Assembly: GCF_015999335.1 (NCBI RefSeq)
Contig: NZ_JAEACP010000008.1
Span: 62,001 to 126,000, forward strand
Direction: 5' to 3'
Length of the DNA: 64,000 bases
Source: Tabrizicola soli
Lineage (GTDB): Bacteria; Pseudomonadota; Alphaproteobacteria; Rhodobacterales; Rhodobacteraceae
Under the pieces are notes generated by a model that did not search any database, was not told the origin of the DNA, and saw only the letters and a program-made list of their open reading frames with translations. The position numbers and the translations under genes are program-made. Each line of letters starts with the position of its first letter. Position 1 is the first letter of the stretch. Shown here piece after piece: positions 1 through 64,000 of this stretch.

Positions 1-260
1 TGATGGTGCTGGAATTCAGCCATATTCCCAATGATTTGCTGCAAAAGGCCTATGACCTTTATTCCTTCAACGTGATCCCGGTGATGGGCCAGATCGTTGC
101 CGGTGATCGGGACTCATACCAGTATCTCGTCGAATCGATCCGAAAGTTCCCCGACCAGGACACCTTCGCCACGATGATCCGCGAGGCGGGATTCGGCCAG
201 GTGAAATACCGCAACCTCTCGCTCGGCATCGCCGCGCTGCATTCCGGCTGGAAGCTGTGA
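1..260 (+). CDS. ubiE: UbiE C-terminal part (5' end outside window)
   Basis: This is the last 85 or so residues of the bifunctional demethylmenaquinone / 2-methoxy-6-polyprenyl-1,4-benzoquinol C-methyltransferase, which methylates the quinone ring with S-adenosylmethionine. The visible part carries the family's C-terminal signature: LEFS, then [25 protein letters not shown] and a final LHSGWK. The SAM-binding half lies before the window. The stop overlaps the GTG start of ubiB (GTGA), so the two are translationally coupled, which is the usual ubiE-ubiB arrangement. Confidence 0.95.
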
Positions 261-1783
261 AGGGTCCCCACAACATCATCCGCCTGATCCGCACCGGCGC
301 CACGCTGGAGCGGACGGGGGCCATGGATGTGGTGCTGGAGGCCTTTCGCGCCCCGCCGCACCTGCGCTTTGCCGCCCGCCTTCTGGGTTGGCCGTTCAAA
401 TGGCTGGGTCTGAAGGGCGATCCCGCCCTGCCCCCCGCGACCCGTGCGCTGACCGCGCTGGGGCCGGCCTATATCAAATTCGGCCAGGTCCTCTCCACCC
501 GCCCCGACATCGTGGGCGAGGAACTGGCGCAGCAGTTGAAATACCTGCAGGACAAGCTGCCGCCCTTCCCGACCGAAATCGCCAAGCAGATGATCGAGGC
601 CGAGCTGGAACTGCCGGTCTCGGAGATCTTCAGCGAATTCTCCGAACCCGTCGCCGCCGCCTCCATCGCCCAGGTCCACCGCGCGCAGTTGGCGGATAGC
701 GGAGAGGAGGTCGCGGTCAAGGTCCTGCGTCCCGGAATTGAGCGCGCCTTCCGCAAGGACATCGACGCCTTCTACCTTGCCGCCCGCTGGATCGAGCGCC
801 TCGCCCCCTTCTCGCGCCGTTTGCGTCCGCTGGATGTGATCGCCCATTTCGAGGGCGTGGTGATGGGCGAGCTGGACCTGCGGCTGGAATCCTCCTCGGC
901 CGCCGAATTTGCCGCGAACACCGAGAAGGACGAGGGCTTCCGGGTGCCGAAGCCGCACTGGTTCCTGTCCTCGCGCAACGTGATGACGCTGGGCTGGGCC
1001 GAGGGAATCGGGCTGAACGACAACGACCTGATCGACGCCGCGGGGCTCGACCGCCGGATCATCGCCGCGCGGGTGTTGCAGCTGTTCCTGAACCACGCGC
1101 TGCGCGACGGTTTCTTCCATGCCGACATGCACCAGGGCAACCTGAAGGTCGCGGCGAATGGCGACATCATCGCCTATGATTTCGGGATCATGGGCCGGAT
1201 CGACGAATACACCCGCCGGGTCTATGCCGAGATCCTGATGGGCTTCATCCGCAAGGACTACCGCCGCGTCGCCGAGGTGCATTTCGAGGCGGGCTACGTC
1301 CCCGCCGACCGCGACATCGACGAATTCGCCCGCGCCCTGCGGGCGGTGGGAGAGCCGATCTTCGGCATGGACGCCAGCCGGATCAGCATGGCCCGGCTTC
1401 TGTCCTATCTCTTTGAAGTCACGGAACGATTCGGAATGGCGACCCGGACCGAGCTGATCCTTCTCCAGCGCACCATGGTGGTGGTCGAGGGCGTCGCCCG
1501 CTCTCTCGACCCCCGGATCAACATCTGGGAGGTCGCGCAGCCGATCGTCGAGCGCTACATCGCGGAGAGCATCGGGCCCAAGGCGATGCTGCGCGACATG
1601 GTCAAGGCAGCGCGTGTGCTGGCGCGCTTCGGACCACGGCTTCCGGCCCTGATCGAGGCGCAGCTGATCCGCTCGGGCAATCCGCCGATGCCGGCCGTGG
1701 TGGAGCGGCGTGTGCCGCCGCTGGCCTGGCTTCTGGTCGGGGCGGCCTTCGCGTCCGGGTTCGGTCTCAGCGCGCTTTTCTGA
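257..1783 (+). CDS. ubiB: UbiB, ubiquinone biosynthesis kinase-like ATPase
   Basis: A 508-residue ABC1/ADCK/UbiB family protein needed for ubiquinone biosynthesis. The atypical protein-kinase-like fold is recognisable from the [11 protein letters not shown] motif (the family's KxGQ), AVKVLRPG in the nucleotide-binding lobe, HADMHQGN in the catalytic loop and the DFG motif in YDFGIMGR. The C-terminus ([22 protein letters not shown] region) is hydrophobic and probably anchors the protein in the inner membrane beside the ubiquinone-making enzymes. It starts at GTG overlapping the ubiE stop by four bases. It ends immediately next to the convergent flgD stop with no spacer. Confidence 0.95.
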
Positions 1784-2452
1784 TCAGCTTGCTTCACGCA
1801 GCGCGGTGACCCGGGTCGCCGGAACCTCGATCCCCCCCTCCAGCACAAGGCTGGTGCCTCCCGGCCCGCCGCGCGCCTCGACCACGCGGGCGTAGTGCTC
1901 GACGGCGCGGCTGTCCACCACCTCGCCGTCGATCAGACTTTCCTGGGTGATCGTGTAGCGCCCCGGCGGCAGGGGAGAGCCATCGGCCCCCGCGCCAAGC
2001 CATTGATAGGGCTGGGCGCTGACCGGAATCTCCTCGCGCGCGACCAGGGCGCCGCTTTCGTTGCGGACGGCCAGCGTCACGCCGGTCGCCCCGGCGGCCG
2101 GATTGGGCGAGAGGGTGACCGGCCCGCCATCATAGACCACGGCCGCATCCGACCGCGCCTCCTTGCCGATCCAGCTGGCCATGTCCGCCATTCCCATCTG
2201 GGCAAAGCTCGACTGCATGTCCTGCAAAAGCTGGTTGGTCCGCACCTGCTGCTCCACCCCCGAGAAAGTGGCCAGCTGCACGGCGTAGTCGGCCGAATCG
2301 ATCGGGTTCATCGGATCCTGGTTCTGCATCTGCACGGTCAGCATCTTCAGGAAGGTGTTGAAGTCCGAGCTGATCTTGCCTGTCCCCGCCTGGGCGGCAG
2401 AGGCGGAACGGGTCGGGGTGGAAACGGCGGTTACATCCATCATGGGTCTCAC
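1784..2452 (-). CDS. flgD: Flagellar hook-capping protein FlgD
   Basis: A 222-residue hook-assembly scaffold that caps the growing hook while FlgE subunits polymerise. The N-terminal region carries the family signature FLKMLTVQMQNQDPMNP followed by QLATFSGVEQQVRTN. The C-terminal half is a predicted beta-rich domain (PLPPGRYTI). The first possible start is GTG, overlapping the fliK stop as GTGA; an ATG five codons into the ORF (MMDVT) is an alternative. FliK-FlgD coupling fits their shared role in hook building. Confidence 0.93.
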   Translation of the reverse strand: MRPMMDVTAVSTPTRSASAAQAGTGKISSDFNTFLKMLTVQMQNQDPMNPIDSADYAVQLATFSGVEQQVRTNQLLQDMQSSFAQMGMADMASWIGKEARSDAAVVYDGGPVTLSPNPAAGATGVTLAVRNESGALVAREEIPVSAQPYQWLGAGADGSPLPPGRYTITQESLIDGEVVDSRAVEHYARVVEARGGPGGTSLVLEGGIEVPATRVTALREAS

Positions 2453-4122
2453 AGGCGAAGGTCAAGGGCAGCCCCGGTGAGGCTGCGGGCTGGGGGCAAG
2501 GGGGGATGCAGGGCGGTCTCCGCCGTGGCGGGTCCGTCGGGAGACCGCTCGGAATGCCGCGGGGCCTCGCCGCCCTGGTCGAAGCCGATGTCCACTCCGG
2601 CGTAGCCCGCGCTGCGGATCGCCTCTGCCAGCTGCTCGCCGTGGCGGCGAAAGAGGTCCAGCGTTTCGGGCCGGTCGAAGCTGAGCATGACCACCATCCG
2701 CTCATGGTCGCGCGGATCGGGGCGCAGGCGCAGGCGCACGGTTCCCAATTCCTCGGGCGAGAGGGTGATCTCGGTCGTGCCGTCCTGGTGCCGCGCCAGC
2801 CCCTGCAGGACAGGGGTGGCAATCGGCGGCGGAGCGGGCGCGAGAGGTGCCCCTGGGGCGGCGGCCGGACTGCCGGGTGCCTGGCCCAGGCCGGCCATGC
2901 TTTCCACCTCGCCCTGTTCCAGCGTGGCGATCTCCAGCCAGGCGGGAATCACCCGGAGCCAGGCCGGCACGGCCACAAGCTCCACTGGGCGCCCCCCGAT
3001 GTCTGGCTGGAGATCGGCGCGGAGCTGCGAAGCGGGAGTGTCCTTGATCGGTGGGGAATCACGGACTTCGGGAGGAGCATTTTCCGCCGGAATGGCTTCG
3101 GCCAGCGGGACCGGGGCGGGAGGATGCGGCGTGTCGGGCTGGGCGGCCGGAGAGGCCGATACCGTGGTAGCGATGGGGTCCTGCACGGGCGGGGTGAACT
3201 CCGGCGCCTCCGTTCGGGGAAGATCGGGGCGGAGCGGGCTTCCGGAGGGCGGTGGCGGCGGAAACGCGACGGCCAAAGACGTTGCCTCGGCCGACATCGA
3301 CGGCGCGGCTGCCGTCCCATCCGGCGCATCCGGCAGAACCGCGTATGTCCGGTCGGAAGCAGGTACAGCCGCGCGCAGGACAGGGGTGGCCCTGGCGTCT
3401 GGGACGGGGGGGATCCCGGGCGCTGGAACTGCGGCGGCGGCCGAGGACAACGTGTCGGCCCGCATCGGCGGGTAGACCGCCGGGCCGCGCGGCACATCCG
3501 CCAACACCGTTTCTGCCCGGTCGGAAGCGGGCATCCCCTCCCGCGCCGAGTATGCACTTCGCCGCACATCGGTATCGGCGCTGGCAGGAACGGGTGACAG
3601 CGGCGAAGCCTGCCCTTGGTCGGACGATGGGGATGGCGCCGGACGCACGGGCGGCTCCATTGCGGGAGCCTGGACAAGCGCCCCATCCTCCCTGCCGGGT
3701 CTGGCAGGGAGGTCCCGTGCGGAAACTGCGGTAATCCGGAACAGGGGCGTCCCGGTTTCTGCCGTTTCCGCGATAGCTGGCGCTGCCATCGGCTCGACGG
3801 CTTCGGTCGGTTCGAACGCCGCGACAGGAGTGGCCTCGGGAACCCTGGCCGGAGGGCCGCTCTCCTCGTCCAGCAGGGGATCGCCTTCCATTGAGGCCTG
3901 GACGGCGGATTCCGGCATCGGGGACCAGTGGACGGGCACGCCGATGGTCGAGACCTCCTCATCAAGATCGAAGGTCAGCCCCGAGCGCGTCACCTCGCGC
4001 GCACTTTCGCCTTCAGCCAGGACAGCCGCAAACTCCGCAACCTCGACCAGGGCGAGGGGGGCAGGGCCGATTGCGGGCCCCGTTCCTTTGGCGATCGAGA
4101 CAATTGCGTGGACTGCTTGCAT
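2449..4122 (-). CDS. fliK: FliK-like flagellar hook-length control protein
   Basis: A 557-residue protein with a long, proline- and alanine-rich, apparently disordered N-terminal region and a conserved C-terminal Flg_hook domain (about residues 440-530). The domain shows ITLSPEELGTVRLRL and a following LFRRHGEQLAEAIRSAG segment. In this family the flexible part acts as a molecular ruler during hook export and the C-terminal domain triggers the export-specificity switch. The gene overlaps flgD by four bases. The low-complexity region has many PA-rich stretches, as is usual for FliK, so identity rests on the C-terminus and on context. Confidence 0.85.
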   Translation of the reverse strand: MQAVHAIVSIAKGTGPAIGPAPLALVEVAEFAAVLAEGESAREVTRSGLTFDLDEEVSTIGVPVHWSPMPESAVQASMEGDPLLDEESGPPARVPEATPVAAFEPTEAVEPMAAPAIAETAETGTPLFRITAVSARDLPARPGREDGALVQAPAMEPPVRPAPSPSSDQGQASPLSPVPASADTDVRRSAYSAREGMPASDRAETVLADVPRGPAVYPPMRADTLSSAAAAVPAPGIPPVPDARATPVLRAAVPASDRTYAVLPDAPDGTAAAPSMSAEATSLAVAFPPPPPSGSPLRPDLPRTEAPEFTPPVQDPIATTVSASPAAQPDTPHPPAPVPLAEAIPAENAPPEVRDSPPIKDTPASQLRADLQPDIGGRPVELVAVPAWLRVIPAWLEIATLEQGEVESMAGLGQAPGSPAAAPGAPLAPAPPPIATPVLQGLARHQDGTTEITLSPEELGTVRLRLRPDPRDHERMVVMLSFDRPETLDLFRRHGEQLAEAIRSAGYAGVDIGFDQGGEAPRHSERSPDGPATAETALHPPLPPARSLTGAALDLRL

Positions 4123-4234
4123 GGCTACCTCACGACTTCTGTCGCTTTCGCCCCGTTATCCTGGCCATAGGTTACCCATTCTTTACCCGCCTCGCACATG
4201 GTTCGGAAAATTCAACCTATCTCGCGAGGTCTTC

Positions 4235-4522
4235 ATGCTCTCTCCCCCGGCCGCCCTGCCCCAGCCCCCCGATCCGCCGGCCGCGCGTCACCAGGCGCTC
4301 CACGCCAAGGCCCGAGAGCTCGAGGCCGCCTTCCTTGCGGAGATGCTGGCGCACACCGGCCTTGGCGAGAGCGGGGGCGAGTTCGGCGGCGGCCCGGGCG
4401 AGACGCAGTTCGCCTCGTTCCTCCGGCAGGAACAGGCACGGCTCATGGTGGAAAAGGGGGGAATCGGGCTGGCGGAGATGATCTTCCAGTCGATGGTGGA
4501 GACCGAGAATGGCGCGGCTTGA
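4235..4522 (+). CDS. Rod-binding protein (FlgJ N-terminal / CheL-like)
   Basis: A 95-residue protein matching the rod-binding domain found in the N-terminal half of FlgJ and in the stand-alone alphaproteobacterial protein called CheL. Visible landmarks are ARELEAAFLAEMLAHTGL, the FASFLRQEQARLM helix and the closing GLAEMIFQSM. There is no muramidase domain, as is normal in this group. The start was set at the ATG giving MLSPPAALP, because the upstream reading frame runs through the divergent fliK gene. It overlaps the next gene by 14 bases. Confidence 0.8.
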   Translation: MLSPPAALPQPPDPPAARHQALHAKARELEAAFLAEMLAHTGLGESGGEFGGGPGETQFASFLRQEQARLMVEKGGIGLAEMIFQSMVETENGAA

Positions 4523-4820
4523 GGAATTGCTTGACCAGGCAGCCGAGGCCCTGCTTCGGGGTGACCTTGCCGCGCTGCCGGCCCTGACCGAGGCGATCGA
4601 CTCCGAGACCGGCTCGGCGGCGGCGGATGTGCCCGGTGCCGAGCGGCTGCGCGAGAAGGCCGACCGCAACGCGCGCCTTGCCCAGGCCGCGGCGCGGGGC
4701 GTGCGGGCCGCGCGCGGGCGGCTGTCCGAGATCGCCTCGGGCCCGGTCCTTACCACCTATGACGCGCTGGGGCGGCGGGCATCGGTCCCCCTGCCCCAGG
4801 TAGCGGCGAAACGTCTCTGA
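4509..4820 (+). CDS. FlgN-like flagellar chaperone, probable
   Basis: A 103-residue, largely helical protein rich in Ala, Leu, Glu and Arg (LEELLDQAAEALLRGDLAAL at the start). Size, predicted helical content and position between the rod-binding protein and flagellin fit the FlgN-type export chaperones that guard hook-filament junction proteins. There is no diagnostic catalytic motif, so the call is largely from context. Translation is coupled to the preceding gene by a 14-base overlap. Confidence 0.6.
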   Translation: MARLEELLDQAAEALLRGDLAALPALTEAIDSETGSAAADVPGAERLREKADRNARLAQAAARGVRAARGRLSEIASGPVLTTYDALGRRASVPLPQVAAKRL

Positions 4821-5016
4821 GTTGGTTCAAATGCCCGGCATTCGGCACGGCGGCATTAGGGGTTGGTTAGGCTATCGGCGGCTTGATGGGTCCTGCGTCC
4901 CATGACGGGGCGGCGCCTGCCGGGCCCTCCGGCGGCATCGGACAGAATGCCCGTCCTGCCACTCCGGTGGCTTTCCAAGGCCGTGAAACCTGCGGCCGAT
5001 TGATAAGGAACCCAAG
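4821..5016 (+). promoter_or_regulatory. Flagellin leader region
   Basis: 196 bases upstream of flagellin with no gene. It must hold the flagellin promoter or the target of FlbT, but I could not identify a convincing sigma-28 or sigma-54 site. Confidence 0.4.
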
Positions 5017-6222
5017 ATGACGTCGATCCTGACGAACACTAGCGCGATGGTCGCCCTGCAGACGATGAAGGGCATCAGCGCCAACCTGAACAAGACCCAG
5101 GCCGACATCTCGACCGGCAAGTCGGTGGCCACCGCCAAGGACAATGCCGCCGTCTGGGCGATCTCGAAGGTGATGGAATCGGATGTTCAGGGCTTCAAGG
5201 GCATTGCCGACAGCCTCTCCGTCGGTTCGGCCACGCTGACCGTCGCCCGCAACGCCTCGGAAACCGTGACCAAGCTTTTGACCGAGATGAAGGGCAAGAT
5301 CGTCGCCTCCCAGGCCGAGAACGTCGACCGCTCGAAGATCCAGACCGACATCGACGCGCTCACGAAGCAGATCGAATCGACCGTCGGCGCGGCACAGTTC
5401 AACGGGCTGAACCTGGTGAACGGCTCGCAGACCACGGTCAACGTGCTCTCCTCGCTTGACCGCAGCCAGACGGGCGTGACCTCGTCGAACATAACCGTCG
5501 ACGCGCAGAACCTGTCGACCGATGCCGGGGCGGCGCTGACGGCAGGGGGCGGCACGCTCTCGGCAGCGAACGTCGTCACCGGCACGCCGGTCACGCTGGA
5601 CGGCTTCGCCTTCCAGGGCGGCGCCGGGGCGCTTGCCGCGAACGACGCCACCGCCGATCCGGCCGACCTGACCGGCCTCGTCGCGGGCGATGCGATCACC
5701 CTGAATGTGGGGTCGGTCCAGGGCCGTTATGTCGTGCAGAAGGGCGACACCGCCGATGCGCTGGTGGCAGGCCTGAAATCCTCGCTCGCCACGAACGGGC
5801 TGTCTGACAGCGACTTCACCCTGACTCTGAACGCGGGCCAGCTTGAGGTGGCGAACAACACCAACCAGCCGGTCGCGATCTCGGCCTCGGCGACGCGCGG
5901 CACCGGCGGGCTGGCGGGCCTGAACACCATCGACGTGGTGAACCAGCCCGCGGATGCGCTGAATGCGATCGAGGGGATGCTGCAGACCTCGATCAACGCC
6001 GCGGCGTCCTTCGGCTCGTCGCAAAAGCGCATCGACATCCAGAATGAGTTCGTCGGCAACCTGACCGACTCGCTCAAGACCGGGATCGGCGTGATGGTCG
6101 ACACCGACATGGAGGAGGCTTCGGCCCGGCTTCAGGCGCTGCAGGTCCAGCAGCAGCTGGCCACCCAGGCGCTGTCGATCGCCAACCAGCAGCCGCAGGG
6201 CCTCCTGTCTCTGTTCCGCTAA
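5017..6222 (+). CDS. fliC: Flagellin
   Basis: A 401-residue filament subunit. The conserved N-terminal D0/D1 segment (about residues 1-140) begins MTSILTNTSAMVALQTMKGI and contains the GLNLVNGS motif. The matching C-terminal segment (about 310-401) ends QQQLATQALSIANQQPQGLL. The centre (about 150-300) is Ala/Thr/Gly-rich and variable, as expected for the surface-exposed domain. A 196-base leader precedes it, with no promoter I can call confidently. It is followed by a GC hairpin and then flaF and flbT, whose products control flagellin in related bacteria. Confidence 0.95.
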   Translation: MTSILTNTSAMVALQTMKGISANLNKTQADISTGKSVATAKDNAAVWAISKVMESDVQGFKGIADSLSVGSATLTVARNASETVTKLLTEMKGKIVASQAENVDRSKIQTDIDALTKQIESTVGAAQFNGLNLVNGSQTTVNVLSSLDRSQTGVTSSNITVDAQNLSTDAGAALTAGGGTLSAANVVTGTPVTLDGFAFQGGAGALAANDATADPADLTGLVAGDAITLNVGSVQGRYVVQKGDTADALVAGLKSSLATNGLSDSDFTLTLNAGQLEVANNTNQPVAISASATRGTGGLAGLNTIDVVNQPADALNAIEGMLQTSINAAASFGSSQKRIDIQNEFVGNLTDSLKTGIGVMVDTDMEEASARLQALQVQQQLATQALSIANQQPQGLLSLFR

Positions 6223-6229
6223 GCGACCC

Positions 6230-6256
6230 GGGCCGCGGGGTAAACCTCCGCGGCCC
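6230..6256 (+). terminator. Hairpin between flagellin and flaF
   Basis: Nine-base perfect stem (GGGCCGCGG with its complement) and a nine-base loop, eight bases after the flagellin stop. There is no T run, so it may stabilise flagellin mRNA or attenuate rather than end transcription. Confidence 0.45.
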
Positions 6257-6291
6257 ATCTCACCCCGCAGCTTCGCACAGACGGAACCCCC

Positions 6292-6663
6292 ATGTCCTAT
6301 CAAGCCCCTATCGCCTATGCTCGGCGCGAGACGCCGGCCCGCTCGCCCCGCTCGGTCGAATACGACCTACTGGCGCAGATCACCCGCCGGCTCCGGTCCG
6401 CCTGGACCAGCCGGGCCGAGGATTTCCCCGGCCTTGTCCGCGCGCTGGCCGACAACCAGCAACTCTGGTCCACCCTGGCCTCGGACGTTGCCCTGCCCGG
6501 CAATACGCTGCCCGCCGTGCTGCGCGCCCGATTGTTCTATCTTTACGAATTCACCGTCCAGCACAGCCGCGCCGTGCTGGAGGACCGCGCCTCCATCGAG
6601 GTCCTGGCCGACATCAACACCGCCGTCATGCGCGGCCTTCGCGGCGAAGGGGGCGGAACATGA
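6292..6663 (+). CDS. flaF: Flagellar biosynthesis regulator FlaF
   Basis: A 123-residue FlaF family protein. The typical core is present: EYDLLAQITRRLRSA, LADNQQLWSTLASDVALPGN, LPAVLRARLFYLYEFT and the closing VLADINTAVMRGLRG. In Caulobacter, FlaF is needed for flagellin production or secretion and works against FlbT. The stop overlaps the flbT start by four bases (ATGA), so the pair is co-translated. Confidence 0.92.
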   Translation: MSYQAPIAYARRETPARSPRSVEYDLLAQITRRLRSAWTSRAEDFPGLVRALADNQQLWSTLASDVALPGNTLPAVLRARLFYLYEFTVQHSRAVLEDRASIEVLADINTAVMRGLRGEGGGT

Positions 6664-7064
6664 CCGGCCTTGTCCTGAAGCTTGGCCCGCATGAACGGGT
6701 CCTGATCAACGGCGCCGTGGTCGAGAACGGCGAAAAGCGGTCGCGGCTGGCCATCGTGACGCCAAATGCCAACATCCTGCGCCTTCGCGACGCGATCCAC
6801 CCCGAGCAGGTGAATACCCCCGTCCGCCGCGTCTGCTATATCGCACAGCTGGTCCTGTCCGGCGATGCCGAGGCGGGCGAGGCGCGCCAGCAGCTTCTGC
6901 GCGGCATCGAGCAGTTGAGCCAGGTCCTGACCGATCCTGACAGTCGCCTGCAATTGACGGTGGCCAGCCGCGCGGTGCTGGAGGACCAGCATTACCAGGC
7001 GCTCAAGGCGCTTCGCAGCCTTCTGCCACGCGAAGAGCGGCTGTTCGCTGCGGGCCGGGCATGA
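6660..7064 (+). CDS. flbT: Flagellar biosynthesis repressor FlbT
   Basis: A 134-residue FlbT family protein, recognisable from LVLKLGPHERVLINGAVVENG and RRVCYIAQLVLSGD. In Caulobacter FlbT binds the 5' untranslated region of flagellin mRNA and lowers its stability or translation until hook assembly is finished. Here it lies just downstream of the single flagellin gene, and it overlaps both flaF and the DUF1217 gene by four bases each. Confidence 0.93.
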   Translation: MTGLVLKLGPHERVLINGAVVENGEKRSRLAIVTPNANILRLRDAIHPEQVNTPVRRVCYIAQLVLSGDAEAGEARQQLLRGIEQLSQVLTDPDSRLQLTVASRAVLEDQHYQALKALRSLLPREERLFAAGRA

Positions 7065-7855
7065 GCTTCCAGCCGGTCCTGCCCCTGGCCGGCTATGCCG
7101 GCTGGAGCTTCCTGAAACGCACCCTGGCGCGTCAGCAGGTGGCGCAGCAGGCCTCGCCCGTGCAGCAGCGGGACGAGGCCTATTTCCGCGAGAGGATCGG
7201 CAAAGTGACGACGGCCGAGCAGCTGGTCGGCGACAAGCGGCTGTTGCGGATCTCGCTGGCGGCCTTCGGACTGGAAGCCGATCTGAACAGCAAGGCCTTC
7301 ATCCGCAAGGTGCTCGAGGGCGGGACGCTGAAGGAGGGAAGCCTCGCCAACAGGCTCGCCAACAAGCAGTACCAGAAATTCGCGGCAGCCTTCGGCTTTG
7401 GCGACTACTCCGTTCCGCGGACCGCCGTTTCCACTTTTCCCGAGGAGATCCTGGCGCAGTTCCGCGCCCGGAGTTTTGAGACTGCCGTCGGACAGCAGAA
7501 CAACAGCTACCGGCTGGCGCTGAACGCGGAACGCGAGATCCCGGCGCTGGCGGCGCGCAAGACCGGCGAGACGGCAAAATGGTACACCGTCCTCGGCAAC
7601 GCGCCGCTGCGCGAGGTGGTGCAGACCGCGCTTGGCCTGCCGAAAAGCTTCTCCGCGATCGACCTCGACCAGCAGGTCGCGATCCTGCAGGACAAGACCC
7701 GCGCGGCCTTCGGCTCGCCCGACATCAGCCAGTTCGGCGATCCGGCGAAGATGGAGGCGCTGGTGCGGCGGTACATGTTCCAGTCCCAGGCACAAGAGCA
7801 AGGGGCGGGCAGTTCGCCGGCCGCCATCGCCTTGACGCTGCTGCGCGGTACGTGA
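7061..7855 (+). CDS. DUF1217 flagellar protein
   Basis: A 264-residue DUF1217 protein, a family found almost only in alphaproteobacterial flagellar clusters. Typical segments are EAYFRERIGKVTTAEQLV, RLLRISLAAFGLEADL, LEGGTLKEGSLANRL and the closing REVVQTALGLP. Its biochemical role is not known to me. It completes a tight flaF-flbT-DUF1217 unit with four-base overlaps and converges on fliI, leaving only 44 bases between the two stops. Confidence 0.85.
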   Translation: MSFQPVLPLAGYAGWSFLKRTLARQQVAQQASPVQQRDEAYFRERIGKVTTAEQLVGDKRLLRISLAAFGLEADLNSKAFIRKVLEGGTLKEGSLANRLANKQYQKFAAAFGFGDYSVPRTAVSTFPEEILAQFRARSFETAVGQQNNSYRLALNAEREIPALAARKTGETAKWYTVLGNAPLREVVQTALGLPKSFSAIDLDQQVAILQDKTRAAFGSPDISQFGDPAKMEALVRRYMFQSQAQEQGAGSSPAAIALTLLRGT

Positions 7856-7899
7856 ACAGGATTCGCCATCGGGCAGGCGACATCCGCCCGCCTCGTCGC

Positions 7900-9210
7900 C
7901 TATTCCGACAGGCAGGTCCGCAGCCGCTCGAAACTCCCCGCGACCCCGTTTGCGGGCGCGGGTTCCGCCAGGAAGGCGTCGAGCCGGGGCCAGACCTGGA
8001 TCGCCCGGTCGATCACCGGGTCGGATCCGGAGGCATAAAGCCCGGCCTGAATCATCAGCTCGGCCCGGTCATAGGCCCCCAGCAACCGCCGCGCCTCGGC
8101 GATCAGGGCGTTTTCATCCGCATCGGCCGCATCCGGCAGCGACCGGCTGACCGAGCGCAAAAGGTCGATCGCCGGAAAGCGGCCCCGCTCGGCAATCCGG
8201 CGGTCCATCACCACATGGCCGTCAAGCACCCCGCGGAGGATGTCGGCCACCGGCTCCTCCATGTCGGACCCGGCCACGAGGACCGAGAAGACCGCCGTGA
8301 TGTCGCCCGCCCCCTCGGGCCCCGGGCCGGCCCGTTCGGCCAGACCCATGATCGCCTGGTTCAGCGAGGGCGGAAAGCCGCGCAGCGCGGCCTCCTCGCC
8401 GCCTGCCAGCGCGACCTCGCGGTGCGCCTCGGCGAAACGGGTGATCGAATCGACCAGGAGGAGCACATGCAGCCCCTGGTCGCGGAAATGCTCGGCCACG
8501 GCCATCGCGGTCAGCGCGCAGGACCGCCGCATCAGCGCCGACTGGTCCGATGTCGCCGTGACCACCACGCAGCGCGCCATCCCCTCGGCACCAAGGACGC
8601 GTTCGGTGAATTCACGCAGCTCGCGGCCGCGTTCGCCGACCAGCGCGATCACGACCAAGTCCGCCTCCACCCCCCGCGCGAACCGGGCCAGAAGCGAGGA
8701 CTTGCCGACCCCGGACCCGGCGAAAAGCCCGATCCGCTGGCCCCGCACCAGAGGCAGCAGCGTGTCGAACACCGCCGTCCCCGTGCCAAGCCGCACCCCC
8801 AGCCCGCGGCGCGAGGCAGCGGGCGGCGCGGGGGCACGCAAGGCGCGCGGGCGCGGGCCGCGCAACAGCGGCCGTCCGTCGAGGGGCCGGCCGGCAGGGT
8901 CGACGATCCGGCCGATCCAGCTGTCGTCCGGCGCGATCTCGGCCCGCCCCAGCAGCTCCACCCGGTCGCCGATCGCCATTCCATCACCCGAGGCATCGGG
9001 CAGGATCGAGCAGCGACCGGGCGAAAGGCGCAGGACCTCGCCCCCGGCGGCAGCGTCGCGGCTGTGAATCAGCACCCGGTCGCCGATCGCCGCGGCGTCA
9101 AGGCCCCCGACCTCGGCCAGTCCGCGCCGTGTCTCGATCACCCGGCCGACACGCCGCACGGTGGCGACCCCGGCGATTTCCGCCAGAAGACCATCGAAAA
9201 TTCCGGTCAC
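7900..9210 (-). CDS. fliI: Flagellum-specific ATPase FliI
   Basis: A 436-residue F1-type ATPase that energises substrate delivery to the flagellar type III export gate. Visible are the Walker A motif GSGVGKSSLLARF, the GERGREL segment, the Walker B strand LLLVDSITRFAEA, and the family pair GRFPAIDLLRSVSR. The start was taken at GTG (VTGIFDGLLAEI) because GGGAG lies about seven bases upstream and the longer frame enters the divergent flgB region. It is transcribed away from flgB with an 84-base gap that probably holds both promoters. Confidence 0.95.
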   Translation of the reverse strand: MTGIFDGLLAEIAGVATVRRVGRVIETRRGLAEVGGLDAAAIGDRVLIHSRDAAAGGEVLRLSPGRCSILPDASGDGMAIGDRVELLGRAEIAPDDSWIGRIVDPAGRPLDGRPLLRGPRPRALRAPAPPAASRRGLGVRLGTGTAVFDTLLPLVRGQRIGLFAGSGVGKSSLLARFARGVEADLVVIALVGERGRELREFTERVLGAEGMARCVVVTATSDQSALMRRSCALTAMAVAEHFRDQGLHVLLLVDSITRFAEAHREVALAGGEEAALRGFPPSLNQAIMGLAERAGPGPEGAGDITAVFSVLVAGSDMEEPVADILRGVLDGHVVMDRRIAERGRFPAIDLLRSVSRSLPDAADADENALIAEARRLLGAYDRAELMIQAGLYASGSDPVIDRAIQVWPRLDAFLAEPAPANGVAGSFERLRTCLSE

Positions 9211-9294
9211 GGGATTCTCCCTTTGTTCGCTCTCAACCGTTTCTAAAGGAATCACTCTTAAGCCTTGGTGAAACAACTCGAGGGAGAAGCCCCG

Positions 9295-9675
9295 ATGTTC
9301 GAGAAACTGGAACTCACCCGGATGGCGCAGGCCCTGGCGGCGCATTCCGGCGCAAGGATGGCGGTGATCGCGCGCAACGTGGCCCATGCGGATTCGCCGG
9401 GCTACAAGGCGCAGGACCTGCCCTCCTTCGACAAGGTGTTCGCAGACAGGGGCCAGATGCGCGCCACTCGGCCGGGGCATCTGGCCGCAAGCCCGGAGAG
9501 CGCGGCGCTGGTGCCGGAACGGGCTCCGGGACGCGAATCGCCCAACGGCAACACCGTCTCGCTGGAGGGCGAGATGGTGAAATCGGTCGAGGCGCGGCAG
9601 GGCCACGAGATGGCACTGGCGATCTACCGGGCGACCTCGGATGTCCTGCGCGCCAGCCTCGGCCGGACACGGTAG
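9295..9675 (+). CDS. flgB: Flagellar basal-body rod protein FlgB
   Basis: A 126-residue proximal rod subunit. It shows the rod-family N-terminal motif ARNVAHADSPGYKAQDLPSF and the C-terminal helix MALAIYRATSDVLRASLG. The start at MFEKLELTRM is favoured by an AGGGAG ribosome site about seven bases upstream; an in-frame ATG ten codons earlier lacks one. It is the first gene of a nine-gene flagellar run (flgB to fliL) with tight spacing or overlaps throughout. Confidence 0.93.
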   Translation: MFEKLELTRMAQALAAHSGARMAVIARNVAHADSPGYKAQDLPSFDKVFADRGQMRATRPGHLAASPESAALVPERAPGRESPNGNTVSLEGEMVKSVEARQGHEMALAIYRATSDVLRASLGRTR

Positions 9676-9685
9676 GGGGCACGGA

Positions 9686-10069
9686 ATGGGCAACGACCTG
9701 ATCAGTTCGCTCTCCTTCGCGGCCGCCGGAATGGAGACCCAGGCGATGCGGCTGCGGCATGTTTCGGAGAACATCGCCAACGCCGACACCCCCGGCTACC
9801 ACCGCAAGGTGATGACCTTCGCCGAGACGATGGAGACGGGTCTGGTGGAACCCGGCAAGGTCCGGCTTGACCAGAGCGACCTTGCGAAGATCTACGACCC
9901 CGGCCACCCGCTGGCGGATGAGACAGGTCACTACGACGGCTCGAATGTCGATCTGGTGATCGAGATCGCTGACGCGCGTGAAGCGCAGCGCAGCTACGAG
10001 GCGAACCTCAGGATGTTCGACCAGACCCGTCAGATGACGCAAAGCCTGTTCGACCTTCTGCGCAGATAG
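9686..10069 (+). CDS. flgC: Flagellar basal-body rod protein FlgC
   Basis: A 127-residue rod protein with the canonical N-terminal rod motif ENIANADTPGYHRK and a C-terminal heptad region EAQRSYEANLRMFDQT, both of which form the coiled coil of axial proteins. The start at MGNDLISSLSF lies ten bases after flgB. Length is typical for FlgC. It is cotranscribed with flgB and fliE by position. Confidence 0.94.
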   Translation: MGNDLISSLSFAAAGMETQAMRLRHVSENIANADTPGYHRKVMTFAETMETGLVEPGKVRLDQSDLAKIYDPGHPLADETGHYDGSNVDLVIEIADAREAQRSYEANLRMFDQTRQMTQSLFDLLRR

Positions 10070-10079
10070 GAGATCCAGA

Positions 10080-10370
10080 ATGGATGTGAATACCTCGGCC
10101 GTTTCCAGGGCTTACGCGAGCGCCCGCACCGCTGCCGCCCCCCTGCCGAAGGCGGGAGCGGCGGAGCAGGGCCTCGCCGGCCTTGCCGGGAATTTCGTAA
10201 ACGCCCTGCAGGAGCATGAGGCGACCGCCCGCGCCGCGATGACCGGCGACGCCGACCCGCATGCGCTGGTCCAGGCACTCGCCTCGTCGCAGATGGCGGT
10301 CGAGACGGTGGCCACGGTGCGCGACCGGGTGGTCGAGGCCTATCAGGAGATCCTGAGGATGCCGGTATGA
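10080..10370 (+). CDS. fliE: Hook-basal body complex protein FliE
   Basis: A 96-residue protein linking the MS ring to the rod. The family signature lies in the C-terminal half: FVNALQEHEATARAAMTGD, DPHALVQALASSQMAVETV and the final VVEAYQEILRMPV. The N-terminal third is variable and Ala-rich, as in other FliE proteins. The stop overlaps the fliQ start by four bases. Confidence 0.92.
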   Translation: MDVNTSAVSRAYASARTAAAPLPKAGAAEQGLAGLAGNFVNALQEHEATARAAMTGDADPHALVQALASSQMAVETVATVRDRVVEAYQEILRMPV

Positions 10371-10633
10371 CCGAGACGCAGATCTTCGACCTCCTGCGTC
10401 AGGGGCTCTGGGTCGCGGTGCTGATCTCGGCCCCGCTGCTCACGGTCGCGCTGGTTGCGGGCGTGGTGGTGGGCCTTTTCCAGGCGCTGACCTCGATCCA
10501 GGAGATGACGCTGACCTTCGTGCCCAAGGCCGGGTTGATGCTGGTGGTCTTCTGGGTCTCGATGAGCTTCATGACCACGACGCTGGTCGCCTTCTTCACC
10601 GACACGATCGTGCCACGGATCGCGGGGGGCTGA
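10367..10633 (+). CDS. fliQ: Flagellar export gate protein FliQ
   Basis: An 88-residue inner-membrane component of the flagellar type III export gate. It has two membrane spans (about residues 14-36 and 53-77) separated by the conserved FQALTSIQEMTLTFVPK loop that is diagnostic for FliQ. It overlaps fliE by four bases and flgF starts one base after its stop. Its partner fliP is encoded far away at 63039 in this window, so the export-gate genes are split. Confidence 0.95.
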   Translation: MTETQIFDLLRQGLWVAVLISAPLLTVALVAGVVVGLFQALTSIQEMTLTFVPKAGLMLVVFWVSMSFMTTTLVAFFTDTIVPRIAGG

Positions 10634-10634
10634 G

Positions 10635-11342
10635 ATGGACGCCGCACTCTACACCACGCTGAACCGCCAGTCCGGCCTGATGCGCGAAATGGGGGTGATC
10701 GCCAACAACATCGCCAACGGCTCGACCGCCGGCTTCCGGCGCGAGGGGGTGGTCTTCTCGGAATATGTCGCGGCGATGGACCGGGACCCGTCGCTCTCGA
10801 TGGCCCATGCCAGCGGGCGGCACGTCGACCTGTCGCAGGCGACGCTGTCGCAGACCGGCGGGACCTTCGACTTCGCCATCCAGGGCGAGGGCTTCTTCCT
10901 GGTCGAGACGCCGCAGGGCGAAAGGCTGACCCGTGCAGGCAGCTTCACCCCTTCGGCCGAGGGCGAGCTGGTGACCCCGGACGGCTTCCGCCTGCTGGAT
11001 GCAGGCGGCGCACCGATCTTCGTGCCGCCGGATGCCAAGGTGGCACTGGCCCGCGATGGAACGCTCTCGGCCAATGGCGAGCCGGTGGCGCAGGTCGGCC
11101 TCTGGCGGCCGAGCGACCCGCTGGCGCTGCGCCACCAGTCGGGCACCCTGTTCGACGGTGGAGAGCTGGAGCCGGTGGAGGACGGGCAGGTCCTGCAGGG
11201 GATGCTCGAGGACAGCAACGTCCAGCCGGTCTCGGAGATCGCCCGCATGATCGAGGTCCAGCGCGCCTACGAGCTGGGCCAGAAATTCCTGGATGCCGAG
11301 GACGAACGCGTCCGGGGCGTGATCCAGACGCTTGGACGATAG
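10635..11342 (+). CDS. flgF: Flagellar basal-body rod protein FlgF
   Basis: A 235-residue axial protein of the proximal rod. It contains the rod-family N-terminal motif VIANNIANGSTAGFRREG, the internal FAIQGEGFFLVETPQGE segment typical of FlgF/FlgG/FlgE, and the C-terminal motif SNVQPVSEIARMIEVQRAYE. The start is one base after the fliQ stop. It is a paralogue of flgG immediately downstream. Confidence 0.94.
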   Translation: MDAALYTTLNRQSGLMREMGVIANNIANGSTAGFRREGVVFSEYVAAMDRDPSLSMAHASGRHVDLSQATLSQTGGTFDFAIQGEGFFLVETPQGERLTRAGSFTPSAEGELVTPDGFRLLDAGGAPIFVPPDAKVALARDGTLSANGEPVAQVGLWRPSDPLALRHQSGTLFDGGELEPVEDGQVLQGMLEDSNVQPVSEIARMIEVQRAYELGQKFLDAEDERVRGVIQTLGR

Positions 11343-11351
11343 GGAACAGCC

Positions 11352-12137
11352 ATGAAAGCCTTGCAGATCGCCGCGACCGGCATGTCGGCCCAGCAGATGC
11401 GGGTCGATGTGGTGTCGAACAACCTCGCGAACATGTCGACGACGGGCTACAACCCCCGCCGCGCCGATTTCGCCGACCTTCACTACCAGCAGCTGGCCCG
11501 GCCGGGCAGTATCTCGGCCTCGGATGGCTCGATGCTGCCGACGGGGGTGCAGGTCGGGCTTGGGGTACGGCCGGCCGCGATCTCGGTCATCCTGGGCCAG
11601 GGTCCGCTGGAACAGACCAACGGCGATCTCGACGTGGCGATCGACGGCAACGGCTATATCGAGGTGCAGATGCCCTCGGGCGTCACCGGCTATACCCGCG
11701 ACGGGGCGCTGAAACGCTCGGCCGACGGGTTGATCGTCACCTCGGACGGTTTTCCGGTCGCGCCGGGGATCACCGTTCCCTCGGACGCGAGCGGCCTGAC
11801 GATCAGCCCCACGGGCGAGGTCTGGGCCGATTTCTCCGACCGGGTGGAACCGGAGCTGCTGGGCCAGCTGACGCTTTCGGCCTTCCCGAACGAGAAGGGG
11901 CTGGAGGCGGTAGGCTCGAACCTCTTTCTGGAAAGCCCGGCCTCAGGCGCACCGCTCTCGGCGGTGCCGGGGGAGGAGGGGATCGGCACCTTGCGGCAGG
12001 GTTACCTTGAAGGCAGCTCGGTCGATGCGGTGCGCGAGGTGACCGAGCTGATCAAGGCCCAGCGCGGCTATGAATTGAACGCCAAGGTCATCACCGCCGC
12101 CGACCAGATGCTTGGCGCGACGACCCAGGTGCGGTGA
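11352..12137 (+). CDS. flgG: Flagellar distal rod protein FlgG
   Basis: A 261-residue distal rod subunit of standard length. Motifs include NNLANMSTTGYNPRRADF near the N-terminus, LDVAIDGNGYIEVQMPSG in the middle and EGSSVDAVREVTELIKAQRGYELNAK at the C-terminus. It begins nine bases after flgF and its stop codon shares a base with the flgA ATG (TGATG), so flgG-flgA translation is coupled. Confidence 0.95.
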   Translation: MKALQIAATGMSAQQMRVDVVSNNLANMSTTGYNPRRADFADLHYQQLARPGSISASDGSMLPTGVQVGLGVRPAAISVILGQGPLEQTNGDLDVAIDGNGYIEVQMPSGVTGYTRDGALKRSADGLIVTSDGFPVAPGITVPSDASGLTISPTGEVWADFSDRVEPELLGQLTLSAFPNEKGLEAVGSNLFLESPASGAPLSAVPGEEGIGTLRQGYLEGSSVDAVREVTELIKAQRGYELNAKVITAADQMLGATTQVR

Positions 12138-12556
12138 TGCGCAGCCTCATCGCCCTTCTGCTCCTCACCGCCCCGGCGCTGGCCGAGAGCCTCGTCGCGA
12201 CGCGGACGATCCGGGCGCAAAGCGTGATCGCGGCAGAGGATGTCGCCCTGGTCGAGGCCGCCCTGCCCGCCGCGCTGGACGATCCGGGGCTGGCGATCGG
12301 TCTTGAAGCGCGGGTCGCGATCCATGCCGGACGGCCGGTCCGGGCAAAGGATCTGGCCGCACCCGCGCTGGTGGAGCGCAACCAGCTGGTAAAGCTGTTC
12401 TTCCTCTCCGGCGGGCTGGCGATCGCGACCGAGGGCCGGGCGCTTGCACGCGGCGCCGAGGGCGAAGTGATCCGTGCGCTGAACCTTGCCTCCCGTACCA
12501 CCGTCCGCGGCCGTGTGGGCCCGGACGGAGCACTCTATGTAGGATGGACCGAATGA
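12137..12556 (+). CDS. flgA: P-ring assembly chaperone FlgA
   Basis: A 139-residue periplasmic protein that helps build the P ring from FlgI. A cleavable signal peptide is visible (RSLIALLLLTAPALA). The SAF-like domain follows, with VLVERNQLVKLFF-type residues and ARGAEGEVIRALNL near the end. It is on the short side but typical of this bacterial group. The ATG overlaps the flgG stop, and the flgH ATG overlaps its own stop (ATGA). flgI is not in the window. Confidence 0.88.
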   Translation: MRSLIALLLLTAPALAESLVATRTIRAQSVIAAEDVALVEAALPAALDDPGLAIGLEARVAIHAGRPVRAKDLAAPALVERNQLVKLFFLSGGLAIATEGRALARGAEGEVIRALNLASRTTVRGRVGPDGALYVGWTE

Positions 12557-13278
12557 TGACGCGAATAGTCCTGATCTGCGCCTTGGCCCTTGCCGGCTGC
12601 GGCAAGCTTGGCCAGGTCGGCCGGGCTCCGGAGTTCTCGCTGCTGGAGGGCAGCGCGCAGCATTACGCGATGTATTCCGCCCAGCTGCCCGCCGATGTGG
12701 CCGCCGCGACGCCGTCGGATGACTCCTCGCTCTGGGCGGCCGGGACGGAGTCGCTCTTCGGCGACCGGCGCGCGGCGCGGCGGGGCGACATCCTGACCGT
12801 GGTGATCGAGATCGACGACAGCGCCTCGATCTCGAATTCCACCGGACGCAACCGCAACGGCAGCGTCAAGGCGGGCCTGCCGGAGTTCTTCGGCATCCCG
12901 CAACGTCTGGACGACCGCCTGCCGGATGGTGCGAGCATGGCCGAGGCAGTGGAAACTCGGTCCTCCTCGACCTTCAAGGGCTCGGGCAACGTAGCGCGGA
13001 CCGAGCAGCTGACCTTGCGCGTCGCCGCGACCGTGGTCGAGGAACTGCCGAATGGGGTGCTGCGAATCGAGGGCCAGCAGGAAGTGCGGGTGAACTTCGA
13101 GATGCGCGAGTTGATCGTGACTGGCTATGTCCGGCCCGCCGACATCTCCCGGCAGAACGAGATAACCTATGACAAGATCGCGGGCGCACGCATCGCCTAT
13201 GGCGGGCGCGGACAGATCACCGATGTGCAACAGCCGACCTATGGCCAGCAGGCCGCCGACCTTCTGCTTCCGTTCTGA
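12553..13278 (+). CDS. flgH: Flagellar L-ring lipoprotein FlgH
   Basis: A 241-residue outer-membrane L-ring subunit. The lipoprotein signal peptide ends in the lipobox LAGC, so Cys is the lipidated first residue of the mature protein. Family motifs include GDILTVVIEIDDSASISNST and NGVLRIEGQQEVRVNFEMRE, followed by GYVRPADI and the closing TYGQQAADLLLPF. Its start overlaps the flgA stop by four bases (ATGA); a start three codons earlier is possible but would overlap more. Confidence 0.94.
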   Translation: MMTRIVLICALALAGCGKLGQVGRAPEFSLLEGSAQHYAMYSAQLPADVAAATPSDDSSLWAAGTESLFGDRRAARRGDILTVVIEIDDSASISNSTGRNRNGSVKAGLPEFFGIPQRLDDRLPDGASMAEAVETRSSSTFKGSGNVARTEQLTLRVAATVVEELPNGVLRIEGQQEVRVNFEMRELIVTGYVRPADISRQNEITYDKIAGARIAYGGRGQITDVQQPTYGQQAADLLLPF

Positions 13279-13280
13279 TC

Positions 13281-13766
13281 ATGCGCAGGATTCTCCCGAT
13301 CATCCTTGCCCTGCTGGGCCTTGGCGGCGGCGCCGGTGCGGGTCTCTTCCTGCGCCCGGCCCCGGATCCGGGCGGCCAGCCCCCCGCTGCCGAACACGAG
13401 GCAGAGTCTGCCGGAAAGGAGGACGCCGGGCATGCTGAAGGCGGCCCGGAATATGTGAAGATGAACAACCAGTTCGTCGTTCCCGTGGTCGAAAAGGGCC
13501 GGGTGGCTGCGATGGTGGTGCTGTCGCTTTCGGTCGAGGTCGAGGCAGGCAATACCGAAGCGGTCTACCAGCGCGAGCCGAAGTTGCGCGACGCCTTCCT
13601 GCAGGTGCTGTTCGATCATGCCAATGTCGGCGGGTTCAATGGCTCCTTCACCGATGGCACCAACCTCCTGACCCTGCGCACCAGCCTGAAGGAGGCGGGG
13701 GGGCTGATCCTGGGGCCGGCGATCCGCGATGTGCTGATCACCGACATCGCCCGGCAGGACAGCTAA
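13281..13766 (+). CDS. fliL: Flagellar basal-body protein FliL
   Basis: A 161-residue single-span inner-membrane protein that associates with the stator and basal body. An N-terminal membrane segment (about residues 5-25, Gly/Leu-rich) is followed by an acidic linker and a periplasmic FliL domain (YVKMNNQFVVPVVEKG onward). It is the last gene of the flgB operon. Its stop overlaps the convergent DUF3008 gene by four bases, marking the border of the flagellar block. Confidence 0.88.
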   Translation: MRRILPIILALLGLGGGAGAGLFLRPAPDPGGQPPAAEHEAESAGKEDAGHAEGGPEYVKMNNQFVVPVVEKGRVAAMVVLSLSVEVEAGNTEAVYQREPKLRDAFLQVLFDHANVGGFNGSFTDGTNLLTLRTSLKEAGGLILGPAIRDVLITDIARQDS

Positions 13767-13951
13767 CCCTTGTCCTTCTTCTCGGGCAGGCTCTTGCGGC
13801 GGGTGGAGGCCAGATCCTCAAGCTCTTTCTCGGTCATGCTTTCGACCATCTGGCGCGAGGCGCCGCGCAACTCGCCCTTGTCGGTCTCGCCGCGTTTGGC
13901 AGACAGTGCGGCCCCGGCGGCCTTCTGCTGCGCCTTGGATCTTGCGGGCAT
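13763..13951 (-). CDS. DUF3008 family small protein
   Basis: A 62-residue basic protein of the DUF3008 family, recognisable from PARSKAQQKAAGAALSAKRG, GASRQMVESMTEKELEDLA and the lysine-rich end. Its function is not known; the composition suggests nucleic-acid or stress association, which is inference. An EcfG-type promoter (GGAAC-N17-GGTT) lies 30-55 bases upstream, overlapping the 3' end of the LLM oxidoreductase gene. AAAGGAG serves as ribosome site. It is the leftmost gene of the stress island. Confidence 0.85.
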   Translation of the reverse strand: MPARSKAQQKAAGAALSAKRGETDKGELRGASRQMVESMTEKELEDLASTRRKSLPEKKDKG

Positions 13952-13978
13952 CGGCGGCTCCTTTCCGTGCGGGCAGGG

Positions 13979-14953
13979 TCAACCGGCAGCTCCCCGGGAA
14001 TGTTCCCCAAGCCCCGGCAGGACGCTGGAACCGAAGGCCTCGATGAAGGTGCGCTGGTTGCGGGTAACGCAGTGCAGATGAACCGTATCGGCCAAGGCGC
14101 AGAGCGCGGCGATCCTTTCGGCGTGCCAGCCCAGATCCGCGGATACGTCGATCCGCCGACACAGTGCCTCGGGCGTCACCAGCTCCGCGATCAGGTCGAA
14201 ATCGGCGGGGCGGCGCAGATCCCAGGCGACTTCGCCGCCCGCGATGGAAGGGGCCCATTGGTCCATCGCCCCGGCCAGAGCGCCGGCCTCGGTACGGCCC
14301 CAGGCCAGGGCGTGCTGGACATGCACGGGCTTGCCCTCGCCGCCGCCCGCACGGAACGCCTCGATCACCCGCGAGAGAAGCGCCGGATCGCCCCCCACGG
14401 TCAGAAGCCCGTCCGCCCATCCCGCGACCTCGGCCGCGGTGTCGGGCGATACCGCCGCACCGAACAACGGGATCGGCACCCTTGGGCGCGAGTAGAGCCG
14501 CGCCTCGACCAGGGTGATCCTGCCACGATGGGTTACGGTCTCGCCGCCAAGGAGAGCCCGGATGACCTCCACGCACTCCCGCAGCCTGGCGTTGCGCTCG
14601 GCCTTGTCGGGCCAGTATTGGCCCAGGATCGCCTCGTTGATCGCCTCGCCACTGCCAAGGGCCAGCCAGAAACGGCCTGGAAACATCTCTCCAAGCGTGG
14701 CCGCCCCTTGGGCGATTATGGCCGGGTGATAGCGCCAACCGGGGACGGAGATCAGACCAATGGGAAAGCGCGTCGCCTGCAGGGCCGCACCGATCCAGGA
14801 CCATGCGAACCCGGACTGGCCCTGCCGCTCGCTCCAGGGGTGGAAATGGTCCGAGGATTTCGCAGTCGCAAAGCCCGCGGATTCGGCCAGGCGGACCAGT
14901 TCCAGAAGCTCTCCCGGCCCGAATTGCTCGTGCGAGGCGTGATAGCCGATCAT
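13979..14953 (-). CDS. LLM-class flavin-dependent oxidoreductase
   Basis: A 324-residue luciferase-like monooxygenase family protein (TIM-barrel, FMN or F420 type). Motifs include GYHASHEQFGPGELLELVRLAE at the N-terminus, SSDHFHPW, RFWLALGSGEAINE and the PIPLFGAAVSPDTA segment that lines the flavin site in this subfamily. The substrate cannot be read from the sequence. It starts within the stop of a 52-residue upstream ORF (ATGA overlap), and both probably use the EcfG-type promoter at 15138-15162. Confidence 0.85.
   Translation of the reverse strand: MIGYHASHEQFGPGELLELVRLAESAGFATAKSSDHFHPWSERQGQSGFAWSWIGAALQATRFPIGLISVPGWRYHPAIIAQGAATLGEMFPGRFWLALGSGEAINEAILGQYWPDKAERNARLRECVEVIRALLGGETVTHRGRITLVEARLYSRPRVPIPLFGAAVSPDTAAEVAGWADGLLTVGGDPALLSRVIEAFRAGGGEGKPVHVQHALAWGRTEAGALAGAMDQWAPSIAGGEVAWDLRRPADFDLIAELVTPEALCRRIDVSADLGWHAERIAALCALADTVHLHCVTRNQRTFIEAFGSSVLPGLGEHSRGAAG
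13981..14006 (-). promoter_or_regulatory. EcfG-type promoter for DUF3008 gene
   Basis: On the minus strand GGAAC is followed by 17 bases and GGTT, 30 bases before the DUF3008 ATG. It lies over the last codons of the upstream LLM oxidoreductase gene, so the DUF3008 gene has a private promoter. Confidence 0.65.
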
Positions 14954-15108
14954 TCCCGCCCCTGATCGGGATCGGGCACCTGCCTTGCCGGGTTCACCCG
15001 GTCAAATTCCTCGGACCGATGGGGCGAGCCTTCCTGGTCGCCCGCCGCATTGCTCCGGTCCTGCGGCGGGGTGCGCTTGGCGGCGGCGGGTTTCGGTTCG
15101 TTGGGCAT
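14950..15108 (-). CDS. Small hydrophilic protein, 52 aa
   Basis: A 52-residue ORF rich in Pro, Glu, Asp and Arg with no hydrophobic core (MPNEPKPAAAKRTPPQDRSN at the start), so probably disordered. Support for it being real comes from a strong GGAGGAG ribosome site about eight bases before the ATG, a four-base ATGA overlap with the LLM oxidoreductase start, and an EcfG-type promoter (GGAAC-N16-AGTT) 30 bases upstream. I do not recognise a family; function unknown. Confidence 0.6.
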   Translation of the reverse strand: MPNEPKPAAAKRTPPQDRSNAAGDQEGSPHRSEEFDRVNPARQVPDPDQGRE

Positions 15109-15137
15109 CGGGACCTCTCCTCCGGCGGGACCGCGTC

Positions 15138-15162
15138 AACTGCTGCTAGGCAGGAAGGTTCC
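15138..15162 (-). promoter_or_regulatory. EcfG-type promoter for small ORF-LLM operon
   Basis: Minus-strand GGAAC-N16-AGTT ending 30 bases before the ATG of the 52-residue ORF. It is divergent from the plus-strand site at 15177; the two -35 boxes are 14 bases apart. Confidence 0.65.
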
Positions 15163-15176
15163 CGGCGGCGACGGCT

Positions 15177-15201
15177 GGAACATTGCCGATCCGGGCGGGT
15201 T
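15177..15201 (+). promoter_or_regulatory. EcfG-type promoter for 24-aa membrane peptide
   Basis: GGAAC-N16-GGTT, ending 27 bases before the microprotein ATG. It forms a back-to-back pair with the minus-strand site at 15138-15162. Confidence 0.68.
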
Positions 15202-15228
15202 CAGCCGGGCAGAAACCGGGAGAGTGCC

Positions 15229-15303
15229 ATGAACCGCATCATCTACCTTGTCGGCCTGGTCGTCATCGTCCTGATCATCCTGTCCGTCCTCGGATTGCGC
15301 TAA
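15229..15303 (+). CDS. Single-span membrane microprotein, 24 aa
   Basis: A 24-residue peptide that is almost entirely one membrane helix (residues 4-22, IIYLVGLVVIVLIILSVLG) with a basic residue at each end. I recall very similar short peptides being annotated in other Rhodobacterales, but function is unknown. An EcfG-type promoter (GGAAC-N16-GGTT, 15177-15201) lies 28 bases before the ATG, with a GGGAGAG ribosome site. The last 29 bases overlap the 3' end of the convergent alkyladenine glycosylase gene. Confidence 0.7.
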   Translation: MNRIIYLVGLVVIVLIILSVLGLR

Positions 15304-15844
15304 GCGCGGGAAACGGCCGGCTGATCCCGGCGGCTCCGGCAAGGCCGAAGCGCCAGGGCAGGTCGGTGGCGCGGCTGATGCCGATGCGGGGACCTTCGAG
15401 AAACGGCAGGGGCCCGGCAGCGGGCAAAAGCACGAAACCGTCCGCGCCGAACCTCTTGCCGCTGTCACGTAGCTCCAGCCCCAATGCCTGCCCCAGCCGC
15501 CCCGGCCCCGAGGCCAGCCTGGGACTGTCCGGCGGCAGGCCGCGCCGCCGCGCCATCTCCTCGACCCCGACCTCGGGGCAAAGCGCGCGCAGAAGCACCG
15601 CCTCGCCGGGCCGTCCGACGACGTTCAGGCAAAGGTGGCATCCGTAGGACAGGTAGACATAGACCGTGCCCGGCGGACCGAACATGGCCGCATTGCGCAA
15701 GGTCGGGCCACGGAAGCTGTGCGAGGCGGGGTCGTCGCGGCCATAGGCCTCGGTCTCGAGGACCGTCCCGCCGGCGCCGCGCACGACCAGCCTTGCGCCA
15801 AGAAGGGTACGGGCAAGCGTCACGACATCCTGGTCAAAGTCCAT
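15275..15844 (-). CDS. 3-methyladenine DNA glycosylase (AAG type)
   Basis: A 189-residue alkyladenine DNA glycosylase of the AAG/MPG family, which excises alkylated purines and starts base excision repair. The active-site strand ETEAYGRDDPASHSFRG is clear, followed by RNAAMFGPPGTVYVYLSYG and LNVVGRPGEAVLLRAL. The start was placed at MDFDQDVVTLARTLLG, which fits the family's N-terminus and has GGGGGCGAG directly upstream; an ATG nine codons earlier is possible. A base-repair function suits the surrounding stress genes. Confidence 0.9.
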   Translation of the reverse strand: MDFDQDVVTLARTLLGARLVVRGAGGTVLETEAYGRDDPASHSFRGPTLRNAAMFGPPGTVYVYLSYGCHLCLNVVGRPGEAVLLRALCPEVGVEEMARRRGLPPDSPRLASGPGRLGQALGLELRDSGKRFGADGFVLLPAAGPLPFLEGPRIGISRATDLPWRFGLAGAAGISRPFPALSAIRGRTG

Positions 15845-15857
15845 CTCGCCCCCGATG

Positions 15858-15882
15858 GGAACTGCGGCCATCCGGCCGGGTT
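15858..15882 (+). promoter_or_regulatory. EcfG-type promoter for 84-aa protein
   Basis: GGAAC-N16-GGTT, ending 28 bases before the ATG at 15911. It overlaps the 5' leader of the divergent alkyladenine glycosylase gene. Confidence 0.6.
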
Positions 15883-15910
15883 TGCCCTGCACATGCCCCG
15901 GAGAACCGCC

Positions 15911-16165
15911 ATGGACAACCCCGACCCGCACCCGTCCGTCGCGCTGGAGGGCCGGTTGCTGGCCCACCGCCGCCTGCTGGTGCTGCTGCTGCAATCCCTG
16001 CCCGCCGCCCGACAGGCAGAACTGGCCGAATGGCTGGCCGACCGCTCGATTCCCCGCGACGGGCAGGAGGATCCCGGCGCGGTGCCGTCCGAGGCCGGCG
16101 CCATCGACCTGGCGCTGACCGATGAATTCCGCCTCCTGGCCGAGATGCTGTCACAGTCTAGTTGA
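15911..16165 (+). CDS. Hypothetical protein, 84 aa
   Basis: An 84-residue, Leu- and Arg-rich, probably helical protein (LEGRLLAHRRLLVLLLQSLP in the first half, acidic second half). I do not recognise a family. An EcfG-type promoter (GGAAC-N16-GGTT, 15858-15882) lies 29 bases upstream of the ATG. It converges on the response regulator gene and overlaps its end by eight bases. Position beside a regulator could mean a partner, but nothing in the sequence proves that. Confidence 0.6.
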   Translation: MDNPDPHPSVALEGRLLAHRRLLVLLLQSLPAARQAELAEWLADRSIPRDGQEDPGAVPSEAGAIDLALTDEFRLLAEMLSQSS

Positions 16166-16724
16166 GCAGGTGATGCGCCCGCGCCTCCAGCGCCCGCGCC
16201 ATCAGTTGATGCAGCCAGCCCGCCAGCGTGGTGCCGGAGAGATCCATCTCCTCCTCCAGCGCCAGCTTGAGGGTCGCCTCGACCAGGCGGTCGGCGGCCA
16301 GCGAATCGGGGACCAGGAGCCGGGCCGAGACGCGAAGACGGGGCAGGACCTGGTCCACGGTGGTCTCCTGCCCGTCCAGCTCGGCCCGGGCAAGGCTGAC
16401 AGCCTCGTCGGGTGAACAGGGCTTGCCCAGCCGCGCCACATCGGCGAAGCGGGCCGGGATCTCGGCCATGTCGCGGCCGGAGTAGAACACGAAGGGAATC
16501 CGCGCCCGCTGCAGCCTATCGGCAAGGCGAAAGACCTGCTCGCCGCGCAGATTTACGTCCAGGACCGCCAGATCGGCGCCAAAGGCATGGCATTCCGCCG
16601 CATCCAGCGTGGCGTAGGGGCCAAGGATGCTTGCCTCGGCGCTGCGGAAATGGTCCGCCAGCATCCAGGCGACGAGGTAATCATCTTCCACGATCAGAAT
16701 GCGTTTGCCGGCGAGTTGCTGCAT
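16158..16724 (-). CDS. Response regulator: receiver plus sigma region 2-like domain
   Basis: A 188-residue regulator. Residues 6-110 form a complete receiver: acidic pair D14/D15, phospho-acceptor D56 (LAVLDVNLRG), S82 (FYSGRD) and K101 (LGKP). Residues 123-188 align by eye with sigma region 2 of the EcfG-like sigma factor at 26798. The match is gap-free over 33 residues with about 13 identities, including LPxLR, DxLVxxTL and GT...WL. There is no region 4 or DNA-binding domain. Classical PhyR has the sigma-like part first and the receiver second; here the order is reversed. I infer a PhyR-like anti-anti-sigma role. The start at MQQLAG has an AGGAAGGAA site upstream. Confidence 0.8.
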   Translation of the reverse strand: MQQLAGKRILIVEDDYLVAWMLADHFRSAEASILGPYATLDAAECHAFGADLAVLDVNLRGEQVFRLADRLQRARIPFVFYSGRDMAEIPARFADVARLGKPCSPDEAVSLARAELDGQETTVDQVLPRLRVSARLLVPDSLAADRLVEATLKLALEEEMDLSGTTLAGWLHQLMARALEARAHHLLN

Positions 16725-16901
16725 GTGGCCCGTTCCTTCCTGCCTCTGGCCAGAGTCGCTGACCACCGCAGATCCGGACAGCCCGAAACCTGATCAAGAC
16801 TATGGGGTCCGCCCTCCTCTCCCGCAAGGCGAGTGGCAGGCCCAACGCTTTCCTTGCGGCTCCTGGGCGGGATCCGGCCGATCGGGGCCGGAAAGGTTCC
16901 G

Positions 16902-16926
16902 GGAACAACCTGGCGGCCGCGCGGTT
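16902..16926 (+). promoter_or_regulatory. EcfG-type promoter for katE-treZ
   Basis: GGAAC-N16-GGTT, ending 44 bases before the katE ATG. A catalase and a trehalose enzyme are typical general-stress targets, which supports the site. Confidence 0.72.
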
Positions 16927-16970
16927 GCCTCCCGGCCGCAACCGTCCCATCACAGCCGAAGGAGTCCGCC

Positions 16971-19091
<2,121 letters not shown>

Positions 19092-19093
19092 AC

Positions 19094-20917
19094 GTGGCGC
19101 AAATTCCGGCACATCCGGATGCGCAACCGCCGGACATGCCCGCCGCCCCGTTCTGGGGCGCGCGGCGCTCCGCTCCGGATGAGTGGAGCCTTGCGCTCTG
19201 GGCGCCGTCGGCCAGCGCGATCCGGCTGGAACTGGAGGGGCTGGACTTGCCGATGGTCCGGGGTGCGGACGGTGTGCATCGCTGTATCGCCCGCGCCTCG
19301 GAAGGCGGGCTCTACCGCTTTCGCGCCGGGGATTTCCGCTTTGCCGATCCGGCCTCGCTGCAGCAGGAGGGCGGGGTCGAAGGCCATTCGGTCCTGCGCG
19401 ATCTTGCGCCCATGACCCGGCGCGCGCAGCGCGCAGCCCCCGGCCCCTTTGCCCGTCAGGTGATTACCGAGATCCATGTCGGCAGCTTCACCCGCGAGGG
19501 CAGCTTTGCCGCCGCCGCCCGCACGCCCGAGTTGCGCCGGATGGCCGCGCTGGGCATCACCGCCATCGAGTTGATGCCGCTCGGACAGTTCCCCGGCACG
19601 CGCGGCTGGGGCTATGACAGCGTGCTGCCCTATGCCCCGCAGGACAGCTATGGCCCGCCGGAGGATCTGGCCGCCCTGGTGGATGCCGCGCATCGGCTGG
19701 GTCTGCTGGTCTATCTGGACGTGGTGCTGAACCACTTCGGTCCGCAGGGAAATGCGCTGGCCCGGATCTGCCCGGAATTCTTCCTGGCCGAGGAGAACGA
19801 CTGGGGACCCCGGATCGACTATTCCCGCCCCGCCGCCCGGGCCTTCTTCGTCGACTGCGCCCGGCACTGGCTGCGGCACTACCACTTCGACGGGCTGCGC
19901 ATCGACGCAATCCAGGAGATGAAGGACGACAGCGCCCTGCCGATCGAGACCGAACTGGCCCTGGCCCTGCGGCGCGAGTTTCCCGAGGTGCATCTGCTGG
20001 CCGAGGACAGCCGGAACCGCACCGCTCCCTATGATCCGGCGAACCGGCTGTATGACGCGGCCTGGAACGACGACTATCACCATGCGCTGCATGTCCATCT
20101 GACCGGGGAAAGCTTCGGCTATTACCGCGAGTTCACGCTGCAGCCCTTGCGGGATCTTTCGGTGGCGCTACGCGACGGGCAGGCGCTGCAGGGCCAGACC
20201 CGCCCCGATGGCAGCACCGCCAAGGGCGAGCCCTCCGCCCATCTGCCGCCATCCCGTTTCATCAATTTCAATCTCAACCACGACCATGCCGGCAACCGTC
20301 CCAGGGGCGAGCGGCTGGTTTCGCTGGTCGGGGTGGAGCGGGCGCAGGTCGCCCATGCGCTTCTCCTCACCGCGCCCTATGTGCCGCTGCTTTTCATGGG
20401 CGAGGAATGCGGCGCGCAAAGCGCCTTTCCCTGGTTCGCCGACTATGCGGGCCAGGTGGCCGCGGACATGGCGGAGGAACGGCGCAAGCAGTTCCGCGGG
20501 CTGCCGGGCGGCGGGCTGGACATGCTCGACCCGTTCGATCCGGCGACCGCGACGCTGGCGCATCCCTATGCCAGACCCGCTCCGGACCAGGAGTCCTGGC
20601 TGGACCTCACACGGCGGATGCTGGAGTTGCGGCGCCAGGTGCTGCTGCCGATCTATCGCACTGGCCGGGCCCACCCCGCGACGGTGGTGATCACCGGCCC
20701 GGGGGCGTTGGTCGCCGACTGGCATTTCCGCACAGGCACGGTGCGGGCGGCGCTGTCCTTCCAGCCGACAAGCGCCTCGGCCCCGGATCGGACCGCGCCC
20801 GAGGGCAGGACCGCCCTGCCCCTCGCCGCCCTGGGCGAGGCCGGGACGCCCTGGTTCCGGCTCTGGCTCTCGCGGCCTACAGCTCCTGCTCCTGCACCGA
20901 GGCCATCGGCGCAGTAA
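19094..20917 (+). CDS. treZ: Malto-oligosyltrehalose trehalohydrolase TreZ
   Basis: A 607-residue GH13 enzyme that releases trehalose from maltooligosyl-trehalose. An N-terminal beta-sandwich (about 20-100) precedes the barrel. Catalytic motifs are DVVLNHFGPQGN, the nucleophile strand HFDGLRIDAI, the acid/base in LLAEDSRN and the FNLNHDHAGNR segment. It starts at GTG two bases after katE, so both probably share the EcfG-type promoter. The partner TreY is not in the window. Trehalose is a common general-stress protectant. The 3' end overlaps the convergent kinase gene by 41 bases. Confidence 0.92.
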   Translation: MAQIPAHPDAQPPDMPAAPFWGARRSAPDEWSLALWAPSASAIRLELEGLDLPMVRGADGVHRCIARASEGGLYRFRAGDFRFADPASLQQEGGVEGHSVLRDLAPMTRRAQRAAPGPFARQVITEIHVGSFTREGSFAAAARTPELRRMAALGITAIELMPLGQFPGTRGWGYDSVLPYAPQDSYGPPEDLAALVDAAHRLGLLVYLDVVLNHFGPQGNALARICPEFFLAEENDWGPRIDYSRPAARAFFVDCARHWLRHYHFDGLRIDAIQEMKDDSALPIETELALALRREFPEVHLLAEDSRNRTAPYDPANRLYDAAWNDDYHHALHVHLTGESFGYYREFTLQPLRDLSVALRDGQALQGQTRPDGSTAKGEPSAHLPPSRFINFNLNHDHAGNRPRGERLVSLVGVERAQVAHALLLTAPYVPLLFMGEECGAQSAFPWFADYAGQVAADMAEERRKQFRGLPGGGLDMLDPFDPATATLAHPYARPAPDQESWLDLTRRMLELRRQVLLPIYRTGRAHPATVVITGPGALVADWHFRTGTVRAALSFQPTSASAPDRTAPEGRTALPLAALGEAGTPWFRLWLSRPTAPAPAPRPSAQ

Positions 20918-22214
20918 GGTCGCAGATCACACCCTCCTCGGCATGGATGAGCCGGACCCTGCCCTGCAGTTCGGCCGCCAGGACGTCCTGGATCACCACG
21001 GTGCCGAAACCCTTCCGCTGGGGCGGGGCCACGGCTGGCCCGCCTTCCTCGCGCCAGTGCAGCACGAATTCGGCCGGCGGCCCCGCCGTCACCGCCCAGC
21101 GGATCCGCACGCAGCCGGACCTGACCGAAAGTGCGCCGTATTTCACCGCATTGGTCGCCAGCTCGTGCAGCCCCAGCGCCAACGCCACCGCCGCGCGCGA
21201 GGATACCCGGACCGGCGGTCCCTCGAAGCGGAACTGCGACTGTGGGAACGGGGCCAGGACCGAGGCGACAACCCCCTGCAGGTCGACCCCTTCGCTGGCA
21301 TCGCGGGTGATCAGGTCCTGCGCCCGTCCCAGGGCGAGGATCCGCTTCTCGAAGGTGACATAGGCCTCGGTCCGCTCGCTCCCCATGGTCTGCCGCGCGA
21401 TGGCCTGCACGGTCGACAGGACATTCTTCACCCGATGCTTCATCTCGCCGATCAGGACCTTTTGCAGCCGCTCCAGATCGTGACTGGCCGAGCTGTCGCG
21501 CGCGATGACGGCCGCCCCGGTGATCTGCCCCGCCCGATCCCGGATCGGCGAGACCGCCAGCGAGACATGCAACCGCTTGCCATCCTTGCGCAGCCACAGC
21601 GTCTGGCGCGTAGCGACCCGCTCGCCGTGCAGGATCAGGTCGAGGGTGGCCCGGTCCTCGTCGGGATGCGGCGAGAGGAGCGTGACCGGATGACCCAGCA
21701 CCTCCTCGGCGGCATGGCCGAACAGCCTCCGCGCGCCGCCGTTCCAGCTGGTGATCCGCAGGTGCCGGTCCACCGACAGGACCGCATCCTCGGCGCCGGC
21801 GATGATCGCGGCAGCGCAAGCGGCATCCTGAGGTTCGGAAGAGGCGATCAGCAGGATCAGCACCCCCTGCGCCTGTCCCGCCTCATCCAGCACCGGCCAA
21901 AGCGCGGCAGCCGGCGCCTTGTCGCATGGCACAAGCAGAGACCGCGCGGCGGGGTGGTCCAGGACATCCTGCGCGGCCGCACGCAGCATCTCCGGCAGAT
22001 CGGCCGCCTGCCGCCCTGTCAGCCGGGCCCAGGCCTCGTTGCCCAGGATCACGCCATCCGGGCCGGTGACCATAACCATCGGTGCGATAGCCGCCTGCAC
22101 AAGGGAGGACGCCTGGCGCAGGCACAAGGGCAGTCCCTCCATCCGGCCCGACATGCTGTTCGGCTGATCCATCCCCTGCATCAACTGCCGGACATCCGGT
22201 TCCCTGTCGCTCAC
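20877..22214 (-). CDS. PAS-HWE sensor histidine kinase
   Basis: A soluble kinase of about 445 residues with no membrane span. Two PAS-like segments (about residues 30-130 and 145-255; the second has SWNGGARRLFGHAAEEVLGHP) precede an HWE/HisKA_2 kinase core. The H box is GEMKHRVKNVLSTVQAIARQ, the N box HELATNAVKYGALS, and a WREEGGP motif gives the class its name. Kinases of this class feed PhyR in the general stress response. The frame extends to 22286, but an EcfG-type promoter at 22273-22297 overlaps that end. I therefore prefer the GTG at 22214 (VSDREPDV); the exact start is uncertain. Confidence 0.85.
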   Translation of the reverse strand: MSDREPDVRQLMQGMDQPNSMSGRMEGLPLCLRQASSLVQAAIAPMVMVTGPDGVILGNEAWARLTGRQAADLPEMLRAAAQDVLDHPAARSLLVPCDKAPAAALWPVLDEAGQAQGVLILLIASSEPQDAACAAAIIAGAEDAVLSVDRHLRITSWNGGARRLFGHAAEEVLGHPVTLLSPHPDEDRATLDLILHGERVATRQTLWLRKDGKRLHVSLAVSPIRDRAGQITGAAVIARDSSASHDLERLQKVLIGEMKHRVKNVLSTVQAIARQTMGSERTEAYVTFEKRILALGRAQDLITRDASEGVDLQGVVASVLAPFPQSQFRFEGPPVRVSSRAAVALALGLHELATNAVKYGALSVRSGCVRIRWAVTAGPPAEFVLHWREEGGPAVAPPQRKGFGTVVIQDVLAAELQGRVRLIHAEEGVICDLTAPMASVQEQEL

Positions 22215-22272
22215 CCCATGCCCCCGGAACTCCTCCAGTCTGGGCAGCCGCAGATTCGCCCATCTCCACGGC

Positions 22273-22297
22273 AACACGCAGGTCACGGATTTGTTCC
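22273..22297 (-). promoter_or_regulatory. EcfG-type promoter for HWE kinase
   Basis: Minus-strand GGAAC-N16-TGTT. It overlaps the first codons of the longest possible kinase frame (22286), implying that translation starts downstream. It would place the kinase under its own pathway's control. Confidence 0.6.
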
Positions 22298-22321
22298 GCC
22301 GGCTTCGGAACCCGGCGAAGA

Positions 22322-22498
22322 TCAGCCTTTCCGGACTTTTCCTGCGCGGTTCAGCGCCTCCTGCAACTGGCGGCTCAGGTCGCGCAACCTTTCGCTGACG
22401 GGCTGAGTGCGGATCTCCTCGATTATTGCTTCCAGCGCGGCCGAAAACTCGTCGTCCAGAAGGGTTTCGGGCCCTTCGCCTTCATTCGTCTGCTTCAT
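22322..22498 (-). CDS. nepR: NepR-like anti-sigma factor
   Basis: A 58-residue helical protein. The stretch FSAALEAIIEEIRTQPVSER followed by LRDLSRQLQEAL resembles the two-helix core of NepR anti-sigma factors, in which a first helix is followed by a [EQ]PVP-[DE]R-[FL] turn and an LLxQL helix. NepR binds EcfG and releases it when PhyR is phosphorylated. The start at MKQTNEGEG is chosen because the region upstream looks non-coding. It lies between the HWE kinase and stress genes, and the sigma factor is 4.3 kb away. The call is by pattern and context; moderate certainty. Confidence 0.65.
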   Translation of the reverse strand: MKQTNEGEGPETLLDDEFSAALEAIIEEIRTQPVSERLRDLSRQLQEALNRAGKVRKG

Positions 22499-22605
22499 TT
22501 CCGCCGCCCGGGACCCGGTCCAAACACCACTTTCGTCATGACTATACGCCGAAGTGACGCAATGGATCACGGCAAATTTGCCGCAGCCCGGCCCGTCGCG
22601 ACCGG

Positions 22606-22631
22606 GGAACAATCGCCGCCCCCGACCTGTT
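22606..22631 (+). promoter_or_regulatory. EcfG-type promoter for repeat protein-DUF892 unit
   Basis: GGAAC-N17-TGTT, followed after 28 bases by a strong ribosome site and the 45-residue ORF, then the Asp/Arg repeat protein gene. Confidence 0.6.
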
Positions 22632-22658
22632 CACCTCGTCCGACGAAGGAGGTGCTGC

Positions 22659-22796
22659 ATGGCCCAAGCGCCGCTTCTGGAACGGCTCAGGGCCGAGGGC
22701 TCCAGGCCCGAACCTGGGAAGGCAGTTCGCTGCCTGCAAGACCGTGTAGGACGCGACTCCCCTGCGCACGACAGCCGCGCTTGCGGCAACCCATGA
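22659..22796 (+). CDS. Possible small protein, 45 aa
   Basis: A 45-residue ORF (MAQAPLLERLRAEG at the start) with two Cys and many Arg. Its ATG follows a near-perfect GAAGGAGG ribosome site, 28 bases after an EcfG-type promoter (22606-22631). No family is recognised and composition is not distinctive, so it may instead be part of the leader of the repeat protein gene that begins 17 bases downstream. Confidence 0.35.
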   Translation: MAQAPLLERLRAEGSRPEPGKAVRCLQDRVGRDSPAHDSRACGNP

Positions 22797-22813
22797 CAAC
22801 CGAGGAGGATAGA

Positions 22814-23680
22814 ATGCCAAGAAATTCCAACACCCCCGAACGAGACGACCGCGGCCGTTTCATCGGTGACGATGACCGCGGCGGCAGCCGGGGCCGCAGT
22901 TTTGGCCGCTATGACGACGACGATCGCCGCTATTCGCGCAGCCGCCGCGACGATGACGACAGTGACCGCGGCCAGGGCTGGTACGGTGACAGCCGGGGCC
23001 ATTCCGAAGCCTCGCGCCTTGGGTGGGAGCGCCGCGGCGCCTATGACGACCGCGATGGCCGCAGCTCGCGCGGCAGCGACCGCGAACGTGACGAATACGG
23101 TCGCTTCGTAAGCGACGATGATTACCACCGCTCGTCGCGCGGCGGCAGCAGCCGGGGCAGCGGCAATGACCGCGAGCGTGACGAATACGGCCGCTTCATG
23201 AGTGACGATGACGACCGCCGCTCCTCCTCGCGCGGCAATGGTGGCCGGGGCCGGAGCAGCGACAATGACCGCGGGCGCGATGAATACGGCCGTTTCATGA
23301 GTGATGACGACGACCGTCGCTCCTCCTCCTCGCACGGACGCGGCGATGACCGGGGGCAGGGTGGCTGGTTCGGCGACCGCGAAGGCCATGCCGAGGCCGC
23401 CCGTCGCGGCTGGGAACGCCGGGACGACGACGACCACCGTTCCTACTCCTCTTCGCGCAGCAGCGGGGGCCGGGGCAGCAATGACCGCGAGCGCGACGCA
23501 TACGGCCGCTTCATGAGCGACGACGACGACGACCGTCGCTCCTCCTCGCGCGGACGCGGCGATGACCGGGGGCAGGGTGGCTGGTTCGGCGACCGCGAAG
23601 GCCATGCCGAGGCCGCCCGTCGCGGCTGGGAGAATCGTGATGACGACGACCGTCGCGGATCGCGTTTCTCGCGCCGTTGA
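22814..23680 (+). CDS. Repeat-rich, highly charged stress protein
   Basis: A 288-residue protein made almost wholly of Asp, Arg, Ser and Gly, so very probably disordered. Two motifs repeat. One is R-D-[ED]-Y-G-R-F-[MV]-S-D-D-D, about five copies starting with a variant at residues 9-21. The other is GQGGWFGDREGHAEAARRGW, with a diverged first copy near residue 53 and identical copies near residues 178 and 250. The second motif resembles the short KGG-like repeats of bacterial general stress proteins. Two in-frame 80-base DNA segments are identical, indicating recent duplication. An EcfG-type promoter lies about 180 bases upstream; GAGGAGG is the ribosome site. Confidence 0.75.
   Translation: MPRNSNTPERDDRGRFIGDDDRGGSRGRSFGRYDDDDRRYSRSRRDDDDSDRGQGWYGDSRGHSEASRLGWERRGAYDDRDGRSSRGSDRERDEYGRFVSDDDYHRSSRGGSSRGSGNDRERDEYGRFMSDDDDRRSSSRGNGGRGRSSDNDRGRDEYGRFMSDDDDRRSSSSHGRGDDRGQGGWFGDREGHAEAARRGWERRDDDDHRSYSSSRSSGGRGSNDRERDAYGRFMSDDDDDRRSSSRGRGDDRGQGGWFGDREGHAEAARRGWENRDDDDRRGSRFSRR
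23336..23631 (+). repeat. Identical 80-base direct repeats inside the Asp/Arg repeat gene
   Basis: Bases 23336-23415 and 23552-23631 are identical over 80 bases by eye. Their offset is 216 bases (72 codons), so both stay in frame and encode the GQGGWFGDREGHAEAARRGW motif. Sequence identity at silent positions points to a recent duplication or gene conversion. Confidence 0.85.
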
Positions 23681-23694
23681 CCCCAGCCCGACGT

Positions 23695-23720
23695 CCGGGC
23701 CGCCATCCGTGGCGGCCCGG
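23695..23720 (+). terminator. Hairpin between repeat protein and DUF892 genes
   Basis: Eleven-base perfect GC stem with a four-base TCCG loop, 14 bases after the repeat protein stop. The following TCTTGA is only weakly T-rich, so partial termination or mRNA end protection is likely. Confidence 0.45.
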
Positions 23721-23744
23721 TCTTGATCCTGAAAGGAGCAGGCG

Positions 23745-24251
23745 ATGGAACGGATGCGGGAAAGTTACCTGAGCTGGCTGCGCGACGCCCATGCGATGGA
23801 GGGCCAGGCCCTCACCATGATGCAGGGCATGGTCAACCGGCTGGAACACTACCCGGAACTGCGCGATCGGATCCGGGCGCATATCAAGGAGACCGAGGGT
23901 CAGGAGGCCGAACTCGCCCGGTTGCTGGAAATCCACGACTCCTCCGCCTCGATGGTAAAGGATGCCCTGGGCAAACTTGCTGCCGTCGGGCAGGCGGTCA
24001 GCGGGATGTTCGCCTCGGACGAGGTGGTGAAGGGTACGCTGGCCAGCTACACCTTCGAACACATGGAGATCGCCTCGTACCGGATCCTGATCGCGGCGGC
24101 GGGAGAGCTGGGCGAGACCGCTGCCGTCGAGGTCTTCCGCCGCTGCCTGGCCGAGGAGGAGGCGATGGCGGACTGGCTGGCGAACCACAGCAGCGAGATC
24201 ACACGCCAGTTCCTTGCCCGCGTGGCAGCGGACCGGAGCGCAAGCCGTTGA
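23745..24251 (+). CDS. DUF892 ferritin-like (YciE/YciF type) protein
   Basis: A 168-residue four-helix protein of the DUF892 family. Landmarks are YLSWLRDAHAMEGQALTMM, the HIKETEGQEAELARLLE helix and the late FEHMEIASYRIL and CLAEEEAMADWL helices, which place acidic and His residues where ferritin-like proteins bind metal. Family members accumulate in stationary phase or under osmotic stress; the exact role is unclear. It lies 64 bases after the repeat protein on the same strand and probably shares its promoter. A strong terminator follows. Confidence 0.82.
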   Translation: MERMRESYLSWLRDAHAMEGQALTMMQGMVNRLEHYPELRDRIRAHIKETEGQEAELARLLEIHDSSASMVKDALGKLAAVGQAVSGMFASDEVVKGTLASYTFEHMEIASYRILIAAAGELGETAAVEVFRRCLAEEEAMADWLANHSSEITRQFLARVAADRSASR

Positions 24252-24271
24252 ACCCGGCGGCAAGACAGAAG

Positions 24272-24303
24272 AAGGGCCCGGCAGCCAGTGCCGGGCCCTT
24301 TGT
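24272..24303. terminator. Bidirectional intrinsic terminator
   Basis: Twelve-base perfect stem (AAGGGCCCGGCA with its complement) and five-base loop between the convergent DUF892 and TDGAA-repeat genes. T-rich bases follow on both strands. Confidence 0.8.
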
Positions 24304-24316
24304 CGTCGCTTCGGCG

Positions 24317-24640
24317 TCAGGGCGTCGTCGCCGGAGGGGCGGTCTCGGGCGCGCCCGTACCTTCGGGCGCAGCGCCGTCGGTTGCCGTCCCGTCGGTCGC
24401 AGCGCCGTCGGTCGCCGCGCCATCGGTGGCGGCACCGTCCGTCGCGGGCGCAGCCGGCGACTCGGCCGGGATGATCGCCGGGTCGGGTTCGGTCCGGTCG
24501 AAGCTGAAGGCCAGGATCGCGATGATGATCGCAGCCAGCACGGCCAGCACCAGCCACATGCCGGTCTGGCGGCTGCGCGGGGCCGGGACGCGGCGGCCGT
24601 CGACCGGGCGCGTGCCCTCAGGGGGCGGTGGATTGTGCAT
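24317..24640 (-). CDS. Single-span membrane protein with TDGAA repeats
   Basis: A 107-residue protein: a proline-rich cytoplasmic start, one membrane span (about residues 28-47, LVLAVLAAIIIAILAF), then a periplasmic tail of repeated TDGAA units (about residues 66-90) ending in Thr/Pro. No family is recognised. An EcfG-type promoter (GGAAC-N16-GGTT, 24678-24702) lies 38 bases upstream and AAAGGA is the ribosome site. The tail composition resembles that of the PRC-barrel protein at 31924, another island member. Confidence 0.7.
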   Translation of the reverse strand: MHNPPPPEGTRPVDGRRVPAPRSRQTGMWLVLAVLAAIIIAILAFSFDRTEPDPAIIPAESPAAPATDGAATDGAATDGAATDGTATDGAAPEGTGAPETAPPATTP

Positions 24641-24677
24641 CGGGTGTCCTTTCGATTTCGGGACGTCAGGCCCCGAC

Positions 24678-24702
24678 AACCCGCGAGTTGCGCCGATGTT
24701 CC
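24678..24702 (-). promoter_or_regulatory. EcfG-type promoter for TDGAA-repeat membrane protein
   Basis: Minus-strand GGAAC-N16-GGTT, ending 38 bases before the ATG at 24640. Confidence 0.65.
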
Positions 24703-24716
24703 GCCCCCGTCCGCCC

Positions 24717-25574
24717 CTACAGCATGGGTCCGCCGCCCGTGACCGCGATGGTCGCGCCCGAAACATAGCTCGACATCGGTTCGGCCAGCATGACATAGGC
24801 GGTGGCCAGCTCGACCGGCTGGGCCGGGCGCTTCATCGGATAGTCCTCACCGAAATGCGCCACCTTCTCCGGCTCCATCGACGAGGGGATCAGCGGCGTC
24901 CAGACCGGACCGGGCGCGACACAGTTCACCCGGATCCCCCGCTCGGCCAGAAGCTGCGCCAGACCCACGGTAAAGTTCTGGATCGCCCCCTTCGTCGTGG
25001 CATAGGCCAGCAGCGAGGGATTCGGCTTGTCGGCATTGATCGAGGTCGTGTTGATGATCGAGCTGCCCTGCCCCATATGCGGCAGCGCCGCCCGGACCAG
25101 GTGGAAGATCGCGTCGATGTTGATGGCGAAGGTCTTGTCCCATTCCTCCGGCGTCAGATCTTCCAGCGTCTCGATCACGCTCTGGTGCGCGGCATTGTTG
25201 ACCAGGATGTCGATCCGGCCCCATTCCTCCGCCACCCGGTCAACGATCTTGCGGCAGGCATCGGGATCGGACAGGTCGGCGGCAAGCTTGAGGCAACTCT
25301 GCCCCGCCGCCTCGACCACGCGGGCGGTGTCGGCGGCGTCCTCGGTCTCGCTCAGGTAGCACAGCGCGACATCGGCCCCCTCGCGGGCATAGGCGATGGC
25401 CACCGCACGGCCGATGCCGCTGTCCGCCCCTGTGATCAGCGCGACGCGGCCCTGCAGCCGCCCCGCCCCGCGCCACGAGGTTTCGCCATGGTCGGGGCGG
25501 GGCTGCATCGGGATGAAGCTGCCGGGCGGTTCCTGGCTTTGCGGCGGAAACGGGGGTTTCGGATGCTCGGTCAT
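24717..25574 (-). CDS. Short-chain dehydrogenase/reductase (YghA-like)
   Basis: A 285-residue NAD(P)-dependent oxidoreductase of the classical SDR superfamily. The cofactor motif is TGADSGIGRAVA, the structural NNAA motif is present (ILVNNAAHQS), and the catalytic Ser...Tyr-x-x-x-Lys is in NTTSINADK and YATTKGA. The extended N-terminal segment with a PQSQEPPGSFIPMQPRPDHGE-like tail is typical of the YghA-like branch, often linked to stress. Its ATG overlaps the stop of the preceding 56-residue ORF (ATGA). Substrate unknown. Confidence 0.88.
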   Translation of the reverse strand: MTEHPKPPFPPQSQEPPGSFIPMQPRPDHGETSWRGAGRLQGRVALITGADSGIGRAVAIAYAREGADVALCYLSETEDAADTARVVEAAGQSCLKLAADLSDPDACRKIVDRVAEEWGRIDILVNNAAHQSVIETLEDLTPEEWDKTFAINIDAIFHLVRAALPHMGQGSSIINTTSINADKPNPSLLAYATTKGAIQNFTVGLAQLLAERGIRVNCVAPGPVWTPLIPSSMEPEKVAHFGEDYPMKRPAQPVELATAYVMLAEPMSSYVSGATIAVTGGGPML

Positions 25575-25741
25575 CGCCCGCCCTCCCGGTCGACCGAGCC
25601 GCCGGGCTGCTTGCTGTTGGCATCGGGTCGCACGTCCGGGTCCACGCGGAAATGGCCGGCCGGGTCGATCTGCTGCTGGCGCTGGTCGATCACTCCGGGC
25701 TTCGGGTGGCGCAGTTCCTCGTTCTTGGGAAGGTCCGTCAT
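25571..25741 (-). CDS. Small hydrophilic protein, 56 aa
   Basis: A 56-residue, Pro/Asp/Gln-rich, probably disordered protein (TDLPKNEELRHPKPGVIDQR near the start). It overlaps the SDR start by four bases, and its own promoter is a canonical EcfG-type site with CGTT (25776-25801), 35 bases upstream. The arrangement mirrors the 52-residue ORF that precedes the LLM oxidoreductase: a small disordered protein translationally coupled to an oxidoreductase. Function unknown. Confidence 0.65.
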   Translation of the reverse strand: MTDLPKNEELRHPKPGVIDQRQQQIDPAGHFRVDPDVRPDANSKQPGGSVDREGGR

Positions 25742-25775
25742 GGTCAGGCATCCTCTGGCAGGGAATCCTGCGTCC

Positions 25776-25801
25776 AACGCCAGGCCCCTCGCCTTTGTTC
25801 C
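25776..25801 (-). promoter_or_regulatory. EcfG-type promoter for small ORF-SDR operon
   Basis: Minus-strand GGAAC-N17-CGTT, the canonical form of the EcfG consensus, 35 bases before the ATG at 25741. It is divergent from the DUF2934 promoter with -35 boxes 17 bases apart. Confidence 0.7.
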
Positions 25802-25818
25802 CAGGGGGAACGGCGGCC

Positions 25819-25843
25819 GGAACATTCCTGCAGCCTCGCGGTT
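25819..25843 (+). promoter_or_regulatory. EcfG-type promoter for DUF2934 gene
   Basis: GGAAC-N16-GGTT, ending 30 bases before the ATG at 25874. Pairs back to back with the site at 25776-25801. Confidence 0.68.
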
Positions 25844-25873
25844 GCCCCCGGTCGATGTGAACGGAGGGATCAG

Positions 25874-26095
25874 ATGACGCAGAACCAGGAAGCCCGCATC
25901 CGGCAGCGCGCCTACGAAATCTGGCAGGAGGAGGGCGCACCCCCGGGCCGGGCCGAAGCGAACTGGCTGCGCGCCGAGAGCGAGCTGTTGCGCGAGGCCG
26001 TCGACCCGGTCTGGCAGGGCGAGGACAGCGCAAGCATGGCCGCAACCCCGGAGGGACCGGCCACCACTCCCTCCGGCCGCCGCCGACGCCGCTGA
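25874..26095 (+). CDS. DUF2934 family protein
   Basis: A 73-residue protein whose first half matches DUF2934: RIRQRAYEIWQEEGAPPGRA followed by NWLRAESEL. The rest is low complexity and ends in a run of Arg. Function is unknown. It has its own EcfG-type promoter (GGAAC-N16-GGTT, 25819-25843), divergent from that of the SDR operon, and GGAGGGA as ribosome site. A second DUF2934 protein is at 33400. Confidence 0.8.
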   Translation: MTQNQEARIRQRAYEIWQEEGAPPGRAEANWLRAESELLREAVDPVWQGEDSASMAATPEGPATTPSGRRRRR

Positions 26096-26141
26096 TATAG
26101 TCGTGCCAGATGAAATCGGGCACAATGGAATCGCTCACGAA

Positions 26142-26172
26142 AACGGCCCCGCGCAGGACGCGCGGGGCCGTT
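26142..26172. terminator. Bidirectional intrinsic terminator
   Basis: Thirteen-base stem (AACGGCCCCGCGC with its complement) and five-base loop between the convergent DUF2934 and yciE-like genes. A TTTT run follows on the minus strand and T-rich sequence on plus. Confidence 0.8.
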
Positions 26173-26223
26173 CCCCTTCTTACCTGTCCGGGGGGAGCGC
26201 CCGGACAGGCGGAAGACCGGGTG

Positions 26224-26718
26224 TCAGGCCGCCAGCGCAGCCTGGTTGACGGACTTTTCCGCCACCTTGGTCAGCGCCTCGTCGGTCGCGCCTTCCTCCT
26301 GCAGGGTGGACTCCAGCAGGCGGGCAGCGTCGCCCATGTCCAGAAGCTGGGCCCAGCGGCAGAGCGTGCCATAGCGCGCAATCTCGTAATGCTCGACCGC
26401 CTGCGCCGCGGCGATCAGGCCTGCGTCCACTGCCGGGCTGCCGGCAAAGGATTCAATCACTTCCTCACCCTCCTCGATCAGCCCGTCGATCGCCGGACAG
26501 GTCTTGCCGCGCGCGGGCTTCCCCATCAGTTCGAACACCTGCTGCAGGCGTTCGACATGCATCTGGGTCTCGTCGTGGTGCTTCTCGAACGCCGCCTTCA
26601 GGTCGGGCGACTGGGCCGCGCGGCCCATCTTGGGCAGGGCCCGCAGGATCTTGCGCTCGGCGTAGTAGATGTCCTTCAGCGTGTCGTGAAACAGGGTCTC
26701 GAGGTTCTGGGTCTTCAT
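26224..26718 (-). CDS. DUF892 ferritin-like (YciE) protein
   Basis: A 164-residue DUF892 protein with the YciE signature: ETLFHDTLKDIYYAERKILR, ALPKMGRAAQSPDLKAAFEK and HHDETQMHVERLQQVFELMG, then the acidic DGLIEEGEEVIE. The helices place Glu and His as in ferritin-like diiron proteins. The start at MKTQNLETLF follows AAGGAG; upstream codons lie in the promoter. An EcfG-type promoter (GGAAC-N16-GGTT, 26759-26783) precedes it. It is the second DUF892 gene of the island and much closer to typical YciE than the one at 23745. Confidence 0.9.
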   Translation of the reverse strand: MKTQNLETLFHDTLKDIYYAERKILRALPKMGRAAQSPDLKAAFEKHHDETQMHVERLQQVFELMGKPARGKTCPAIDGLIEEGEEVIESFAGSPAVDAGLIAAAQAVEHYEIARYGTLCRWAQLLDMGDAARLLESTLQEEGATDEALTKVAEKSVNQAALAA

Positions 26719-26758
26719 GGTCGTCTCCTTGCATGCGGGACAGCGGATCGGTGCAGGC

Positions 26759-26783
26759 AACCGGCAGGCGGTGGAATTGTTCC
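26759..26783 (-). promoter_or_regulatory. EcfG-type promoter for yciE-like gene
   Basis: Minus-strand GGAAC-N16-GGTT, ending 40 bases before the ATG at 26718. It lies between the DUF892 gene and the sigma factor stop. Confidence 0.7.
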
Positions 26784-26797
26784 CCATCCGGCGCGGC

Positions 26798-27271
26798 CTA
26801 GACCTCCTCTCCCAGCGCCGTGCGCAGCTGGCGGCGGCCGCGGTTGATCCGGCTCTTGATCGTGCCGATGTCGCAGCCCAGGATCTCGGCCGCCGAGAGG
26901 TAGCTTTCCCCGGTCACCAGCACCAGGACGATGGCCTCGCGGTAGGGCTGCGGCAGGTCCAGAAGGGCCGCTTCCACCTCCTTGCCGCGCATGTGCCAGT
27001 ATTGCACCGGCTGGCTCACCGGCACCGAGGAAGCACAATCCTCGGCCGCCGGGCGTTCGCGCGAGAGCTTGACGCACTGGCTGTAGAAGCGGTTGCGCAT
27101 GATGGTGAAAAGCCAGGCCCGCATGTTGGTTCCGGGAGTATAGGACTCCACCTTCTCGATCGCGCGCAGCAGCGTGTCCTGCACCAGGTCGTCCGGGTCG
27201 CCGGTCCGGCCGCAGAGGGACCGTGCAAACAGACGCAGCGCGGGGATGTAACTCAGGATGTCGTCCGACAT
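26798..27271 (-). CDS. ecfG: EcfG-like extracytoplasmic-function sigma factor
   Basis: A 157-residue sigma-70 family protein with only regions 2 and 4. Region 2 (about residues 6-70) has YIPALRLFARSLCG, DDLVQDTLLRAIEK and MRAWLFTIMRNRFY. Region 4 (about 100-155) has LLDLPQPYREAIVLV and the helix-turn-helix SAAEILGCDIGTIKSRINRG. Size and sequence fit the EcfG general-stress sigma factor. The start at MSDDIL is 11 bases after GGAAGG. A candidate promoter (GGAAC-N16-CATT, 27335-27359) with one mismatch could allow autoregulation. NepR-like and PhyR-like partners lie in the same island. Confidence 0.85.
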   Translation of the reverse strand: MSDDILSYIPALRLFARSLCGRTGDPDDLVQDTLLRAIEKVESYTPGTNMRAWLFTIMRNRFYSQCVKLSRERPAAEDCASSVPVSQPVQYWHMRGKEVEAALLDLPQPYREAIVLVLVTGESYLSAAEILGCDIGTIKSRINRGRRQLRTALGEEV

Positions 27272-27334
27272 GAAGATATTGCCTTCCGGTTTTCTCCCCG
27301 GCGCGAGGGCCCGGGGCAGCCCACCCGCAAAGGC

Positions 27335-27359
27335 AATGCACATGCCCGGCGCCAGTTCC
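27335..27359 (-). promoter_or_regulatory. Candidate autoregulatory promoter of ecfG-like gene
   Basis: Minus-strand GGAAC-N16-CATT, one mismatch from the -10 consensus, 63 bases before the sigma factor ATG. EcfG genes are often autoregulated, but this site is weaker than the others. Confidence 0.35.
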
Positions 27360-27439
27360 GCACCGCCGTGGACCATTTCCCGCCGCAGGCGAATGCCCGC
27401 CGACCGTCCCCGCGTGAATCCCGGCGGCATCGCGGCGGC

Positions 27440-27465
27440 GGAACCCCCTGGCCCCTCCCGCCGTT
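27440..27465 (+). promoter_or_regulatory. EcfG-type promoter for ku-ligD
   Basis: GGAAC-N17-CGTT, canonical form, ending 27 bases before the ku ATG. It would put end-joining repair under general stress control. Confidence 0.7.
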
Positions 27466-27492
27466 TCCGCAGGACAGCCACGGGAGGGCGGC

Positions 27493-28314
27493 ATGGCTCC
27501 GCGCGCGAACTGGAAGGGCCGGATGGTGGTGGGCGAGGTCGGCTGCGGCGTCGGGCTTTACACCGCCGCCTCCACCTCGGACCGCATCGCCTTTCACACC
27601 ATCAACCGGGCCACCGGCAACCGTGTCCAGCGCCGTTTTGTCGACAGCGAGACCGGAAAACCCGTCCCGCGCGAGGACGAGGTGAAAGGCTACGAGGTCG
27701 ATGAAGGCGATTATGTCCTGCTCGAGGACGAGGACCTGGCCGGCGCCATCCCCGAAAGCGACAAGGTGCTGCGGCTGGACCGCTTCATCGACTGCGACGA
27801 TGTGGACACGCTGTTCTTCGACCGCCCCTATTACCTTGCCCCCAGCGATCCCGCCTCGGTCGAGGTCTTCGCGCTGATCCGCGCGGGGATGGAGGCCCGC
27901 AGCGTCGCCGCTCTGGCGCGGACCGTGCTTTTCCGCCGGGTGCGAACACTGCTGATCCGGCCGCAGGGCCTGGGGCTGGTGGCCAGCACGCTGCAATTCG
28001 AGCATGAGGTGAAATCCCCGGCCGAGGTCTTCGACGAGATTCCGAAGCTGAAGCTCGAAGGCGAAATGCTCGACCTTGCCGCGCATATCATCCGGACCAA
28101 GACCGGCCGCTTCGACCCGGCCGAATTCGACGACCGTTACGAATCCGCCCTGGCCGAGCTGGTGAAGGCCAAGCTGGAAGGCCGCAAGATCGCCCCGCGC
28201 AAGACGAAGCGTCCGGAAAAGGTCGTGGACCTCCTGACCGCGTTGCGCGAAAGCGTCGGGGGCGGCGATGGCAAAAAGGCGCAGAAACCGGCACCGCGCC
28301 GGAAGGCGGGCTGA
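27493..28314 (+). CDS. ku: Ku protein (first copy)
   Basis: A 273-residue bacterial Ku homodimer subunit that binds double-strand DNA ends and recruits LigD for non-homologous end joining. Typical segments are FHTINRATGNRVQ, KGYEVDEGDYVLLEDEDL and FFDRPYYLAPSD, followed by a Lys/Arg-rich C-terminal tail. Unlike most Ku proteins its first strand reads MVVGEVGCGVGLYTA rather than the usual LSFGLVxIPVxLY, a divergent start. An EcfG-type promoter (GGAAC-N17-CGTT) ends 28 bases before the ATG. ligD starts two bases after the stop. Confidence 0.92.
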   Translation: MAPRANWKGRMVVGEVGCGVGLYTAASTSDRIAFHTINRATGNRVQRRFVDSETGKPVPREDEVKGYEVDEGDYVLLEDEDLAGAIPESDKVLRLDRFIDCDDVDTLFFDRPYYLAPSDPASVEVFALIRAGMEARSVAALARTVLFRRVRTLLIRPQGLGLVASTLQFEHEVKSPAEVFDEIPKLKLEGEMLDLAAHIIRTKTGRFDPAEFDDRYESALAELVKAKLEGRKIAPRKTKRPEKVVDLLTALRESVGGGDGKKAQKPAPRRKAG

Positions 28315-28315
28315 G

Positions 28316-30742
28316 ATGGCGCTGGAAACCTACCGCCGCAAGCGCGACTTCCAGGCGACTCCCGAACCGTCGGGCGAAGGGGCGACGAGGGCCGGCAACA
28401 GCTTCGTCATCCAGAAACACGCGGCGCGGCGGCTGCATTACGACCTGCGGCTGGAGATGGACGGCGTGCTGAAGAGCTGGGCCGTGACACGCGGTCCCAG
28501 CCTGGTAGCGGGCGAGAAGCGCCTCGCCGTCCATGTCGAGGATCACCCGCTGGACTATGGCGATTTCGAGGGCGCGATCCCCAGGGGCCAGTATGGCGGC
28601 GGCACGGTCATCGTCTGGGACCGGGGAACCTGGACCCCCGTGGCCGATCCCGAGCGGGGCTATGCCAAGGGCCATCTGGAGTTCGAGCTGAACGGCGAAA
28701 AGCTTTCCGGCCGCTGGCATCTGGTGCGGATCAAGGGCAAGCCCGGCGAAAAGCGCGAGAACTGGCTGCTGATCAAGGGCGAGGATGCGGCGGCGCGCAG
28801 CGAGGATGCCCCCGACATCCTTGAGGAAAGCCCGCTCTCGGTGAAGACCGGCCGCGATCTGGACGAGGTCGCGAAGGGCGCGCCACCGAAAGCCTCGAAG
28901 TCCAAGACAAGGAAGACGCGCGCGGCCACCCTTCCCGATTTCGTGCCGCCGATGCTGGCGACCCTGGTCAGCGCGACCCCGACGGACGACCGCTGGCTGC
29001 ATGAGATCAAGTTCGACGGCTACCGCCTGCAGGCGCGTATCGAGCGCGGCGAGGCCCGGCTCCTGACCCGCTCGGGCCTCGACTGGACCGAACGGCTTGC
29101 CCCCTTGGCCAAGGCGCTGGCGGCCCTGCCGGTGGCGTCGGCCCTGATCGACGGCGAACTGGTGGTCGAGAGCGGCTCGGGCGCCAGCGATTTCCCGGCG
29201 CTGCAGGCCGACCTGTCGGAAGGCCGCGCCGACCGGCTGGTGTTCTATGCCTTCGACCTGATGCATCTGGACGCCGAGGACCTGCGCAAGCTGCCGCTCA
29301 CCGAACGCAAGGCGCGATTGGAGCGCCTGCTGGACGCAGCGCCCCCCGCCCTGCGCTACAGCGGTCATTTCGACGACGGCGGCGAGATCGTCCTGCGCCA
29401 CGCCTGCCGCCTGGGGTTGGAGGGCGTGGTCTCCAAGCTGCGCGACAGCCCCTATCGCTCGGGCCGGGGACGCAACTGGGTCAAGTCGAAATGCTCAGCC
29501 CGCCAGGAGTTCGTCATCGGCGGCTATGTGCCCTCGACCGTTTCGGAGAAGGCCATCGGTTCGCTGGTCATGGGGGTGTTCGAGAACGGGCAGCTGAACC
29601 ATGTCGGCCGCGTCGGCACCGGGTTCAGCAACCAGACCTCGCGGCAGGTCTTCGACCGGCTGCAAGCCCTGGAGACCCGCGAAAACCCCTTCGCCGGCCG
29701 CCTGACCTCCGAGGAGGTGCGCGGCGTCCGCTTCGTCCGCCCCGAACTGGTGGCCGAGGTCGAGTTCCGCGCCTGGACCGGCGACGGCCACCTGCGCCAC
29801 GCCTCGTTCCGCGGCCTGCGCGAGGACAAGCCCGCGCATGAAGTGGTCCGCGAGGCGGCACCTCCGGCAAAGACGGCGCCCGAGCCGAAGCGGACGGTGA
29901 GACTGACCCATCCCGACCGGATCTACTGGCCCGAGGCGGGCGTCACCAAGGCGGGGCTCGCCGACCATTATGCCGAAGTCTGGCCCCTGATCGCCCCGCA
30001 TCTGGTGGGCCGCCCGCTTGCGCTTCTCCGCTGCCCCGACGGGATCGACGGGCAGCAGTTCTTCCAGAAACACGGCTGGAAGGGGATGAACGGCAGGATC
30101 CTGACGCCGCAGGACCCCGGCGATCCGGGCGAAAGCGTGATCGCGATCGCCGATCTCGACGGGCTTCTCGGCCTGGTGCAGTCCGCCGCGCTGGAGATCC
30201 ATCCCTGGGGCTCGACCCTGGCGCAGATCGAGACGCCCGACCGCATCGTGATGGACCTCGACCCCGGCGAGGGCGTGGATTGGCCACAGATGATCGCAGC
30301 GGCAAGGGACGTGCGCGAACGGATGGAACAGGCGGGGCTGGCGGTGTTCCTCAAGACCTCGGGCGGGAAGGGCCTGCATGTGGTTGCGCCCCTGAAGCCG
30401 CAGGCGAAGTGGCCGGCGGTCAAGGCCTGGTGCCAGTCCCTTGCCCGCGCCATGGCTGCCGACCAGCCCGACCGCTATGTCGCGACGATCGCCAAGGCCA
30501 AGCGCAAGGGCAGGATCTTGGTCGACTACCTGCGCAACCAGCGCGGGGCGACGGCGGTCGCCCCCTGGTCCACCCGCGCCCGCCCCGGAGCCGCCGTCTC
30601 GACGCCGATCACCTGGGAGGAACTGGGCCCCGAGATCGGCCCGGCGCATTTCACCGTGCTGAACCTTCCCGCCCGCCTTGCCGCCGTGACCGATCCCTGG
30701 GCAGACTTCTTCGCCAGGGCGCGGCCGCTGCCGAAAGGCTAG
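28316..30742 (+). CDS. ligD: Multifunctional ATP-dependent DNA ligase LigD
   Basis: An 808-residue end-joining enzyme with all three modules. A 3'-phosphoesterase domain (about 30-155; HAARRLHYDLRLEMDGVLKS) comes first. The ligase domain with OB fold follows (about 210-510), with nucleophile K232 in EIKFDGYRL and YRSGRGRNWVKSK. The polymerase/primase domain is last (about 530-800; RLTHPDRIYWPEAGVTKAGL and metal-binding MDLDPGEG). The order is that of Pseudomonas LigD. It starts two bases after ku, so the two form one operon. Its end overlaps the convergent second ku gene by four bases. Confidence 0.96.
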   Translation: MALETYRRKRDFQATPEPSGEGATRAGNSFVIQKHAARRLHYDLRLEMDGVLKSWAVTRGPSLVAGEKRLAVHVEDHPLDYGDFEGAIPRGQYGGGTVIVWDRGTWTPVADPERGYAKGHLEFELNGEKLSGRWHLVRIKGKPGEKRENWLLIKGEDAAARSEDAPDILEESPLSVKTGRDLDEVAKGAPPKASKSKTRKTRAATLPDFVPPMLATLVSATPTDDRWLHEIKFDGYRLQARIERGEARLLTRSGLDWTERLAPLAKALAALPVASALIDGELVVESGSGASDFPALQADLSEGRADRLVFYAFDLMHLDAEDLRKLPLTERKARLERLLDAAPPALRYSGHFDDGGEIVLRHACRLGLEGVVSKLRDSPYRSGRGRNWVKSKCSARQEFVIGGYVPSTVSEKAIGSLVMGVFENGQLNHVGRVGTGFSNQTSRQVFDRLQALETRENPFAGRLTSEEVRGVRFVRPELVAEVEFRAWTGDGHLRHASFRGLREDKPAHEVVREAAPPAKTAPEPKRTVRLTHPDRIYWPEAGVTKAGLADHYAEVWPLIAPHLVGRPLALLRCPDGIDGQQFFQKHGWKGMNGRILTPQDPGDPGESVIAIADLDGLLGLVQSAALEIHPWGSTLAQIETPDRIVMDLDPGEGVDWPQMIAAARDVRERMEQAGLAVFLKTSGGKGLHVVAPLKPQAKWPAVKAWCQSLARAMAADQPDRYVATIAKAKRKGRILVDYLRNQRGATAVAPWSTRARPGAAVSTPITWEELGPEIGPAHFTVLNLPARLAAVTDPWADFFARARPLPKG

Positions 30743-31533
30743 CCGCCCTTCTCGGCCGCGATGCTGCGCCTCAGTGCATCCATGATGCTGACCACATTGT
30801 CCGGCTTCTGCGGCGCAGCAGCTTTCCGCTTCTGCGTCTTTCGCCCCTTCCGCTTGGCTTCGATGATCTCCACCAGCCGGTCCTGCACCGGATCGACGAC
30901 GAAGCCCGGCGACCAGTCCGCCTTGCGCGTGTCGATCAGCTTCTCGACCAGCTTCAGCAGCTCCTTGTCCACCGGGGCCTTCTCCAGCCGCGCGAAATAC
31001 TCCGCCTCCGGCCGCACCTCGTCGCCATAGCGCAGCGTCCACAGCACGATCCCCCGCCCCCTCGGCCGCAGCAGCACCGCGCGCTCGCGGCGATACAGCA
31101 CCAGCCGCGCGATCCCGGCCATTCCGGTCTCGGCCATCGCCTCGCGGATCACCGAGAAGGCCTCTTCTCCCACCTTGTCGTTCGGGACCAGGAAATGCGG
31201 CCGGTCATACCAGATCCAGCCGATCGAGCCCTGGGGAACGAAGCGTTCGATGTCGATGGTGCGGGTGCTTTCCAGCGCGACGGCCTCGATCTCCTCGTCC
31301 TCCAGCAGGACATGGTCGTCCTCGCCCCGTGGATAGCCCTTGGCCTCGTCCTCCTCGGCGACCGGCTTGCCGGTTTCCGCATCGACATATTGCTGGACGA
31401 GACGATTGCCCGTCGCGCGGTTGAGCGTATGGAACCGCAGCCTGCCGCCTTCGGTCGTGGCCGGACTCATCGCGACCGGGCAGGTGACCAGCGACAGCTT
31501 GAGATAGCCCTTCCAGAACGTGCGCGGTGCCAT
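30739..31533 (-). CDS. ku: Ku protein (second copy)
   Basis: A 264-residue Ku protein with the standard core: FWKGYLKLSLVTCPVAM, FHTLNRATGNRLVQQYVD, HVLLEDEEIEAVALESTRTI and YDRPHFLVPND, ending in a KRKGRKTQKRK tail. It is only moderately similar to the first Ku; the N-terminal strand is canonical here and divergent there. It has its own EcfG-type promoter (GGAAC-N16-AGTT, 31564-31588) and converges on ligD. Two Ku genes with one LigD are known in some rhizobia, where the copies act under different conditions or as a heterodimer. Confidence 0.93.
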   Translation of the reverse strand: MAPRTFWKGYLKLSLVTCPVAMSPATTEGGRLRFHTLNRATGNRLVQQYVDAETGKPVAEEDEAKGYPRGEDDHVLLEDEEIEAVALESTRTIDIERFVPQGSIGWIWYDRPHFLVPNDKVGEEAFSVIREAMAETGMAGIARLVLYRRERAVLLRPRGRGIVLWTLRYGDEVRPEAEYFARLEKAPVDKELLKLVEKLIDTRKADWSPGFVVDPVQDRLVEIIEAKRKGRKTQKRKAAAPQKPDNVVSIMDALRRSIAAEKGG

Positions 31534-31563
31534 GGCCTCCCCCTTCCTGCGCAAACGCCCGCC

Positions 31564-31588
31564 AACTTCGGCGGTTCCCCCCGGTTCC
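31564..31588 (-). promoter_or_regulatory. EcfG-type promoter for second ku
   Basis: Minus-strand GGAAC-N16-AGTT, ending 30 bases before the ATG at 31533. Its -35 box is 13 bases from that of the divergent Gln-rich gene promoter. Confidence 0.6.
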
Positions 31589-31601
31589 GCCGCACGCAGC
31601 G

Positions 31602-31626
31602 GGAACAACCCGGCGCGCTGGCGGTT
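31602..31626 (+). promoter_or_regulatory. EcfG-type promoter for Gln/Gly-repeat gene
   Basis: GGAAC-N16-GGTT, ending 45 bases before the ATG at 31672. Confidence 0.68.
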
Positions 31627-31671
31627 TCTTTGCCACACGCCGGATACCGGCCTGTAAGGAGGAGAAGACCA

Positions 31672-31866
31672 ATGGCTAATCAGAACGACCCGCGGAAAGA
31701 CCAGCAAGGCCAGCAGCAGCAACAGAATCCGAACCAGCGTCCCGGCCAGCAAGGTGGTCAGCAAGGCGGCCAGGGCCAGCAGCAGCAGCAGAACCCGTCC
31801 CAGCGTCCGGGTCAGCAGGGTGGCCAACAAGGCGGCCAAGGCCAGCAGAACCAGCGGCGCGACTGA
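31672..31866 (+). CDS. Gln/Gly repeat small protein, 64 aa
   Basis: A 64-residue protein of extreme composition (Gln about half of residues, then Gly, Asn, Pro, Arg). It consists of two near-identical 22-residue repeats of the type QNPxQRPGQQGGQQGGQGQQ. It is predicted disordered and very soluble. I know of no function. Expression support is strong: an EcfG-type promoter (GGAAC-N16-GGTT, 31602-31626), an AAGGAGGAG ribosome site and an intrinsic terminator eight bases after the stop. Confidence 0.7.
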   Translation: MANQNDPRKDQQGQQQQQNPNQRPGQQGGQQGGQGQQQQQNPSQRPGQQGGQQGGQGQQNQRRD

Positions 31867-31873
31867 CCCCCTT

Positions 31874-31903
31874 GCGGCGCGAGCAACCCTCGCGCCGCTT
31901 TTT
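31874..31903 (+). terminator. Intrinsic terminator after Gln-rich gene
   Basis: Ten-base perfect stem (GCGGCGCGAG with its complement), five-base loop and TTTTT, eight bases after the stop codon. The PRC-barrel gene begins 20 bases further on. Confidence 0.85.
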
Positions 31904-31923
31904 CATCCCTCGGAGGTGCAAGC

Positions 31924-32871
31924 ATGAGACGCCTGACCCTGACAACCGCCCTGGTGGCGGCTTTCCTGCCCGCCGCGGCCTTCGCCCAGACCGCCGATCC
32001 GGCGGCGCCCCAGGTCGAAGTGACGGTTCCCGAAGGCTTCGAGCCCCAGGAGGCGATGCTCTCCGCCGAAGAGCTTCTGGGCGAAAAGGTCTATGACGTG
32101 ACCGGAGAGTCCATCGGCGAAGTCGGCGACCTGGTCTTCACCATGACCGACACCGAGGGCACCGAGGCGCCCACGGCGACGGGCAACGGCACCGCCGACG
32201 CCACGACCACACCGACCACCGGCGATACCGCCACGGATGGCACGACCGCCGCCCCCGCGACCGGCGATGCGGCAACCACCACCGTCCCGGAAGCGGCTGA
32301 CGGCACAGCGACCGACGCGACCGCTCCGGCCGCAGACGACGCCACCGCAACCGACACGACCACCGCTCCGGCGACGGATGACGCGACCGCGACGGACGGC
32401 ACGACTGCCCCGGCCACGGATGGCTCCACGGCGATGGATACAACCACCGCCACCGGCGACGCTACGGCACCGGACGACACGGCCACCGCGACCGATGACG
32501 GCACGGCCACGCCCGACACCGGCACCGCGGACACGACGGCCGCCGATTCCGGCACGGCCGACGACACGGCCTATACGGCTCCGGCTCCCTCGGACAGCGC
32601 GGCCGATACCGCAACGACGGCTGGCGACACGACCACCGCGACGGCCGCGACGGTCGGCGAGGTCACCCATGTCGTGCTCGACATCGGCGGCTTCCTCGGG
32701 ATAGGCGAGCACCGCGTGGCAGTCCCGGTCAGCGACCTGGCCTTCTATCGCAACGGTGACGACACCCGCGTCTATCTCCCCTGGAGCCGCGAGCAGCTTG
32801 AAGCCGTTCCCGCCTACAATGCCGACGACCCGGCGACCTGGGCCACCAGCACGCTTCCCGCCGGGAACTGA
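31924..32871 (+). CDS. Exported PRC-barrel protein with long Thr/Ala/Asp insert
   Basis: A 315-residue protein with a signal peptide (cleavage likely after AAFAQ, residue 22). The first half of a PRC-barrel is at about residues 46-74 (LLGEKVYDVTGESIGEVGDL). The second half is at about 242-290 (GEVTHVVLDIGGFLGIGEHR and VAVPVSDLAFY). Between them lie about 165 residues of Thr/Ala/Asp-rich sequence (ATDGTTAP-like units). PRC-barrels in periplasmic proteins are usually uninterrupted. It lies after the terminator of the Gln-rich gene and has no clear promoter of its own, so readthrough is possible. Function unknown. Confidence 0.78.
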   Translation: MRRLTLTTALVAAFLPAAAFAQTADPAAPQVEVTVPEGFEPQEAMLSAEELLGEKVYDVTGESIGEVGDLVFTMTDTEGTEAPTATGNGTADATTTPTTGDTATDGTTAAPATGDAATTTVPEAADGTATDATAPAADDATATDTTTAPATDDATATDGTTAPATDGSTAMDTTTATGDATAPDDTATATDDGTATPDTGTADTTAADSGTADDTAYTAPAPSDSAADTATTAGDTTTATAATVGEVTHVVLDIGGFLGIGEHRVAVPVSDLAFYRNGDDTRVYLPWSREQLEAVPAYNADDPATWATSTLPAGN

Positions 32872-32931
32872 CCCAGCGCGAACAATCGGACGGACCCGGC
32901 CGCAAGACCGGGTCCTCGATCTGCGAAAGGC

Positions 32932-33141
32932 ATGGACGTGAAGCAATCCGCGAATGACCAGCAGAACACTCGGGCCCGCATCCAGATGAAGGCGCAGGTC
33001 CGCAAGATGAACGAGGAGGCGACGAAGCACCCGCCTTCGACCATGCCGGGAAACCGCGAGGCGAATGCCGGCGGCGTCAACCGCGAAGAGGGGGACCGCA
33101 AGACCCGGACCAACGACCGGGCCACCGACGGCGGCGAATGA
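32932..33141 (+). CDS. Small hydrophilic protein, 69 aa
   Basis: A 69-residue, highly charged protein without hydrophobic stretches (rich in Asn, Arg, Glu and Lys; VKQSANDQQNTRARIQMKAQ near the start), probably disordered. No family is recognised. It lies 60 bases after the PRC-barrel gene on the same strand and ends one base before the stop of the convergent membrane protein gene. GAAAGG precedes the ATG. Confidence 0.55.
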   Translation: MDVKQSANDQQNTRARIQMKAQVRKMNEEATKHPPSTMPGNREANAGGVNREEGDRKTRTNDRATDGGE

Positions 33142-33345
33142 TCAGTCGGCAGTGCCCGAGCCGACCTCGGGCGAGGCGCCGGGATCCGAGGGTTCCTCGA
33201 TGCCGGGGCCATCCCCCTGCGAGGCTTCCTCGAATTGCCAGTAGAGAATCAGCCCGGCGGCAAACACCACCACCAGAAGCATCCCCAGAAGTGGGACGAT
33301 GTGGCGGCGCTTCTGCTTTTCCAGATTTGTACGCGGTGCGGACAT
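33142..33345 (-). CDS. Small single-span membrane protein, 67 aa
   Basis: A 67-residue protein with a basic N-terminal stretch (NLEKQKRRH), one membrane span (about residues 17-36, VPLLGMLLVVVFAAGLILYW) and an acidic Gly/Pro tail predicted to face the periplasm. No family is assigned. It has an EcfG-type promoter (GGAAC-N17-GGTT, 33372-33397) and GGAAGGGAG as ribosome site. It is one of three single-span small proteins in the island. Confidence 0.65.
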   Translation of the reverse strand: MSAPRTNLEKQKRRHIVPLLGMLLVVVFAAGLILYWQFEEASQGDGPGIEEPSDPGASPEVGSGTAD

Positions 33346-33371
33346 GAGGCGCTCCCTTCCTGTCCCCCTGA

Positions 33372-33397
33372 AACCGCCAGACCCCGCGCAATGTTCC
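33372..33397 (-). promoter_or_regulatory. EcfG-type promoter for small membrane protein
   Basis: Minus-strand GGAAC-N17-GGTT, 27 bases before the ATG at 33345, placed just after the stop of the upstream DUF2934-like gene. Confidence 0.65.
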
Positions 33398-33399
33398 CG

Positions 33400-33597
33400 C
33401 TAGGGTTCGTCTTCCACCCGCTCCGCGCCCTCACGCATCGCGACGACCTCCTCGCGGTCCAGCCCGTAGGCGTCCTTTGCCGCAAGCTCGGCCTGGGCCT
33501 GCTCCCAGTGCTCGCGGTCCTTGCCTGCCGGGCGACCGGCCGCTTCCCAGATCTCGTAGGCACGCAGGCGGATGCGTTCGATGTCGCTCTGTTCCAT
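33400..33597 (-). CDS. DUF2934-like protein
   Basis: A 65-residue protein whose first half matches DUF2934: RIRLRAYEIWEAAGRPAGKD followed by EHWEQAQAEL, then an acidic second half. It is a paralogue of the DUF2934 protein at 25874, sharing RIRxRAYEIW and the spacing of the Trp residues. It has an EcfG-type promoter (GGAAC-N16-TGTT, 33627-33651) that lies back to back with the promoter of the DUF421 gene. Function unknown. Confidence 0.75.
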   Translation of the reverse strand: MEQSDIERIRLRAYEIWEAAGRPAGKDREHWEQAQAELAAKDAYGLDREEVVAMREGAERVEDEP

Positions 33598-33626
33598 CGG
33601 CTGCCCTTTCGGTTGCTGCCCGGAAG

Positions 33627-33651
33627 AACACCGGGAAGGCCGGAAAGTTCC
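33627..33651 (-). promoter_or_regulatory. EcfG-type promoter for DUF2934-like gene
   Basis: Minus-strand GGAAC-N16-TGTT, 30 bases before the ATG at 33597. Its -35 box is only three bases from that of the DUF421 promoter. Confidence 0.62.
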
Positions 33652-33654
33652 TGC

Positions 33655-33680
33655 GGAACCACGCGCTTCGCGGCCGGGTT
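33655..33680 (+). promoter_or_regulatory. EcfG-type promoter for DUF421 gene
   Basis: GGAAC-N17-GGTT, ending 22 bases before the ATG at 33703. Last site of the island on the right. Confidence 0.67.
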
Positions 33681-33702
33681 GCCCTGGCGGAGGAAATGTC
33701 TG

Positions 33703-34380
33703 ATGGACGAGATCGTGCCTTTCGACCTGTCGCGCCTGATCCTGGGCGACCTGCCGCCGCTATTCCTGGCCGAGGTCGCCTTGCGGGTCGTCATCATCCT
33801 GGTCTGGACCATGGTGCTTCTGCGCTGGATCGGCGGGCGCAGCATCGCGCAGATGTCGGTGGTCGAGTTCCTACTGGTCATCGCACTCGGCTCGGCCGTG
33901 GGCGACCCGATGTTCCAGCCCGATGTGCCGCTCTTGCCGGCCATGCTGGTGATCCTTCTCGTCGTCCTGTTCGACAAGGCGGCCGACCTGATGCTTGCCC
34001 GCTGGCGGACGGCCAAGCGGGTGCTGGACGGCGGGCCGGTGGAGGTGATCCGCGACGGGGTCATCCGGCGCGACGGAATCACGGCGCGCGACCATGGCGC
34101 AACCGAGCTGATGGAGAAGTTGCGCCTGGCGGGCATCCGCAACCTTGGCCAGATCGACCGCGCCTATCTGGAGCCTTCGGGCGAGTTGTCGGTGTTCCTG
34201 CGCGACCGCCCCATCGCGGGCCTGCGCATCGTCCCGCCAATCGAACTGGCCGAACGCGATCCGCCCGCGCCGGGAGACCCCGGCTGCTGCATCGAATGCG
34301 GACGGATCGCATCGGCCCCGGTCACCACCTGCGAAAGCTGCGGCGAGGTCGACTGGACCCGGCCCCGGCAGGATGACTGA
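33703..34380 (+). CDS. DUF421 membrane protein with C-terminal zinc ribbon-like end
   Basis: A 225-residue protein of the DUF421 (YetF-like) family. Three membrane segments fill about residues 15-95 (ALRVVIILVWTMVLLRW; FLLVIALGSAVGDPM; PAMLVILLVVLFDKA). The cytoplasmic DUF421 domain follows (ELMEKLRLAGI, IDRAYLEPSGELSVF). The last 35 residues hold two Cys pairs, CCIECG and CESCG, 18 bases of codons or so apart, which looks like a zinc ribbon and is not usual for the family. It has its own EcfG-type promoter (GGAAC-N17-GGTT, 33655-33680). Confidence 0.85.
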   Translation: MDEIVPFDLSRLILGDLPPLFLAEVALRVVIILVWTMVLLRWIGGRSIAQMSVVEFLLVIALGSAVGDPMFQPDVPLLPAMLVILLVVLFDKAADLMLARWRTAKRVLDGGPVEVIRDGVIRRDGITARDHGATELMEKLRLAGIRNLGQIDRAYLEPSGELSVFLRDRPIAGLRIVPPIELAERDPPAPGDPGCCIECGRIASAPVTTCESCGEVDWTRPRQDD

Positions 34381-34386
34381 AAAGGA

Positions 34387-34420
34387 ATGAAGGGCCCCGC
34401 ACCCCTACGGGACCCTTCAT
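34387..34420 (+). terminator. Terminator-like hairpin after DUF421 gene
   Basis: Thirteen-base stem with one mismatch starting seven bases after the stop. No T run follows. Confidence 0.4.
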
Positions 34421-34562
34421 CCACCCCACGCGCACACCCCAAGCACCGCGTGATCTGTATAAGGGTCCCGGGCGTCCTGCCCTGACAAGACTGTTTTCAC
34501 CCGAATCCCCCGCTGTGGGCAAGCGGGGAGTGCCTCGCATTCGTTACAAATCCCACACAGTC

Positions 34563-34591
34563 AAAAGCCCGCACGCCGGACGCGCGGGCTT
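34563..34591 (-). terminator. Intrinsic terminator after DUF2853 gene
   Basis: Read on the minus strand: eight-base stem (AAGCCCGC / GCGGGCTT), 11-base loop and a TTTT run, 23 bases after the stop. Confidence 0.7.
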
Positions 34592-34613
34592 GTCACATGC
34601 GGCCGGATGCCGT

Positions 34614-34955
34614 TTACCTGTAGGCGGCTTCCCTGCCGAAATGCTTGACTAGCAGGTAATAGAACACCGCGCGGAACTTGTTGCGCTCGGACTTGCCATA
34701 GGTCTCGATGGCGGCATTGATCCCGTCCATCAGCGCGGGGCCATCCTGCAGACCCAGCTTCTTCACCAGGAAATTCGCCCGGATCCGCTCCAGCTCGTCC
34801 TTGTCCGAGGCCGCGACGGTCTGGGCGTCATTGTCATAGATCGACGGGCCGCAGCCGATGGTCACCTTGGTCAGAAGGTCCATGTCCGGGGTGACCTTGC
34901 ACTTGGTCTTCAGGTCGTCCGCATATTTTGCGATCAATTCGTCGCGCTTGCCCAT
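34614..34955 (-). CDS. DUF2853 family protein
   Basis: A 113-residue soluble protein of the DUF2853 family (KRDELIAKYADDLKTKCKVT at the start, KVTIGCGPSIYDNDAQTVA in the middle, a helical C-terminus with NKFRAVFYYLLVKHFG). Function unknown. The start at MGKRDEL is preferred; eight upstream codons lack a ribosome site. A terminator-like hairpin lies just downstream, and about 230 bases of apparent non-coding DNA separate it from the stress island. Confidence 0.85.
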   Translation of the reverse strand: MGKRDELIAKYADDLKTKCKVTPDMDLLTKVTIGCGPSIYDNDAQTVAASDKDELERIRANFLVKKLGLQDGPALMDGINAAIETYGKSERNKFRAVFYYLLVKHFGREAAYR

Positions 34956-35061
34956 GCTATCCCTCGTTTCAATTGCCAAAGTCTCCCGTCGCTGCGGGAC
35001 GGCGGCAGCTTAGGACAACGATCCTACGAGGCAATGGGAAAAAATGTCGCCCTGCGGAAGG

Positions 35062-35084
35062 GGGCCGGGACAGCTGCCCGGCCC
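35062..35084 (-). terminator. Hairpin downstream of ahcY
   Basis: Eight-base GC stem and seven-base loop ten bases after the ahcY stop. It is followed on the minus strand by CCTTCC rather than a T run. Confidence 0.45.
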
Positions 35085-35093
35085 GCTGCCCGA

Positions 35094-36488
35094 TCAATAG
35101 CGATAATGATCCGACTTGAACGGACCTTCGACCTTGACGCCGATATAGGCGGCCTGTTCCGGCTTCAGCTCGGTCAGCTTGACGCCGATCTTCTTCAGAT
35201 GCAGCCGCGCGACCTTCTCGTCCAGCGCCTTCGGCAGGATGTAGACGCCCGGCGCATAGTCCTTGCCCTTGGTCCACAGCTCGATCTGCGCCAGCACCTG
35301 GTTGGTGAAGCTGGCCGACATCACGAAGGACGGGTGGCCGGTGGCATTACCGAGGTTGAGGAGGCGGCCTTCGGACAAAAGGATGATCCGGCTGCCTGAA
35401 GGCATTTCGATCATGTCCACCTGGTCCTTGATGTTGGTCCACTTGTGGTTGCGCAGCGCCGCGACCTGGATCTCGTTGTCGAAATGCCCGATGTTGCCGA
35501 CGATGGCCATGTCCTTCATCGCGCGCATGTGCTCGATGCGGATCACGTCCTTGTTGCCGGTGGTGGTGATGAAGATGTCGGCCGTGGCGACCTCGTCCTC
35601 CAGCAGCGTCACCTCATAGCCGTCCATCGCGGCCTGCAGGGCGCAGATCGGGTCGACTTCGGTTACCTTCACTCGTGCTCCGGCCCCGCGCAGCGACGCC
35701 GCCGAGCCCTTGCCCACGTCGCCATATCCGCAGACCACGGCGACCTTGCCGGCCATCATCGTGTCGGTGGCGCGGCGGATGCCGTCGACCAGGCTTTCCT
35801 TGCAGCCATACTTGTTGTCGAACTTCGACTTGGTAACCGAGTCGTTGACGTTGATCGCCGGGAAGGGCAGCTCGCCCTTCTTGTGCAGCTCGTAGAGGCG
35901 ATGCACGCCGGTGGTGGTTTCCTCGCTGACACCCTGGATCGCCTCGCGCTGCTTGGTGAACCAGCCGGGGCTGGCGGCGAGGCGCTTGCGGATCTGGTTG
36001 AAGAGGCACACTTCCTCGTCCGAGGTCGGGACGGCGATCAGGTCGGTCTCGCCCGCCTCGACCCGCGCGCCGAGCAGGATATAGAGCGTCGCATCGCCGC
36101 CGTCGTCGAGGATCATGTTGCAGGTGCCGCCTTCCCCGCCGAACTGGAAGATGCGGTCGGTATAGTCCCAGTATTCCTCAAGGCTCTCGCCCTTGATGGC
36201 GAAGACGGGAGTGCCCGAGGCCGCGATGGCGGCGGCGGCGTGGTCCTGGGTCGAGAAGATGTTGCAGGACGCCCAGCGCACATCCGCGCCCAAGGCCTTC
36301 AGCGTCTCGATCAGCACGCCGGTCTGGATCGTCATGTGCAGCGAACCGGCGATCCGCGCGCCCTTCAGCGGCTGCGACGCACCGAACTCCTCGCGGCAGG
36401 CCATCAGGCCCGGCATTTCGGTTTCCGCGATGGTCAGTTCCTTGCGGCCGAACTCGGCGAGCGAGATGTCCTTGACGATATGGTCCAT
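35094..36488 (-). CDS. ahcY: Adenosylhomocysteinase (SAH hydrolase)
   Basis: A 464-residue enzyme that splits S-adenosylhomocysteine to adenosine and homocysteine, keeping the methyl cycle running. Motifs: [33 protein letters not shown], the NAD-binding Rossmann loop [10 protein letters not shown], and the C-terminal signature [16 protein letters not shown] with the final KSDHYRY. Length fits bacterial SAHases. The start at [10 protein letters not shown] is preferred over an ATG 25 codons earlier. In Rhodobacter capsulatus ahcY lies near hvrA, matching the arrangement here. A GC hairpin at 35062-35084 may end transcription. Confidence 0.97.
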
Positions 36489-36613
36489 GGCGTCCTGAAA
36501 TTCCTGTCTTTCGTTTCCCGCGCGGCCATAGCAAATGTGTCGGGTCAAGACAACGTGGGCCACCCGCCAAATGCACCTGGTCTTGATGCGTGCATAGTCA
36601 AGCGAGGCTTTCG

Positions 36614-37558
36614 ATGACCGATCCCCAGCGCCACGACCAGGCCGTCGTCTTCTGTTGCGACCGGAACTATTATCCCATGGCGCTGTTCATGCTGCGCCAG
36701 ATCGCCTTTCACAACCCGTTCCGCCGCTTCGACTTCGTGGTCGCCTCGCGCGATGACCTGCCCCTGCCCGACTGGGCCCGCGACCTGGGCCTGATCCTGC
36801 ACCGGACCGGAGAGCTTCCCGCCCATGCCGAGGTCGCCCGCTTCATCGGCACCATGGCGCCGCTCTATCGCCTGACTCTCGCGCGCGAACTCGGCGACCG
36901 CTACCGCCGCATCCTCTATCTCGACTGCGACATGTTCGTCGAAGGCGGCGATCTGAACGGTCTGTTCCAGATCGACATCGGCCCGCATCCGATCGCCGCC
37001 GCATTGGACGCATATTATTTCTTCCGGCCCAACTTCCATGCCGAAGAATATGTGAAGGCGGGCCTTCCCGCACTCGCCTATGCCAATACCGGCTTCCAGC
37101 TGATCGAGACCCGCGCCTATGTCGAGCAGGAGGTCGAGCGGCGGTCGCTGGACATCTGCAACACCCATCCGCATGCCATCGTGCTGACCGACCAGTCGCT
37201 CACCAACCTCGCGCTGCGCGGCAAGTTCGCCCAGCTGGCGCCCTGCTGGAACTGGCAGCTGAATGGCCGCTATCCGCTGATCCCGGTGCGCTATCCCGTG
37301 TTCTTCCGCCATTTCGTCTCGCGCAAGAAACCGGACCGCGATTCCTCGGGCTGGTTCGACACCCGTTTCAACCACGCCTACCGCGAGTTCTACGCCACCT
37401 TCTTCCCCGAGGCGCTGGAGAAGCTTGCCCCGCCCTGCGATCCTGCGCCGATACCGCTGGTCGAGGCTTCGCGCATCATGCTGCGGCATTTCCGCGGCAT
37501 GGGGCTGGTGAAGGCGATGATCGACCGTCACCCCGATCCCTACCGGGCGCGGATCTGA
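36614..37558 (+). CDS. Family 8 glycosyltransferase
   Basis: A 314-residue GT-A fold glycosyltransferase of the GT8 type. [20 protein letters not shown] is the nucleotide-sugar end, [20 protein letters not shown] precedes the metal-binding D-x-D in [12 protein letters not shown], and the C-terminus carries [20 protein letters not shown]. Donor and acceptor cannot be read off; retaining transfer of glucose or galactose, for example to lipopolysaccharide, is typical. The start at MTDPQRHD is chosen over an ATG eight codons earlier. It is followed one base later by the HD hydrolase gene, so the two are probably cotranscribed. Confidence 0.82.
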
Positions 37559-37559
37559 C

Positions 37560-38150
37560 ATGCCTCCCCGCGCCTGGCAACGCATGCTCTCGGGCCGCAG
37601 GCTGGACCTGCTGGACCCGACGCCGATGGACATCGAGGTCGAGGACATCGCCCATGGTCTTGCCTTCGTCGCGCGCTGGAATGGCCAGACGCGGGGCGAT
37701 TTCGCCTATTCGGTGGCCGAACACTCGCTGCTGGTCGAGGAGATCTTCGCCCGGATGAACCCCGGCATCGCCGCCCGCTGGCGGCTGGCCGCCGTGCTGC
37801 ATGACGCGCCGGAATATGTCATCGGCGACATGATCAGCCCGGTGAAGGCGGCCGTGGGGCCGGGTTATGGCGAGTTGGACCAGCGGCTGACCGCGGCGGT
37901 GCATCGTCGCTTCGGCCTGCCCGCCGTGCTGCCGGCGCCGATCAAGAAGCAGATCAAGGCGGCCGACAAGGTTTCCGCCTGGCTCGAGGCGGTGCGGATC
38001 GCGGGGTTTCAGGAGGCCGAGGCCGACCGGCTGTTCGGCCGCCCCGCGCCCGAGGTGCTTTGGCGGCTGGAAATCCGGCTACGCCCGCCCGCAGAGGTGC
38101 GGGCGGACTATATCGCTACCGTGGCCCGGCTGCTGGCCGCCTGCGACTGA
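37560..38150 (+). CDS. HD-domain phosphohydrolase (YfbR-like)
   Basis: A 196-residue HD-superfamily metal-dependent phosphohydrolase. The metal ligands are visible as AEHSLLVEE, LHDAPEYVIGD and AADKVSAWLEA, the H...HD...D pattern of YfbR-type 5'-nucleotidases, for which dNMP cleavage is known. Exact substrate here is uncertain. It begins one base after the GT8 stop. Confidence 0.82.
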   Translation: MPPRAWQRMLSGRRLDLLDPTPMDIEVEDIAHGLAFVARWNGQTRGDFAYSVAEHSLLVEEIFARMNPGIAARWRLAAVLHDAPEYVIGDMISPVKAAVGPGYGELDQRLTAAVHRRFGLPAVLPAPIKKQIKAADKVSAWLEAVRIAGFQEAEADRLFGRPAPEVLWRLEIRLRPPAEVRADYIATVARLLAACD

Positions 38151-38155
38151 CGGTC

Positions 38156-38470
38156 TCAGACCGCCATGTCTTCCGGGCGGCGGCCCTTGGCGAGCGCCTC
38201 GCTGAACCAGCGCGGCTTGCGCCCGCGACCCGACCAGGTATCTGACGGATTGGCCGGATTTGCGTATTTCGCCGTCGAGGCCGTACGCTTGCGCGGCGAG
38301 GCCGCGCCGGTCAGTTCGGCCAGCGAAAAGCCCATTGCCCGGGCTCTCTCGTCCAGTTCCGCCAGCGCCTCGCGCTTGCGGCGGTCCTCATAACCGGCAA
38401 TCGCCTTTGCGACCTGGGATTGCAGGTCCTTCAGCTCTTTCAGCGAAAGCGAATTCAGATCGTTGTTCAA
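38156..38470 (-). CDS. hvrA: H-NS family nucleoid regulator (HvrA-like)
   Basis: A 104-residue alphaproteobacterial H-NS family protein: N-terminal oligomerisation helix (NNDLNSLSLKELKDLQSQVA) and C-terminal DNA-binding part KYANPANPSDTWSGRGRKPR. I assign a TTG start at 38470 because GAGAGGGG lies six bases upstream and the resulting protein begins exactly like Rhodobacter HvrA; an ATG ten codons earlier has no such site. In Rhodobacter capsulatus hvrA follows senC-regA and acts on photosynthesis and nitrogen genes; here it lies beside prrA/regA on the same strand. Confidence 0.88.
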   Translation of the reverse strand: MNNDLNSLSLKELKDLQSQVAKAIAGYEDRRKREALAELDERARAMGFSLAELTGAASPRKRTASTAKYANPANPSDTWSGRGRKPRWFSEALAKGRRPEDMAV

Positions 38471-38539
38471 GATTGTCCCCTCTCGAATATCCGCATCCAT
38501 TGCATAGGCGCGTATATCCCGGTTGGCAACAATTCCGTT

Positions 38540-39094
38540 TCACTTCGGACTGCGTTTCGCAAGAATACGCTGGAGTGTCCGGCGATGCATCGAAAGCCGC
38601 CGCGCCGTTTCGCTGACATTGCGGTCGCACATCTCGTAGACCCGCTGGATATGTTCCCAGCGGACGCGATCGGCCGACATCGGGTTTTCCGGCGGCTCGG
38701 GCATTGCCTCGCCGCGCGAAAGCAGGGCCTGCGTCACGTCATTGGCATCGGCCGGCTTCGAGAGATAATCGACCGCGCCGATCTTCACCGCCGCCACCGC
38801 CGTCGCAATCGCGCCATAGCCGGTCAGGACGACAATCCGGCAATCCGGACGTTTCTCGCGCAGGGTCTCGATCACCTCAAGCCCGTTGCCATCCTCCAGC
38901 CGCAGGTCGACCACCGCATAGGCGGGCGGCCGGGCCAGGGCCTTGGCCCGCCCCTCGGCCACCGATTGCGCGGTTTCCGGCTGGAACCCGCGTTTTTCCA
39001 TCGCCTTCGCCAGACGTTTCACGAAGGACTCGTCGTCATCGACCAGAAGAAGCGAACGGTCCGCTCCCAGATCGGCCTCGATATGCTCGGTCAT
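38540..39094 (-). CDS. prrA: Redox response regulator PrrA/RegA
   Basis: A 184-residue regulator, exactly the length of Rhodobacter PrrA/RegA. Receiver residues are the DDD triad near 19-21, phospho-acceptor D63 (YAVVDLRLEDGNG), the conserved TGYGAIATAVAAVKIGAVDY stretch and K in LSKPAD. The C-terminus is a Fis-type helix-turn-helix (VSETARRLSMHRRTLQRILA). It controls respiration, carbon, nitrogen and, where present, photosynthesis genes in answer to the PrrB kinase. It lies in a minus-strand set with prrC upstream and hvrA downstream. Confidence 0.96.
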   Translation of the reverse strand: MTEHIEADLGADRSLLLVDDDESFVKRLAKAMEKRGFQPETAQSVAEGRAKALARPPAYAVVDLRLEDGNGLEVIETLREKRPDCRIVVLTGYGAIATAVAAVKIGAVDYLSKPADANDVTQALLSRGEAMPEPPENPMSADRVRWEHIQRVYEMCDRNVSETARRLSMHRRTLQRILAKRSPK

Positions 39095-39113
39095 GCGCCC
39101 TCCCTTCTGGTGC

Positions 39114-39740
39114 TTATTTCCCGGCCGAGGCCGCTTCGACGAAACAGGCAACGCTGTCGGCCATCTGCTCGGGTGTAACCTCGCGGCGGAAGAAGTCCAC
39201 AAAGCCGGTGCCGGGGATCATCAGATAAGTGAATGTCGAATGATCCACCAGATAGAATTCGTCATCCCCGGGCTGCTTGCGATAATAGGTCTTGTAGGCC
39301 TGGCTGGCCGTCTTGACCTGCTCGGCGCTCCCGGTCAGGGCGATCAGCTTGGGATGCATGTTGTGGGCGTAATCGCCCAGCGCCTCGGGCGTATCCCGAT
39401 CCGGGTCGATCGAGATGAAGACGGGGTTCACGTCGATCCCCCGCTCGTCCAGGATATCCACCGCCTCGACATTGCGCTGCATGTCGAAGGGACAGACATC
39501 GGGACAGAAGGTATAGCCGAAATAGACCAGGCTCGGCTTGGTGATCACTTCGGCATCCGTCACCGTCTCGCCCGCCGGATTGACCAGCGTGAAGGGCCCG
39601 CCGATTTCGCCGCCGGCAATCTGGCCTTGGCGGCATTGCGCAAAGGCATCGCCGGCGCGATTCGCAATCACATACCAGGCAGAACCTCCCAGGAAGGCCG
39701 CGACGACCCCCACTGCAACTCCCGCATAAAGCCTGGTCAT
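39114..39740 (-). CDS. senC: SCO1/SenC copper chaperone PrrC
   Basis: A 208-residue membrane-anchored thioredoxin-fold protein of the SCO1/SenC family that delivers copper to cytochrome c oxidase. An N-terminal anchor (about residues 6-26, VAVGVVAAFLGGSAWYVI) precedes the domain. The Cu-binding CPDVC motif is in GYTFCPDVCPFDM and the third ligand His is in FYLVDHSTFTYL. It lies between prrA (same strand) and prrB (divergent). In this locus the protein also affects PrrB signalling. Confidence 0.95.
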   Translation of the reverse strand: MTRLYAGVAVGVVAAFLGGSAWYVIANRAGDAFAQCRQGQIAGGEIGGPFTLVNPAGETVTDAEVITKPSLVYFGYTFCPDVCPFDMQRNVEAVDILDERGIDVNPVFISIDPDRDTPEALGDYAHNMHPKLIALTGSAEQVKTASQAYKTYYRKQPGDDEFYLVDHSTFTYLMIPGTGFVDFFRREVTPEQMADSVACFVEAASAGK

Positions 39741-39832
39741 CCGACCCTCCGTTCTTTCCAGCGCCGCATTGATCCCAGATGCGGCGCGGCATAACAATGG
39801 CAAACCGTCAGAAAAGGACAACGGATCGCACC

Positions 39833-41212
39833 ATGGTGACTGCGGGCATTACCACCCCGGCGCATGAAGCGCGGGCCAACTGGGTGCGCCTGCGCACGCT
39901 CATCCTTTTGCGCTGGCTGGCGATCCTGGGCCAGATCGCCGCGCTCCTGGTCGCAGACCGCTTCTACGGGCTGGAACTGCCGCTCGGCCTCTGCTTCGCC
40001 GTCGTCGCCCTTTCGGTCCTGGCGAACATCTTCGCAAGCACCCTTTTCCCCGAGAACCGCCGCCTGTCCGAGACCGAGGCCTGCCTCACCCTCCTGTTCG
40101 ACCTGGGCCAGCTCTGGTTCCTGATCCTCCTGGCCGGCGGGCTGACCAACCCCTTCGCCCTGCTGGTCCTTGCGCCCGTCACCATCTCGGCCAGCGCATT
40201 GCAGCTGCGCTCCACCGTCATCATCGGCGGGGTGGCGATCCTTCTCGTCACCATCGCCGCCTTCTGGTACCAGCCCCTGCGCTTTTCCGACGGGCGCGAG
40301 CTGGTCGTTCCCCCCACCTTCGCCTTCGGCTTCTGGCTGGCCATCGTCATCGGCATCCTCTTTCTCGGCCTCTACGCCCGCCGCGTCGCGACCGAGATCC
40401 GCTCGATGTCCGAGGCGCTGCTGGCCACCCAGATGGCCCTCGCGCGCGAGCAGAAGCTGACCGATCTCGGCGGCGTCGTCGCCGCCGCCGCGCATGAGCT
40501 GGGCACGCCCCTGGCCACCATCAAGCTGGTCAGCGCCGAGCTGATCGAGGAGCTGTCCGACCACCCCGACCTGCAAGAGGACGCCCGCCTGATCCGCGCG
40601 CAGGCCGACCGCTGCCGCGACATCCTGCGCGACATGGGCCGCGCCGGGAAGGACGACCTCCACCTGCGCCAGGCCCCGCTCTCCGCCGTCCTGCGCGAGG
40701 CGGCCGAACCCCACCTTTCACGCGGCAAGCAGGTGGAGTTCATCCTGATCCCCGAGGGCAGGACCCAGCCCACCATCCTGCGCCGCCCCGAGATCATCCA
40801 CGGCCTGCGCAACCTGATCCAGAACGCGGTGGACTTTGCCCGTTCGACCGTCTGGATCGAGGTCGACTGGTCCGACAGCACCGTGACCCTGCGCATCATC
40901 GACGATGGCGAGGGTTTCCCCCAGAGCGTCATCGGCCGCATCGGCGACCCCTTCGTCCGCGCGCGAAGGGCCGAGCCGGAAGCCCCCCAGCGCCCCGGCT
41001 ACGAGGGGATGGGCCTTGGCCTCTTCATCGCCAAGACGCTCCTGGAACGCTCGGGCGCCGAGTTGACCTTCGCCAATGCGACCGATCCCTTCCTTCCTTA
41101 CGAGGACCGCCCCGCCCGCTGCGGTGCCGTGGTCGAGGCCGTCTGGCCGCTCGCCGATCTCCTCGCCCCGGCCGCGGGTGCCCTGGGGGAAAACCAGCGG
41201 ATCGAGGGCTGA
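39833..41212 (+). CDS. prrB: Redox sensor histidine kinase PrrB/RegB
   Basis: A 459-residue membrane kinase close to Rhodobacter PrrB (462). Six membrane segments occupy about residues 20-180, with the GGLTNPFALLVLAPVTIS ubiquinone-sensing segment. The dimerisation/H box is LGGVVAAAAHELGTPLATIK with phospho-His H221. The redox-active Cys is C261 in QADRCRDILRDMGRAGKDD, 40 residues later as in RegB. ATP-binding motifs are LRNLIQNAVDFA and GYEGMGLGLFIAKTLLERSG. The ATG giving MVTAGITTP best fits the family length; two earlier ATGs exist. It is divergent from prrC by 92 bases. Confidence 0.96.
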   Translation: MVTAGITTPAHEARANWVRLRTLILLRWLAILGQIAALLVADRFYGLELPLGLCFAVVALSVLANIFASTLFPENRRLSETEACLTLLFDLGQLWFLILLAGGLTNPFALLVLAPVTISASALQLRSTVIIGGVAILLVTIAAFWYQPLRFSDGRELVVPPTFAFGFWLAIVIGILFLGLYARRVATEIRSMSEALLATQMALAREQKLTDLGGVVAAAAHELGTPLATIKLVSAELIEELSDHPDLQEDARLIRAQADRCRDILRDMGRAGKDDLHLRQAPLSAVLREAAEPHLSRGKQVEFILIPEGRTQPTILRRPEIIHGLRNLIQNAVDFARSTVWIEVDWSDSTVTLRIIDDGEGFPQSVIGRIGDPFVRARRAEPEAPQRPGYEGMGLGLFIAKTLLERSGAELTFANATDPFLPYEDRPARCGAVVEAVWPLADLLAPAAGALGENQRIEG

Positions 41213-41271
41213 AACTGCATTAACCGCCGATTAACGACTTTCCGCCTAGCCTGCCGCAAAGGGGAAGCGGC

Positions 41272-42849
41272 ATGGCGACGGAACTGATCTACGTTTTCGG
41301 CATGGTGGTCTCGGCCACGCTGGTGGTGCTCTCCAGCCTCCTCCTCCTGTCGGCCTGGCAGTCGCGGCAAACGCGGCCCGTGGCCAGCATCTTCCGCGAC
41401 GGCAGGCCGGAGGCGACGGTCTTCCTCTTCGACGGCGACCGCCTGCTCGACGCCAGCCCCGCCGCGCGCCAGCTGGTGCCCGAAGCCGATGGCGCCGGCG
41501 CCTGGCAAAAGCTCCTCCTCCGCCTCGGGCCGATGTTTCCCGGCCTCGCCGACCGGATCGACAGCCTGCCGCGGCTGGGTCAGGTCCATGTCCCCTCCGG
41601 CTCCGGCGTGGTCCCGGCCATGGCGATCCATGCCGAACATGTCGCAGGCATGACCCGGCTGACCATGGTGGCCCCGGCCGATGGCCCGCAGTCCGGCCGC
41701 GATGCCGCCGCCACCGCCGCCCTCCAGCAAGAGGTCCTGTCGCAACGGGCGGTCCTGGCCCGTTCCCCCGTCCTGATGTGGAAGGAGGACGAGCAGGGCC
41801 AGGTCATCTGGGCCAACCACGCCTATCTCATCCGCGCGGTCGAGCTGCTGGCCGAGGGCGAGGATCTGACCTGGCCCCTGCCCCGGCTCTTCGACCGCCC
41901 CGACAACCGCAGCGCCACCCCGCCCCGCGCCCGGCTGCAGATGCAGAGCGGGCCGGAATGGTTCGACCTCTTCCGCGTCCCGGTCGGGGAGGAGACCTTC
42001 TGCTACGCCCTGGCCGCCAACGCCGCCGTCCAGGCCGAAACCGCCCTGCGCGAGTTCATGCAGACCCTGACCAAGACCTTCGCCGACCTGCCGATCGGCC
42101 TGGCGATCTTCGACCGCAACCGGGTGCTGCAGCTCTTCAACCCCGCCCTCACCGACCTCACCGCGCTGGCCCCGGATTTCCTGATCGCCCGCCCGACCCT
42201 CAGCGCGGTGCTGGATGCGATGCGGGCCCGCTCGATGATCCCCGAGCCCAAGGATTACCGCAGCTGGCGCCGCCAGCTCGTCCGCCTCGAGGAAGAGGCC
42301 GCTTCTGGCCGGTTCGAGGAAACCTGGAGCCTGCCGGGCGGCCAGACCTACCGCGTGATCGGCCGCCCTCATCCGAACGGCGCCCTTGCCTTCATGTTCG
42401 AGGACATCTCGACCGAGATGACCCGCACCCGCCGCTACCGCGCCGATCTGGAGCTGGGCCAGTCCGTGATCGACACCGTGGACGAGGCCGTGGCCGTCTT
42501 TTCGCAGGGCGGCCAGCTGGTGATGTCGAACCTCGCCTATGCCCGGCTCTGGGGCCACGATCCGGCCGTGCTCCTCTCGGACGCAGGGATCGGCACGCTC
42601 TGCAGCTGGTGGCGCGACCATACCGCGCCCAGCCTCCTGTGGGAGGATGCGACCGATTTCGTCCTGACCCTCAGCGACCGCACCGGCTGGAACGGCGAGG
42701 CGCGGCTTCTGGACGGACGTCTGATCGACTGCAAGTTCCGCCCCCTGACCGGCGGGGCGACGCTGATCACCTTCCGTCTGCGCCAGATGGCCGAGACGAT
42801 GCCGAACCCCTCCGTCAGCCACCTCGCCCGCCTGCCCGTCCAGGCATGA
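41272..42849 (+). CDS. Membrane-anchored PAS-domain protein
   Basis: A 525-residue protein: one N-terminal membrane span (about residues 5-27), then at least three PAS-like segments (about 45-110; 150-250 with SPVLMWKEDEQGQVIWANHA; 265-385 with DLPIGLAIFDRNRVLQLFNP; 400-500 with DEAVAVFSQGGQLVMSNLAY). It stops before any kinase H box, so it is not a complete histidine kinase. Similar PAS-only proteins occur just upstream of tsaE in other Rhodobacterales, and their role is unknown to me. It may act as a DivL-like scaffold, which is inference. Confidence 0.75.
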   Translation: MATELIYVFGMVVSATLVVLSSLLLLSAWQSRQTRPVASIFRDGRPEATVFLFDGDRLLDASPAARQLVPEADGAGAWQKLLLRLGPMFPGLADRIDSLPRLGQVHVPSGSGVVPAMAIHAEHVAGMTRLTMVAPADGPQSGRDAAATAALQQEVLSQRAVLARSPVLMWKEDEQGQVIWANHAYLIRAVELLAEGEDLTWPLPRLFDRPDNRSATPPRARLQMQSGPEWFDLFRVPVGEETFCYALAANAAVQAETALREFMQTLTKTFADLPIGLAIFDRNRVLQLFNPALTDLTALAPDFLIARPTLSAVLDAMRARSMIPEPKDYRSWRRQLVRLEEEAASGRFEETWSLPGGQTYRVIGRPHPNGALAFMFEDISTEMTRTRRYRADLELGQSVIDTVDEAVAVFSQGGQLVMSNLAYARLWGHDPAVLLSDAGIGTLCSWWRDHTAPSLLWEDATDFVLTLSDRTGWNGEARLLDGRLIDCKFRPLTGGATLITFRLRQMAETMPNPSVSHLARLPVQA

Positions 42850-43162
42850 GCGCGCTGTCCTCCGACGCGCCTCCTCAAGCACTTCGCGCACTCGTCGGCC
42901 CGGCGCAAAGAATACCCGTGAAGCGGCCCTGGTCGCCCCTTTTCCTCGCCGGTGCACGGAAGGATCCCGCCCCCCACCGCCTCGCTGCCCTGGCCCTCTG
43001 AAACACCGCAAGATGCTTCCTCTTGGAGAAATACTCCACGGGGGTGCGGGGGTGTGAAACCCCCGCTCCGCCACCAGCCAGAGGCGATGAGGGTTCCACT
43101 GCAAGGTCAACCCGGTGCCCGCCACCCCTTGCGGCCCGCCGGGCACCGGGTAGACTCGCTCC
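42850..43162. other. 313-base non-coding stretch before tsaE
   Basis: No convincing gene. It holds the dispersed repeat at 42871-42898, a sequence around 43020-43045 (TCTTGGAGAAATACTCCACG) and an adjoining hairpin GCGGGGGT-GTGAA-ACCCCCGC (43046-43066) of a kind I recall in intergenic DNA of other Rhodobacterales. A 51-codon ORF starting at 42846 runs through the repeat and looks spurious. Confidence 0.6.
42871..42898 (+). repeat. Dispersed intergenic repeat, copy near tsaE
   Basis: A 28-base element containing AAGCACTTCGCGCACTCGTC. It differs at one position over about 27 bases from the reverse complement of the copy at 62843-62873. Both lie in non-coding DNA after a gene's stop. Confidence 0.6.
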
Positions 43163-43624
43163 ATGGCCCCCGAGACCGTCACCCTGATCCTGCCCGATGA
43201 GGCCGCAACCGCCGCCCTTGGCGCCCGGCTGGCCGCCCTGGCGCGACCGGGCGACGTGATCCTCCTCTCCGGCCCGATCGGCGCGGGGAAAAGCCACCTC
43301 GCCCGCGCCTTCATCCGTGCCCGTCTCGGACGCCACGAGGAGGTGCCCTCGCCCACTTTCACCCTGATCCAGACCTATGGTCCACCCGAGGACGAGATCT
43401 TCCACGCCGATCTCTACCGCCTCACCCATCCTGACGAGGTCTGGGAACTCGGCCTCGACGAGGCCTTCACCCGCGCGATCTGCCTGGTCGAATGGCCCGA
43501 CCGGCTGGGCGCGCATCTGCCGCCGGACGCGCTGCGGCTGGAGCTCTCCGCTGCCGGCGAGGGGCGACTTGCCACCCTGACCGGCGGGCGCGGGGTCCTG
43601 CGCAAGGCGGCGCTGGATGTCTGA
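43163..43624 (+). CDS. tsaE: tRNA t6A synthesis ATPase TsaE
   Basis: A 153-residue P-loop ATPase of the TsaE (YjeE) family that supports threonylcarbamoyladenosine formation at tRNA A37. Walker A is GPIGAGKSHLARAFI, followed by EVPSPTFTLIQTY, the acidic HADLYRL and the LVEWPDRL signature. Its start is preceded by about 310 bases of non-coding sequence with repeats. It overlaps amgK by eight bases and heads the tsaE-amgK-murU-addBA gene run common in this group. Confidence 0.94.
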   Translation: MAPETVTLILPDEAATAALGARLAALARPGDVILLSGPIGAGKSHLARAFIRARLGRHEEVPSPTFTLIQTYGPPEDEIFHADLYRLTHPDEVWELGLDEAFTRAICLVEWPDRLGAHLPPDALRLELSAAGEGRLATLTGGRGVLRKAALDV

Positions 43625-44633
43625 TCGCGAGCGCCTGATCGAAGCCTTTCTCGCCGGCACCGGCTGGGACAGGGCCGACCGCCGCCATCTGGCCGGCGAT
43701 GCCTCGGACCGGCGCTACTGGCGGCTGCGGCGGGGAAAGGACACGGCCGTCCTGATGGACAACCCGCCCGGAGGGGCCGACGATCCCGACGCCTTCGCCG
43801 CCATGGCCCGGCATCTGGCCGCCCTCGGCCTCTCGCCGCCCCGCCTGCTGGCCGAGGATACCGCCCTTGGCCTCCTCCTCCTGGAGGACCTCGGCGACGA
43901 TCTTTTCGCCCGGCTCCTGGCGAGCGATCCCGACGCGGAAGCCGGGCTTTACGCCGCCGCCGTCGATGTCCTGGTCCGGCTCCAGGCCGCCCCGCCCCCG
44001 CCCGGCCTGCCGAACCTCTCCGCCCGCAATTGGGCCGAGGCCGCCGCCATGGCCCTGTCCGTCTACGCAAAAGCCGCCACCGGAACCGCGCCCGATCCCG
44101 ACCACTTCACGGACAGCCTCACCCGCGCGCTGCAGACTCATGCCGACGGCCCCCGCGTCCTGATCCTGCGCGACTACCACGCCGAGAACCTACTCTGGCT
44201 ACCCAGCCGCCAAGGGACCGCACGGGTGGGCCTCCTCGACTTCCAGCTCGGCCAGCTGGGGCAGCCGGGATATGACCTGGTCTCGCTCCTCCAGGACGCC
44301 CGCCGCGATGTCCGGCCCGCGACCGAAACGGCGATGATCGCCCGCTTCGCCGCCGCAACCGCCGCCGGCCCCGAAAGCTTCGCCGCCCATTACGCCACCC
44401 TCGGCGCCCAGCGCGCCCTGCGCATCCTCGGCGTCTTCGCCCGGCTCTGCACCGTCGCGGGCAAGCCCGGCTACCTGCGCCTGATGCCTCGCGTCTGGGG
44501 CCAGCTGCGGCAGAACCTCGCCCATCCGGCACTCGCCGACCTCCGCGCGATCTGCGACCGGGTCCTGCCCGACCCCAGCCCTTCCATCCTTGCCCGCATC
44601 GAAGCCCAATGCCCGATTTTCCCTTCCCGCTGA
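43617..44633 (+). CDS. amgK: Cell-wall recycling sugar kinase AmgK
   Basis: A 338-residue aminoglycoside phosphotransferase-fold kinase. The catalytic loop is [13 protein letters not shown] and the metal-binding segment [23 protein letters not shown]. With MurU encoded next to it, it fits AmgK, the anomeric kinase that phosphorylates N-acetylmuramic acid and N-acetylglucosamine at C1 in the recycling route that bypasses de novo UDP-MurNAc synthesis. It overlaps tsaE by eight bases and murU by up to 25. Confidence 0.9.
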
Positions 44634-45307
44634 TGATCTTCGCCGCCGGTTTCGGCACCCGGATGGGCGCGCTGACCGCCGATCGGCCCAAGCCGCTGAT
44701 CCCCGTCGCCGGCCGGCCGCTGATCGACCACGCGCTGCGGACCGCGACCGCGGCGGGGGTGCGGCGGGTGGTGGCGAACACGCATTACCGGGCCGGTCAG
44801 CTTGCCGCCCACCTGCAACCCCATGGCGTCCACATCAGCCATGAGGCCGACCGCATCCTGGAGACCGGCGGCGGGCTCAAGGCCGCCCTGCCGCTTCTCG
44901 GTCCCGGCCCGGTCGCGCTTCTGAACAGCGACGGGATCTGGACCGGCGCGAACCCGCTGGCCCAGCTTGCCGCCGTCTGGGATCCCGCCCGGATGGAGGC
45001 GCTCCTCCTCCTGCTGCCGCTGGCGCAGACCCTGGCGCATGGACCGAAGGGCGATTTCCGACTGGATCCGCAGGGCCGCATCTCGCGCGGTCAAGGCAGC
45101 GAGGATCACGTCTACATCGGCGCCTGCATCCTCTCTCCCGACCGCGTGGCCGCAAGCAGGGAGGAAGTCTTCTCGCTCAACCGCCCCTGGAACGAGATGA
45201 TCGCGGCCGGCACCGCCTTCGGCCTTGTCCACCGGGGGCACTGGTGCGACGTGGGCCATCCCGAGGGGATCGCCGAGGCCGAACGGCTGTTGTGTGACCA
45301 TGGCTGA
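44609..45307 (+). CDS. murU: N-acetylmuramate-1-phosphate uridylyltransferase MurU
   Basis: A 232-residue nucleotidyltransferase that makes UDP-MurNAc from MurNAc-1-phosphate. The N-terminal signature is [20 protein letters not shown], followed by [13 protein letters not shown] and the acidic LLNSDGIW. The longest start (MPDFPF) overlaps amgK by 25 bases; an ATG at 44633 that shares a base with the amgK stop would give MIFAAGFG at the N-terminus, equally consistent with the family. The adjacent kinase and transferase form one recycling pathway. Confidence 0.92.
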
Positions 45308-48191
45308 CCCCGCGCTCTACGCCCTGCCTCCCGGCGTCGATTTCCCGGCCGAACTGGTCGCGGGCCTTCTCGGCCGCATGCAGGGCCAGCCGCCCGAGGC
45401 CCTGGCCCGGATCACCCTGATCCTGAACACCCAGCGGATGCGGCGGCGGGTGACCGATTGCCTGCTGGCCCAAGGCGCGCGGCTTCTGCCCCGCCTCCTT
45501 CTCCTGCCCGATGCCGCCAGCCTTGGCCCTGCCCCCCTGCCCGCCGCCGTGCCTCCCTTGCGGCGGCGGCTGGAACTGACCGTGCTGCTCGACAAGCTCC
45601 TGCAGACCGGCACCACCGATTTCCCCCGCAGCGCGCTGTATGACCTGGCCGACAGCCTTGCCGCGCTGATGGAGGAGATGGAGGGCGAGGGCGTCCCGCC
45701 CGCACACATCGCCGCGCTGGATGTGGCCGACCATTCCGCCCATTGGGCGCGGACCCAGGCCTTCCTCGGCATCGTCGCCCAGACCATGGACCGCGACGAG
45801 GACGGCGAGGGACGGCTGCGGCAGGCGGTCCTGTCCCTCGCCGCACATTGGAAGGCGACGCCGCCCGCCGGTCCGGTGATCCTCGCCGGGTCCACCGGCT
45901 CGCGCGGGACGACGGCGCTGCTGATGCAGGCGGTGGCGCGGCTGCCGCAGGGGGCGGTCGTCCTGCCCGGCTACGACTTCGACCAGCCCACCGCCGTCTG
46001 GGACCGGCTCGACGACGCCCTGACGGCCGAGGATCACCCGCAATTCCGCTTCCGCGCGCTGATGGACCTTCTGGACTGCGGGCCGGACGCCGTCCACCCC
46101 TGGACCACCGCCGCCCCTCCGTCGCCAGAGCGCAACCGACTGATTTCCCTCTCGCTTCGCCCCGCGCCGATCACCGACCAATGGCTCGCCGAAGGACCCT
46201 CGCTGCCGCCGCTGATCCCGGCGACGCAGGACCTGACCCTGATCGAGGCTCCCGGCGAAAGGGCCGAGGCCTTTGCCATCGCCCTGATCCTGCGCAAGGC
46301 GGCCGAGGACGGGATCCGCGCCGCCCTGATCTCGCCCGACCGCAACCTGACCCGCCGCGTCACCGCCGCGCTGGACCGCTGGGGGATCCGCCCCGATGAT
46401 TCCGCCGGCCGCCCGCTGCCGCTCTCCGCACCCGGCCGCTTCCTGCGCCAGGTTGCGGGGCTCATCGGCGAAAGGCTGACCTCGGACCGGCTGCTTTCGC
46501 TGCTGAAACACCCGCTCGCCTTCTCCGGCCCCGGTCGCGGCGCGCATCTGATCCTGACCCGCGAGCTTGAGCTTCACCTTCGCCGCCACGGCCCGGCCTT
46601 TCCCACGGCCGAAAGCCTGGCCACCTGGGCCGGGACCAGCCGGATCCAGGGGGCACGGGACTGGGCACGGATCCTGGGCGAGACGCTGCCGCCGCTGGCC
46701 GCCATCGGCCCCCTGCCGCTTGCCGCCTTCGTCGAGACGCACCTTGCCACCGCCGAACGCCTCGCCCAGGGCTTCGCGACCGAAGGCTCCGGCGCGCTGT
46801 GGGAGAAGGAGGCCGGCCAGAAGGCGGCCGAGGCGGTGGCGGAACTGAAGGCCGAGGCCGGGGTCGCCGGCATCCTGACCCCCGGCGACTACGGCCGCCT
46901 GTTCCACGGCGTCCTGCAACGGCACGAGGTGCGCGAGGCGGAAAGCGTCCATCCCGGAATCATGATCTGGGGCACCATCGAATCCCGGGTGCAGGGGGCC
47001 GAACTCGTCATCCTCGGCGGCCTCAACGAAGGCGCCTGGCCCGCCCAGCCGCCGCCCGACCCCTGGCTGAACCGCGCGATGCGCAAGGCGGCCGGTCTCC
47101 TTTTGCCGGAACGCCGGATCGGCCTTTCCGCGCATGACTACCAGCAGGCCGTGGCCGCGCCACGTGTCGTCCTCTCCCGCGCCACCAGGGGGGCCGAGGC
47201 GGAAACCGTCCCCGCGCGCTGGCTGAACCGGCTGGTCAACCTGATGTCCGGCCTGCCCGACCGCGACGGACCGCAGGCGCTGGAGCAGATGCGGCAACGG
47301 GGCCAGCACTGGCTCGCCCTCACTGCCCGCTTCGACCAGGTGGATCCCGTTCTCCCCGCCCCTCGCCCCTCGCCCCGCCCGCCGGTGACGGCACGGCCGA
47401 AACGCCTGTCGCTCACCGAAATCGGCCGCCTCGTCCGCGATCCCTACGCGATCTACGCCCGCCACGTCCTGCGCCTCTCGCCGCTCGACCCCCTCCGCCC
47501 CGAGGCCGACCCCCGCCTGCGCGGCGTGGTCCTGCACGAGATCCTGGAAAGCTTCATCCGGCGCGGCGGCGCCGACCGCGCCACGCTTCTGGCCGTGGCC
47601 GACGAGGTCCTGGCGGATCGCGTCGCCTGGCCGCTCGCCCGCACCGTCTGGCGCGTCCGCATCGCCAAGGCCGCCGACGCCTTCCTGCGCTATTCCGCCA
47701 GCACCGGCGGCACCCCCGTCCTGCTCGAGGAGAAGGGCGCCACCCCTGTCGCAGGCTTCGACTTCACCCTGACCGGCAAGCCCGACCGCATCGACCGGCT
47801 TGCCGACGGCCGGCTTCTCCTCATCGACTACAAGACCGGCGATCCGCCCAGCGAAAAGCAGCAGCGCACCTTCGACAAGCAGCTTCTCCTCGCCGCCGCC
47901 ATGGCCGAACGCGGCGGTTTCGCCAAGCTCGGTCCCTCCGAGGTGGCGCAGCTGGCTTTCATCGGGTTGAAGGCCGAGTTGAAGAAGGTGGAAACCGAGC
48001 TGAAACCCGGCCAGGTCGGCGCGGTATGGGAAGAGTTCGTGCGCCTGATCCGGGCCTATGCCGAACCCGCCCAGGGCTACACCGCCCGCCGCGCGCTGAT
48101 GTCGGAAAACGACAGCTCCGACTATGACCACCTGTCGCGCTATGGCGAATGGGACATGACCCAGGACCCCAGGGCCGAGGATCTGACATGA
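45300..48191 (+). CDS. addB: Double-strand break repair protein AddB
   Basis: A 963-residue alphaproteobacterial AddB, the partner of AddA in end resection. It has an N-terminal inactive helicase-like region ([16 protein letters not shown] near residue 40) and a C-terminal PDDEXK_1 nuclease domain, with [12 protein letters not shown] and the metal-binding [12 protein letters not shown]. The start overlaps the murU stop by eight bases. The stop overlaps the addA start as ATGA, as expected for a heterodimer made in equal amounts. Confidence 0.94.
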
Positions 48192-51100
48192 CGATCAACC
48201 CCGCCTTCGAGGCCCAGATCGCCGCCGCCCATCCCGAGCGCAACACCTGGCTGTCCGCCAATGCCGGCTCGGGCAAGACCCGCGTGCTGACCGACCGGGT
48301 GGCGCGGCTTCTCCTGTCGGGGGTGGAACCGCAGCACATCCTCTGCCTCACCTATACCAAGGCCGCCGCGTCGGAGATGCAGAACCGCCTGTTCAAGCGG
48401 CTGGGCGAATGGGCCATGGCGCCCGAGCCCGACCTGCGCAAGGCGCTGCTCGACCTGGGCGAGGCCGACTTCTCCGCCCCCCGCCTCGCCCGCGCCCGGC
48501 AACTCTTTGCACGCGCCATCGAGACCCCCGGCGGCCTGCGCATCCAGACCATCCACAGCTTCTGCGGCAGCCTCCTGCGCCGCTTCCCGCTCGAGGCCGG
48601 GGTCCCCCCAGGTTTCGCCGAGCTTGACGACCGCTCCGCCCGCCAGATGCGCGCCGAGATCGTCGAGGAACTGGCCGACGGCCCGCACGCCCCCCTCGTC
48701 CGCCGCCTGGCGGAGGTGCAGGGGGCCGAGGATTTCGCCCCCCTGGTCGAGGAGCTGTCCCGCCACCGCGCCGCCTTCGCCACGCCGCTGGACGGGCCTG
48801 CGATCTGGGCGCTGTTCGACCTGCCGCAGGGCTACGGGTCCACCGACCTCCTGGCCGAGGCCTTCCTGGGCGACGAACCGCTCTGGTTCTCCGACCTGAT
48901 CGCCGGGCTGGCGCAGGGCTCCTCCACCGACGGCAAGGCCGCCGACCGGCTGCGCCCTCTGGACCTTGGCAATCCCGACCGTGCGACCCTCGTCGCACTG
49001 GAAGGCCTGTTCCTGTTCGGCGAGGGGGCCAAGACCCCCTTTGCCGCAAAGATCGGGACCTTCCCCACCAAGGACACCCGCGCCCGCCTCGATCCCCTCA
49101 TGGACCGTTGCGAGGCGCTGATGGCCAGGGTTGAAACCACCCGTGCCCGTCGCATCTGCCTTGAAGCGGCCGAGAAATCCCTCGCCCTCCACCGCTTCGC
49201 CGCCGCCTTCCTCCCGCTTTATGAGGGCCGCAAGGCCGCACACGGCTTGCTCGATTTCGACGATCTCATCGGCAAGGCCCTGAAACTGCTGAAGGACCCT
49301 TCGCTTGCGGCCTGGGTCCTCTACCGTCTCGACGGCGGTATCGACCACATCCTCGTCGACGAGGCGCAGGATACCAGCCCCGAACAATGGGACTTGATCG
49401 AGCATCTCGCGTCCGAATTGATCGCGGGCGAAGGTTCCTCCCTCCGCCCCCGCACGCTTTTCGTCGTGGGCGACAAGAAACAGTCGATCTACTCCTTCCA
49501 GGGCGCCGATGTCGCCGCCTTCGACCTCAAGCGCAACCATTTCCACAGTCGGCTCGAGGGTGGGCCGGGCCTTGTCGACCGCTTGCTGGAACACTCCTTC
49601 CGCTCTTCGCGCGCGGTCCTCGACGTGGTGGACCAGACCTTCACCCAGGCCGAATTCCAGGCCCTCGGCGGCGAATCCCGCCACCGCGCCTTCAATGAAC
49701 GCTTGCCCGGTCGCGTCGATGTCTGGCCGGTCGAGGAAAAAGCCGAAGCGCCGGAACCGGGCGACTGGTTCGACCCCGTCGATGCCCGCAGCGCCGAGGA
49801 TCCCCGCGTCATCCTCGCCCGCCGCATCGCCGAATGGATCCGCGACACCGTCGCCGCCGGGGTGCAGATCCCACAGGTCGCGCGCGATGGAAAACCGCCG
49901 CAACGTCCCGTACACTTCGGCGACTTCCTGATCCTGGTCCAGCGCCGCTCGCCCCTGTTCCATGAGATCATCCGCGCCTGCAAGGCGCTGGACCTGCCCA
50001 TCGCCGGGGCCGACCGCCTGAAACTGGGCGGCGAGCTTGCCGTCCGCGATCTCACCGCCCTCCTCGCCTTCCTCGATACGCCCGAGGACGACCTCTCCCT
50101 CGCCTGCCTCCTCCGCTCTCCCCTCTGCGGCTGGTCCGAAACCGAGCTTTTCCGTCTTGCGAACCCCCGCAAGGGCTATTTGTGGGAAGTGCTGCGCGAC
50201 GACGCCAACCACCGGGAAACGCTCGACTTTCTGAACGACATGCGCGCCCAGGCCGATTTCCTGCGGCCCTACGACCTGATCGAACGCGCGCTCCAGCGTC
50301 ACGACGGCCGCCGCAAGCTCCTCGCCCGCCTCGGTCCCGAGGCGCAGGACGGCATCGACGAGCTTCTGTCGCAAGCCCTGGTCTACGAGGGCCACGAGGT
50401 GCCCAGCCTGACCGGCTTCCTGGTCTGGATGCAGACCGACGACGTCGAGGTGAAGCGGCAACTCGACGGCGAGGGGCGGCTGATCCGGGTGATGACCGTC
50501 CACGGCGCCAAGGGGCTGGAGGGCGAGATCGTCATCCTTCCCGACACCGGCGATCGCAAGCCACAGGAGCGCGACCAGCTTTTCCGCCTGCCCGAGGGCC
50601 CCGCCGTCTGGAAGATGCCCGCCGCAGAAAGCCCCGCGCCCATCGCCGCCGAACGCGCCGCCCGCAAGACGCGCGAGGCCGCCGAACGCCTGCGCCTCCT
50701 CTACGTCGCCATGACCAGGGCGCGCTGCTGGCTGATCACGGCGGCCGCAGGCGAGGTGACGCAGCCCGATTGCTGGTACAACCTGATCCGCGCCGGGGTG
50801 GACCGCGCCACGGCCTTCGACGCGGGCGCGGGTGTCCGCCGCCATGCCTTCGGCGACTGGCCCGAGCCGCTGACCCGGCTTCCCGCCGCGCAGATGTCCC
50901 CCGGCGCGCTTCCGGACTGGCTGACCCGCCCCGCCCCCGCGCATCTCGAGCCCCCGAAGTCGCTCTCCCCCTCCGATCTCGGCGGGGCCAAGGCGCTGCC
51001 GGGCGAACCGGCCTGGCCCGAAGCCGTCGCCAAGGCGCGCGGCACCGCGCTGCACCTCCTCCTCGAACGCCTGCCCGGCCTTGCCCCCGCCAGCTGGCCC

Positions 51101-51517
51101 GCCCATGCCGCCGGCCTGATCCCCGACCCGACGCTGGCCGCCGAGATCCTGGCCGAGGCGCGGCTGGTGCTGGATCACCCCGCCCTCGCCCCGCTCTTTT
51201 CCCCCGACACAATGGCCGAGGTCGCCGTGACCGCCCCCTGGCAGGGCCGCACCCTTGCGGGCAGCATCGACCGCCTGATCGTGACCCCCGAGCGGGTGCT
51301 GGTCATCGACTACAAGTCGAACGCCGTCGTGCCGCAAAGCCCGGCTCAGGTTCCCGAGGGTATCCTGCGCCAGCTTGGCGCCTATGCCCACATGCTCGCC
51401 CAGATCTACCCCGGCCGGCGGATCGAGACCGCGATCCTCTGGACCCGCACGCCTGCGCTGATGCCCATCGATCCCGAGATGGTGAGGCAGGCCCTGGCCC
51501 GCACCACGATCCCTTGA
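48188..51517 (+). CDS. addA: Double-strand break repair helicase-nuclease AddA
   Basis: A 1109-residue UvrD/Rep-type helicase with C-terminal nuclease. Motifs in order: Walker [15 protein letters not shown] (about residue 20), motif Ic [15 protein letters not shown], Walker [16 protein letters not shown], motif [19 protein letters not shown], motif [16 protein letters not shown], motif [15 protein letters not shown] and the nuclease strand [13 protein letters not shown] near the end. It overlaps addB by four bases. With LigD and two Ku proteins elsewhere in the window, both homologous and non-homologous break repair are represented. Confidence 0.96.
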
Positions 51518-51573
51518 CCTTCCCGCCCTGCGTCCATACCTTCTTGCCCGACAAATCCCGTAGGAGAACGACC

Positions 51574-51900
51574 ATGGGCGCTGCCACTGTCGCAGTCACC
51601 GATGCCACTTTCGATGCCGAAGTCCGCAAGTCGCCGATTCCGGTTGTCGTGGATTTCTGGGCCGAATGGTGCGGCCCCTGCCGCCAGATCGGCCCGGCGC
51701 TGGAAGAGCTCGCCGCGCAATATGCCGGCAAGGTCAAGATCGTGAAGGTCAACGTGGACGAGAACCCGGACAGCCCCGCCGTCCTCGGCGTGCGCGGCAT
51801 CCCGGCGCTGTTCATGTTCAAGGACGGCCAGGTCGTCTCGAACAAGGTCGGCGCCGCCCCCAAGGCCGCGCTGGAGACCTGGATCAAGTCGGCGATCTGA
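51574..51900 (+). CDS. trxA: Thioredoxin
   Basis: A 108-residue cytoplasmic thioredoxin. The redox-active pair C33/C36 is in [20 protein letters not shown], the cis-Pro in [13 protein letters not shown] and the Asp/Lys buried pair is in place. Length and sequence are canonical. It starts 56 bases after addA with a TAGGAG site and ends before an intrinsic terminator (51915-51946). Co-occurrence downstream of addA is typical of this bacterial group. Confidence 0.97.
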
Positions 51901-51914
51901 CCCGCTCCCGCCAG

Positions 51915-51946
51915 ACGCCCGACCGCAAGGCCGGGCGTTTTCTTTT
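51915..51946 (+). terminator. Intrinsic terminator after trxA
   Basis: GC stem (CGCCCG-ACC / GG-CCGGGCG) with GCAA loop and TTTTCTTTT, about 15 bases after the trxA stop. Confidence 0.8.
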
Positions 51947-52031
51947 GCCCCTTTTCACTGCCCGTCGCAACCGGCACGCCAGGCGTCGGGGCCAGAGCTT
52001 CCGGCTCCTCGCGCATTGGCAGAGTGCGCTC

Positions 52032-52931
52032 ATGCCGCTCCGCCCCTCTCCCCTCCTGTTCCTCACCCTCACCACCGCCCTCGTGATCTGCTGGAGCTCG
52101 GGCTTCGTCGGCATCCGCTTCACCACCGACAGCGCCACCGTGCCGCAGATCCTGTTCGGCCGCAGCCTGCTTTCCGGCCTCTGCCTTCTTCCTCTGGCGC
52201 TCATGCGCGGTCCAAGGATCACCCCCCGCGCCGTGCTCGAGCAGGGCGCCTATGCCTTCCTCGGCATGTTCCTCTACCTCGGCGGCTTCGCCCTCGCGAT
52301 CGGCGAGGGCGTGCCGACCGGCCTTGTCGCGCTGATGGCGGACCTCGTGCCCCTGGGCATCGCCGTCCTCTCCGCCCCCCTCCTTGCGCAGCCGCTCTCG
52401 CCGCAGCAATGGCTCGGCACCGCCGTCGCCCTCTCCGGAGTCCTCCTCGTCTCGGCCGACGCGCTGTCGCTGGGCGCGGCCCCGGCCCATGCCTATGCCC
52501 TGCCGATCCTCGGGATGCTGGCCTTCGCCCTCTCCACCGTGATGCAGGAACGCCGCGCCGCGCTGCCTTTGAGCATCCCGCAGCGGCTTTGCCTGCAATG
52601 CCTCTGGGCCGCCGCGATGTTCGCCCCCGTGGCGGCGACCACCGGCAGCCTCTTTCCGCCGCTGACCCTCGACTACGCGATGGGAATGGCCTGGCTGGTG
52701 ATCCTCGCCACCTACGGCGGCTGGCTGATCTATTACCTCTTCCTGCGCCTCTACCCGCCGGCCATGGTCTCGGCCACCGTCTACCTCAGCCCGCCTGTCA
52801 CCATGCTCTGGGCCTGGACCCTGTTCCATGAGCCCTTGACCCTCGCCATGGCCCTCGGCCTCGCCGTCACCCTTGGTGGCGTGGCGCTGGTCGCCACCGG
52901 GCGGATGCGCGTCACCGCGGCGGCGGAGTGA
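52032..52931 (+). CDS. EamA/RhaT-family drug/metabolite transporter
   Basis: A 299-residue inner-membrane protein with ten predicted spans arranged as two five-helix EamA repeats. The first begins FLTLTTALVICWSSGFVGIR (the WSS-type start of the DMT superfamily) and the second ends VYLSPPVTMLWAWTLFHEPL, the usual closing motif. The substrate is unknown; family members export amino acids, drugs or metabolites. The start at MPLRPSP is chosen because it gives the family's length; no strong ribosome site is obvious. Confidence 0.85.
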   Translation: MPLRPSPLLFLTLTTALVICWSSGFVGIRFTTDSATVPQILFGRSLLSGLCLLPLALMRGPRITPRAVLEQGAYAFLGMFLYLGGFALAIGEGVPTGLVALMADLVPLGIAVLSAPLLAQPLSPQQWLGTAVALSGVLLVSADALSLGAAPAHAYALPILGMLAFALSTVMQERRAALPLSIPQRLCLQCLWAAAMFAPVAATTGSLFPPLTLDYAMGMAWLVILATYGGWLIYYLFLRLYPPAMVSATVYLSPPVTMLWAWTLFHEPLTLAMALGLAVTLGGVALVATGRMRVTAAAE

Positions 52932-53102
52932 CCGCCGGACAGGACTTCGCTTTCCATCGCAGGTATTTTCCTGTATGGCCCCGCCCATCTGAGACGTGAG
53001 GCCCGCCCCCGGGGCCCGTGCGAAGGATCGGGGGGACGGCGGCAATGGGGCCGCCATATGCGGGGGCACCGGCAGGGGCCGGGTCCTCAGAGGAAACGAT
53101 AC

Positions 53103-55244
53103 ATGTTCAATGTGACGAAGAAATCGATCCAGTGGGGCAATGAAACGCTCACGCTGGAAACGGGGAAAGTTGCGCGCCAGGCCGATGGGTCGGTGATCGC
53201 GACGCTGGGCGAAACCCAGGTGATGGCCAACGTGACCTTCGCGCGCGCCGCGAAGCCGGGCCAGGACTTCTTCCCCCTGACCGTTCACTATCAGGAAAAA
53301 TACTACGCAGCCGGCAAGATCCCCGGCGGCTTCTTCAAGCGCGAGGCGCGGCCCAGCGAAAAAGAGACGCTGACCTCGCGTCTGATCGACCGTCCGATCC
53401 GCCCGCTGTTCGTCGACGGTTTCCGCAACGAAGTGCTGGTCATGGCGACCGTGCTCTCCTGCGACCTCGTGAACGACCCGGACGTCGTGGCGATGATCGC
53501 CACCTCGGCCGCCCTGACGGTTTCGGGCGTGCCCTTCATGGGCCCGATCGGCGCGGCCCGCGTCGGTTTCGTCGACGGCCAGTATGTGCTGAACCCGGCG
53601 ATGGACGACATGACGCAACTGCGCATGAAGCCCGACCAGCGCCTTGACCTCGTCATCGCCGGCACGAAAGACGCCGTGATGATGGTCGAATCCGAGGCTT
53701 ACGAGCTGACGGAAGAGGAAATGCTCGGCGCCGTGGTCTTCGGCCACGAACAGATGCAGCCGGTCATCGACCTGATCATCGACTTTGCCGAAGCCTCGGC
53801 GAAAGAGCCGTTCGACTTCACCCCGCCCGACTACTCGGCGCTTTACGCCAAGGTGAAAACCGCGGGCGAGGAGCAGATGCGCGCCGCATTTGCGATCCGC
53901 GACAAGCAGGACCGCACCAACGCCATCGATGCCGCCGTCCAGGCGATCAAGGCCGCGATGACCGAGGAAGATCAGGCCGACGCCAACCTCGGCCCGGCGA
54001 TCAAGCAGCTGGAATCGGCCGTCCTGCGCGGCGACGTGGTCAAGCATGGCCGCCGGATCGACGGCCGCGACACCAGGACCGTCCGCCCGATTGTGGCGGA
54101 AACCGGCGTGTTGCCGCGCGCCCACGGCTCGGCGCTGTTCACCCGGGGTGAAACCCAGGGCCTCGTGGTGACGACGCTCGGCACCGGCGAGGATGAGCAG
54201 ATCATCGACGCCCTGAACGGCAACTACCGCTCCAACTTCCTGCTGCACTACAACTTCCCGCCCTATTCGGTCGGCGAGGTTGGCCGCGTGGGCAGCCCCG
54301 GCCGTCGCGAGATCGGTCACGGCAAGCTCGCCTGGCGCGCGCTGCAGGCGGTTCTCCCGGCGCCGACCGACTTCCCCTACACGATCCGCGTGGTCTCCGA
54401 GATCACCGAATCGAACGGCTCCTCCTCGATGGCCTCGGTCTGCGGCGGCTCGCTGTCGATGATGGACGCGGGCGTGCCGCTGAAGGCGCCGGTCGCGGGC
54501 GTTGCCATGGGTCTGGTGCTGGAAGATGACGGCTCCTGGGCAGTGCTGACCGACATCCTCGGCGACGAGGATCATCTCGGCGACATGGACTTCAAGGTTG
54601 CCGGCACCGCCTCGGGGATCACCTCGCTGCAGATGGACATCAAGGTCGCCGGGATCACCCCGGAGATCATGAAACAGGCTCTCGCCCAGGCGAAAGACGG
54701 CCGTCTGCACATCCTGGGCGAAATGGCCAAGGCCCTCAGCGCTCCGCAGGGCTTCAGCGAATACGCCCCGAAGATCGAGACGATGCAGATCCCGACCGAC
54801 AAGATCCGCGAAGTGATCGGCTCCGGCGGCAAGGTCATCCGCGAGATCGTCGAGGTCTCGGGCGCCAAGGTCGACATCAACGACGACGGCGTGATCAAGA
54901 TCGCCTCGAACGACCAGAAGGCCATCAAGAAGGCCTATGACATGATCTGGTCGATCGTGGCCGAGCCTGAAGACGGCAAGATCTACACCGGCAAGGTGGT
55001 GAAACTGGTCGACTTCGGCGCCTTCGTGAACTTCTTCGGCAAGCGCGACGGTCTGGTGCATGTGAGCCAGATCGCCAACAAGCGCCTGAACCACCCGAAC
55101 GAGGTGCTGAAGGAAGGCCAGGAGGTCAAGGTCAAGCTTCTGGGCTTCGACGACCGCGGCAAGGTCCGCCTTGGCATGAAGATGGTCGACCAGGAGACCG
55201 GCGAGGAAATCACGGAAAAGAAAGAGGAATCGGCCGAGGGCTGA
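53103..55244 (+). CDS. pnp: Polynucleotide phosphorylase
   Basis: A 713-residue 3'-5' phosphorolytic exoribonuclease of the RNA degradosome. It has two RNase PH domains (about 10-210 and 320-540; the active second one has [18 protein letters not shown] and [20 protein letters not shown]), a KH domain (about 553-612; [11 protein letters not shown]) and an S1 domain (about 620-690; [17 protein letters not shown]). The start at [11 protein letters not shown] follows AGAGGAAACG. A strong intrinsic terminator follows the stop. rpsO, its usual neighbour, is not upstream here. Confidence 0.98.
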
Positions 55245-55264
55245 ACCACTTTCCAAGCCGAACG

Positions 55265-55296
55265 AAAGGCCCCGGGGGGAACCCCGGGGCCTTTTT
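55265..55296 (+). terminator. Intrinsic terminator after pnp
   Basis: Thirteen-base perfect stem (AAAGGCCCCGGGG with its complement), a short GGAA loop and TTTTT, about 20 bases after the pnp stop. Confidence 0.9.
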
Positions 55297-55385
55297 CGCA
55301 TTCTCTCCCTGCGCTTTCACGACTTTGTCGGATGCGCCCCCGGCTTGCCTGTCGCAAGCTTGGCCCCAGCGAAGGAGACGGCAAG

Positions 55386-55985
55386 ATGATCCGACCCCCC
55401 CTGACACGACGACAGATCCTTGGCGCGGGCCTCGCCGCCGCACTCCCGCTCCGCGCCTTCGGCCATGCCGAGCAATCGGCCGAATCCTGGGTCGTGCCCG
55501 AGGAATTCCTCCCCCGTCCGGTCCGCTTCCAGGACCCGCAGGAACCCGGCTCGATCATCGTGGACCCGGACTATTTCGCGCTTTACCACGTCCTGACCCC
55601 GCGCAAGGGGATGCAGTATTCCGTCGGCGTCGGCCGCGGCAACCTTTATGAAGCCGGCTGGTTTACCCTTGGCGCCAAGAAGGAATGGCCCAGCTGGACG
55701 CCCACCAAGGACATGATCGCCCGCGACCCCGACAGCTATGCGAAATGGGCCGAGGGAATGCCCGGGGGCCCGAAGAACCCCCTCGGGGCGCGGGCGCTGT
55801 ATCTCTTCGACGACAGCGGCGCCGACACCTTCCTGCGCATCCACGGCACGCCCGAGCCCTGGACCATCGGCTCCGCCGTCTCGAACGGCTGCGTGCGACT
55901 GGTCAACGACGACATCACCACGCTTTACGACGCGGTCGAACTGGGCGCGCCGGTGCTTCTGCTCCCCAAGCTTGAAAGCGTGTAG
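55386..55985 (+). CDS. Exported L,D-transpeptidase (YkuD domain)
   Basis: A 199-residue periplasmic protein. The N-terminus has a twin-Arg-like signal (TRRQILGAGLAAALPLRAFGHA region). The catalytic YkuD motif is HGTPEPWTIGSAVSNGCVRL, with Cys as nucleophile (S-N-G-C-V-R). Such enzymes make 3-3 peptidoglycan cross-links or attach lipoproteins. The start at MIRPPLTRRQ has AGGAGA upstream. It converges on the peroxiredoxin gene with 26 bases between. Confidence 0.9.
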   Translation: MIRPPLTRRQILGAGLAAALPLRAFGHAEQSAESWVVPEEFLPRPVRFQDPQEPGSIIVDPDYFALYHVLTPRKGMQYSVGVGRGNLYEAGWFTLGAKKEWPSWTPTKDMIARDPDSYAKWAEGMPGGPKNPLGARALYLFDDSGADTFLRIHGTPEPWTIGSAVSNGCVRLVNDDITTLYDAVELGAPVLLLPKLESV

Positions 55986-56011
55986 GGGCACCCGAAGGCG
56001 CCCCGCCGATC

Positions 56012-56662
56012 TCAGGCCTTGGCGAAGCGCAGGTACGGCAGCTTGATGTCCAGTTCGCCGAAGCGTTCCTTGGCCTGCTCGTTGTTCAGCGCCAGCGCAA
56101 CGATCACGTCCTGCCCCGGCACCCAGTTGGCCGGGGTCGCCAGCGGCACGCCGTCGGTCTTCTGCACCGCATCCAGCGCGCGCAGGATCTCGGCGAAGTT
56201 GCGGCCGATCGACATCGGATAGGTCATCGACAGGCGGATCTTCTTGTCCGGCCCGATGATGTAGACCGTCCGCACCGTCGCCGAATTGGCAGGCGTCCGA
56301 CCTTCGGTCGGCAGGTAGAAATCGGCCGGCAGCATGTCATAGGCCTTGGCCACGGTGAGCGAGGTGTCGTCGATGATCGGGAAATCCGCCGGAGCGCCGC
56401 CAAAGGACTCGATGTCGCGCTTCCACTTGCCGTGGTCGTCGACCGAGTCGACCGAGACGCCGATCACCTTGGTGTTGCGCTTCTTCCACTCGGCAGCCAG
56501 CTGGGCCACGGCGGCGAATTCCGTGGTGCAGACCGGGGTGAAGTCGCGCGGGTGGCTGAAGATGATGCCATAGCTGTCGCCCAGCCAGTCATGGAACCGG
56601 ATCGTGCCGGCAGTCGATTCGGCGGTGAAATCGGGGGCGGTATCGTTGATGCGGACGGCCAT
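56012..56662 (-). CDS. 1-Cys peroxiredoxin (Prx6 type)
   Basis: A 216-residue peroxiredoxin that reduces peroxides. The peroxidatic cysteine is C45 in SHPRDFTPVCTTEFAAV, the Prx6-type PVCTTE motif. The C-terminal arm (TPANWVPGQDVIVALALNNE) is characteristic, with no resolving Cys in the VCP context. Its promoter region lies at about 56663-56800 and contains no EcfG-type site, so it is outside the stress regulon proposed for the 14-34 kb island. Confidence 0.95.
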   Translation of the reverse strand: MAVRINDTAPDFTAESTAGTIRFHDWLGDSYGIIFSHPRDFTPVCTTEFAAVAQLAAEWKKRNTKVIGVSVDSVDDHGKWKRDIESFGGAPADFPIIDDTSLTVAKAYDMLPADFYLPTEGRTPANSATVRTVYIIGPDKKIRLSMTYPMSIGRNFAEILRALDAVQKTDGVPLATPANWVPGQDVIVALALNNEQAKERFGELDIKLPYLRFAKA

Positions 56663-56807
56663 GGAAACCTCGTCTGGTTGGAATCGCGATTGGGGCGAAG
56701 ATATGCCAGTCGGAACAGGGTTTCATCAACCGCGGCCTCTCCTCCTGAAATTAGGAAAACTGTTCCCCCACCATGGACATCTTCGCAAGTTTGTTCTGCA
56801 AGACGCC

Positions 56808-57716
56808 TCAGTCGAAGGTGCCGGTCACCCGCCCGAACAACATGAAGGCCCGCGCGGTGCGCGTGTCTGACAGCTCGGCCACCTCGGCGTCCGTGGCATT
56901 CGGCTCGGCTGCGGCGAAGGTCCGGTCGAAGGTCCGCAGGAAATGGTGCGCCGCATCGCGGAAGACCGGGTCCGTCTTCATCCGCGCCGCGGTCAGCGCC
57001 AGCACAGCCTCGTCACGGATGCCGCCGACCGCCGCGATCGCCTTGCCGCGCTCTCCGGCCGCGAAGCGCCGCCACAGCTCGGGCGGACAGGGCTCGGGCG
57101 GCAGGTCGTCCATGTAGGTCCCGTCCTGGCTGAGCAGCGTCAGCACATCCTGCGCCGCGCGGATCAGCTTGGCCACCGTCCGGTCCGCCAGCGCCAGACG
57201 CAGGGCGCGGAAACCCTCCTTGTCCTGGGGCGATTCCGGGAATTGCAGCGCCCGGATGAAATCGGCGATCGACAGCGGCGGCGGCACCTCCTCGGGCTCC
57301 AGCGCTAGCGCGGGCTGTTCCGCGGGAGGTTCGGGCTGCGGCCGCGCCGTCGTCGTCCGGTTCTGCCGCGCCGCCGGCGGTTCCTCGGACCGGGCCGCCA
57401 GCCGCACCTGCGCCGGGATCTGCGCCGGGACGGGGGCCGCGCGCATCGTCTCCAGCGTCGCCTGCAATCGCGCCGCCTCGTCCCGCAACGCGTGCACCGA
57501 GCGCAGCGTGGACACCACCCCCCAGATCAGCACGACCGGCAGCACTGCCATCAGCAGCACCAGAACCCAGCCGAAGACTCCCCGCGTCTCGCCGCCAAGG
57601 AACACATCCGACAAGACCAGCAGGACCCAGAGCAGGCTCAGCCCCGCGCCGGCCGCCTCCAGCCCGCGCCCGGCGGGCAGCGGCGGCAGGGACGGCAGAT
57701 CTCGCGTCGGTCTCAC
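56808..57716 (-). CDS. Conserved membrane protein, function unknown
   Basis: A 302-residue protein with two N-terminal membrane spans (about residues 22-42 and 48-68), a short coiled-coil-like stretch (VHALRDEAARLQATLETM), a Pro/Glu-rich linker (about 90-145) and a helical C-terminal domain (LSIADFIRALQFPESPQDKE onward). I recall similar proteins in other Rhodobacterales but no named function. It ends 91 bases before... the peroxiredoxin promoter region and starts nine bases after the greA stop, so it is probably cotranscribed with greA. Confidence 0.65.
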   Translation of the reverse strand: MRPTRDLPSLPPLPAGRGLEAAGAGLSLLWVLLVLSDVFLGGETRGVFGWVLVLLMAVLPVVLIWGVVSTLRSVHALRDEAARLQATLETMRAAPVPAQIPAQVRLAARSEEPPAARQNRTTTARPQPEPPAEQPALALEPEEVPPPLSIADFIRALQFPESPQDKEGFRALRLALADRTVAKLIRAAQDVLTLLSQDGTYMDDLPPEPCPPELWRRFAAGERGKAIAAVGGIRDEAVLALTAARMKTDPVFRDAAHHFLRTFDRTFAAAEPNATDAEVAELSDTRTARAFMLFGRVTGTFD

Positions 57717-57725
57717 CGGAACGCC

Positions 57726-58196
57726 CTAAAGATAGCGGACGCTGAGGATTTCGTAGGACCGGGTTCCGCCGGGGGTCTTGACCTCCACGCTGTCGCCCTC
57801 GTCCTTGCCGATCAGGGAGCGGGCCAGGGGAGAGCGGATGTTCAGAAGCCCGTTCTCGATGTCGGCCTCGGTCTCGCCGACGATCTGATAGGTCTTTTCC
57901 TCATCGGTATCCTCGTCCACCACCGTCACCGTGGCGCCGAACTTGACCGAGCCGGAGAGTTTCGACGGGTCGATGACCTCCGCCAGGGAAAGCAGGCCCT
58001 CAAGCTCCTTGATCCGGCCCTCGATGAAACCCTGCTTCTCGCGCGCGGCGTGGTACTCGGCGTTTTCCGACAGGTCGCCATGCTCGCGCGCCTCGGCGAT
58101 ATCGCGGATGATCGCCGGGCGGTCGACGGTTTTCAGCTGCTTCAGTTCGCCATCCAGCGCGTCGAAACCGCGCCGCGTCATCGGGATCTTTTCCAT
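57726..58196 (-). CDS. greA: Transcript cleavage factor GreA
   Basis: A 156-residue elongation factor that rescues back-tracked RNA polymerase. The coiled-coil tip motif [20 protein letters not shown] is present, with the acidic residues that reach into the secondary channel. The C-terminal FKBP-like domain has [15 protein letters not shown] and [20 protein letters not shown]. Length and start ([14 protein letters not shown]) are canonical. The preceding 222 bases up to the divergent ETF-QO gene hold no other gene. Confidence 0.97.
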
Positions 58197-58418
58197 CGGC
58201 CTTCCACTGCAAAACAAGAAGCCACGGGCCGGGTTGCGACCTGTGACTTCATACGATCTCGCGCTCACCTCACCCGATGGGCCCCGGAATTGCAAGGGGG
58301 GATGCCGGAAACCGGCGGCGAAGCACCCCCGCGCCACCGCGTCACGGTTGACCTCGGGGCGATGCTGGGGCAACAGGAACCCCGCAGGAATTTGGCGTCC
58401 CCGGGGGGAGGAACAGGC

Positions 58419-60065
58419 ATGACCGCGATCCAGCGCGAGAAGATGGACTATGACGTCGTGATCGTCGGCGCCGGGCCTGCCGGCCTCTCGGCAGCGATCC
58501 GGCTCAAGCAGCTTGATCCCGATCGTTCGGTCGTGGTGCTGGAGAAAGGCTCCGAGGTCGGCGCGCATATCCTGTCCGGCGCCGTCCTCGATCCTTGCGG
58601 CCTGGATGCCCTGCTGCCCGACTGGCGGACCATGGACGCGCCGATCAAGACCGAGGTGAAGGAGGACAACTTCTACCTCCTCGGCCCGGCGGGCCAGATC
58701 CGCATCCCGAACTGGCCGATGCCGCCCTTGATGAACAACCATGGCAACTACATCGTCTCGATGGCCAACGTCTGCCGCTGGATGGCCGGCGTGGCCGAAG
58801 GGCTGGGCGTCGAGATCTTCCCCGGCATGGCCTGTTCCGAGCTGGTTTATGAGGGCGACACCGTCGTCGGCGTGGTGGCGGGCGAATTCGGCCGCGACCC
58901 CGAAACGCGCGAGCCCGGCCCCTCCTACGAGCCCGGCATGGAACTGCGCGGCAAATATGTCTTCCTGTCCGAAGGCGTGCGCGGCAGCCTGGCCAAGGAA
59001 GTCATCGGCAAATACCAGCTGTCGAACGGCCACTGCCCGCAGAAGTTCGGCCTCGGCATGAAGGAAATCTGGGAGATCGACCCTTCGAAGCACCGCGAGG
59101 GCACCGTCACCCACACGATGGGCTGGCCGCTGGGCAAGAACGCGGGCGGCGGGTCGTTCATCTATCATCTTGAAAACAATCAGGTCTACGTGGGCTTCGT
59201 CGTCCACCTGAACTACGCGAATCCGCATCTCTACCCCTACATGGAATTCCAGCGATTCAAGCACCACCCGATGGTGGCGGACCTGCTGAAGGGCGGCAAA
59301 CGCGTGGCCTATGGCGCCCGCGCGATCTCCGAGGGCGGCTGGCAGTCGATCCCGAAGTTGGTCGCCCCCGGCGTGGCGCTTCTGGGCTGCTCGGCGGGCC
59401 TGGTGAACGTGCCCCGCATCAAGGGCAACCACAACGCCATGCTCTCCGGCAAGGCCGCCGCCGAGGCCGCCCATGCCGCCATCACCGCCGGCCGCGCCAG
59501 GGATGAGCTGGCCGCCTATGAGACCGAGGTCCGCTCCGGCCCGATCGCCAGGGACCTGAAGAAGGTCCGCAACGTCAAGCCCCTGTGGTCGAAGTTCGGC
59601 CTGACTGCCAGCCTGATGGGCGGCGGCCTCGACATGTGGACCAACACGCTGGGCTTCTCGCTCTTCGGCACACTGAAGCACGGCAAGTCCGACGCGGCGG
59701 CGACCGGCCTCGCCAAGGACTTCCAGCCGATCGACTATCCGAAACCCGACGGCAAGCTGTCCTTCGACCGGCTGACCAACGTCGCCTTCTCCTTCACCAA
59801 CCATGACGAGAACCAGCCCGCCCACCTGGTGCTGAAGGACCCCTCGGTCCCGATCGCCGTCAACCTGCCGAAATACGCCGAACCCGCGCAGCGTTACTGC
59901 CCGGCCGGAGTCTACGAGGTGCTGGGCGAAGGCCAGGACGCCACCTTCCGGATCAACTTCCAGAACTGCGTCCACTGCAAGACCTGCGACATCAAGGACC
60001 CGTCACAGAATATCAACTGGACCACGCCCCAGGGCGGCGGCGGCCCGAACTACCCCAACATGTGA
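58419..60065 (+). CDS. Electron transfer flavoprotein-ubiquinone oxidoreductase
   Basis: A 548-residue membrane-associated flavoprotein passing electrons from ETF (fatty acid and amino acid oxidation) to ubiquinone. The FAD loop is [17 protein letters not shown], the ubiquinone-binding and membrane-contact part is in the middle ([20 protein letters not shown]), and the 4Fe-4S cluster cysteines are in [10 protein letters not shown] and [13 protein letters not shown]. Start at [12 protein letters not shown] follows GGGGGGAGG. ETF subunit genes are not in the window. Confidence 0.96.
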
Positions 60066-60179
60066 CGGTTCACGCAAGCGTGTTGCGCAAAAGGTTGCGG
60101 GCGGGCGGGACAAGGCCCGCCCGCATTGCCTTGTCCCGCCCGGCCCGCTAGCTTTCCGGCACCGCCCGAGGAGTGTCCG

Positions 60180-61889
60180 ATGCCCAAGTCCCGCCTGTTC
60201 ACCGCGCTTGCGCTTGCCGCAGCCCTGGGCACCCCGCTGCGGGCCGAGGATGCCGGGGCCTATCTCGCCGCGCGGGTGGCCGAAGCGCAGAACGATTTCC
60301 GCGCCGCCTCGGGCTGGTACGGCCGCGCGATCCTCTCGGACGGCAGCACCCCGGCCCTGCTGGAAGGCGCGATCCTTGCCGAACTGGGCAGTGGCGACTT
60401 TGCCCTGGCCGTCGAGGCCGCGCGCAAGCTCAAGACCCTGCAGGCCGAGCCCAGCCAGCTCGCCGAATTTGCCCTTCTCGCCGACGAGGCCCAGCGCGAG
60501 GATTACGCCGCCCTGCTGGCCGCCGCCGACAAGGGTCGCAATGTCGGAGAACTGGTCGATGGCCTGGTCCGCGCCTGGGCCAGTGTCGGCGCGGGCAAGA
60601 TGTCCGACGCCCTTGCCGCCTTCGACGAGATCAGCCGGACCGAGGGCCTCGCCGCCTTCGGCCAGTACCACAAGGGCCTGGCGCTCGCCTCGGTCGGCGA
60701 TCTCGAGGGCGCCGACGAGATCCTCTCCGGCCGCGCCGCCGGGCCGATCTACATGATGCGTCGCGGCGTTTTCGCCCATGTCCAGATCCTCAGCCAGCTG
60801 GAACGCAACGCCGATGCGCTGGCACTGCTGGACAAATCCTTCGGCACCGGCCCCGACCCGATCGTCGATGCCCTGCGCCACCGGCTCCAGGCCGGCGAGC
60901 CCCTGCCGTTCGACACGGTCCGCTCCGCCCGCGACGGCATCGCCGAGGTGTTCTTCTCGGTCGCCACCGCGCTGAACGGCGACGCCGATCCGGTCTATAC
61001 CCTCCTGCACCTGCGCGTGGCGGGCTACCTGCGCCCGGATCATACCGACGCCAAGCTTCTGACCGCCGATGTGCTGGAAACGCTGGGCCAGCACCAGCTC
61101 GCCGCCGAGACCTACGCCAGCTTCCCGGCCGAGGATCCCGCCCATGTCTCGGCCGAGATCGGCCGCGCCGGGGCGCTCTGGTCGGACGGCAAGGTCGACG
61201 CCGCGATCGAGGCGCTGCAGGCCCTGGCCCGCGCCAATCCCGGCCTGGTCTCGGTCCAGTTCGCCCTGGCCGACATGCTGCGCGCCGAAGACCGTTTCGA
61301 CGAGGCGCGAACCGCCTATACCGCCGCCATTGATCTGAAGCCCCGGATCGGCAAGGAGGACTGGGTGCTGTTCTTCTATCGCGGCATCTGCCACGAGCAG
61401 TTGAGGGACTGGGCCCCGGCCGAGGCCGATTTCCGCAAGGCGCTGGAGCTGAACCCCAACCAGCCGCAGGTCCTGAACTATCTCGGCTACGGCCTCGTGG
61501 ACCGGGGCGAGAAGCTGGACGAGGCGCTGGCCATGATCGAGAAGGCCGTCGCCGCCGACCCGGACAAGGGCTATATCATCGACAGCCTCGCCTGGGCCTA
61601 TTTCCGCCTTGGCCGCTATGCCGATGCGCTGGAGCCGATGGAGAAGGCCTCGCTCCTGGAGCCGGTCGATCCGGTCGTCACCGACCATCTGGGCGACGTC
61701 TACTGGATGGTGGGCCGCAAGCTCGAGGCGCGGTTCCAGTGGCGCCGGGCGCTTTCCTTCGAGCCGACCGAAACCGATGCCGAGCGCATCCGCCGCAAGC
61801 TTGAACTCGGGCTCGACGCGGTGATGGCGGCGGAGGGCGGCTCGGCCCCGGCCAAGCCTCCGCTCAAGGCCGCCGAGAATGGCGATTGA
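60180..61889 (+). CDS. Exported TPR-repeat protein
   Basis: A 569-residue protein with a signal peptide ([20 protein letters not shown]) and tetratricopeptide-like helical repeats along its length, clearest in the C-terminal half ([47 protein letters not shown]). Probably periplasmic and acting as a protein-protein scaffold. It overlaps ispE by 11 bases, a linkage seen in other Rhodobacterales. No enzyme motif is visible. Confidence 0.85.
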
Positions 61890-62727
61890 GCCGGTCCAGG
61901 TTTTCGCCCCGGCCAAGCTGAACCTCTGTCTCCATGTCACCGGGCGGCGGCCGGACGGCTATCACCTGCTCGACAGCCTGGTGGTCTTCGCCTCGGTGGG
62001 CGACCGGGTAAGCGCGGACATGGGACCGGAGCTCACGCTAAGGATCACCGGGCCCGAGGCCGCGGATCTCACGGCCGGGCCCGACAATCTGGTGCTGCGG
62101 GCGGCCCTTGCGATGGGCCTGGACGCGACTCTGGTTCTGGAGAAGATCCTGCCCCTCGCCTCCGGCATCGGCGGCGGCTCGGCCGATGCGGCGGCCACGC
62201 TGCGCGCTCTGGCCCGGTTGACCGGCAGGCCCCTGCCACCGATGGCAGGGGTGCTGCGGCTTGGCGCCGATGTGCCGGTCTGCCTTGCCGGCCGCCCCAC
62301 CCGCATGTCCGGCATCGGCGAGATCCTGCACCCCCTGCCGCCGCTTCCGGCCATGGCCTGCGTCCTGGTCAACCCGCGTGTGCCCGTCCCCACGCCCCCG
62401 GTCTTCGCCGCCCTCGCCCGGCGCGACAATCCCCCGCTGCCCGACCTGCCCGCCCACGCCCTGGCCTGCGCCCCCGCGCTTGCCGCCTGGCTTTCCGCCC
62501 ATACGCGCAACGACCTCGCGGCCCCCGCCCGCGAGGTCGCCCCGGTTCTGGCGGAAGTGCAAGCGGCGCTGGAGGCCACGCCGGACTGCCTCCTGGCCCG
62601 GATGTCCGGCTCCGGCGGCACCCATTTCGGCCTGTTCGCCGACTCCGCCACCGCAGAGAACGCCGCCGCGACCCTCCGCACCACGCATCCCGCCTGGTGG
62701 GTGGCGCCCGGCCGGATCCTGGACTGA
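61879..62727 (+). CDS. ispE: 4-diphosphocytidyl-2-C-methylerythritol kinase IspE
   Basis: A 282-residue GHMP kinase of the non-mevalonate isoprenoid pathway, phosphorylating CDP-methylerythritol. N-terminal [20 protein letters not shown] is characteristic, and the ATP-binding Gly-rich loop is [20 protein letters not shown]. The C-terminal GHMP motif is [14 protein letters not shown]. It starts inside the TPR gene (11-base overlap) and is followed by a repeat-bearing non-coding stretch. Confidence 0.96.
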
Positions 62728-63038
62728 CCTGCCCCCCTCCCACAGCCGCTCGTCGAGCACTTCGTGCACTCCTCGCCCCGGTCCCGCGACGAGCCGCGAA
62801 GTACCCGAGGAGCCGCACCGCCAGCTGTTTTCCGACGCACTGCGACGAGTGCACGAAGTGCTTGAGGAGCCGCCCCTTGGCAGAGCGGCCGGCCCCCAGG
62901 CCATGACGCTCCGGAACGGCTCCCACCACCCTTGCCCGCAGCAATCAGCCACAGCCGGGTTAACCAATCCTGAATATCCACAGGCAACCCATTGATATCA
63001 CGGCATCCTCAGCGTCTGCCCGCGTGGACGGCCCTTTC
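62728..63038. other. 311-base non-coding stretch between ispE and fliP
   Basis: The two flanking genes converge. The left half holds the three-copy repeat cluster; the right half (62874-63038) has no gene, terminator or repeat that I can support. Confidence 0.6.
62751..62873. repeat. Cluster of three related ~30-base repeats downstream of ispE
   Basis: Copies at 62751-62775 (inverted), 62787-62816 (direct, diverged) and 62843-62873 (direct). They share the core CGACGAG...CGAAGT...GAGGAG; the inner GCAC-TTC-GTGC can form a small hairpin. A further copy is at 42871. Confidence 0.6.
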
Positions 63039-63773
63039 TCAGAAATAGCTCCGCACCAGCGCCCCCGAGACCAGCGCCCAACCGTCCGCCACCACGAAGA
63101 AGATCAGCTTGAACGGCAGCGAGACCACCGCCGGCGGGACCATCATCATCCCCATCGACATCAGGATCGCCGCCACCACCAGGTCGATGATCAGGAAGGG
63201 CAGGAAGATCATGAACCCGATCTCGAAGGCCCGCTGGATCTCGGAGAGCAGGAAGGATGGCACGAGCAAGGAAAGAGGCGCCTCGCCCGGCGGAACCGGC
63301 GCGACCGCCGCCCCCGGCGTCACCCGCAGGTCCTGGAGGATCTGGAAGGTCTCGGGATCGACCCGCAGCGACATGAACTCGCGGAAGGGCAGGATCGCCG
63401 CCTGCAACGCCGGGCCCATCTCCATCCTGCCGCTGGTCAGCGGCTCGATCCCGCTGACCCAGGCCTCGGTGAAGACCGGATCCATCACATACCAGGTAAG
63501 GAACATCGCAAGGCTGACGATCAGCATGTTCGGCGGTGCCTGCTGCAGCCCGATCGCCTGCCGCAGGATCGACAGCACGGTGACGATGAAGGGAAAGCAG
63601 GTCACCATCACCGCCAGACCGGGCGCGATGCTCAGTACCGTGACCAGCAGCAGAAGCTGCACCGACCGCATCGAGAGCGAGCCCTCCCCGCCCAGGTCGA
63701 TCGACAGCGCCTGCGCCGCCGCAGGCCCGGCGACGCCGGCCAGCAGCGCGGCAAGGAGCAGGCTGCGGCTCAC
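63039..63773 (-). CDS. fliP: Flagellar export gate protein FliP
   Basis: A 244-residue component of the flagellar type III export gate core. A signal peptide (SRSLLLAALLAGVAGPAAAQ) is typical of FliP. Family motifs are MVTCFPFIVTVLSILRQAIG, PPNMLIVSLAMFLTWYVM, and the C-terminal SEIQRAFEIGFMIFLPFLII with MGMMMVPPAVVSLPFKLIFF. It overlaps the upstream fliN gene by four bases. It belongs to a second flagellar locus at the window edge, separate from fliQ. Confidence 0.96.
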   Translation of the reverse strand: MSRSLLLAALLAGVAGPAAAQALSIDLGGEGSLSMRSVQLLLLVTVLSIAPGLAVMVTCFPFIVTVLSILRQAIGLQQAPPNMLIVSLAMFLTWYVMDPVFTEAWVSGIEPLTSGRMEMGPALQAAILPFREFMSLRVDPETFQILQDLRVTPGAAVAPVPPGEAPLSLLVPSFLLSEIQRAFEIGFMIFLPFLIIDLVVAAILMSMGMMMVPPAVVSLPFKLIFFVVADGWALVSGALVRSYF

Positions 63774-64000
63774 AGTCCACCGCGAAGATTGGCGACCTCG
63801 GTCAGGCGGACGGCAAGCTGGCCGGCATTCTCGCCCTCCAGTTCGGTCAGCTCGCCCCGGGCGATCAGCCGGTCGCCGACATACAGTTCCACCGGATCGT
63901 CCACCCTGCGGTCCAGTTGCAGGACCGCATCCTTGGACAGCCGCAGGAGGTCGCGCACCAGGGGACGGGCGCGGCCGACCGAGATCGTGACCTCGATCGG
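63770..64000 (-). CDS. fliN: FliN C-ring protein (5' end outside window)
   Basis: The last 76 codons plus stop of a flagellar motor switch protein of the FliN/SpoA type. The visible part has PIEVTISVGRARPLVRDLL, LQLDRRVDDPVELYVGDRLI and ARGELTELEGENAGQLAVRL, the standard SpoA domain sequence. The N-terminus lies beyond the right edge. The stop overlaps fliP by four bases, the common fliN-fliP arrangement. Confidence 0.93.
   Translation of the reverse strand, partial: PIEVTISVGRARPLVRDLLRLSKDAVLQLDRRVDDPVELYVGDRLIARGELTELEGENAGQLAVRLTEVANLRGGL

What the first reader, a model, noticed from the sequence alone, without database searches (positions are those of the whole stretch)
16158..16724. 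PhyR-like regulator with reversed domain order: receiver first, sigma region 2 mimic second
The C-terminal 66 residues align with region 2 of the EcfG-like sigma factor in the same island, gap-free over 33 residues with about 13 identities counted by eye, then GTxxxxWL. The receiver has all catalytic residues. Classical PhyR has sigma-like regions 2 and 4 in front of the receiver. A receiver-sigma2 fusion without region 4 suggests an independently built or rearranged anti-anti-sigma switch. Its partner would be the NepR-like protein at 22322.
Basis: partly seen in the sequence, partly recalled or inferred. Interest (0 to 1): 0.85.

Follow-up and report, generated by a model that had tools for sequence, protein, structure and literature searches.

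The report
Reversed PhyR-like stress switch protein
A bacterial signalling protein carries half of a sigma-factor look-alike at its tail end, the opposite of the textbook arrangement, and probably works with a small neighbouring inhibitor to switch on a second set of stress-protection genes.

The parts
16158..16724 (-). REC-sigma2 response regulator, 188 aa
16365..16724 (-). receiver domain, residues 1-120; phospho-acceptor D56
16158..16364 (-). sigma region-2-like domain, residues 121-188 and stop; three helices; no region 4
22322..22498 (-). NepR-like small protein (mini-NepR), 58 aa, proposed anti-sigma partner
20877..22286 (-). HWE-type histidine kinase (named by eye) with HRVKN motif, proposed phosphodonor; start codon uncertain
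   Evidence: sequence; related kinases near other copies
26798..27271 (-). second EcfG-type sigma factor (EcfG2), with regions 2 and 4
16902..16926 (+). EcfG-type promoter match in front of a catalase-like gene, divergent from the regulator
   Evidence: catalase named by eye
13981..33680 (.). stretch holding all 13 GGAAC-N16/17-(C/G)GTT matches of the window
   Evidence: 13 found, 0.9 expected, at most 3 in 40 simulations

Best explanation
The protein is a phosphorylation-controlled sigma-factor mimic built the other way round from PhyR: a receiver of the FATGUY/PRK13435-like sort followed by a lone sigma region-2 domain. In the resting state a NepR-type mini anti-sigma (22322) holds the second EcfG (26798). 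A nearby HWE/HRxxN kinase phosphorylates D56; this frees or reshapes the C-terminal sigma-2 domain, which captures the mini-NepR and releases EcfG2 to transcribe the surrounding stress genes. Shown here: architecture, predicted fold, one sigma-2 family, synteny, co-occurrence, promoter matches. Inferred: binding, direction of the phosphorylation effect, release of EcfG2.
Against: No interaction was tested. Canonical NepR embraces sigma-2 and sigma-4 together (PMC4598750, passages), so a sigma-2-only mimic may bind too weakly. The NepR-like gene is 5.6 kb from the regulator in the window and was not found around 2 of 25 relatives (L086, L089). EcfG-type sigma was not seen in the fetched flanks of 10 of 25, although 3 of these have it 11-38 kb away on the same contig. 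No full EcfG-type promoter match lies before the regulator or the NepR-like gene in the Tabrizicola loci scanned. One relative lacks the phospho-acceptor and two lack K101. Some M. extorquens EcfG and NepR paralogues gave no interaction with each other (PMC4814048, passages). Kinship of the mini-NepR to NepR is weak by sequence.
Confidence: 0.7

Rival explanations
1. Same parts, other wiring: the mini-NepR does not hold EcfG2 but only titrates the REC-sigma2 protein or PhyR, an anti-anti-anti-sigma; or the REC-sigma2 protein acts on the canonical NepR and EcfG1.
For: Two M. extorquens NepR paralogues bind PhyR but none of the EcfG proteins tested (PMC4814048, passages). In G082 the REC-sigma2 gene lies about 12 kb from the canonical NepR, while a NepR-like/EcfG2-like pair lies elsewhere.
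Against: EcfG2 and the mini-NepR share occurrence with the regulator in Tabrizicola and are often in its neighbourhood. Three Tistrella genomes have no Pfam NepR hit over cut-off.
Confidence: 0.15
2. Same partners but phosphorylation-independent or reversed control: unphosphorylated protein binds the mini-NepR.
For: R. thermophilum RT-PhyR' binds NepR in a manner decoupled from phosphorylation (PMC12148442, abstract and passages). With the receiver in front, the PhyR occlusion geometry cannot be assumed.
Against: Phospho-acceptor and lysine are kept in 24 and 23 of 25; HRxxN kinases are close by.
Confidence: 0.2
3. A rearranged PhyR that lost region 4, rather than an independent fusion.
For: The sigma-2 tree does not reject a clade with PhyR (AU p 0.467); holding the receivers with PhyR is not formally rejected either (p 0.09).
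Against: The free receiver tree puts the PhyR receivers, with 10 others, across a 100/98 branch of length 1.03 from all 15. Profile scores to single-domain regulators are far better than to PhyR receivers (the former set was chosen by similarity to this family). The sigma-2 profile scores better against EcfG-type sigmas than against PhyR.
Confidence: 0.15
4. The C-terminal domain binds core RNA polymerase or promoter DNA as a true sigma fragment.
For: The fold is sigma region 2; the region-2 tryptophan is kept in 21 of 25.
Against: Near-constant replacement at the D28 and Q31 places, no region 4 to read a -35 element, and the frequent company of a NepR-like gene.
Confidence: 0.05

Closest known systems
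PhyR (alphaproteobacterial anti-anti-sigma response regulator)
   Same: receiver plus sigma-like domain; sigma-2 fold; near NepR-like, EcfG and HWE kinase genes
   Different: domain order reversed, no region 4, receiver probably of another lineage; NCBIfam PhyR score 22 against a cut-off of 240
FATGUY-type single-domain response regulators (MrrA, SdrG; the link to NCBIfam PRK13435 is recalled)
   Same: receivers of this sort are the neighbours in the tree; PRK13435 is the best NCBIfam match, 33 bits against a cut-off of 119
   Different: those end after the receiver; this one adds a sigma-2 domain
NepR
   Same: short, probably helical protein with an E-x-[VI]-P-[DE]-RL-x-x-L core (by eye); its profile weakly finds canonical NepR loci
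   Different: below Pfam recognition; in some relatives only the second half is clear
Paralogous GSR loci (R. thermophilum RT-PhyR/RT-PhyR', S. meliloti RsiB1/B2)
   Same: second copy of stress-response switch components
   Different: those are described as PhyR-type proteins; the RT-PhyR structures have sigma-2 and sigma-4 before the receiver (PMC12148442, PMC8103513, passages)
Sigma-2-only EcfG paralogue Mext_0132 (PMC4814048, passage)
   Same: region 2 without region 4
   Different: no receiver is mentioned

Membership tests
PhyR | N-terminal sigma-like domain with regions 2 and 4 | tested here: not met
   region 2 only, at the C-terminus
PhyR | C-terminal receiver | tested here: not met
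   receiver is residues 1-120
PhyR | NCBIfam PhyR family score over 240 bits | tested here: not met
   22 bits
PhyR | receiver belongs to the PhyR clade | tested here: inconclusive
   free tree: outside; forced grouping AU p 0.09
PhyR | sigma-2 fold that mimics EcfG | tested here: met
   fold by prediction only
PhyR | phosphorylation-dependent NepR binding | not testable with these tools
   no complex prediction on offer; no wet work
NepR (for the protein at 22322) | Pfam NepR match over the cut-off | tested here: not met
   no match for the window copy; 1 of 9 homologues listed it, E 0.062
NepR (for the protein at 22322) | profile kinship with canonical NepR | tested here: inconclusive
   each match weak, but repeated: ORFs at 12 of 14 canonical PhyR loci at E 2e-4 to 0.6 in a small set; two canonical loci at E 3.7e-4 and 0.03; 3t0y_B NepR is fourth in the PDB at E 0.12, after two p47 chains and one other chain
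EcfG/ECF15 (for the sigma at 26798) | regions 2 and 4, close to canonical EcfG | tested here: met
   PhyR_sigma2 51 bits; the profile of this group finds the genome's canonical EcfG at E 1.3e-38
FATGUY/PRK13435 single-domain regulators | receiver only, no output domain | tested here: not met
   sigma-2 domain follows in all 25 compared, which were picked for it

The most novel reading that the evidence does not exclude
An independently evolved, plasmid-mobile partner switch that converged on PhyR: a FATGUY-type receiver fused to half a sigma factor, paired with a shortened NepR, controls many so-called orphan EcfG paralogues, and in Tistrella has replaced the canonical PhyR-NepR pair altogether.
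Probability: 0.45. Interest if true: 0.85.

Novelty: new variant of a known kind. Interest (0 to 1): 0.77.

Why it matters
The general stress response of Alphaproteobacteria is described as one switch, PhyR-NepR-EcfG. Extra EcfG copies are common and, in the words of a 2013 paper, their widespread occurrence 'has not satisfactorily been explained' (PMC3892343, passages). A second, differently built switch that travels with such a sigma factor would explain part of them, would show that region 2 alone can suffice for sigma mimicry, and gives an apparently separate construction of the same logic to compare with PhyR. Each step is directly testable with three small soluble proteins.

Tried and rejected
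A close-relative scan of named genomes with the single protein found nothing; the profile scan gave 22 loci, 2 of them full length (L027, L028) and 20 matching only the receiver part or little beyond it. The full-length model compared with the PDB filled up with receivers and left the C-terminus untested, so the domain was modelled alone. I looked for the switch beside R. etli EcfG2 (p42f): no REC-sigma2 protein and no convincing NepR-like ORF in the 40 kb fetched, so this module does not explain that paralogue, and I do not claim it for all extra EcfG copies. The origin of the sigma-2 domain (from PhyR or from an EcfG) could not be resolved with 68 columns. In the free receiver tree the 15 REC-sigma2 receivers are not one group (3 changes); held together the tree is 8.9 log units better, AU p 0.708, so one origin is allowed, not shown. 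A full EcfG-type promoter match in front of the window's regulator or NepR-like gene was sought and not found. Rhizobium sp. BG4 (L179) looked like a further fusion in the search but has a separate receiver gene and a separate sigma gene; it was left out of the 25. The third Tistrella genome (G583) was not checked for the REC-sigma2 protein.

Full report
WHAT IS THERE. The ORF at 16158-16724 on the minus strand encodes 188 aa. Residues 1-120 are a receiver with E13, D14, D56, S82 and K101; residues 121-188 align with region 2 of the sigma factor at 26798-27271. Against the genome's canonical EcfG 1 of 5000 shuffles, and against its PhyR 87 of 5000, reached the observed score; by plain sequence the match to EcfG2 is thus clear and that to PhyR marginal. 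Pfam PhyR_sigma2 matches at E 5.5e-4, below its cut-off; with the limit E 10, 12 of 13 homologues list it, best 2.7e-5. A profile of 13 C-terminal domains aligns with a profile of 7 EcfG2 proteins over 61 columns at E 1.2e-11. Of its six PDB sequence hits up to E 1 the first three are an EcfG-type sigma (5uxx, E 0.004), SigR (1h3l, 0.18) and RT-PhyR (9by5, 0.47); the other three are short receiver matches.

THE FAMILY. In the genus, 9 of 32 genomes had a match at E 1e-5 and 8 of these are full length. I infer the genus as Tabrizicola because the contig and place of the G001 match agree with those of T. aquatica RCRI19. In 394 genomes of the family, scored for at most 8 candidates each, 4 further genomes hold 5 full-length copies. 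In 385 genomes of the class, 129 had a match to the C-terminal profile at E 0.001; of the 29 loci I examined, 26 are sigma factors, 2 are REC-sigma2 (L103, L108) and 1 is a sigma-2-like end without receiver (L124). L103 lies on a contig with the length and match place of Tistrella mobilis plasmid pTM2, and L108 is from the same genus code. In the plasmid collection 30 of 192 matching records covered 80% or more of the query, and 31 of 126 with the Tistrella protein. I fetched 12 regions from these; 11 are REC-sigma2: Martelella, Mesorhizobium, Roseivivax, Ensifer (2), Paracoccus (2), Tistrella, Ketogulonicigenium, Shinella and Sinorhizobium chiapasense. Where annotated they are called response regulator, response regulator receiver protein, hypothetical protein or histidine kinase; two records carry no gene table there. 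These counts are lower bounds. Without the duplicate Tistrella record I compared 25 proteins: phospho-acceptor D in 24, K101 in 23, S or T at 82 in 24. Where 39 EcfG-type sigmas have D28 (38) and Q31 (37), the family has R (22 of 25) and E (24 of 25). From general knowledge these sit in the RNA-polymerase-binding part of region 2, so the fold seems kept and the sigma contact changed.

THE PARTNER. The 58-aa ORF at 22322-22498 has relatives around 23 of 25 regulators, the window's own copy included: nine by phmmer with the window copy at E 1e-33 to 0.007, fourteen with profiles built from those at 1.4e-4 to 1e-11. The sequence searched was mostly 6-10 kb a side, less where contigs end. None was found around L086 (whose contig begins 1.4 kb before the gene) or L089. 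In 32 Tabrizicola genomes it occurs at E 3e-9 or better in exactly the 8 genomes with the full-length regulator; the same search listed 20 of 32 genomes at E up to 0.1, the other matches being 3.7e-4 or worse. The EcfG2 subgroup (E below 1e-80) occurs in those 8 plus G018, a 70% complete genome. Kinship to NepR is weak match by match but repeated: two canonical loci at E 3.7e-4 and 0.03, each next to the canonical EcfG; with the widened profile an ORF at 12 of 14 canonical PhyR loci at E 2e-4 to 0.6 in a small set of ORFs; NepR of 3t0y fourth in the PDB at E 0.12, behind two chains of the unrelated p47 and one other chain. I take it for a diverged NepR. In some relatives (Ensifer, Tistrella) only the second half of the motif is clear, which would fit a partner that lacks region 4; that link is my inference.

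KINASE AND REGULON. Kinases similar to the window's lie close to many copies; the 8 checked all have HRxxN, as has the window's. HRxxN kinases are those named for this pathway (PMC8103513, passages), and in S. [quoted passage not shown] The window has 13 GGAAC-N16/17-(C/G)GTT sites against 0.9 expected (at most 3 in 40 simulations), all between 13981 and 33680. Several sit just before genes that I recognise by eye as catalase, DUF892 ferritin-like and Ku; others lie inside ORFs with no obvious start behind them. Canonical and second EcfG may share this promoter type, so the sites do not tell which sigma uses them. In a scan without a chance control, full matches lie close before EcfG2 in L085 and L087 and before the regulator in L086 and L089; Tabrizicola loci gave near-matches only.

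ORIGIN. In a tree of 87 receivers all 15 REC-sigma2 receivers lie with single-domain and hybrid-kinase receivers (labels by ORF length), while the 13 PhyR receivers and 10 others found with the PhyR model stand beyond a 100/98 branch of length 1.03. Forcing REC-sigma2 together with PhyR costs 33.7 log units, AU p 0.09. In a tree of region 2 the 15 domains form one group with 98/98 support (bootstrap not settled), but whether PhyR or EcfG is nearest is open. One fusion of a FATGUY-type receiver (label recalled) with a sigma-2 piece is the simplest reading. Rhizobium sp. BG4, where a receiver gene lies directly before an EcfG-type gene (L179), shows the sort of neighbourhood from which it could arise.

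TISTRELLA. In three genomes of this genus code the PhyR_sigma2 model finds over its cut-off only two true sigma factors each, and in one genome the REC-sigma2 protein below it; Pfam NepR finds nothing over cut-off; the NCBIfam PhyR search of G455 found nothing at E 1e-20, with 36 of 54 candidates scored. Two of the three have REC-sigma2, NepR-like ORF and HWE-like kinase in a row. Canonical PhyR and NepR thus seem absent, within the reach of these models.

WHAT IS KNOWN. PhyR is described with the sigma-like domain at the N-terminus and the receiver at the C-terminus (PMC3892343, PMC8103513, PMC4598750, passages; PMC12148442, abstract and passages). My eight literature searches were made in an open-access library that misses most subscription journals, and several listings were capped. 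Among the titles and abstract starts listed, and the passages I read in seven papers (abstract and outline only for an eighth, PMC5830050), I saw no reversed or sigma-2-only PhyR. The novelty claim is limited to that.

VERDICT. By its anatomy it should work like PhyR, but it fails PhyR's defining features and should not be filed as a PhyR. The binding steps remain to be shown.

Noticed in passing
window 13981-33680: All 13 EcfG-type promoter matches of the 64-kb window fall in this stretch, outlining a likely general-stress island (catalase, ferritin-like, Ku and LigD-like genes by eye) beside flagellar genes.
   Followed up: partly
REC-sigma2 family, last two residues (window residues 187-188): The proteins end in a rather constant tail, L in 19 of 25 then N in 15 of 25. 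Its role is unknown.
   Followed up: no
L179 5794-6966 (Rhizobium sp. BG4 pRPC2): A single-domain receiver gene lies directly before an EcfG-type sigma gene, unfused: a possible picture of the state before the fusion.
   Followed up: partly
L124 205-1725, L134 6944-8464 (G438): The end of a long open frame holds a sigma-2-like domain without receiver or region 4, perhaps a free-standing sigma-2 protein; G438 has several hits.
   Followed up: no
L169 (G082:C4:1326382): A NepR-like ORF next to an EcfG2-like sigma, far from that genome's REC-sigma2 gene.
   Followed up: no
L177 5914-6564 (Ketogulonicigenium vulgare): The REC-sigma2 protein is annotated as 'histidine kinase' in the public record, a likely misannotation.
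   Followed up: yes
G302 (L085, L086): One genome carries two diverged REC-sigma2 copies; the second (L086) has E in place of the phospho-acceptor D, and no NepR-like ORF was found in the 12 kb fetched.
   Followed up: partly
window 22538-23680: Repetitive ORF rich in D, R, S and G with repeated E-A-A-R-R-G-W motifs, like general-stress GsiB/KGG-type repeats (likeness recalled).
   Followed up: no
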